Assembly (NCBI GenBank): GCA_030608075.1
Contig: JAUWIU010000014.1
Span: forward strand, 1-32,381
DNA from: Phycisphaerae bacterium
Lineage (GTDB): Bacteria; Planctomycetota; Phycisphaerae; Sedimentisphaerales; Anaerobacaceae
Direction of reading: 5' to 3'
DNA: 32,381 bases
In this document: positions 1-32,381 of the stretch, one piece after another
How the letters are laid out: each line of letters starts with the position of its first letter
How positions within the stretch are numbered: the first letter of the stretch is position 1
Made by a program: the position numbers and the translations under genes
Notes under the pieces: model-generated
Database searches by the model: none
Seen by the model: only the letters and a program-made list of their open reading frames with translations
Told to the model about the DNA's origin: nothing

Positions 1-1
1 A

Positions 2-76
2 TAGCCCCAAGGGGATTCGAACCCCTGTTGCCGGGTTGAAAACCCGGTGTCCTGGACCTACCTAGACGATGGGGCC
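2..76 (-). tRNA. tRNA-Glu (anticodon TTC)
   Basis: The reverse complement folds as a complete 75-nt cloverleaf. The acceptor arms are GGCCCCA and TGGGGCT, and the anticodon stem CCGGG/CCCGG encloses the loop TTTTCAA, giving anticodon TTC. The T arm is AGGGG-TTCGAAT-CCCCT. The discriminator base is A, and the base following it is not C, so CCA is not encoded. It lies 10 bp downstream of the ferredoxin gene on the same strand and could share its transcript. Confidence 0.95.
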
Positions 77-86
77 AACCTGAATT

Positions 87-260
87 TTATTCCATACTGA
101 TAGCTTCAGCGGGACAGGTGTCAACGCACACACCACAATCGATGCAGGAGTCAACATCAATTACCGCTTTGCCATCGGACATTTTAATTGCATCGCTGGG
201 GCAGTCTTCAACACACGACTCGCAACCAGTGCATTGTTCGGCATCTACTTTGGCCGGCAT
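87..260 (-). CDS. Small 2[4Fe-4S] ferredoxin (57 aa)
   Basis: This is a 57-residue bacterial-type ferredoxin, a soluble electron carrier. It has two classical cluster-binding motifs: CTGCESCVEDCP (Cys10, 13, 16, 20) and CIDCGVCVDTCP (Cys39, 42, 45, 49). The protein begins MPAKVDAEQC and ends AEAISME. The length and the near-twofold symmetry are typical of clostridial-type ferredoxins. An AAAGGG about 9 nt upstream of the ATG can serve as ribosome binding site. Its redox partner cannot be told from this window; pyruvate:ferredoxin oxidoreductase would be a common partner in anaerobes, but no such gene is present here. Confidence 0.93.
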   Translation of the reverse strand: MPAKVDAEQCTGCESCVEDCPSDAIKMSDGKAVIDVDSCIDCGVCVDTCPAEAISME

Positions 261-313
261 TTGGATAACCCTTTCAAAAAAATCCTCGAAAAAGCCACGA
301 CCGAAGAGGAAAT

Positions 314-344
314 GTTATAAAATAATGATTATATTACAAGACAA
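314..344 (-). promoter_or_regulatory. Possible promoter for the ferredoxin gene
   Basis: On the minus strand a TTGTCT (339-344) is followed after 18-19 nt by TTATAA/TATAAC (314-320), about 50 nt upstream of the ferredoxin ATG. The region is very AT-rich compared with its surroundings. A second TATAAT lies at 328-333 but has no good -35 partner. The spacing is slightly long, so this is only a candidate. Confidence 0.3.
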
Positions 345-392
345 TTCTTGGGAAATTCCGGGAGCGGCTGAAAGGCCCCGCGAGCAGTCTTT

Positions 393-1742
393 TTACTCTT
401 TGGCGCCTGAGGGTTGTACTTTTGTGGTATCGGATATGGGCTGGTTTACGGGCTCCTGCGGCTGAGGATGGACGCCGCCCAGTGTAACGGCCATAGTCCG
501 GACGATTCTGTTTGAGTCGTATTTTGCCGTGTGGTCCAAGACCTTTTTGAAGCTGTCGCCCTGATTTTTCGCAAGCAGGTATAAAGCCATCAACCGAACC
601 GGCCAGTGAGAGTTGTTCAAATTTGCTGCTACTGCGTCAATCATCTCATAGTCCAGCGGCGGGGAATGCATCGCAGCGATAGTGTGTACCTTGACGTTCC
701 AGTCATCCTCTCTGAGGGTGAAGAACAGGGCAGATTTCAATATGTCCGGCATCCAATCGGCATACATAAATCTGTAAGACGGCTGGTGATTTGCCATTTC
801 CTGAAGTTCGGCCAGAAGTCCGGCAAAAAGCCTGACCGCTTCGATTTTTTGTCCGGGTTGTCCCTGTGATATTGAATTAAGGCGGTTTTGGAGATACTTG
901 CTGCTAAGCTGGACGCCTGGTCGTTTCACAATTACGGTAACCGGCTTTATCCCAGTGAACCGGTTGGTTAAGGTGCCGTCCTCGGTTGCAACAGGGTCGA
1001 TGTAAAGGGTGAGTTCTACCTCCAAAGAGGCCTGGGGGTGTTTAAGCAGTATTCGTCTAAGTTCACCGGTGACAAGGCGCACAGGAATGACCATGGCCCT
1101 GCCGGGCTTGATGGGCAATGCGGGCTGGGTTTTGAAAGATATGAGGCTTGGTATTTTCTTGTCGAGGTCGCCTGTAATGTGGGCATCAATTCTGATATTA
1201 CCGTTAATCAAGCCATCATCACTAATAATAAGCGGGGCGGCCGAATTGTTCGCTATTGCAACCGACCCACTGAATTCGCGACCGTAGGCAAACTCATTGC
1301 CTCGAATGTTAAGCTCAACTGAAACCATATTCTCCGGGCTGACAAATGACGGGACGACCCCCCTGCCGAAGCTGTTTCTTAACACACGCAAAACATTGGC
1401 AGGCTCGACCGGCGCGATGTACTCTGAACCCAACTGGGCAAGCAGTTGTTTTGCGCGTTCCGCCGCCATTGAACCCGGGTCTCTGGCAATTGCGGACTTT
1501 AAGCTTGCAATAGCAACATCTTTGTTTTGTTCCATCACTTGAATCTGCGCCAGTGCCAATTCGGCGATTTGACTGTTGGCATTGCCTTCGATAATGGGCC
1601 TGGCCAAATCTGTCTGGCCGTTTGCCACAAGCGAATAAGCAAGTATACCGGCGGCTACATCCGAGTTCGGGTCAGTTGAGTAGGCTTTATTGCCCAGTCG
1701 ATGGCTTTGTCGGGGTCGGGCAAAGCAAAACAGTAAAACCAC
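393..1742 (-). CDS. C-terminal part of a frameshifted secreted repeat protein
   Basis: This frame continues the protein that starts at 2914. True continuity begins at about 1688 with KAYSTDPNSD, matching the upstream frame that reads DWAIK just before the break. The first 18 or so residues from the nominal GTG start are therefore an artefact of the shifted frame. The front half is helical and repeat-like (AYSLVANGQTDLARPII, then AIARDPGSMAAERA), which fits tetratricopeptide-type repeats. A beta-rich middle follows. The last 130 residues contain HEAT-like helices (DDWNVKVHTIAAMHSP and SHWPVRLMALYLLAKNQG). The tail is Pro/Gln-rich. I do not recognise the family, and a scaffold or envelope role is only a guess. 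Together with the upstream part the intact protein would be about 850 residues. Confidence 0.6.
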   Translation of the reverse strand: MVLLFCFARPRQSHRLGNKAYSTDPNSDVAAGILAYSLVANGQTDLARPIIEGNANSQIAELALAQIQVMEQNKDVAIASLKSAIARDPGSMAAERAKQLLAQLGSEYIAPVEPANVLRVLRNSFGRGVVPSFVSPENMVSVELNIRGNEFAYGREFSGSVAIANNSAAPLIISDDGLINGNIRIDAHITGDLDKKIPSLISFKTQPALPIKPGRAMVIPVRLVTGELRRILLKHPQASLEVELTLYIDPVATEDGTLTNRFTGIKPVTVIVKRPGVQLSSKYLQNRLNSISQGQPGQKIEAVRLFAGLLAELQEMANHQPSYRFMYADWMPDILKSALFFTLREDDWNVKVHTIAAMHSPPLDYEMIDAVAANLNNSHWPVRLMALYLLAKNQGDSFKKVLDHTAKYDSNRIVRTMAVTLGGVHPQPQEPVNQPISDTTKVQPSGAKE

Positions 1743-2914
1743 GCAAGCTGCTCAGCAGCAGGTTTCTGGGTGGCGCTGTCGTCGGCAAAGGCCTGTAACG
1801 CCTTTTCTTCGGCAGCTTTTAGTATCTGTTCTGCCTGTTGGTCGGCGCCGATTTTTGTTGCCGCCTTGCCTGCAATCGCTTGCAGAAGCAGGTCAAATTG
1901 TCCGCTCTGTCGCTGCTGCCGGGCGATTTGGAGACACTCGGGCAGGGCTCGTTGGGTGTTGTAGCTGCTGATTGCCCAAGGCAAATAAATCCGGCCCGGC
2001 AGGGGATCCGAAGGCTTGAGGTAACTGAACAGTTGGGCACAATATTCATAGCTGTCGGCGGCCAATTTGTATAACTGCAGTCGCTCGGCGTATTGTGCGA
2101 AGGCCAAGGCGGCATCGATGTCCAGTGGGTTTTCGCTTAGTACGACCCTCAGATGCGTTAGGTACATCGGCGGTGTTATCTGCTCGGGCACAATCTCAGC
2201 GAGCTTTGCAAATGCCAGCTTATTGTATCTGTTGGTGTCGTAGGCCTGCATAAAGTAAGATACGGCGGTTTGTGTATCGGCCTTTTCGGCGGCCAACAGG
2301 CCGAGCAATGTTGCCAGTTCCGAATCGACGACGGTGTTTTTACCGCCCAGGTCCTTCAGCATTTGCTGAAGAAGCTTTTCTCTTGCCTCGCGCGAATCCA
2401 GATGTCCAAGTAAATACCGCACCACCTCGCTTATCATCTCAAGGTCAGCCGATGCATTCACGTAGCCCACAAGCAGTCGATACACCTGGTCGTCGTATCG
2501 CTGTTCCAAATGACGACAGGTCAGCCTCATGTTTTCCGGCACGATGTAGGTAGCTGTTGGGTCCAGTGCTGCGGTGGCCGATAGCAGCACTACAGCCTGT
2601 TCGGCCTGCTCTCGGCTGATGTCTTCCGAGTGAGCGATTTCATAAGCTATTTCATAGAACAACTGTCCTGCGGCCGGCGAAAACAGCCGGTCGGAATCCA
2701 ACTCCTGAGCCGAGACGGATACAGCACCGAAGAAGAATACACAAAACGCAAGTGCGCAAGTGATACGGCAGCGTCCTTTTTTGCCGCCGCCGCGGGACCC
2801 TTGCTTCAGGGTTTTCCAAATATGGTTGCACTGCCGCGGTGCAAACATTCGTGTGCTGTCGGGCTGTAGTATTCGGGCAGATTTACCGCTTTCTGGCCAC
2901 GCTTGCTCGGACAT
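1655..2914 (-). CDS. N-terminal part of a frameshifted secreted TPR-like protein
   Basis: A longer frame opens with TTG at 2959, but the ATG at 2914 has a GGAG seven bases upstream and is preferred. About 45 basic and polar residues precede a hydrophobic stretch (ITCALAFCVFFFGAVSVSAQ), which looks like a signal peptide with an unusually long n-region. Helical repeats follow, including TAVSYFMQAYDTNRYNKLAFAKL and the region around ENPLDIDAALAFAQYAERL, consistent with TPR-type repeats. The frame runs into TAG at 1655-1657, but the sequence continues in the neighbouring frame from about 1688. The junction lies at an AAA run (1686-1688), and one additional A would join the two halves. This is either a recent pseudogene or a sequencing indel. 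Confidence 0.6.
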   Translation of the reverse strand: MSEQAWPESGKSARILQPDSTRMFAPRQCNHIWKTLKQGSRGGGKKGRCRITCALAFCVFFFGAVSVSAQELDSDRLFSPAAGQLFYEIAYEIAHSEDISREQAEQAVVLLSATAALDPTATYIVPENMRLTCRHLEQRYDDQVYRLLVGYVNASADLEMISEVVRYLLGHLDSREAREKLLQQMLKDLGGKNTVVDSELATLLGLLAAEKADTQTAVSYFMQAYDTNRYNKLAFAKLAEIVPEQITPPMYLTHLRVVLSENPLDIDAALAFAQYAERLQLYKLAADSYEYCAQLFSYLKPSDPLPGRIYLPWAISSYNTQRALPECLQIARQQRQSGQFDLLLQAIAGKAATKIGADQQAEQILKAAEEKALQAFADDSATQKPAAEQLAWFYCFALPDPDKAIDWAIKPTQLTRTRM

Positions 2915-3635
2915 TTGCTTCTCCAAATAAGCAAAACGCCAAATACTTTTTGCTACCAATTATTTCGGGTAATTACCCTATGTGCTTTAGGCATAATGGT
3001 TGTTGAAGCTACGTATTTTCGGTCTCGAGCCGGCTTTTCGATTGTCAGGAGGCTGCTGGGCAGTGTTTTCGTACAGCCCGCAGGCCTGTAACGTCAATTA
3101 ATCCAAATCCTGACGTTTATTATATGACTTAATCCTACAACGCCACTTAATAGTAAAAAACCACTCTGACCTTAAAATCCGAAACAATATCGAATCTTAA
3201 AAATCCCAATTCTCGAAACAAAAGGACAAATTCCTGTCGCTGGCAAGGACTCAATGTTTTGGTCATTTGAATTTAGGTAATTTGGATTTGTTTCGTGCTT
3301 CGGTATTTCCTTTTCATAAGAGTATCCTTTCTGTAAAAACCAACTCATCTTATCGGATACTCTCTAATTCGCAATGGTACAGTTTTCGGGGGTCAGGCCA
3401 GAAACACAACAAATGTTGACCACAGATAATTGTTTTAGGGTGTGCTCGGTCAAATTTCAACTATGGCTGCAAGAAATGCGGGTTAGATGTTAATAGCGCG
3501 AAAATCGGAATTCAAGGCCAAAAAAACCACCTGCAAATCACACACGGACGCAGGCCCCGGTTGGAGCATCGCCGCTCGGGGGTAAAGACCGTGAATCTTG
3601 ACACAATCATCTGAAGCTGCGACAATCGGCTCCGG
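2915..3635. other. Long non-coding stretch between divergent genes
   Basis: About 720 bp separate the repeat-protein gene (minus) from priA (plus). I find no convincing gene. It contains a 7-bp inverted repeat (AACGTCA 3090-3096, TGACGTT 3111-3117) and a 9-bp inverted repeat at 3319-3363. The section around 3265-3310 has the low-complexity feel of dispersed intergenic repeats seen in environmental genomes. That last remark is impression only, since there is no second copy in this window. Confidence 0.4.
3319..3363. repeat. 9-bp inverted repeat
   Basis: AGAGTATCC (3319-3327) is repeated inverted as GGATACTCT (3355-3363) with a 27-nt spacer. The arms are perfect. There is no T-run to suggest a terminator and no adjacent gene end. 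Its function is unknown; it may be part of a dispersed intergenic element. Confidence 0.4.
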
Positions 3636-6005
3636 ATGAGCAGATACCACGCCGACAGTTTGTTTGCATCGGAACCAGCTCAGGACAAGCCGTGCACTCA
3701 TATTATTCGTGTTGCTTTTGAGTCCGGGGCCGACGCAGAGTTCGATTATCTTGTCCCGGATGAGCTTTGGCCTGTCGAAGCAGGGCGCAGGGTCGAGGCG
3801 CCATTCGGCAGGACGAATAAGCTGCAGGTGGGGTTTTGCGTTGAATCGGATGTCCCGTTCGAGGACTCATTCAGCGGACGCGGCGGCGGGCGCAGGCTCA
3901 AGAAAGTCGCCAGAGCGGTCGATGAGAGCCGGCTGGTGGATACCGGGCTGATGTCACTGGCCAGGTGGATAAGCAGCTACTATGTCTGCCCGCTGGGTCA
4001 GGTCTTGGCGGCAATGGTGCCGTCGGCGGTGAAGAAAGGTATCGGCGTCAAAAAAGAAAGACTTGTCCACTTATCTGAAGACAGCAAGGAGGTGCTGGAG
4101 CAATTGCGTGGCAAAAAGCAAAAGCAAATCGTTAGTATCCTGCAGCAAAGAAAGGCCCTGGACGCAGACAGGGCTTTGCTGGTGCAGGTTTTGCTGGAGG
4201 AAATCGGCTGCACGAACGCGCCCGTAAAAAAATTGGCTGAAAAACGCGTTATCAAAATCACATATCGCCAAGTGCTGAAATCTCTGCCCGTTGTTCCTGA
4301 GAGCATGATGATAAAGACGGATAAGGTAACGCTAAATCACGACCAGCGCAGCGCTTTGGTGCATATCAACAGCCAGGTGAACTCCGGTAAATTCGGCGTG
4401 ACGCTGCTGCACGGCGTTACCGACAGCGGCAAGACCGAAGTGTACATAAGGGCAATCGAGGCCTGTTTGCAAAAAGGTAAAGCCGCCATAGTGCTGCTTC
4501 CTGAAATTGCCCTTACCGCTCAGACGGTTCAGCGGTTCAGCGACCGGTTCGGAAAAATCGCCGTTATGCATTCGGGCCTAAGCGCTGCTCAGCGGAACGT
4601 GCAGTGGCGGAAAATAAAGAACGGTGAGGCCGACGTGGTCATCGGCGCGCGCTCGGCGGTCTTTGCGCCGCTGGCCAACCTGGGGCTTATCATAGTTGAT
4701 GAGGAACACGAGGCCGTCTACAAGCAGGATACGCAGCCGCGATACAACGCGCGTGACGTGGCCATAAAACGGGCGCAATTGTCACACACACACTGTGTTC
4801 TCGGAAGCGCAACGCCGTCGTTAGAGACCCTGTTTAACTGCCGAAGTAAGAAGCATTTCCGCCTGGTGCGTCTTCCGAAAAGGGTGATGGATTTGCCGAT
4901 GCCGGAAATGAAGCTTGTCGATATGCGGCGCAGGACTAACGTTAGCAGCGGGCACAAAGGCGTCAACCTGCTCTCACAACCACTGGCCCAGGCACTCAGA
5001 CAGACCATCGAGAAAAAGCAGCAGGCAATCCTGCTTCTGAACAGGCGGGGCTACAGTAATTTCGTGTTCTGCCCGTCCTGCGGGTACAGTCTGCACTGCC
5101 GAAATTGTGACGTTACGCTGACCTTCCACAAATCAGCAACGACCCGCCGCCGGCCGATGCGAACAGTTACAGGCAGGCACCTCAATTATGGTCACGCGCT
5201 CTGTCACTATTGCGGCGCTCAAACCCTTGTCCCTGAAAGCTGTCCCTTGTGCGGCAAAGCTATGGCGATGATAGGCTTAGGCTCACAAAGGCTCGAAGAG
5301 CAGTTGAAAGCGAAGTTCCCACAGGCCCGCGTTGCGAGAGTCGACAGCGATTCCATGCAGGGCAAAAACTACTACCATGTTCTCAAGGCTTTTAGTGATG
5401 GCCGAATCGACATATTGGCCGGCACGCAAATGTTGGCCAAGGGTCTGCACTTTCCGAATGTCACGCTGGTGGGAATAATCAGCGCAGATACCTGCCTTTA
5501 TCTGCCGGATTTCCGGGCCAATGAGCGAACGTTCCAACTGATTTCCCAGGTGGCCGGGCGAGCCGGAAGGTCAGCGAAAAAAGGCACGGTCTTCGTTCAG
5601 ACATTCCTGCCCGACCAGCCGGCCATACAGTTTGCTGTCCGAGGGGACATCAACGGCTTTTTCAAAGAGGAGCTGAAGCATCGCCGGGCCTGCAACCTGC
5701 CTCCATTCTGGCGATTAGCGGCAGTCATCATGCGCGATGAAAATTTTGATAAGCTCCAGGCTGCCTGCCGGGCAATGCGGGAAAGGATTGATTTTCTTGT
5801 CGAGCACAATGACATTAAAGCGACTGTCCGAGGTCCGATACCAGCGGCGATAAGTCGGATTCAGCGCCTGCACCGGATGCAGATAATCATCCAGGCCCGC
5901 GAGGCCGAGACCATTCAAAAACTATTTCGCAGCTTACGAGCCGAACAGCCCATTCGCCCGGCCGTTAGGGTGACAGTAGACATAGACCCGGTTAACCTAT
6001 TGTAG
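3636..6005 (+). CDS. priA: Primosomal protein N' (replication restart helicase PriA)
   Basis: PriA is a 3'-to-5' superfamily 2 DNA helicase that recognises stalled forks and reloads the replicative helicase. The 789-residue length fits the family. After an N-terminal DNA-binding domain (about 20-120), the Walker A motif GVTDSGKT is at 260-267 and the Walker B motif DEEH at 355-358. Zinc-binding cysteines follow at about 479, 482, 488, 491, 523, 526, 536 and 539. The usual GVTGSGKT is GVTDSGKT here, a mild variation. The loop between the two cysteine groups is longer than usual and rich in arginine. The start ATG follows GGCTCCGG, a weak ribosome binding site. The gene stands alone, 41 bp before tRNA-Pro. 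Confidence 0.96.
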   Translation: MSRYHADSLFASEPAQDKPCTHIIRVAFESGADAEFDYLVPDELWPVEAGRRVEAPFGRTNKLQVGFCVESDVPFEDSFSGRGGGRRLKKVARAVDESRLVDTGLMSLARWISSYYVCPLGQVLAAMVPSAVKKGIGVKKERLVHLSEDSKEVLEQLRGKKQKQIVSILQQRKALDADRALLVQVLLEEIGCTNAPVKKLAEKRVIKITYRQVLKSLPVVPESMMIKTDKVTLNHDQRSALVHINSQVNSGKFGVTLLHGVTDSGKTEVYIRAIEACLQKGKAAIVLLPEIALTAQTVQRFSDRFGKIAVMHSGLSAAQRNVQWRKIKNGEADVVIGARSAVFAPLANLGLIIVDEEHEAVYKQDTQPRYNARDVAIKRAQLSHTHCVLGSATPSLETLFNCRSKKHFRLVRLPKRVMDLPMPEMKLVDMRRRTNVSSGHKGVNLLSQPLAQALRQTIEKKQQAILLLNRRGYSNFVFCPSCGYSLHCRNCDVTLTFHKSATTRRRPMRTVTGRHLNYGHALCHYCGAQTLVPESCPLCGKAMAMIGLGSQRLEEQLKAKFPQARVARVDSDSMQGKNYYHVLKAFSDGRIDILAGTQMLAKGLHFPNVTLVGIISADTCLYLPDFRANERTFQLISQVAGRAGRSAKKGTVFVQTFLPDQPAIQFAVRGDINGFFKEELKHRRACNLPPFWRLAAVIMRDENFDKLQAACRAMRERIDFLVEHNDIKATVRGPIPAAISRIQRLHRMQIIIQAREAETIQKLFRSLRAEQPIRPAVRVTVDIDPVNLL

Positions 6006-6046
6006 CTTGCAATTCTCCGGTCGGCGTGCTATATTTCAAGATATAT

Positions 6047-6121
6047 CGGGGAGTAGCTCAGCTTGGCTAGAGCGCTGCGTTCGGGACGCAGAGGTCGCAG
6101 GTTCAAATCCTGTCTCCCCGA
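6047..6121 (+). tRNA. tRNA-Pro (anticodon CGG)
   Basis: This is a complete 75-nt cloverleaf. The acceptor arms are CGGGGAG and CTCCCCG with discriminator A. The D arm is GCTCAGCTTGGCTAGAGC. The anticodon stem CTGCG/CGCAG encloses TTCGGGA, giving anticodon CGG. The T arm is GCAGG-TTCAAAT-CCTGT. CCA is not encoded. A perfect hairpin begins at its last bases, and an IS630 element lies 130 bp downstream. Confidence 0.95.
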
Positions 6122-6142
6122 TTTTTGCCAAAGGCAAAAATC
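6120..6142 (+). other. Perfect 10-bp hairpin at the tRNA-Pro 3' end
   Basis: GATTTTTGCC (6120-6129), loop AAA, then GGCAAAAATC (6133-6142). The T-run is in the 5' arm and no T-run follows the stem, so it is not a standard intrinsic terminator for the tRNA. It overlaps the tRNA discriminator base. It could block read-through, guide 3' processing, or be a trace of local duplication. Confidence 0.5.
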
Positions 6143-6251
6143 AGAGCAGTAGAGAGGAGATAGTAGAAAGTAGAGCAAATTGCCTGCTGCGCAGCCAATA
6201 ATAGTGTTTTGATAGCGTAAGACCCCCTCTACTGCGGTCAACTTACTACTA

Positions 6252-6272
6252 CCTCACAACATTTGATTTTGT
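6252..6272 (+). repeat. Left terminal inverted repeat of the IS630 element
   Basis: Starting after the flanking TA, the end reads CCT, then four bases that do not match the other end, then ACATTTGATTTT. It pairs with 7452-7472, with 15 of the first 19 bases matching. The transposase stop codon (TGA, minus strand) falls at 6254-6256. Confidence 0.75.
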
Positions 6273-6973
6273 GGGTACAGTCTTTTCAGTTTAATTCTTG
6301 CATCTTCGGTTGTAAACTGCCAATCCACCGCTTTCTGGTTGATGTTTCGTTCACGGTACCATGCTTTTGCTTCTTGCTGCAATGTTGCCATATCAGGTAT
6401 TCGTCGATCCAGGCATTGTTTGGTAAACACGCTGAGTTCTATTTCCGCAACATTCAGCCAACTGCCGTGCTTGGGTGCATAATGTATCTCAAGGCGTTCG
6501 GCGAGTCGCCGTGCCTCTTTCGGCTCAAACGCTTCATAAAGCGATGCGCTCTTATCCGTGTTCAGGTTATCACAAATCAATATAACTTTCTCTGCGCCCG
6601 CGTAGTCCTTGTCCAGCAGTTCTTTGACTTCATATGCCCAATCAATCGATGTCTTACGCTGACGAACATCAACCTTACGCCAACTCCCCAAAGGCTCAGT
6701 AAACATAAAATTCGCCGCTGTCCCATTACGCTCATATTCATAATCCACACGTTCGACTTTGCCAGGTTCAACTGCTATTTTCCTGCGTGTTTCCTTGATT
6801 AGCTGTGTCGGCTGTTCGTCCATACAAACAACCGGAATGGCCGAATCGTAAGGCCTTTTATAGATTTCCAGTACATCCTCCATATTTACAACAAATGCTG
6901 CGTTTTGTTTTGGAGGTATTACCCAGCATTTTCTTAAGTGAGGCTTAAGTTCATTTTTTTTAGCGTCCTCCAT
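6254..6973 (-). CDS. IS630 transposase, catalytic DDE domain
   Basis: This is the catalytic half of an IS630-type transposase. The first catalytic aspartate is in VVCMDEQPTQL, the second in LICDNLNTDKSAS, and the third acidic position in HGSWLNVAEIELSVF, a hallmark of this family. The nominal first residues MEDAKK come from the overlapping frame. The true continuation from the upstream frame is at KKNELKPHLRKCWV. The join is at a run of eight A (6954-6961 complement), where a -1 slip on A-AAA-AAA fuses the two parts. Such slippage is known as an expression mechanism in some IS families, but a simple indel would look the same. Confidence 0.85.
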   Translation of the reverse strand: MEDAKKNELKPHLRKCWVIPPKQNAAFVVNMEDVLEIYKRPYDSAIPVVCMDEQPTQLIKETRRKIAVEPGKVERVDYEYERNGTAANFMFTEPLGSWRKVDVRQRKTSIDWAYEVKELLDKDYAGAEKVILICDNLNTDKSASLYEAFEPKEARRLAERLEIHYAPKHGSWLNVAEIELSVFTKQCLDRRIPDMATLQQEAKAWYRERNINQKAVDWQFTTEDARIKLKRLYPQNQML

Positions 6974-7391
6974 ACAGTCTGCCCGGAAACGGAGTCAACC
7001 ACGCTGAGCGCAACCAGTTCGTCGGCCAACAGTTGCATAGTCCATTTGGCATGTCCTTCAGGCGGTGTGCTACAGGCAATCGATATCAATCGAGCTTCAT
7101 TCTCTCCATCAATGATTCGTTTGCGTGATGGAGCCTGCTGTTTTTTACGCTCGAGAGCAGGCTGAAAACCTTGCTCAACAAAACGTTGACGAATGTTTCT
7201 GACTGTATTTTCATGACGCTTGTAAGCCTTAGCTGCCTGATGGTCTTGCCAATGCGGCCCATCAGCATCTACTGCCAACAAAATGTTGGCATGCTTTATA
7301 CGATAGGCCTGAGTTTTTCCCTTCTTCGCTAAGTTTTCCAGTTCTTTGCGTTCTTCAGCCGTAAGCCGGACAATATATATTTCTTCTTCAT
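6934..7391 (-). CDS. IS630 transposase, N-terminal helix-turn-helix part
   Basis: This is the DNA-binding half of the transposase. HTH-like segments lie around KRHENTVRNIRQRFVEQG and in the second part EGHAKWTMQLLADELVAL. An ATG at 7391 follows GAAAGGAATCGGC and reads MKKKYI, but this frame soon stops. The family-like sequence YIVRLTAEERKELENLAKK is in another frame and joins only if two bases of the AT run at 7372-7380 are removed. From there the frame is open to 6934. The copy may therefore be inactive, or the AT run may be a sequencing error. Confidence 0.7.
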
Positions 7392-7451
7392 GCCGATTCC
7401 TTTCAGATAAATAACATCCTGAAAGTTATATCGGCAATTCCAGCCCAACCG

Positions 7452-7472
7452 CTAAAATCAAATGTCACCAGG
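7452..7472 (-). repeat. Right terminal inverted repeat of the IS630 element
   Basis: Read on the minus strand from the flanking TA at 7473-7474: CCT, four mismatched bases, then ACATTTGATTTT. It mirrors the left end at 6252-6272 and fixes the outer limit of the element. Confidence 0.75.
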
Positions 7473-7587
7473 TACAGCCACCTATTTTTTCACCGTTCAA
7501 CCGTCCCACAGTCCAACCGTCTCACCGTGCCCCCATTTACTCATCAGCTATACGCTGCACGAGATACGAGCCACGAGCGACTAACAA

Positions 7588-10293
7588 CTACTTCACCGCC
7601 GCTTGTGCCGCTGCCAATCTCGCAATCGGGACTCTGAACGGCGAACAGGAGACATAGTTCATACCGATACGATGGCAAAAAGCAATAGCGTCCGGCTCGC
7701 CGCCGTGTTCGCCACAAATGCCAACCTTGAGGTTTTTGCGGGTCTTGCGGCCGAGCGTGGTGCCCATTTCGATTAGCTTCCCGACGCCGACTTGGTCGAG
7801 CTTTTGGAAGGGGTCATCGGGATAAATGCCCTTCTGGACGTACTCGCCTAAGAACTTGCCAGCGTCATCGCGTGAGAAACCCATAGTCATCTGTGTAAGG
7901 TCGTTGGTTCCAAAGCTGAAGAACTCGGCCTCGGTGGCGATTTCGTCTGCGGTCAGGGCGGCCCTGGGAACCTCTATCATTGTCCCTATCATGTATTTTA
8001 TGCGTGTGTTTCTTTCCTTAAAGACGGTTTTGATTTCGTTGACAATTTCGTCCTTAACAAGTTTTAGCTCGGTGACTGCGCCGGCAAGTGGAACCATGAT
8101 TTCGGGCAGGACAGCGATGCCTTTTTTGTTAACGTTCAAGGCGGCCTCGATAATTGCCCTTGTCTGCATACGGCAGATAGGCGGGTACGTGACGGCGAGT
8201 CGACAGCCGCGGTGTCCGAGCATCGGATTGAATTCGTGGAGCTTTTCGACCTTTTCCTTTACGACCGCTGTCTTGACGCCGAGTCGTCTTGCCATTTCGG
8301 CCTGACTGGCCGCATCCTGCGGCAAAAACTCATGTAACGGCGGGTCGAGCAGTCGAATTGTCACGGGCAGGGGCGCCATCGCTTTGAATATACCTTCAAA
8401 GTCACTGCGCTGGTAGGGAAGCAATTTCCTCAGAGCACCTTCAAACTGCTTTATGGCAGAAGCGTATTTTTTTTCGATTGCTTTTTTGTCTTTATGGGTT
8501 TTGGCTGCATCGAGCTCGCCGAGCATTGCGGCATAATCATCCGCGGCCAGTATCATTTGTCGCACGGGCCAGATTCTTTCACCTTCAAAGAACATGTGCT
8601 CGGTTCTGCAAAGGCCGATACCCTCGGCACCGAACTGTCTGGCCCGCTTTGCATCATGGGGCGTGTCGGCGTTTGTTCGGACCCTGAGCATGCGAACGGT
8701 ATCACAAATCTTCATAAACCTTCCGAAATCGCCGCTAACGGTCGGCTCGACGGTAGGTAATTTGCCCTTTATAACTTCGCCGGTCGAGCCATCGATACTG
8801 AGCCAGTCTCCCTGCTTGATGAGAAGCTTTCCGACATTGAGTTTCCTGGCCTTATAGTTAATATGCAGTGCTGCTATGCCTGAGATGCAGCACTTTCCCA
8901 TACCGCGGGCGACGACCGCGGCGTGGCTTGTCATACCACCTCGAGCGGTCAAAACACCCTCGGCTGCATCCATTCCGCCGATGTCTTCGGGGCTGGTCTC
9001 TATTCGGACGAGGATGACCTTTTTGCCTTTTTTGTTCCATGCTTCTGCGGCCTCAGCGTCAAAGACGACCTGACCGACGGCGGCGCCCGGCGAGGCCGGC
9101 AGACCTTTAGCAATGACGTCACGTTTGGCTTTCGGGTCAAAGTGCGGATGCAGCAGCCGGTCTAACTGTTCGGGTGTTACGCGGGTAACAGCCTCTTTCC
9201 TGGGGATGAGTTTTTCTTTTAGCATGTCGACTGCCATCTTAACAGCGGCTTCTGCCGTTCGCTTGCCGGTTCGGGTTTGAAGGATATAGAGTTTTTTCTC
9301 CTGAATTGTAAATTCCATATCCTGCATATCTTTGTAGTGCTTTTCGAGGCGTGTCATCAGCCTGGTGAGCTGGGTGTATGCCGGTGGCATTACCTTTGCC
9401 AAATCTTTCAATGGCAGAGGTGTTCTGATGCCGGCGACGACGTCCTCGCCCTGGGCATTCATTAGAAATTCGCCGTAGAACTCTTTTTTGCCGGTACTCG
9501 GATTTCGCGTAAAGCAGACTCCGGTGCCACAGTCTTCGCCCATATTGCCGAACACCATGACCTGAACGTTGACGGCGGTGCCGAGCAGGCCGGTGATTTT
9601 ATTCAACCGACGATATGTGACGGCCCGATTTGCCATCCAGGAGCTAATAACCGCATTGATAGCGAGCGTTAACTGAGTCCGCCCATCCTGCGGGAAGAGC
9701 TTGCCGACGTGTTTTTTGTATACCTTTTTGTACTGCTCGACAACTTTCTTGAGCTGCTCAGCGGTCAGTTCGTTATCGAGTTTGACCTTCGCCTTTTTTT
9801 TGGCAGCGTCGATTACCGCCTCGAAGTATTCGTGTTGGCAGCCCATCACCACATCGCCGAACATATCAATGAACCTGCGGTATATGTCGTAGGCAAATCG
9901 CCGGTTATCAGTTTTTTCTATGATGCCATCAATTACATCGTCGTTCAATCCGAGATTTAGAATAGTGTTCATCATCCCTGGCATCGATACGGCGGCGCCG
10001 CTTCGGACGCTGACGAACAGGGGCTTTTGCGGGTCGCCGAGTTTTGCGTTCATTGTCTTTTCGAGCTTAGCGACGTTTTTGTCAATTTCTTCAGCGAGTC
10101 CTTTGGGCCATTTTCCATTGTTTTTGTAATACTGGTCGCAGACTTTGGTTGCGATGGTGAAGCCCGGCGGGACGGGTATTGCGAGATTGGTCATTTCGGC
10201 CAGATTTGCGCCCTTGCCGCCCAGAAGCTCTTTCATTTTTGCGTTGCCTTCGGCTTTGCCGTTTCCGAAGAAATAAACCCACTTTTGTGCCAT
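7588..10293 (-). CDS. ppdK: Pyruvate, phosphate dikinase
   Basis: PPDK interconverts pyruvate, ATP and phosphate with PEP, AMP and pyrophosphate in the cytoplasm. At 901 residues it has the full family architecture. The N-terminal nucleotide-binding domain begins with GGKGANLAEMTNLAIPVPPGF (about 25-45). The phosphohistidine domain has GGMTSHAAV with the catalytic His457. The C-terminal PEP/pyruvate barrel contains FGTNDLTQMTMGFSRDD and ends with the CGEHGGEPDAI catalytic-cysteine motif. The ATG is preceded by AAAGGGAG at good spacing. It follows the GH31 gene by 38 bp on the same strand and is probably co-transcribed. In anaerobes it often works in the glycolytic direction with PPi. An enolase-like locus that would feed PEP lies at 30152-32381. 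Confidence 0.98.
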   Translation of the reverse strand: MAQKWVYFFGNGKAEGNAKMKELLGGKGANLAEMTNLAIPVPPGFTIATKVCDQYYKNNGKWPKGLAEEIDKNVAKLEKTMNAKLGDPQKPLFVSVRSGAAVSMPGMMNTILNLGLNDDVIDGIIEKTDNRRFAYDIYRRFIDMFGDVVMGCQHEYFEAVIDAAKKKAKVKLDNELTAEQLKKVVEQYKKVYKKHVGKLFPQDGRTQLTLAINAVISSWMANRAVTYRRLNKITGLLGTAVNVQVMVFGNMGEDCGTGVCFTRNPSTGKKEFYGEFLMNAQGEDVVAGIRTPLPLKDLAKVMPPAYTQLTRLMTRLEKHYKDMQDMEFTIQEKKLYILQTRTGKRTAEAAVKMAVDMLKEKLIPRKEAVTRVTPEQLDRLLHPHFDPKAKRDVIAKGLPASPGAAVGQVVFDAEAAEAWNKKGKKVILVRIETSPEDIGGMDAAEGVLTARGGMTSHAAVVARGMGKCCISGIAALHINYKARKLNVGKLLIKQGDWLSIDGSTGEVIKGKLPTVEPTVSGDFGRFMKICDTVRMLRVRTNADTPHDAKRARQFGAEGIGLCRTEHMFFEGERIWPVRQMILAADDYAAMLGELDAAKTHKDKKAIEKKYASAIKQFEGALRKLLPYQRSDFEGIFKAMAPLPVTIRLLDPPLHEFLPQDAASQAEMARRLGVKTAVVKEKVEKLHEFNPMLGHRGCRLAVTYPPICRMQTRAIIEAALNVNKKGIAVLPEIMVPLAGAVTELKLVKDEIVNEIKTVFKERNTRIKYMIGTMIEVPRAALTADEIATEAEFFSFGTNDLTQMTMGFSRDDAGKFLGEYVQKGIYPDDPFQKLDQVGVGKLIEMGTTLGRKTRKNLKVGICGEHGGEPDAIAFCHRIGMNYVSCSPFRVPIARLAAAQAAVK

Positions 10294-10324
10294 GTCAAAA
10301 ATCTCCCTTTAAGTAAATTGTGTA

Positions 10325-10339
10325 CTCATTATCAATGAG
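10325..10339. other. Short perfect palindrome at the GH31 stop codon
   Basis: CTCATTATCAATGAG is two 6-base perfect arms around ATC, and it contains the GH31 stop codon. It is in the 38-bp gap before ppdK. It is too weak and lacks a T-run for a terminator; it may be coincidence or a small mRNA hairpin between the two genes. Confidence 0.3.
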
Positions 10340-12791
10340 CAACGTTACCCAAAAAATTCAGTACAATCGGCTCATTTGCGCCGCCTTTTATCTTTGCCCA
10401 TATTATCTTGTCTGCCTGGTCGTAAAACCAGCCCTGAGCTGAGGAGTCGAACATTTTTTTGTGGCCGAAACAAGACAGCGGCGTTCCATTTTTTGTTACG
10501 GATTTTACGGGCATTTGCTTATACACTGCGAATACGTGGTCTCTTTCAGGGATTGCGTAGCTTCCCTTTGGAGCGCTTTTTATTACTACCAGGCCGTCTG
10601 TCTTCTCGACGCATGTAAATGTCGTTAAGGCGTAAACGCCTTTTTCATAGTCATAGCTTGTGCCGTCGTCTTCGTAAAGCTCAAAAGACGAAAGCGCCTT
10701 TGGATAGATTCTGACTGTCAGCGGGCTTTTCTTCTCATCGAGATATCTCTGGCCGGGCGGCGCCATAGGTATAATTGCGCCGGCCTTGACGAGTATAGGA
10801 ACCTTCGTAATGGGGGCATTGTAGATAATGGTCCGGCTGCCTTTGTATGTGGTGCCGTCCTGGAAATCTATCCATTGTCCCTTCGGCAGGTAGATTTCTC
10901 TGGAGAAATTGGTATCGCTCCATAACGGCGCAATCAGCAATTCTTTGCCGAGCAGATATTGGCCGTACGCGGAATACGTTTCAGGGTCGTCTTGATACTC
11001 CAGGACCAGTGCCCTCATAAGTGGTAAGCCGGTCAGCGTAGTTATTCGGGCGTATGTATATATGTAGGGCATAAGGCGGTAACGAAGCTTGGCGTAAAAG
11101 CGATAATTTCTGGCGGCGGTTTCGTCACCCGTCCAGAGTATGAGAGTCCTTTCGCCGCCGACTCCAAGCGACAGATATTGCGAGATTCTTGCAATCGGCC
11201 CGTTGAGCTTTTTCTCTCTTGTGACGTTATCTGTGTAGGTTCTGAAGGGCACGCCGGACAGGCCAAAGTTGATAGCTCCCATCATTTCGCCGTAGATGTA
11301 TTTCTTGAATTCATGTGAGTCCTGGGTGCCCTGCATTGGGTAGCGCTGGCAGCCGGCCCATAGTGAACGGCCGAATACAATACAGCGTTTGTTCGGCATG
11401 CGCGCCTTGTAGGCCTCCCAGTCGGCCATGTCATATAACATTGAGTAAAGGTTATGAAGCTCCTCGCCTGTCATACCGCTGTACGCGGAATACATAGTAC
11501 CGTGGACTTCTTCGCCGTGGTCGCCTGCTGCGCCGTCGGAGCCGAAGTCGGCCATGAAATTGTGCAGGTCTCCCCACCACTTTCTTGCTGCCGGATTACA
11601 GAAGTCAATAAGTGAGCCTTTATTCATGCCGTATCCGAAATTACCAATCCACGGGGCGCCATTTTGCATAATAAAATAGCCACGGCTGACACCTTCGGCG
11701 TGCTTGTCATTGCAATCAGCCGGTATGCCAGGGTTCTCCCAGAAAATGGAATGGCAGTTCATCTCGTGCAGCTTTTGGACCATTTTGTCTACTTTCGGAA
11801 AGGCTCCCCATCCGTCGTCCGGCCAATTCAGGTTTGGACTTGCCCATATTCCCTGGCCGCAATTTTTCGAGTGGACTCTTACGCAGTCGAGGGGCCAATC
11901 GTGCGTTTCTCTTGCGGCCTTGATAGTATTCAGAATACCGCTTTGTCCCCCCTGCTCCTTCGCCCAGGCGCTGTAGTACAACCCGAACGCCCACTTCGGC
12001 GGCAGGGGTGATTTTCCCGTAAGCTCGGTGTATCGGTCTAAAATATGCTTGAAACTCGGGCCGTAAATGAAATAGTAATCAAGCTCGCCTCCACCCGGGG
12101 CGCTGAAATAGTATGGGTCGCTCGTAAAATCAAAGATTGTTTTCCAGGTGTTGTGAAAGAATATCCCGTAACCATCGGTCGCCATAAAGAAGGGGATTGG
12201 CGTAACGTTTTCGGTTACCCAAAGCTCGCGTTTTTCTCCGCGAAGGTCGGACTTTTCATATCGCTGCCCGAGGCCGAAGAAGTGGTCGGTTGGGGTCAGT
12301 TTTTTTCTGCAGATGACCTTTTCGCCGTCGAAGCCGATAGCTCCGTCTTCACAGTCGGCATTGAGCAGCTTTCCGTTTTTGTCGTAAACGGCCAGTCTAA
12401 ACGGTGACTTGTTTACTTTCAGGGTAATGCGCCGGGTCTTTATTTCGATGCAAGCTGGTTTATCTGTTAGCGAAAAAGGCGACTGAGGCCAGTTGTACTT
12501 GATTACGACCCAGGGTTCGTTGGGCCTGAAAATGCCCGACTTTCCGGCCTGTATGCGGAGTATATCCTCTGTGCAGATTTCAATCTTAACTACGCCGTTG
12601 GTACAGGTGAACGTGATGGTATTTCCATCGACATGATACGGCTCGACGTAATTACCGATGTATGTCCAGTCGGCGTATATAGGCGTTGTGGCGAAAATCA
12701 GGCAGAGGGCACAGACGGGCAGGAGCATTGCGACCAGGTGTGTTAGTGGGGGTTTTGGGGTGTTGAAAAAGCGGATGTGGTTATTTGGCAT
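10332..12791 (-). CDS. Secreted glycoside hydrolase family 31 protein
   Basis: GH31 enzymes cleave alpha-linked glucosides, xylosides and related sugars by a retaining mechanism. The ATG at 12791 is preferred over the upstream one because GGGAAGA lies eight bases before it. This gives 819 residues, with a signal peptide near residues 1-40 (LLPVCALCLIFATTPIYA). The N-terminal beta domain includes FFGLGQRYEKSDLRG. The catalytic barrel holds AAGDHGEE, where Asp424 occupies the nucleophile position of the usual DMNE or DFGE motif. GRSLWAGCQRYP then precedes TQDSHEF, with Asp491 as candidate acid/base. A DUF5110-like beta tail follows (SSFELYEDDGTSYDYEKG). The motifs are not those of standard alpha-glucosidases, so substrate specificity is left open. 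It lies 38 bp before ppdK. Confidence 0.88.
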   Translation of the reverse strand: MPNNHIRFFNTPKPPLTHLVAMLLPVCALCLIFATTPIYADWTYIGNYVEPYHVDGNTITFTCTNGVVKIEICTEDILRIQAGKSGIFRPNEPWVVIKYNWPQSPFSLTDKPACIEIKTRRITLKVNKSPFRLAVYDKNGKLLNADCEDGAIGFDGEKVICRKKLTPTDHFFGLGQRYEKSDLRGEKRELWVTENVTPIPFFMATDGYGIFFHNTWKTIFDFTSDPYYFSAPGGGELDYYFIYGPSFKHILDRYTELTGKSPLPPKWAFGLYYSAWAKEQGGQSGILNTIKAARETHDWPLDCVRVHSKNCGQGIWASPNLNWPDDGWGAFPKVDKMVQKLHEMNCHSIFWENPGIPADCNDKHAEGVSRGYFIMQNGAPWIGNFGYGMNKGSLIDFCNPAARKWWGDLHNFMADFGSDGAAGDHGEEVHGTMYSAYSGMTGEELHNLYSMLYDMADWEAYKARMPNKRCIVFGRSLWAGCQRYPMQGTQDSHEFKKYIYGEMMGAINFGLSGVPFRTYTDNVTREKKLNGPIARISQYLSLGVGGERTLILWTGDETAARNYRFYAKLRYRLMPYIYTYARITTLTGLPLMRALVLEYQDDPETYSAYGQYLLGKELLIAPLWSDTNFSREIYLPKGQWIDFQDGTTYKGSRTIIYNAPITKVPILVKAGAIIPMAPPGQRYLDEKKSPLTVRIYPKALSSFELYEDDGTSYDYEKGVYALTTFTCVEKTDGLVVIKSAPKGSYAIPERDHVFAVYKQMPVKSVTKNGTPLSCFGHKKMFDSSAQGWFYDQADKIIWAKIKGGANEPIVLNFLGNVAH

Positions 12792-13354
12792 TTTGAAATC
12801 TTCCCTGTTTAAGTGAGTAGTTGTATCCAGGCGGTGTCGGACGCCCGAAAAGTTTTTCGTCAACGAAATCAACAAGACACAACATTAAAGCCGGGCTTTC
12901 CCATAAACAAAAGTATATCCTTGCTCAGTTACCCCGATACATCGGGACTAAGCCTCATTTGCAATAGAATATCAAATCCATCAAAAAATTCATTCTAAAA
13001 ATTTAATCTTTCCGGCTGGTTCTCGAAAGTTTCTTAGGGTAAAATCAATCCATGGAAACAGTTTTCCTGCGTGCCATCAAAAAAGACAGCCTCTATCTAC
13101 CGTCGATGAAAGGTTTTCGCCGAAATCCGAACATTGGCGATTGACATTGGTGCGCAGTTTGCATATTCTGGTCATTAATTGAAAAAGCAACGGGAAGTTG
13201 TTATACAGAAGAAAGAAGTCTGTTCGCCGCCAGAGCCATGCAGGGACAAGGTTTGGCGTTTTATACAGACTGTATAGTCATTGTTAGGTGCAAATGGATG
13301 ATTTCAGGGACAGGTTAAGAAATACAAGTCATTTTCAAGAAAGGAGAAACCGAT
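12792..13354. other. Non-coding stretch between GH31 and the accessory island
   Basis: The gap holds the promoter side of the GH31 gene (minus) and, at its right end, the first GTTAGGT-ending repeat. A 30-codon frame at 13052-13144 has no convincing ribosome binding site and is not called. Apart from these I see no gene. Confidence 0.4.
13250..13289 (+). repeat. Palindromic element A ending in GTTAGGT (attC-like)
   Basis: The element contains the perfect palindrome TATACAG-A-CTGTATA (13262-13276), followed by TCATTGTTAGGT. It aligns with the element at 13496-13555: both begin GGTTTG, share CGTTTTATAC, and share ACTGTATARTCATTGTTAGGY. The last seven bases match the GTTRRRY core of integron attC sites. 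A matching 5' core (RYYYAAC) was not found. Each copy is 20-70 bp upstream of a plus-strand gene, and the TATAGT/TATAAT within could also be read as a -10 hexamer. Confidence 0.6.
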
Positions 13355-13462
13355 ATGGGCGATACGGGGAAAAAAGATAAAGGCAAAAGAGAACAACAGA
13401 AAAAGGCCCTGCTTAATCCAAAGGAAAAACGAAAATTGAAAAAAGACAAGAAGAATAAATAA
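13355..13462 (+). CDS. Lysine-rich 35-residue small protein
   Basis: The ATG has a strong ribosome binding site (AAAGGAGAAACCGAT before it) and the frame ends in TAA after 35 codons. The protein starts MGDTGKKDKGKREQQ, continues with LLNPKEKRKLKKDKK, and is extremely basic, with no hydrophobic segment. Similar tiny Lys-rich proteins are annotated as hypothetical in various bacteria, as far as I recall. A nucleic-acid-binding role is suggested by charge only. The gene lies between two copies of the GTTAGGY palindromic element and is oriented opposite to the flanking GH31 and sulfatase genes. Confidence 0.72.
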   Translation: MGDTGKKDKGKREQQKKALLNPKEKRKLKKDKKNK

Positions 13463-13495
13463 TTGCCCAGTGGTGTCCGCAGTCCGGTTGATGGG

Positions 13496-13555
13496 GTTTG
13501 ACCCGTTTTATACCGTACGCCAGAGGCGTATAAAACTGTATAATCATTGTTAGGC
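13496..13555 (+). repeat. Palindromic element B ending in GTTAGGC (attC-like)
   Basis: This is homologous to element A but has about 20 extra bases in the middle, forming a larger hairpin: GTTTTATAC (13505-13513), a 14-nt loop, then GTATAAAAC (13528-13536). ACTGTATAATCATTGTTAGGC follows, 24 bp before the start of the next gene. If it is an attC site, the 5' core would be near GCCCAGT just after the stop of the preceding gene (13464-13470); that pairs with GTTAGGC only with wobbles and one mismatch. Confidence 0.6.
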
Positions 13556-13579
13556 ATTTGATAAATGGAGAGGCTTTCT

Positions 13580-14359
13580 ATGGGAGCATGTTTCGTAATG
13601 CAGCCCTTTGATAAAGGTGAGTATGACAAAAGATATGAGGATGTAATTGCTCCTGCGATCACTGACTGTGACCTCGAACCTTATAGAGTTGATCGTGACC
13701 CGAGTGTTAGCATTCCTATTGATGAGATCGAGACTGGTATTAGACGTTCTGAGCTATGCCTGGCAGAGATAAGTACTGATAACCCGAACGTGTGGTTTGA
13801 GCTTGGTTTGGCAATTGCAGTTCCCAAAGAAGTTGTACTCATTTGCTCCGAAGATAGGAAAAGCAGGTTCCCATTTGATGTCCAACATAGAAGTATCATC
13901 CAATATAAAACTGAATCAACGCAAGACTTCCAAAAGCTAGGAAATGACATATCATCGCGTATCAAGGCGATACTCAAAAAGCAAGCAGAAATTGCCCGAG
14001 TCACGAGCATTTCTCCAATAGCAGATACTCAGGGACTTAAACCACACGAGATGGTTGCTCTTGTCACTGTAATGCAAAATAGTTTTATATCAGTTGAAGG
14101 TGTTTCTGGATGGTCAGTTAAAAAAGATATGAATGAAGCGGGCTATACTGACATTGCAGTAAGCCTAGCACTAACAGGCCTTGTACACAAAGAAATGCTT
14201 AGATTTGATACTGGCCAAGATATAGATGGGGAAGAGTATATTATGTACTTAGTCACCCAAAATGGAGAGCAATGGCTTCTGAATAATGAAGATAAGCTTG
14301 TGTTGAAGCAAGAGGCCCCCAAGAAGAAAGAGCCGCCAAATGATGATGTTGCTTTTTAA
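13580..14359 (+). CDS. TIR/deoxyribosyltransferase-like protein with winged-helix-like tail
   Basis: The ATG at 13580 is chosen over 13565 because GGAGAGG lies six bases before it and the protein then begins MGACFVMQPF, typical for this group. Residues 1-135 look like the Rossmann-like fold shared by nucleoside 2-deoxyribosyltransferases and TIR-type NAD-cleaving domains: FVMQPFDKGEYDKRYEDVI, then ETGIRRSELCLAEIS, then NPNVWFELGLAIA with Glu74 in the usual catalytic position. Residues 155-240 are helical with a strand pair and resemble a winged helix (MVALVTVMQ, then SVKKDMNEAGYTDIAVSLALTGLV). The tail is Lys/Pro-rich. TIR-like enzymes of this kind are often bacterial immune effectors, but no partner gene is visible here. 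Composition is clearly AT-richer than the neighbours, suggesting transfer. Confidence 0.65.
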   Translation: MGACFVMQPFDKGEYDKRYEDVIAPAITDCDLEPYRVDRDPSVSIPIDEIETGIRRSELCLAEISTDNPNVWFELGLAIAVPKEVVLICSEDRKSRFPFDVQHRSIIQYKTESTQDFQKLGNDISSRIKAILKKQAEIARVTSISPIADTQGLKPHEMVALVTVMQNSFISVEGVSGWSVKKDMNEAGYTDIAVSLALTGLVHKEMLRFDTGQDIDGEEYIMYLVTQNGEQWLLNNEDKLVLKQEAPKKKEPPNDDVAF

Positions 14360-14563
14360 TGTCTAATGGCGAACAGGCCGCTTCAGAAGACGCCTGTGAC
14401 GAGTCGCTCCTGATCTGGTCGTTCCGGTGAATTCTGAGGAAGAAGCGCTCGACGATTCGACTCCCTCGGCAATGCTCGTGACAGGTTTGCTCAGGGCAGG
14501 CGGGGGTGACAGAGTCTCAGTTGTTTGTTTAGTTTTTCAAACATCAGTAAATGCGATTGGTCT

Positions 14564-16327
14564 TTAGATACGCTTGACATAGACGTAGTAAGCTCCGAGT
14601 GAGGCTCCGTTGTCGTCGGTGAACCAGGTTTGCAGGCGTGTCTTTCCGGGTTTGAGCTTTAAGGTAAATGTCGCAGCGGTTGTGTCTTCTCTGATGGGTT
14701 GTGTCAGGTCGAAGCCAGCAATTTTGAGCCTGGCAGTGGTTGCTTTGATGGCTTTTCCGCCGGGGATGGCGGCGGTGATGGGGGCGTTGACTTCTTTAGG
14801 CCAGCGACGCAGACTAATCCGGTAGTTACCCGGCCTGGCGACCTGCAGGGCCCAGAATCCATTGTTGGGCCGATTGTTTTTGCTGATTTGGGTTTGGTCC
14901 CAGGGGCCGTCTGCGTGCCAATCATGAGTGGTGAGACGGGTCGGGTTCTCGTAGTCTGAGCCGACAATTATTTCGCAATATTCATCAAAGCGTTTTGAGA
15001 CATCCTCCCACCACTTTTCATAGTCTCTGCGCAGCTCGGCGACGATATTCGGGTGTTTATCGGCGAGGTTTTGCTTTTGGCCCGGGTCGGTGTTTATGTC
15101 GTAAAGTTCTCGGCCGTTGACCAGGCGCCAGCGGTCGGTCATTACCGCGCTTTTTCTCCATTTTTTTGGATGGTCGATGCGTTGTGAGTCGGTGATGAGT
15201 GTTCGGCTGGGCCAGTTATCGGGATTGGCCGTCAAGAGCGGCACGAGGCTGCTTCCGTCAAGGTTCACAGCGGCAGCGGCGTTAATGCCACACAGTTCGA
15301 TTAAGGTGGGCAGCAAATCGACGTGGGCGGTAAGGCGGTCTGCGTCCGTGCCGGCTTTGATGCCGGCGGCCGGGTAGCGAATAAAGCATGGCACACGGTG
15401 GCCGCCGTCGTATTCACTTCCCTTTTGGCCTCTCATGCCTGCGTTGCAGACCGTGCGTCCTGCGGAGGTGCCGTTGTCAGTCATAAAAATCAGTATTGTG
15501 TTGTTCTCGATGCCAAGCTGCTTTAGCTGCGCGGTCAGCCAGCCGATGTTGTCGTCGATATTAGTAATCATACCGTAGAAATTGGGATTTACATTTTTGT
15601 TGTCGCCGTAGAGCCGGGTGTATCTTTCCGGAACTCTGTAAGGGCCATGTGCCGCGTTAGTTGGCAGATAACAGAAGAATGGGCGATTTCTATTGGCTTC
15701 GATGAATTTCATTGCCTGTTCAAACCATACATCGGTACAGTAGCCTTTGAATTTTTCCGGCCTGCCGTTATGGTAGTAGGTGTCATCGAAATAGTCATTT
15801 CCCCAGTAATCCGGGGTATTGCCGATTGCGCCTCCGCCGTGGACGAGGGCTTCGGCGAAGCCGCGGTCGTGCGGTCGGAAGGGATAATTGTCGCCGAGAT
15901 GCCATTTCCCGAATATGGCGGTCCGATAGCCGGCGTCTGAAAAGATGTCGGCGATTGTGACTTCATCCTTTCGAAGGAGCGAGCGTCCCATGATGGTATG
16001 CCAGACGCCGGTACGGTTGCAGTATCGCCCTGTCATAAGTGCGGCGCGTGTGGGCGAACACGTAGGCCCGACGTGGAAGTTTGTCAGGCGTACACTCCGG
16101 CGGTACAGCTCGTCCAGGTTGGGGGTCTTTATGACCGGATTGCCGTGGCAGGCAAGGTCGCCGTAGCCCTGGTCATCGGTTATGACGAGTATGATGTTAG
16201 GCGGTTTTGTCTTCGAACTGAGGCTGTGAGATGCAAGGGTGCAGCCCGGCAGGGTTGACAGGGCTGTTGCCGAGGCTGCGACGGAACCAATGGTTTTCAA
16301 GAATTCTCTTCTTGTTTGGGGTCTCAT
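14564..16327 (-). CDS. Tat-exported lipoprotein sulfatase with C-terminal beta domain
   Basis: Type I sulfatases remove sulfate esters from glycans or small molecules using a formylglycine made from Cys or Ser. The start ATG at 16327 follows GGGAGAAAGCT; the longer frame lacks this. The Tat motif TRREFLK (5-11) and lipobox LPGC (Cys29) indicate a folded, lipid-anchored export product. Metal ligands are in VITDDQGYGD (48-57). The modification site is Cys90 in CSPTR, so a radical SAM anSME-type maturase would be needed; none is in the window. GKWHLGDN and FMTDNGTSAG follow. After about residue 450 a beta-rich module (WALQVARPGNYRISLRRWP) is added. The total of 587 residues is longer than a bare sulfatase. 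Substrate unknown. Confidence 0.94.
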   Translation of the reverse strand: MRPQTRREFLKTIGSVAASATALSTLPGCTLASHSLSSKTKPPNIILVITDDQGYGDLACHGNPVIKTPNLDELYRRSVRLTNFHVGPTCSPTRAALMTGRYCNRTGVWHTIMGRSLLRKDEVTIADIFSDAGYRTAIFGKWHLGDNYPFRPHDRGFAEALVHGGGAIGNTPDYWGNDYFDDTYYHNGRPEKFKGYCTDVWFEQAMKFIEANRNRPFFCYLPTNAAHGPYRVPERYTRLYGDNKNVNPNFYGMITNIDDNIGWLTAQLKQLGIENNTILIFMTDNGTSAGRTVCNAGMRGQKGSEYDGGHRVPCFIRYPAAGIKAGTDADRLTAHVDLLPTLIELCGINAAAAVNLDGSSLVPLLTANPDNWPSRTLITDSQRIDHPKKWRKSAVMTDRWRLVNGRELYDINTDPGQKQNLADKHPNIVAELRRDYEKWWEDVSKRFDEYCEIIVGSDYENPTRLTTHDWHADGPWDQTQISKNNRPNNGFWALQVARPGNYRISLRRWPKEVNAPITAAIPGGKAIKATTARLKIAGFDLTQPIREDTTAATFTLKLKPGKTRLQTWFTDDNGASLGAYYVYVKRI

Positions 16328-16699
16328 AGCTTTCTCCCATTTACAGGGGACACACCATAATTTTCGCAGCATTTTTGCCCCGCAGGTCTATTCAGAAAAA
16401 GGTGAGCTGCCGAGGACACAAAAATATCTTTTCACTTTATAGTTAAGCTCTAACAAACTGCGCGCAGCAGCATTTTAGCGGTTAAGATCGCCGCGTGAAC
16501 CCACGATTCGCTCACAATGACACTTTTTTGCCAGATGTTCTTATACCACAATGCCGATTTTATTGCAACCGAAAGCAGCATTATCATACAGGAAGGATAA
16601 GGTATGTCAACGATTGACTTTTAGGGAAAAGGAAGGCGGCACAACGGGAACTTTTTGCATCAGGCATTTCTGCGGAGGTATGATTCAGCAAGCAGAGGT
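16328..16699. other. Intergenic region, no gene seen
   Basis: This stretch is the upstream region of the sulfatase and the downstream region of the isochorismatase-fold gene, both on the minus strand. It contains a 10-bp palindrome CTGCGCGCAG (about 16459-16468). A plus-strand ATG with an AAGGATAAGGT leader stops after six codons. I see no RNA gene or repeat that I can name. Confidence 0.4.
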
Positions 16700-17416
16700 C
16701 TAATCGCTCGGCTTTGATTTTTCAGGCGACTTTTTTCTGGTTAATCCCTGACAACTTTTGCAGTTACATATCCTGACCTGTCTGAGACGTGAGGTTCCGG
16801 CCAGTTTTTTTGTCTCGATTGGTTTGGCGCCTTTTGCCTCGATTTTGCGCAGCGCCAGTTTTGCCTGCCTTTTGTTGTGCAGGCCGAGGGCGTCAACTAC
16901 GACCCTGACCTTTTTGCCTCTCTGCAGCAGTCCCAAAGCCATTGCTTCAATAGCACCTTCGAGACTGGCACCGATGAGGATAAACTCGTCGGCCTGGACT
17001 TCAGTGAGCAGTCTTTCAATTCGAGGCTCTTCGAATGGGTCAATGCACCGCTTGTGCAGGACGATTTGTCTGTAACGCCGAAGTATATCAAGCGGCAAAT
17101 CGGTGTTTCCGTCGGCCGGGAAGCTTACACGATTGTTGAGGAGGGTGTAGCGTATTTTTTTTTGCCCATCGGTGCCGTCAATGCAGTAATCGGTTGCGCT
17201 GCAGCCGTTACCGTTGTTATTGTTTGGGTAAACCTCACAGGTAGAAATTACGGAGATGTTATTGCGTCTGGCCCATGCCATTACCCTCCTGATATTGGCC
17301 AGCACCCTCCTGTGATTGCGGACGCATACGTTGCCATTGGCGAGAAAGAAATCCTTTTGCGTGTTGACGTCAATAAGGATTTGCCTGCGACGCCTTCTAA
17401 GCAACTGCCGAATCAT
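16700..17416 (-). CDS. Isochorismatase-fold protein without the catalytic cysteine
   Basis: The ATG at 17416 has AGGAGG eight bases upstream. A GTG two codons earlier would be too close to it. The protein (238 aa) has a very basic start (LLRRRRRQ), then the family's ILIDVNTQKDFF with Asp16. A lysine follows in VLHKRCIDPFEEPRIERL. The loop LIGASLEGAIEAMALGL is where cysteine hydrolases of this fold have their nucleophile, and here that position is alanine. The C-terminus is Lys-rich with ICNCKSCQG, a possible metal site. The fold assignment is fairly safe; the chemistry is not. True isochorismatases also work without a cysteine, so it may be an enzyme with other chemistry or a binding protein. 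Confidence 0.75.
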   Translation of the reverse strand: MIRQLLRRRRRQILIDVNTQKDFFLANGNVCVRNHRRVLANIRRVMAWARRNNISVISTCEVYPNNNNGNGCSATDYCIDGTDGQKKIRYTLLNNRVSFPADGNTDLPLDILRRYRQIVLHKRCIDPFEEPRIERLLTEVQADEFILIGASLEGAIEAMALGLLQRGKKVRVVVDALGLHNKRQAKLALRKIEAKGAKPIETKKLAGTSRLRQVRICNCKSCQGLTRKKSPEKSKPSD

Positions 17417-17756
17417 CTTCACGTCCTCCTTTTCGGGCTTCCGCGGTTCGGCTGTAAATCAGCGCAGTCCTTCTATTTATAGTATACAATCAGATAGTCG
17501 GTGCTGTTATCAGTATATTCCTGATTTAGTGGGTGTAAATGTCTTATACTACATACCCCGGCGATGTCCGATAAAACATAAAGTTCCGTCCACGATAGGG
17601 CCGTATCCTCATATCGAATAGCTGACGCAGCGACTTTAACCGGCATACGAACGAAATTTACTTTGCATTTTGGGCTGTGTGTTGCTTTTTTGGCGAGCGT
17701 GGGATAAAAATGCGGGTATTGTCCTTGAGGTTGTGTTAATATAGGCAAGATAGGAA
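17417..17756. promoter_or_regulatory. Divergent intergenic region upstream of trmB
   Basis: This is 340 bp between the start of the isochorismatase-fold gene (minus) and trmB (plus). On the minus side TATACTATAAATAG (about 17476-17489) is a reasonable -10 region without a clear -35. On the plus side TTGTCC (17719-17724) and TATAGG (17740-17745) are spaced 15 bp, which is short. No gene is supported. Confidence 0.3.
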
Positions 17757-18380
17757 ATGGCGCGAAAATTAAAGTATTATCCTTCAGTTGCACTAAATGC
17801 AGGAGATTTTGATGGCCAGATTGATTTTGTTCGGGTTTTCGGACGCACCGGGCCTGTTCACGTAGAGATAGGGTGCGGCAAGGCGACTTTTCTGCTAAAC
17901 GAGGCCCGGGCACACTGCCACTGGAATTTCGTGGGGATTGAGAAGGCAGGGAGATATTATCGGCACAGCGTCGACCGCATCGGCCGATGGGGATTAAGCA
18001 ATGTGCGTATAGTCGGCGCCGAGGCCTCGCAGTTTTTAGCGGATTCTGTACCGGATAATTCCGTGGACTGCTTCCACATCTATTTTCCGGACCCGTGGCC
18101 GAAGAGGCGCCACCATAAGAGGCGTTTCTTCTGCGCAGCCAACGTTGAGCACCTGATTCGCTGCCTGAAGCCGGGAGGCGATATCAGGATTGCTACGGAC
18201 TACGTTGAGTATTTCGACCAGATACGAGCGGTTTTGAAGATTTATGGCACCAGACTTGAGCAGGTTGATTTTGCACCAACCGCCGGGGCCGACGAGGGAG
18301 AGTGGGTCGGCACAAATTTCGAGCGAAAATATCTTAAGGATGAAAGACCGATTTACACCGTGGCCTTAAGAAAAAAATGA
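17757..18380 (+). CDS. trmB: tRNA (guanine-N7-)-methyltransferase
   Basis: TrmB methylates N7 of G46 in the variable loop of many tRNAs using S-adenosylmethionine. The protein is 207 residues, normal for the family. The SAM-binding segment is VEIGCGKATFLL (36-47). The family signature HIYFPDPWPKRRHHKRRF spans 107-124, and the C-terminal TNFERKYL provides the conserved substrate-binding threonine and glutamate. An AGGAA lies directly before the ATG, which is close for a ribosome binding site. The gene stands alone on the plus strand and ends facing a sulfatase gene. Confidence 0.95.
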   Translation: MARKLKYYPSVALNAGDFDGQIDFVRVFGRTGPVHVEIGCGKATFLLNEARAHCHWNFVGIEKAGRYYRHSVDRIGRWGLSNVRIVGAEASQFLADSVPDNSVDCFHIYFPDPWPKRRHHKRRFFCAANVEHLIRCLKPGGDIRIATDYVEYFDQIRAVLKIYGTRLEQVDFAPTAGADEGEWVGTNFERKYLKDERPIYTVALRKK

Positions 18381-18420
18381 GCACGATTGGGAAATTCTTT
18401 GCATAACCTGTCACGAGCAG

Positions 18421-18442
18421 AAGCCGGTATACGTCCGGCTTT
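18421..18442 (+). terminator. Possible terminator after trmB
   Basis: A 7-bp stem AAGCCGG/CCGGCTT (18421-18427 and 18435-18441) with a 7-nt loop is followed by TATCC, a weak U-tract, 40 bp after the trmB stop. It lies between convergent genes. Confidence 0.4.
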
Positions 18443-18507
18443 ATCCTCGACAGCACTATCGAATAAGTTGCTGACACATATTGGTGGTTTTTGCCAACAT
18501 TTGGCTG

Positions 18508-19899
18508 TCACTCTTTGGGTTTCCCGACGGGCCAGTTTGGTGAATCGGTGCGTGCGGTCCTGAGGTAGTGCTCGACTGCGGCGGTTACATCGCTATGCTT
18601 GGCAGCGATATTGTGTTTTTCTCCAGGGTCGCCGGCCAGGTCGTAAAGCTCCAGCGGGGCGCCGCGTTTTGCGCGGACCGCCTTGTAATTACGCCAGCGC
18701 ACGGCCTGCTGAAAACCGCGCTCGAAGAACTCCCAGTACAAGAAGCGGTCGTGTGTTTTCTGTTGTTTGCCGAGCAATGTAGGCAGAATGTTGATACCGT
18801 CTATGTCGTGAGGCGGGTCGAGGCCGGCCAGTTCAGCCAGCGGCGGCAGGACATCGGCAAAATACCAGACGGCGTCACTTACCTTGCCGGCAGGGACCAT
18901 ACCCGGCCAGCGGACAATCATCTGTGTTCGTATACCGCCTTCGTACAGGTCGCGCTTACATCCACGCAAAGGTCCGGAACTGTCGAAGAGGCCTTCCCAA
19001 CGGCTTGCAGCTCCGTTGTCGGAACAGAAGAATACAAGCGTGTCTTTGTCGATTTTTAGTTTTTGCAGCAGGGTTATGATACGGCCGACGTCGCGGTCCA
19101 TGCGTGTAATCATCGCTGCGTGCACCCTTGCATCTTTCGGCCAGGGTTTATCAGAATAGGGCCAGGTGCCTGGTATCTGGTACTTTGCGTGCGGGATGGT
19201 GTACGGCAGGTAGAGAAAAAAGCGTTTGTTGCTGCGGCGGCGAATGAAATCAAGTGCGAAATCGGTAAACAAATCGTGGGAGTACTGTTTTTGCTGACCG
19301 TTTTTGTTTCCTTCGAGGATTATCTTTTGCTCGTTTCGCCAAAGGTATGGCGGATAATAGCTGTGGGCATTGCGCTGGTTGAGGTAGCCGAGCCACTCGT
19401 CGAACCCCTGCCGGCTGGGGATACCGGTTGTTTGCGGCTCGCCAAGTCCCCATTTCCCGGTAATTGCGGTTACGTAACCTGCCTTTTTGAGCACTTCAGC
19501 GACCGTGACATCGTCGCCTTTAAGCGGGACTCGCTTTTGCGGGCCTACGCCTGCGACTTTGCCGGAATTGCCTCGGACGCGGGTGTGTCCGGTGTGCTGT
19601 CCGGTCATCAGGACACTCCGTGAGGGGGCGCAGACGGTAGAGCCGGCGTAGCACTGCGTAAAGCGGTTGCCGTAGGCGGCGAGTTGGTCTATGTTCGGGG
19701 TATTGATGTTCTCTTGTCCGTAGCAGCCTAAGTCGCCATAGCCGAGGTCGTCGGCCATGATAAAGATGATGTTGGGCGGCTTTTCCGAAGCAGACCTGCG
19801 GATGCTAACTTTACTGCTGCAGCCGGTTGTGGGAATGGCTACCGCGACAGCGCTGCCGACGGCGAGATTAAGGAATCGTCGCCGAGTGATATTTTTCAT
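18508..19899 (-). CDS. Tat-exported lipoprotein sulfatase
   Basis: This is a 463-residue type I sulfatase. The Tat motif is TRRRFLN (5-11) and the lipobox is TTGC (Cys27), so it should be lipid-anchored after export. Metal-binding [16 protein letters not shown] is at 46-61. The formylglycine site is Cys90 in [20 protein letters not shown] and [10 protein letters not shown] hold further active-site residues; note Gly in place of the usual His in GKWHLG. Its ATG overlaps the trmD stop as ATGA, implying translational coupling to the rpsP-trmD transcript. That is an odd position for a catabolic exoenzyme. Substrate unknown. Confidence 0.94.
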
Positions 19900-20597
19900 T
19901 TTTTTTCCTTATCCTTGCTTTCACCGAGCAGGTCCGGGCGCAGTTGTTCTGTGCGCTGTAGTGCCTGCCGGCGGCGCCATTGGGCGATTTTGGCGTGGTC
20001 GCCGCTCAAAAGAATATCGGGCACCTTCATACCGCGAAAGACTTCCGGCCTGGTATACTGCGGATACTCTAAGAGACCGGCACTGAAGGAATCATCTTTT
20101 GGGGAGTCTTCGTCACCAAGTGCGCCGGCTAATAATCTAACGACCGCGTCGATGATTACCATAGCCGCTAACTCGCCGCCGCTGATGACGTAATCGCCTA
20201 TGGAGATTTGATCAGCATCAAGGCCGATGCGGATTCGCTCGTCAAATCCTTCATACCTGCCGCTAATCAGAATGAGGCGTTTTTCTGCGCTTAGCCGTAG
20301 TGCTTTTTCCTGGTCGAATTTTTGTCCCTGCGGGGTCAGCAGGATGACGGGGCCTTTTTGCGGCGCGAGCTTGCGGACGTATTCGAAGCAGTCAAAGACT
20401 GGTCCCGGCATCATGACCATACCCGGCCCGCCGCCATAGGGTTTGTCGTCAACCTTTCTGTAATTGTCGGTTGCAAAATCCCTTATATTGGTAAGAGCGA
20501 TTTCGACGATGCCTTTGTCCTGAGCCCTTTTCAGTATTGAACAATCCAGGGGCGACTCAAACATCTCGGGAAAAAGCGTAAGAACATCAATTCTCAT
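19896..20597 (-). CDS. trmD: tRNA (guanine-N1-)-methyltransferase
   Basis: TrmD makes m1G37 next to the anticodon, preventing +1 frameshifting. The 233-residue protein starts [13 protein letters not shown]. It shows the trefoil-knot SAM-binding motifs: [13 protein letters not shown], then [16 protein letters not shown], then [10 protein letters not shown]. The ATG overlaps the rpsP stop codon by 11 bp, and its own stop overlaps the sulfatase start by 4 bp, so the three genes are read as one operon. The usual neighbour rimM, normally between rpsP and trmD, is absent, and rplS is not downstream. Confidence 0.97.
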
Positions 20598-21444
20598 CGC
20601 TTTGTTCCGTCTCTTTGCTCGAAGTGGCTTCTTTTTCTTCTTCAGTCTGCGGCGCGGCTTCGCTTTCGGTCGGAGTATCCTTGTCGTCTTTGTCGGCTAA
20701 ATCGGCCTGTTCTGCCGGCTCGTCTTTGACCTCTTGCTCAGCAGCTTCCGGTTCGGCTTCTTTGCGCGGTTTGGTTTCAGCTTTTTCTTCCGGCTCGGCT
20801 TTAGCCTTTGTTTCGGCTTCGGGTGTGGCCTTTGCTTTGGCTTTAGGCTTTTCTTCAGCTTTGGCCTTTTCTTCTGCTTCGGCTTCGGCTTTAGCCTTTT
20901 CTTCGGCTTTAGCTTTTTCTTCGGCTTTAGCTTTTTCTTCGGCTTTAGCTTTTTCTTGAGCTTCGGCTTTAGCGTTTGCTTCTGCTTCGGCTTTAGCCTT
21001 TGCTTCTGCTTCGGCTTTGGCTTTTTCTTGAGCTTCGGCTTTGGCCTTTGCTTCTGCTTCGGCTTTAGGCTTTTCTTCGGCGGCCTTTGCTGCTTTTTCG
21101 GCGGCTATTTTCTCGGTTTTTGTGAACAGCCTGCCTTTAGCGTGGGCCTGGACTTTGGCTCGTTGGCGTCTTGCCTCCTTTTGTTCGATATGTTTGGATT
21201 TGATACCCTTTTTGGCTAAGATTTGTGCGACTGTCTCGCTGGGTATTGCCCCATTATCGAGCCAATATCTGACTCGCTCGGTATTTAGAGATATCTGCTT
21301 GTCGGGGTCTTTTTCGATGGGGTCGTAATGGCCCAGCTTTTCGAGGATTTTGCCGTCTCGCGGGGTTCGGCCGTCGACGGCATTGATTCTGAAAAACGGC
21401 CTGTGGCGTCTGCCTATTCTGGTCATCCTGAGTTTTACTGACAT
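20587..21444 (-). CDS. rpsP: 30S ribosomal protein S16 with long Ala/Glu/Lys-rich tail
   Basis: The ATG at 21444 has AAGGAG seven bases upstream. The longer frame to 21504 adds residues unrelated to S16. Residues 1-85 are a normal S16 ([20 protein letters not shown], then [13 protein letters not shown] and [12 protein letters not shown]). S16 usually ends near there. This protein runs to 285 residues: about 25 basic residues, then a region of AKAEAEEK-type repeats (about 112-235), then an acidic Glu/Asp-rich end. The tail should form a long charged helix or be disordered, reaching out from the 30S body. Extensions on S16 occur in some bacteria, but this one is unusually long. Confidence 0.95.
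20883..20954. repeat. 18-bp tandem repeats inside rpsP
   Basis: Three perfect copies of an 18-bp unit (CTTCGGCTTTAGCTTTTT on the plus strand) occupy 20901-20954, with one near copy at 20883-20900 and looser ones out to about 21070. They encode six-residue Ala/Lys/Glu units of the S16 tail. Exact repetition at DNA level points to recent slippage or unequal crossing-over, so tail length probably varies between strains. Confidence 0.85.
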
Positions 21445-21513
21445 AATTGTCTCCTTAGTAAATCTTTTATAATCAATTTTCGTGACCCGCCCGCTGCGAA
21501 TCACAAAACACGT

Positions 21514-24500
21514 TTACGCTGTTTCTCGAACGCCGACACATTTCTTTTCAACATCCGGGTAAATCTCATCAATTTTCGTCTGGATGTTTCTCGTTTCGGT
21601 TATTACCGTTGCAATTCTGCAATAGTGCTTAATATCGTCCAATGAAAGGCGGCGACCTTTTCTGTCTTTGAGCCACTTGGCCATAACCTGATACCCGCCT
21701 ATCTGGTAATCCCATATATCTTTGCCGACAGGGCCGAAATGCTGCTGTGCGTTTACGTATACGAGTTTTTTCTTCGGGTCGTAAACTATTTTTTCTACGA
21801 GATTAGTGCCTGTGCCCTCAAATCTGGCAATTGGCTTATTCAGCCTGCCGGATTTCATCAAATGCAAATCCACTAATTTCTTACCCAACCTGCCGATTGT
21901 GCGAAACACGTCGTAATCACGGCAGAAGGGAAGACGCGGAAAATCACTCTTCAAGAATTCTGCGTATCTTTGGCGATAAATATGCGAATACAAAACTGCA
22001 TATATGTAGTAAAATATGGCCTCCGGTTCCGGTTTTTCCCCGAAAGCCTTCTTCAAAGCCTCAAGCAGCCTGGGTTCTATATTGGCTTGCCGCTGATAGG
22101 TCTTACTGTTGTTGTATAAATCTTCGGCAGGATAAATATAAAGCGGGAAAATATAACTGATTTCGCGCGTTTTATCGGAAACGATACAAGACTCTACAAT
22201 TGTTTCACTAACAAGTGCGTGGTAGAAACCCACCTTGTTCTGCTGCCGACAACTCAGCAGGGCCAAATTCTCCCGCATCATATGACGCATTATATTCTTT
22301 CGAGCTCTCTCTATGACCGCATCATTATAAAAAATCCACTGCCAGTCAAAAGGCCTGTAGAAAATTTGTACTATTTGGTCTTGCCAGTCTTTCTCTGCTC
22401 TTACCCTGCTGCGAGCATCCTTAACCTTCCAATTAGTATTATCCTTCAGGTTGAATGCTTTTTTTATAATGCTGTCCGGCATGGTTTCGTCGCGGAACAT
22501 TCTTATGCGTTTTTCCAGCTCTGCCTTGTCGGCATCGATAACGAAGCTGTCACGGCTCGTTACAATCCCGACGCTGTTTACGGGAAATACATCTATAATT
22601 TTAGGGTGCTTTTCATAACCAGCTAAGAGCTTTTCGTCTCTGGGGACAAAGAAAAAGAAGCCGGATTTGGGCGTAAGCCTTTTCCATTTTGTGTTTCTTA
22701 CATGGTTGTTCTGAAGCCAGGTGTACTTGTCCCGGCGAAGTCCCCAGAGGTCTGCGTGCGAGATTTTCTTCTTCAGGCCTTGTTTTTTGACTGCCAGGAT
22801 AATCGCAACACCCTGCTGGATGTCGAATACGTTTTCATCTTTTGAGCCGTCGGGGCACTTTTCCCTTTTTTTGGCGTTGCCGTGGAGGTCAAGTACGTAG
22901 ATGTGGTCGAAGCTATTCATCAAAGACCGGCGCATACCCCTGAAAGTTGGATTGTCCAAATAGCTGTGATTGGTAATAAAGCCCAGAGCTCCCTGGCCTG
23001 CCTGGTCTATTTTCCACTGGGCAAAACGAATGAATTTGACATAGTCATCCTGGAGCCATTTAGGATTTTTCTCTCCCAGGTCTTTGCCGTCAACTTTGTA
23101 GTATTCTTTGATTTCTTTGCTAATCCACGGCCCTTTATTGGCAGAGTGTCCCGAATAGGGCGGATTTCCGAGAATGACTAAAATCGGTGATTGTTTTTTT
23201 ATAGCTCCGGCCGCGTGGGATTCCTCGGACAAAGAGCTCATGCCCGGCAGCTTGGTTTCCGCAAGTTCTGTCATATCAAGGGTGTTTGTCAGATAGAGCT
23301 TAAACCTTTCATCTTCTCCCAGCTTGTAACCAAGCTCCTCAAGCAGAAACCCCATCTTTAGATGGCCAACGGCGTACGGAGCCATCATCAATTCGAAAGC
23401 GTAGTAATTTCTTAGTATGTGTTTCCTTATCAATTCGGTTTTGCCGCCGGTTCCATAGCTATGCACAAATTCCTCAACGGCAGCCTTCGCTGCTTCTGCC
23501 AAAAATGTCAGTGTCCCCGCAGCGGGGTCGAGAACGGTCACCGAGTCGGTGGCAAAGCCGTCAGTTTTGTCGAAGTAGTCTTTCAGGATAATACTTAAGG
23601 AGCGGACGATGTAACCGACAACCTCCTGGGGCGTATAATATACGCCTCGCCGCTCTCTTTCTCTTGTGTCGTATTCGGCAAGAAAAGTTTCATAGAAATG
23701 CACAACCGGGTCCGTACCTTTGCCCTGGACGAAATATCGATGCAGAATTCCTTTTGCATCTGCAACGGCAAGCACATTTGCGATATCGTCGATTATCCAA
23801 CTGAGCTGTTGTCCCGGTTCTTCCAGCGAAACAAACCGGAACACATCGCGCAGAATGCCTATAGTTCTCGGGATATTGTCAAACGCAAGTCTTCTGTTGA
23901 ATTGCTCCTTACATCGAGTACTCGCGGCGAACAGGCCGTAAGTTATAGTCTGGGCATACATATCAGCAAAATCTTCTCCGGACAGACCCGCAATCAGGTG
24001 TTGTTGAAATGCCTCGTAAAATCCTGCCAATCTACCGTTATTTCTGTTCAGCTCGAGAAGCACCTGCTGACACAGATAATGTGTTCTGCCGGCAAGGGCT
24101 GCTGCGAGAGTTTTTGGCGTGTACGTCCGCGGCAGAGAAAAAGTGAAAAACTTATTCAACAAATCGAGAAACCTGTCTTCGTTTTCCAGAGGCGGCGGCA
24201 TTTTTAGCTGCGTAGCGACAAAAGGCCGTCCTATCTGAGTTTTGTCAACCAAAGCACCGTTTCGATATAGTCGAAACTCGAAAAAGTTCGTCAAAATGAC
24301 ATTGGCGAAAGCGCCGCGATAGCGTTTGAGCTGCTCAGATTGCTCGAGCCTGTCAAGGTTCTCCTCATCGGGTCTTTTTGCTTCAATGTAACCAACTATG
24401 TGCTGTTTACCGTCCCAAACGCGAAAGTCGGGATTGCCGGCCTCAGTTTTTTTGGGCGAAACCGTTATTTCTGTTTTTGCTCTGTTTGTCGATTGCGCAA

Positions 24501-24600
24501 AGTCCTCCATCAGGGATGCCAAAGCTTCATAATAGCTTTCTTCTCTGGCATCACCCCTTTGGGCAACTTTGAAAATTTCTTTCAAATACGTCTTTAGCAT
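21514..24600 (-). CDS. Single-chain restriction-modification enzyme (type IIG/ISP-like)
   Basis: This 1028-residue protein combines nuclease and N6-adenine methylase. The N-terminal PD-(D/E)xK-type site is NPDFRVWDGKQ to YIEAK, with Asp58, Glu73 and Lys75. A helical linker leads to the methylase: RRGVYYTPQEVV (317-328), motif I VLDPAAGTLTF (356-366) and catalytic NPPYSG at 479-484. The remaining 500 residues include the region around KDENVFDIQQGVAIIL and likely carry the target recognition domain. No helicase motifs are seen, which separates it from full type ISP enzymes that translocate on DNA. There is no good ribosome binding site; it starts 15 bp after the 114-aa gene and is probably coupled to it. 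It lies 69 bp upstream of rpsP. Confidence 0.88.
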   Translation of the reverse strand: MLKTYLKEIFKVAQRGDAREESYYEALASLMEDFAQSTNRAKTEITVSPKKTEAGNPDFRVWDGKQHIVGYIEAKRPDEENLDRLEQSEQLKRYRGAFANVILTNFFEFRLYRNGALVDKTQIGRPFVATQLKMPPPLENEDRFLDLLNKFFTFSLPRTYTPKTLAAALAGRTHYLCQQVLLELNRNNGRLAGFYEAFQQHLIAGLSGEDFADMYAQTITYGLFAASTRCKEQFNRRLAFDNIPRTIGILRDVFRFVSLEEPGQQLSWIIDDIANVLAVADAKGILHRYFVQGKGTDPVVHFYETFLAEYDTRERERRGVYYTPQEVVGYIVRSLSIILKDYFDKTDGFATDSVTVLDPAAGTLTFLAEAAKAAVEEFVHSYGTGGKTELIRKHILRNYYAFELMMAPYAVGHLKMGFLLEELGYKLGEDERFKLYLTNTLDMTELAETKLPGMSSLSEESHAAGAIKKQSPILVILGNPPYSGHSANKGPWISKEIKEYYKVDGKDLGEKNPKWLQDDYVKFIRFAQWKIDQAGQGALGFITNHSYLDNPTFRGMRRSLMNSFDHIYVLDLHGNAKKREKCPDGSKDENVFDIQQGVAIILAVKKQGLKKKISHADLWGLRRDKYTWLQNNHVRNTKWKRLTPKSGFFFFVPRDEKLLAGYEKHPKIIDVFPVNSVGIVTSRDSFVIDADKAELEKRIRMFRDETMPDSIIKKAFNLKDNTNWKVKDARSRVRAEKDWQDQIVQIFYRPFDWQWIFYNDAVIERARKNIMRHMMRENLALLSCRQQNKVGFYHALVSETIVESCIVSDKTREISYIFPLYIYPAEDLYNNSKTYQRQANIEPRLLEALKKAFGEKPEPEAIFYYIYAVLYSHIYRQRYAEFLKSDFPRLPFCRDYDVFRTIGRLGKKLVDLHLMKSGRLNKPIARFEGTGTNLVEKIVYDPKKKLVYVNAQQHFGPVGKDIWDYQIGGYQVMAKWLKDRKGRRLSLDDIKHYCRIATVITETRNIQTKIDEIYPDVEKKCVGVRETA

Positions 24601-24615
24601 GCGGTGTTCGGGAAA

Positions 24616-24960
24616 TTACAACGTTTGTTTGCAATGCAAAGCGTAACCATTTATGAAAATCGCAAAATTCGCCGGGTCAATGTCGGCGTCACGGGCGATT
24701 GTTTTTATCTGTTCGTCGGTCAAGGTATCAGCGGCCTGTTTTTCGGCCGGCGTCATTATCGCAACGGCCTTTTTCAATTGCTCCAGCTCCTCGCTGCTCG
24801 GTGCTACTAACATCGCCAGCTCACTGGTGCCTTTGACATCTTTGAAGCGGTCTCGCACCATCATACCATATTCGCTGTCGGTGAACCGAGCTAATTTTTC
24901 GAGGTACTGCTCGAGCGAGATTTTCTTTTTGGCTGTCGTCTTATCTGCGCTTTTAGTCAT
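24616..24960 (-). CDS. Hypothetical 114-aa protein upstream of the RM gene
   Basis: I do not recognise this family. It is a charged, mostly helical soluble protein: a Lys/Thr-rich start (MTKSADKTTAKKKISLEQYL), a middle with LARFTDSEYGMMVRDRF, then a segment MTPAEKQAADTLTDEQIKTIA, and an end IFINGYALHCKQTL. There is no signal or membrane segment. Its ATG overlaps the sulfatase stop by 8 bp and it ends 15 bp before the restriction-modification gene, so all three should be co-translated. By position it could be a controller or accessory protein of the RM enzyme, but no HTH is obvious. Confidence 0.7.
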   Translation of the reverse strand: MTKSADKTTAKKKISLEQYLEKLARFTDSEYGMMVRDRFKDVKGTSELAMLVAPSSEELEQLKKAVAIMTPAEKQAADTLTDEQIKTIARDADIDPANFAIFINGYALHCKQTL

Positions 24961-26431
24961 GCTGCTTTGAGAGTATCAACGGTTTTGGGTTGGCAACGAA
25001 GCCGGCCGGCCGCTGGTTTTTGCCCGGGCGGTTTATGTCGCCGAGGTCTTCGCGGGCCTTTTCAGCCAGGGCTGTCAGGCGCCCGACCACGTCGGGGTGA
25101 GCGTCTGCGACATTTTTGGTTTCGGCGATGTCGATTGTTAAGTCATAAAGAAAGGGTGGTGCGTGGTCAGGCTCACCTTTTCGGCGGCCGGTTTTCCGCT
25201 TTAGCGCCAGGCGGAGTTTCCACCTGCCGGAGCGCACAGCCTGCAACTGCTGCCTGTAGTAATAGTAAAACGCCTCGTGCGGCGACTTTGCACCTTTTTC
25301 TCCTGCCAACAGAGGCCGGATGTCTTTGCCGTCGATAATGCGGTCGGTCGGGGGCCTGGTTCCGGCGAGGCCGGCAAAGGTCGGCAGCAGGTCGATTGTC
25401 GAAGCCAGCTCATCACAGGTTTTGCCGGCGGGAATTCTGCCGGGCCAGCGAGCGATGCACGGCACGCGCATACCGCCTTCCCACGTTGAACCCTTGTTAC
25501 CGGAAAGTGGTGCGTTGCTGCCGGCGTAATTACCGGATGCGCCGTTGTCGGAGGTGAAGACGACAAGCGTACGGCCATCGAGGTTGAGCTTTTTGAGTGC
25601 TTTCAGGATTTCACCTGTCGAGAAGTCGATTTCTTCCACCGCGTCGCCGTATGGGCCGTTTGCGCTCTTGCCGCGGAAGTTCTCGCTGCTGTGGTGCGGG
25701 TCGTGGGGCATTGTTTGGGGCAGGTAAAGGAAGAAGGGCCTGTCCTTGTTAGCGTCGATGAATCTGATTGCCTCGTGGGTGTAGCGCTGCGTGATGGTGT
25801 TCTGATTGACCGGGGCCTCGATGACCTTTTCATTCCGCAACAGGGGCAGCGGCGGATTAGCGGAGCGCTGTTCGGAACCCATATCGTTACTGTATGGGAT
25901 TCCGTAGTAATAATCGAAGCCCTGGCGTGTGGGCAGAAATTCGACCTGGTCGCCAAGGTGCCATTTACCGATGCAGGCCATGGCATAGCCACGCCGTTTC
26001 AGCAGTTCAGCGATGGTGATTTCATCCGGATTAAGGCCCTTTTTGGCAACCGGGAACAGCACCCATTCACCGCGGCTGTCCTCGTGCATATTGACGCGGC
26101 GGGGATAGCAGCCGGTCATCAAACTTGCGCGTGAGGGCGTGCAGACACCGCTTGTTACATAGAAACTCGTAAGCCGCATACCCTCGGCGGCCATGCGGTC
26201 TATGTTGGGCGTGCGATGCTTTTTCGAGCCGAAGCAGCCGAGGTCGCCGTAACCCAAATCATCGCAGAAGATAATAATGAAGTTCGGCTTTTTGGCGGTG
26301 TTAGACCGGGAATGGGTTGCGAGGTCTTCCGGCGCTGTATGCACTCTCGCTGTGCAGCCGGACAGGACGGCTGTTGCGGCGCCTGCTCCCGCAAGTCTCA
26401 GAAAGTCACGACGGTTCAGGTTTCTATTCAT
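24953..26431 (-). CDS. Tat-exported lipoprotein sulfatase
   Basis: This 492-residue type I sulfatase has Tat motif NRRDFLR (6-12) and lipobox LSGC (Cys26). Metal ligands lie in [17 protein letters not shown]. The formylglycine site is Cys97 in VCTPSRASLMTG. GKWHLGD and VFTSDNGASG complete the active-site signature. The ATG at 26431 is taken as start; a TTG at 26437 is five bases from GGAGG and is also possible. It follows ffh by 187 bp and overlaps the next gene by 8 bp. Compared with the other two sulfatases here it lacks the extra C-terminal beta domain and keeps the canonical GKWHLG. Confidence 0.94.
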   Translation of the reverse strand: MNRNLNRRDFLRLAGAGAATAVLSGCTARVHTAPEDLATHSRSNTAKKPNFIIIFCDDLGYGDLGCFGSKKHRTPNIDRMAAEGMRLTSFYVTSGVCTPSRASLMTGCYPRRVNMHEDSRGEWVLFPVAKKGLNPDEITIAELLKRRGYAMACIGKWHLGDQVEFLPTRQGFDYYYGIPYSNDMGSEQRSANPPLPLLRNEKVIEAPVNQNTITQRYTHEAIRFIDANKDRPFFLYLPQTMPHDPHHSSENFRGKSANGPYGDAVEEIDFSTGEILKALKKLNLDGRTLVVFTSDNGASGNYAGSNAPLSGNKGSTWEGGMRVPCIARWPGRIPAGKTCDELASTIDLLPTFAGLAGTRPPTDRIIDGKDIRPLLAGEKGAKSPHEAFYYYYRQQLQAVRSGRWKLRLALKRKTGRRKGEPDHAPPFLYDLTIDIAETKNVADAHPDVVGRLTALAEKAREDLGDINRPGKNQRPAGFVANPKPLILSKQHD

Positions 26432-26618
26432 GTTCAATCAAACCTCCGCTTCAAAGACAAAATCCTATGAGCAATATAATGTGTTTTTGTCGGTGCATTT
26501 GAGCCTTTCGTTTCAAATTCGGTCCAGAGCCGGCATTTGGTCTCAGCATTCAGCGCCGGTGACATTTGTTACTTTGTGGACGGCAGAACACCCAGCCGCG
26601 TGGAAAGTGCTTTTGGAA

Positions 26619-28046
26619 TTATCGTCTCTTTATTTTTCCTCTTCGTCTTATGACTCTTTTTCTTTTTGAGCGCTGCTTTATTTTTCTTCCGGCGCTCATT
26701 GCGGCGCTGAGCGAGTCGAAATTAAGTCCGCCCGACAGCAGGGCCTTCAGTCCGCCTAATTTCCCGCCGCTAAGCGCTTTCATCATATCTCTGCTGCGCT
26801 TAAATGTTTTCACCAGCCCGGAGACCTCGTTGGGCACGACCCCGGCACCTGCTGCTATTCGTCTTCGCCTGGAGGAATCGATAGTATCCGGGTCTCGCCT
26901 TTCCCGCAGAGTCATCGAATGGACAATGCCTTCAATCCTGCCGATAGACTTGTCATCAAAGTCGAGATCGTCGAGCTGGCTGCCGACGCCCGGCATCATC
27001 TTGAGCATATCCTGCATACCGCCCATTTTTTTTACGGCGTTGATTTGTTTTAGAAAATCATCAAAGCCGAAGCTGCCCTTGGCCATTTTCTTCTGCAGTT
27101 TCTCGGCTTCTTCAGCATCGAAGTGCTCATGGGCTTTTTCAACGAGTGTAACGACATCTCCCATTCCCAGGATTCTGCCGGCCATACGGTCGGGGTGAAA
27201 TTCTTCGAGCTTGTCGAGTTTTTCGCCGACCCCGACGAACTTGATAGGCTTTCCGGTCACGGCCTTTACGCTCAGCGCAGCTCCGCCTCTGGCGTCGCCG
27301 TCGAGCTTGGTCAGGATAACGCCGTCCAGCTCGAGCCGCTCGTTAAACTCTTTGGCTGAATTGACGGCGTCCTGGCCGGTCATTGCATCACAGACCAGGT
27401 AAATCTGGTGAGGCGTTACAGCGTTGGCCACGTCGGCAATCTCGCCCATCATCTCTTCATCTATGTGCAGTCGACCGGCCGTGTCCAGCACGACCACCTC
27501 GTAGCCATTTTTCCGGGCGTGCTTTACAGCATTTTTCGCCACCTTGACGGCGTTTTTGCTTTCTTCGCTGTAAACATCGATATTGAGCTGTCGGCCCAAA
27601 ATGATTAGCTGCTCGATGGCGGCCGGCCTTTTGAGGTCATCGGCCACGAGAAGCAGTCTTTTTTTCTTATCGACGAGGTACTTGGCGAGTTTGGCGGCTG
27701 TGGTGGTCTTGCCGCCACCCTGGAGTCCGGCCAGCATAATAATTGTCGGCCCGGGAGAGACAAAATATATCTTGCTGTCGACCGGGCCCATCAGTCTGGT
27801 CAGCTCATCGCTGACGATTTTGACCATGACCTGACCGGGATGCAGGCTTTTTATCACCTCGGCGCCGATGGCGGCCTGCGTAACGTCTTTGCAGAACTTC
27901 TTTACCACGTTGTAGCTTACGTCTGCGGCCAAAAGGGCCTTGCGAACCTCGCGCATAGCGTCCGAGATGTTGGCCTCGGTGATACGGCCTCGGCCTGAGA
28001 GCGACCTGAAAACTAAGTTAAATTTTTCGGTTAACGACTCAAACAC
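26619..28046 (-). CDS. ffh: Signal recognition particle protein Ffh
   Basis: Ffh is the SRP GTPase that binds 4.5S RNA and delivers membrane proteins to the translocon. The 475-residue protein begins with GTG (VFESLTEKFNLVFRSLSG). It has the N-domain helices, then the GTPase: GLQGGGKTTTAAKL (107-120), VVLDTAGRLHIDEEM, and TKLDGDARGGAAL. The methionine-rich M domain follows (MGGMQDMLKMMPG, SMTLRERRDPDTID) and ends in a strongly basic tail (KQRSKRKRVIRRRGKIKRR). It heads the long minus-strand cluster leading to rpsP and trmD, consistent with an ancestral ffh-rpsP-trmD arrangement later interrupted. Confidence 0.98.
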   Translation of the reverse strand: MFESLTEKFNLVFRSLSGRGRITEANISDAMREVRKALLAADVSYNVVKKFCKDVTQAAIGAEVIKSLHPGQVMVKIVSDELTRLMGPVDSKIYFVSPGPTIIMLAGLQGGGKTTTAAKLAKYLVDKKKRLLLVADDLKRPAAIEQLIILGRQLNIDVYSEESKNAVKVAKNAVKHARKNGYEVVVLDTAGRLHIDEEMMGEIADVANAVTPHQIYLVCDAMTGQDAVNSAKEFNERLELDGVILTKLDGDARGGAALSVKAVTGKPIKFVGVGEKLDKLEEFHPDRMAGRILGMGDVVTLVEKAHEHFDAEEAEKLQKKMAKGSFGFDDFLKQINAVKKMGGMQDMLKMMPGVGSQLDDLDFDDKSIGRIEGIVHSMTLRERRDPDTIDSSRRRRIAAGAGVVPNEVSGLVKTFKRSRDMMKALSGGKLGGLKALLSGGLNFDSLSAAMSAGRKIKQRSKRKRVIRRRGKIKRR

Positions 28047-28151
28047 AATGTTTACCCAAACTTATCAACATTGCCACCGCGGTAAAAACCGGCAGCAAGG
28101 CAGGGATTGTAAGGCAGTTGAGGCAGATTTGCAAGGACAAAATCGACCTGG

Positions 28152-28180
28152 TTGATTTTCGGGTATGGATATGTTATAAT
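28152..28180 (+). promoter_or_regulatory. Sigma70-type promoter for the GH172 gene
   Basis: TTGATT (28152-28157), a 17-bp spacer and a perfect TATAAT (28175-28180). Transcription would start near 28187, about 43 bp before the ATG at 28230. This also argues against the upstream ATG/ATT-type starts in the longer frame. Confidence 0.7.
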
Positions 28181-28229
28181 ATCTATATGGTGTGAGGCAT
28201 CAATTCTTACTGAAGATTGGATTGTAGCA

Positions 28230-29990
28230 ATGGCGGCGGTGAGAATGTCCATTGGGCTGCGAATCAGCGTTTGCGTGGTTTTGTTAGTGGCGACAGAATG
28301 GTTTTGCGCCCCTGCTGCCGGATACAGTACATACACGGCCTGGAAAGATTGGGCGCGCCTTCGCGTGGGTGTTCAGGCCGGCCTGGCCTCAAGCTACGAC
28401 CGAACGGACGGCAACCACGACGCCAGCTACTATGAAGAGCCGAGCGGCGTCCGCACCGAGAGTGAAATCGTTACGGCCAAAACGATACAGGGGCCCGGCA
28501 TTATCTATCGCTTTTGGATGCCGCACTACACGGCGAAACGCAACTTCATCGTCCGGATGTACTTCGACGGCCAAGAAGACCCGTTAATCGACACCAACAG
28601 TGTCACGCTGCTGGATGGGGCGTTTAATTACTTTGCATCGCCTCTGGTTGACACCTTTGCCGGCGGTCAGGTTTGCTATGAGCCGATTGGCTTTAAGTCG
28701 TCCGTTAAGATAGAAACCGAGAATAAGCCCCTTGAGAGCTATCCGAGCTGGGACGGAGACAGGCATTATTACCAATACAGCTATCTGACGTTTCCGAGCT
28801 ACACTGATTTGGACTCTTATACGGGGACGCTCACAAGCCAACAGCAGTCCGCCCGGGCTGAGGTTGTGTCTCTGTTCGATAATGTCGGCAGCCATCCGGA
28901 TACGGCGGGCGGTATCAATGACGTCAACGATATCAATACACCGGGGACGGTGATTGCCCCCAATTCCAGCCTGACCCTGGCTGATGTAAACGGTCCCGGT
29001 ATCGTTCGGAAACTGACTGTAGATGTCAATGACGCCAACGACGCAGAACTTGACGGATTACGGCTGCGTGTTTTCTACGACAGTAATTCCACCGCCGCAA
29101 TTGATGTGTCCGTAGGCGATTTCTTTGGCGCAGGTAAAGAAAGAGCGCCGTATAAGAGCCTTCCATTAGGGACGGATTCGGATGAGGGCTTTTATTGTTA
29201 CTGGCCGATGCCTTTTCGCGAATCCATATCGATGCAGTTGTACAACAGTACCGGCACCGGCATCGATGTAAATTCGGCAGTTGTTCAATATGAGCGGCAG
29301 GCAAATACTGACAAAATGTGTTACCTGCACGTTACCAGCAATACTTCGGTCAGACAGGCCGGCCAGATTTATCATCCGATGGTTTCGGCCAATGGATGCG
29401 GGCACTATGTTGGGAATCTGCTTTACGTTGAGCAGGAAAGCTACGACTTTGCCATGCTGGAAGGCGACGAGATAATTACCGTGGACGGCGAAAATGTCTT
29501 GAACGGGACGGGACTGGAAGACGCTTACAATGGCGGCTATTACTATAATTGGGTAGCCTGTGGGGGTCTTACGGAGCCGGAGGGCCCTCGGCCGCGGTCG
29601 GCAATCAGACCGCTGTGCGGGATTCTGCACGTGCATCGCGAGTCAGGCGTTGACTATGCGAGAGCGGACCAGTACAGGTGGCAAATCGCCGACTGTGTGC
29701 CGTTTTCGAAATCAATCGAGGTGAAGATTGAAAACCGATATGCCTTTAGCGGGGATGACGTTTGCTCCCCTGCGAAATGGACGTCAGTAGCATTTTGGTA
29801 TAAATATCCTTGTCTCAAGGGCGATTTTGACCGGGATTGCAACGTTGACGCTTATGATTTTGCCGTTTTTGCCTCGCATTGGCAACAGGACGACTGCGGC
29901 GGAGCGGATGAATGCGGCGGGGCCGATTTTAATCAAAGCCAACAGGTCGACATGAAAGACCTTGCGGTTCTGGTTGAAAACTGGCTGTAA
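28230..29990 (+). CDS. Secreted GH172 (DUF2961) protein with dockerin-type module
   Basis: The start at 28230 (MAAVRMSIGLRIS) lies downstream of a promoter and gives a signal peptide ending near CAPAAG; 28245 is also possible. The 586-residue protein has DUF2961/GH172 motifs: GPGIIYRFWMPHY, FYCYWPMPFRESI and GTGLEDAYNGGYYYNW. GH172 members include difructose-anhydride-forming enzymes and act on fructofuranosyl or arabinofuranosyl linkages, some as trimers. The last 45 residues hold two EF-hand-like loops, DFDRDCNVDAYDFAVFASHW and DFNQSQQVDMKDLAVLVENW. These form a dockerin-type calcium-binding module common at the end of planctomycete secreted proteins. No cohesin is in the window. The gene is divergent from ffh. 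Confidence 0.88.
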   Translation: MAAVRMSIGLRISVCVVLLVATEWFCAPAAGYSTYTAWKDWARLRVGVQAGLASSYDRTDGNHDASYYEEPSGVRTESEIVTAKTIQGPGIIYRFWMPHYTAKRNFIVRMYFDGQEDPLIDTNSVTLLDGAFNYFASPLVDTFAGGQVCYEPIGFKSSVKIETENKPLESYPSWDGDRHYYQYSYLTFPSYTDLDSYTGTLTSQQQSARAEVVSLFDNVGSHPDTAGGINDVNDINTPGTVIAPNSSLTLADVNGPGIVRKLTVDVNDANDAELDGLRLRVFYDSNSTAAIDVSVGDFFGAGKERAPYKSLPLGTDSDEGFYCYWPMPFRESISMQLYNSTGTGIDVNSAVVQYERQANTDKMCYLHVTSNTSVRQAGQIYHPMVSANGCGHYVGNLLYVEQESYDFAMLEGDEIITVDGENVLNGTGLEDAYNGGYYYNWVACGGLTEPEGPRPRSAIRPLCGILHVHRESGVDYARADQYRWQIADCVPFSKSIEVKIENRYAFSGDDVCSPAKWTSVAFWYKYPCLKGDFDRDCNVDAYDFAVFASHWQQDDCGGADECGGADFNQSQQVDMKDLAVLVENWL

Positions 29991-30151
29991 GGTTTGTGCT
30001 TGGCGCATTGAGAATCAAGCGATTTTGCCGGCCGTTTGTGTAAGCTGGATCTGATTTTCTTATCGGCTGCGGTTATCGCCGCGCGTGGCTGCAATATCGA
30101 TACTCTTGCTGCCAAACTTCTTTTATACCCACGAAAACGGCTTTTCTTTAT

Positions 30152-30973
30152 TTAAACCGGATAGACCAACAACTGCTCTCTCAGCAATTCGTATATTTTT
30201 TTCTCTTCTTTAATCGCTTCCTGTGCGGTATTCCTGAATTCGGCTTTCAATTCGTCAAAATCCATCGCCTTAAGAGCAGCCGAATCTTTCTTGTCTCCGC
30301 CCTTTGCATTTGCGGAGATGAACTTAGCCATGGTTTCGGCGGCCATTTCCCGAATGAGCTGCCACAGCTCCCTGCCGTCCTTGGCTGCGATGGCCCTGCC
30401 CAGGGCCAGGGACAAGGACAGGATGGCATTCATCCCCAGCACTCCTTTTCTCTGCATTATATGTATCTTTTCCTCGTTTGTAGCATTGTCGCTGAGTATT
30501 CCCGCGGCTACAGCCTGTTCATTTTCCAGCCTGAGCAATTCTCTGTCCACCTCCAGCAGGCTGCCGAGCTGTGAAATGCTCTTTCCTGTAAAGGCATTTG
30601 CCAGTACGGTCTCGATATGCTCAACGGCGTCCATACAGCCCTTGCCCTCATAGCGTTTGGCCTTTTTCCAGAGACCCAAAAGTTCATTATCGTTTTTAGC
30701 CTGAATGTTCGTGAACTCCAGGCCATCCCTAAATCGATAGGTCCCGTCTCCGGCATCTTTGAATAAATCAGGGTACTGCTTGGTAAGTTTGCCGGGCCGT
30801 ATGATGCTGTCGACGTAATGGATTGCCTCATCCACGCCGGCTGAAGTGCCCAGCGGGGTTGCCCCTTTGAAGCGAATAACCCCGGTCTTGCCGAGGAACA
30901 AGGTTGCAGCGGCGGAAGGAATACCGGCATTGGTCGCCTCTTCCGTCCCGCTGACAGCTTCAATGGCCAACAT
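30152..30973 (-). CDS. Enolase N-terminal-domain-like protein, encoded after the barrel
   Basis: This 273-residue frame resembles the enolase N-terminal domain, not the barrel. The start MLAIEAVSGTEEATNAG aligns with the place of the usual DSRGNPT strand but lacks that motif. TPLGTSAGVDEAIHYVD stands where enolases have PSGASTGEHEA. YEGKGCMDAVEHIETVL and KGVLGMNAILSLSLALGRA match the family closely. A helical, charged tail of about 70 residues ends the protein. The ATG directly follows the TGA of the upstream barrel ORF in the same frame, so domain order at DNA level is reversed relative to normal enolase. Either two coupled subunits or one permuted chain cut by TGA is possible. Confidence 0.6.
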   Translation of the reverse strand: MLAIEAVSGTEEATNAGIPSAAATLFLGKTGVIRFKGATPLGTSAGVDEAIHYVDSIIRPGKLTKQYPDLFKDAGDGTYRFRDGLEFTNIQAKNDNELLGLWKKAKRYEGKGCMDAVEHIETVLANAFTGKSISQLGSLLEVDRELLRLENEQAVAAGILSDNATNEEKIHIMQRKGVLGMNAILSLSLALGRAIAAKDGRELWQLIREMAAETMAKFISANAKGGDKKDSAALKAMDFDELKAEFRNTAQEAIKEEKKIYELLREQLLVYPV

Positions 30974-31816
30974 TCAAATCAAGAGACCGGCAAGGTCAAC
31001 TTCGGCGGCGGCGGGTACAAGCTGGACGTCACTTTGGCCTGTTAATGTGCAGACCAATTCCTTAAGATTCTTTTCGATTTCCTCTCTTCTGTCCTGCGTC
31101 AGCTCCCTCTGGCTGGCTTTTGCCAATGCGATTATTTCCATTACACGGCCATACTTTTGCAGTCTTTCGGTATTGGCTCCACCCCCGGCTTTCATCCCCA
31201 AGGCATTCATAGCCGTAGCAATTTCCGCTTCAAAGGGGTCGTTGGGTGACTTGGAGCGATGAGAGACAATCAGGTCGGCACCGTAAGCCAAAGATGTGAG
31301 CATAGCCAGTACGGTTTCCGACAGGGTTCCAATCTGGTTGGCTTTAATAAGGGTAGAGTTGATTTCGCCGTCCTTTGCGCATTTTTCAATGTTCTCGTCC
31401 TTGGTCGTAACCAGGTCATCACCGATGATAAATATTTTGTCACGGAAGCCTTCGATATTTCTTTCTTTATCACCGTGCATCAGAAGTTTCCAGCCGGCGT
31501 GGTCCAATTCGCCAAAGCCGTCCTCGATGGAAAGTACGGGTATTCCATCTTCCATGGCCTGTCTGTAAAGCTCCAGCACTTCATCCCGGCTCATATCAAC
31601 CTTGCTCTTATCCCTCCAGAATCGGTACATTCCTACGGAATCCGTTTGGCCCGTTTCCTCCCGGTAGGCGTTTTCCAGCTCGGAAGCCGCAGGGTCAAGA
31701 GCAATGGCCACATCCACTCCCGGCGTATACTCACAATCGAGAATGGTCTGCTTCATCAGTCTCCACATCCTCTGCTCAGGCACCCTGTCTTCAGGCTCTT
31801 TATCAATATATGGCAC
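30974..31816 (-). CDS. Enolase-like catalytic barrel (C-terminal part)
   Basis: Enolase converts 2-phosphoglycerate to PEP. This 280-residue frame holds most catalytic-barrel signatures: ALDPAASELENAY (metal Asp), LSIEDGFGELDHAGW (metal Glu), IIGDDLVTT (metal Asp), STLIKANQIGTLSET (catalytic Lys), VSHRSKSPNDP (His-Arg-Ser) and MKAGGGANTERLQKYG (Lys). The nominal start is GTG in LVPYID, but homology continues upstream in another frame (LKEVLESAPGAKVMGIGLE), so translation from here would omit the first part of the barrel. One added A near 31835 would restore GLEKGGLVP. The frame ends in TGA at the domain boundary. Confidence 0.75.
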   Translation of the reverse strand: MPYIDKEPEDRVPEQRMWRLMKQTILDCEYTPGVDVAIALDPAASELENAYREETGQTDSVGMYRFWRDKSKVDMSRDEVLELYRQAMEDGIPVLSIEDGFGELDHAGWKLLMHGDKERNIEGFRDKIFIIGDDLVTTKDENIEKCAKDGEINSTLIKANQIGTLSETVLAMLTSLAYGADLIVSHRSKSPNDPFEAEIATAMNALGMKAGGGANTERLQKYGRVMEIIALAKASQRELTQDRREEIEKNLKELVCTLTGQSDVQLVPAAAEVDLAGLLI

Positions 31817-31890
31817 CAGACCGCCCTTTCAAGCCCGATGCCCATAACCTTTGCACCAGGCGCCGATTCAAGAACCTCCTTCAAACGATA

Positions 31891-32381
31891 CTATAATTTG
31901 ACCGTCATTTCCTGTGCATCTTCATAAGTCTTCGCCGAAAGCGGCATGAACATACTTTCCTGCATACTGATATTACTTTCGGGATATTCCTTTTCTGTAT
32001 GCCGGCCTCCCATAGCGCAATTCCTGAACTGCCAGGGAGCTTCAACCTCCGTTCCGTTCTTTAGGGTAACGGCCTGCATTCTGGTTTTAAGCATCTTTTC
32101 CCTGACCTTGCCGACTGTGGCCAGCCAGGTTTCCTCTGAAACCGCCCGGGCTGCTCGCTCTGCCCGCTCCCGGGCTTTTTTCTCTCTCATCTTAAACTCT
32201 TTGAGTTTGCCGCGGTCGGCTAACAAGCGGTCGAGCAGGCCGACCAGGCCCGGAGCAAGGAAAAATCTGCCCACGTATATTGCGGCTTCATTGCCGAGCA
32301 TTAATCCGGCCGCCAGGCAGACAACTGCTACGGGCAGTGTCGCTGTTGCCAGATAAGCGCTCCAGACGGGTCCCGACGCCG
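31891..32381 (-). CDS. Partial ORF: membrane/coiled segment fused to start of the enolase-like barrel
   Basis: The frame is open at the window edge, so its start is unknown; the first internal ATG is at 32301. From the edge it encodes a hydrophobic stretch (LPVAVVCLAAGLML, then VGRFFLAPGLVGLL), a charged helical region (KLKEFKMREKKARERAERAA), and then sequence typical of the enolase linker and first barrel strands: PWQFRNCAMGGRHTEKEY for the usual NGG-H loop, and NISMQESMFMPLSAKTYEDA for the Q-E motif with its catalytic Glu. It stops at TAG (31891-31893) after EMTVKL, and enolase-like sequence (YRLKEVLES) resumes immediately after in the same frame. The enolase normally has its N-domain here; instead something membrane-like is seen. 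Confidence 0.5.
   Translation of the reverse strand, partial: ASGPVWSAYLATATLPVAVVCLAAGLMLGNEAAIYVGRFFLAPGLVGLLDRLLADRGKLKEFKMREKKARERAERAARAVSEETWLATVGKVREKMLKTRMQAVTLKNGTEVEAPWQFRNCAMGGRHTEKEYPESNISMQESMFMPLSAKTYEDAQEMTVKL

Follow-up and report, generated by a model that had tools for sequence, protein, structure and literature searches.

The gene at the end of the stretch of DNA analysed here (the window, 32,381 nucleotides) quite probably belongs to a family of circularly permuted enolases anchored in the cytoplasmic membrane, of which the window copy would be a 5'-truncated member that was recently broken or is mis-sequenced. From N- to C-terminus, such a protein would consist of a multi-helix membrane domain resembling site-2 proteases (S2P, family M50), a helical linker, the TIM barrel of enolase, a linker joining the old termini, and the cap, which is the N-terminal domain of normal enolases.

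Domain order in the window and in intact relatives

An earlier note on the window had described two adjacent open reading frames (ORFs) on the minus strand that appeared to encode the enolase domains in swapped order. The barrel ORF (30974-31816) matches Enolase_C (PF00113) with an E-value of 1e-32 (114 bits, cut-off 21.5), and the cap ORF (30152-30973) matches Enolase_N (PF03952) at 3e-10 (40.7 bits, cut-off 35); the latter match, whose absence the note had named as a refutation, is thus significant. Inspection of the ORFs confirmed that the barrel lies 5' of the cap and in the same frame.

Within the host family, the cap ORF has six relatives (67–76% identity) and the barrel ORF seven (76–85%). 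Two exceptions aside, one truncated where its contig ends and one with a gap inside, these carry barrel and cap in one ORF of 899–919 amino acids. Using their alignment as query on the genome collection yielded 40 loci; two of these, L084 and L085, are normal enolases and were rejected as members. Thirty complete permuted loci were aligned and form the basis of all counts out of 30 below. Each of these intact relatives is a single ORF of 850–1211 amino acids with the order membrane domain, linker, barrel and cap. Their hosts are Phycisphaerae/Sedimentisphaerales and other Planctomycetota, Margulisbacteria, Fermentibacteria and Chloroflexota, with permuted proteins at 47–65% identity in Ca. Fermentibacteria, WOR-1/Margulisbacteria, Saganbacteria and a Dehalococcoidia MAG. 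The swapped order thus recurs in related genomes and in independent assemblies of several phyla, which rules out a misassembly as its cause. A normal N-terminal domain just upstream of the barrel is likewise ruled out, as the relatives have the membrane domain at that place. In a phylogenetic tree the permuted proteins form one group (100/100), in which the window copy adjoins L048.

Could the two domains be separate subunits, as the note had offered as one alternative? The TGA followed by an ATG that separates the ORFs in the window would favour a barrel protein and a cap protein translated side by side. All 30 intact relatives are single chains without a stop between the domains, however, and the TGA stands at a conserved Arg/Lys codon with more lesions upstream. 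For the family this alternative is refuted, and for the window it is highly improbable. The other alternative, a circular permutant, fits the uninterrupted chains of the relatives and the swapped blocks in which their profile pairs with the structure of an enolase (4mks): query positions 291–580 correspond to chain residues 148–411, and 634–838 to 3–134. When the sequences are inspected, the LPVP at the cap/barrel junction of normal enolase has its counterpart in the new C-terminus (...LPVYP), the barrel begins at APWQFRN, and a linker of about 50 residues connects the old termini. Judged by its sequences, the gene family is a natural circular permutation of enolase, cut at the cap/barrel junction.

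In the intact proteins Pfam recognizes Enolase_C, then Enolase_N, with a faint Peptidase_M50 signal N-terminally. PF00113 scores 156–173 bits in intact relatives (cut-off 21.5); two of them score 32.6 and 32.9 bits with PF03952, slightly under the cut-off of 35. With TIGR01060 the permuted proteins reach 193–241 bits, under the cut-off of 300, as is expected for a permuted chain, and they are therefore not filed as plain Eno equivalogs. A full-length structure model (pLDDT 79, pTM 0.74) places the barrel at residues 287–591, and this part superimposes on solved enolases with Z 24.4 and an rmsd of 3.0 over 263 residues. After un-permuting, S39, H159, E168, E211, D246, E295, D320, K345, H373, R374, S375 and K396 (yeast numbering) are present in 30/30 permuted and 16/16 normal enolases. 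The replacement of the DSRGNPT strand, which the earlier note had spotted, also holds for the family: it reads T-x-A-G-x-P, the D being T in 30/30 and the R being A, T or S, while G and P are kept. The gene family is under sequence constraint, with a dN of about 0.10–0.20 at saturated dS.

Searches for relatives on viral contigs and on plasmids found none, and no unfused permuted enolase turned up among 301 Chloroflexota or 74 Margulisbacteria genomes, every match being fused. Gene neighbours are common only locally and none is metabolic. Among the Margulisbacteria-type proteins, L069, L071 and L075 continue past the cap with extra C-terminal sequence (ORFs of 1136–1211 amino acids), the scanned pieces of which have no Pfam match. 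A further membrane-domain copy, L083 (CP070782), is followed by a run of N, and Enolase_C is unmatched in that 6.5-Mb genome.

The damaged copy and its surroundings

The window is the complete contig C62 of a 1.5-Mb MAG that is 67% complete. Alignment to the intact relatives L048, L077 and L046 shows that what remains of the gene spans 30152-32381 on the minus strand and is the 3' part of an M50-like/barrel/cap fusion, with three lesions and with its 5' part missing at the contig end (32381). The two adjacent ORFs of the earlier note are pieces of one broken gene, and the note overlooked both the membrane fusion and the damage.

In the direction of transcription, the translation aligned with relatives gives first what is left of the M50-like membrane domain, its C-terminal end (32150-32381), including its invariant Asp within LLDRLLAD (codon 32232-32230); the portion with the HExxH motif falls beyond the contig end. 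The barrel start (APWQFRNC..., 31894-32040) is defined by a PF00113 match at 31828-32031 and by the 30-sequence alignment, and holds the equivalents of H159 and E168 at about 32001 and 31959. This 5' section, from about 32040, lies in a different frame from ORF 30974-31816. Two lesions follow: a nonsense TAG at 31891-31893, inside the PF00113 match, replaces a conserved CAG (Gln), and a 2-nt insertion at about 31828-31829 causes a frameshift beside the E211-equivalent codon. The remainder of the barrel and the linker to the cap occupy 30977-31816. At the linker/cap border the third lesion, the TGA at 30974-30976, replaces an Arg codon (Lys in some relatives), so that the TGA-then-ATG of the earlier note is present, not as a gene boundary but as a lesion within one chain. 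The C-terminally placed cap (30152-30973) has its S39-equivalent codon at 30844-30842. All three lesions are absent from every relative compared, and the window copy as sequenced cannot make the full protein. The barrel in the window also holds a 24-nt in-frame insertion (31454-31477, HGDKERNI), and a similar insert occurs in the Fermentibacteria protein L068.

How old is the damage? On the branch of the window copy 57 changes are synonymous and 10, counting the stops, are non-synonymous; for L048 the counts are 42 and 12. The window branch is thus without relaxed selection, which argues that selection was in force until recently and that the damage is either recent or a sequence error. The copy is therefore either a very recent pseudogene or a bearer of errors near the contig end. 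That the gene is intact in the organism, the nonsense codons and the insertion being sequencing or assembly errors, has close to an even chance, a little below it. It would agree with the branch counts and with the search for a second enolase in the window's genome, which found none besides this broken copy. Against it stand the clustering of three independent lesions in some 920 bases, and the 19 ABC-transporter matches in the same genome without an internal stop, by which errors would be uncommon elsewhere. The genes for pyruvate phosphate dikinase, PriA and SRP54 are intact in the same window.

As to the surroundings, the intact pyruvate phosphate dikinase (7588-10293, minus strand), a PEP-metabolising enzyme, is encoded some 20 kb away from the damaged enolase. 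Three sulfatases (14564-16372, 18508-19899 and 24953-26437, all on the minus strand), a GH31 glycosidase (10332-12875) and a DUF2961-dockerin protein (28152-29990, plus strand) share this 32-kb contig, which by its predicted gene content is a polysaccharide-degrading setting. A Type ISP restriction-modification enzyme (21514-24600, minus strand; Type_ISP_C, N6_Mtase) adjoins rpsP and trmD.

The membrane domain

Residues ~30–260 of the intact proteins comprise hydrophobic helices with an HExxH motif and an Asp, and the motif residues are invariant. H105, E106 and H109 of the HExxH are kept in 30/30 and are located in helix 85–115 of the model; D227, in LLDRLLAD, is likewise kept in 30/30 and lies outside the hhalign match to M50. 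Peptidase_M50 (PF02163) matches 25 of 31 members at E-values up to 1, the best being 1.3e-5, and L012 scores 12.3 bits against a cut-off of 27.2. Alignment with hhalign to two local sets of M50 proteins gave probabilities of 68% (E 5e-5) and 12%. In the model of the domain (pLDDT 86) a short β-hairpin lies between helices, reminiscent of the sheet that re-enters the membrane in SpoIVFB, an S2P protease (PMC11486902). Fold searches of the PDB with this model gave no significant match and no S2P structure, and a sequence search matched no solved S2P structure. By its motifs the domain looks like an S2P, and we regard it as a putative M50 zinc protease.

Such a domain opens a further view of the fusion, namely that of a metabolite-sensing protease, in which the M50-like domain carries out regulated intramembrane proteolysis and the enolase part senses 2-phosphoglycerate or phosphoenolpyruvate (PEP), attached in the manner of the CBS domains of other S2Ps; a normal enolase would then do the catalysis where present. 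The S2P proteases of the SpoIVFB/mjS2P group do bear a C-terminal cytosolic CBS domain (PMC11486902), the invariance of HExxH and Asp suggests a role of the membrane domain beyond anchoring, and about 40% of the family genomes with the permuted gene also hold a normal enolase. Yet every catalytic enolase residue is kept and many hosts have no other detected enolase, membership in M50 is weak, and there is no conserved neighbour gene as a candidate substrate, so that we consider this reading rather unlikely. A bifunctional protein, in which the substrate-driven closure of an active permuted enolase would gate an intramembrane zinc protease of the S2P type fused to it, also seems unlikely.

Function, hosts and known systems

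Whether hosts of the permuted gene also hold a normal enolase was surveyed across the host family, in 89 genomes, nearly all of them MAGs, which are incomplete and not phylogenetically independent. The permuted gene is present in 25 of the 89. A normal enolase went undetected in 15 of these 25 genomes and in 10 of the 64 without the permuted gene (p=1e-4); among genomes at least 85% complete, the figures are 11 of 19 and 1 of 39 (Fisher p=3e-6). Two permuted-only genomes, CP070675 and CP070678, are single-contig assemblies of 87–89% completeness. PEP metabolism is present in permuted-only genomes, since pyruvate kinase was found in 15 of 16, the window's own included. The normal enolases of four genomes that hold both forms (L031-L034) form a clade (100/100) separate from L019-L029, and their Enolase_C scores are below those of normal enolases from genomes lacking the permuted gene.

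The invariant enolase residues, the absence of a normal enolase from many assemblies and the retained pyruvate kinase together suggest that the permuted protein probably works as an enolase while tethered to the membrane; the loss of the DSRG motif counts against this. The cap would be expected to fold back onto the barrel, with the Ser39-type loop closing over the latter, and 2-phosphoglycerate would be converted to PEP by standard enolase chemistry, with Lys345 as the base, Glu211 as the acid and Mg on Asp246, Glu295 and Asp320. As the sole detected enolase in many hosts, the protein probably serves glycolysis or gluconeogenesis from a predicted position at the membrane. In hosts that also have a normal enolase it could serve another role.

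Enolase is among the most conserved metabolic enzymes. If the proposed function is true, the permuted protein, apparently the sole enolase in many species, would show that even an enzyme at the core of glycolysis is open to rewiring and to relocation to the membrane. It would also pose the question whether the M50-like protease domain senses or channels glycolytic metabolites. Annotation that seeks a normal enolase would score permuted-only genomes as being without the enolase step. Our search of open-access papers found no description of a permuted enolase or of an M50-enolase fusion.

Three known systems lend themselves to comparison. With enolase itself (Eno; PF03952 and PF00113, TIGR01060) the permuted protein has both domains, 12/12 tested residues and the barrel fold (Z 24) in common, whereas it differs by its barrel-then-cap order (30/30), its N-terminal membrane domain, the altered DSRG strand and an identity of about 31–34% to normal enolases. 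From sequence comparison, it most likely works like enolase, while order, fusion and the lost DSRG set it apart from plain members of that family.

With site-2 proteases (Peptidase M50, PF02163; SpoIVFB, mjS2P) it shares an HExxH motif on a helix predicted to lie in the membrane, an invariant Asp further along the chain, the predicted short β-hairpin between helices and an extra C-terminal domain attached via a helical linker. The profile similarity is weak, however, the usual LDG motif is LDR, and the attached domain is an enolase and not CBS or PDZ.

The third system is the enolase of E. coli, which is membrane-associated through RNase E in the degradosome. An inner-membrane location of enolase, predicted for the permuted protein, would be the common feature. 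The E. coli enzyme is of normal order and without a membrane domain of its own, and is placed there by protein-protein contact, whereas the permuted protein would carry its anchor within the same chain.
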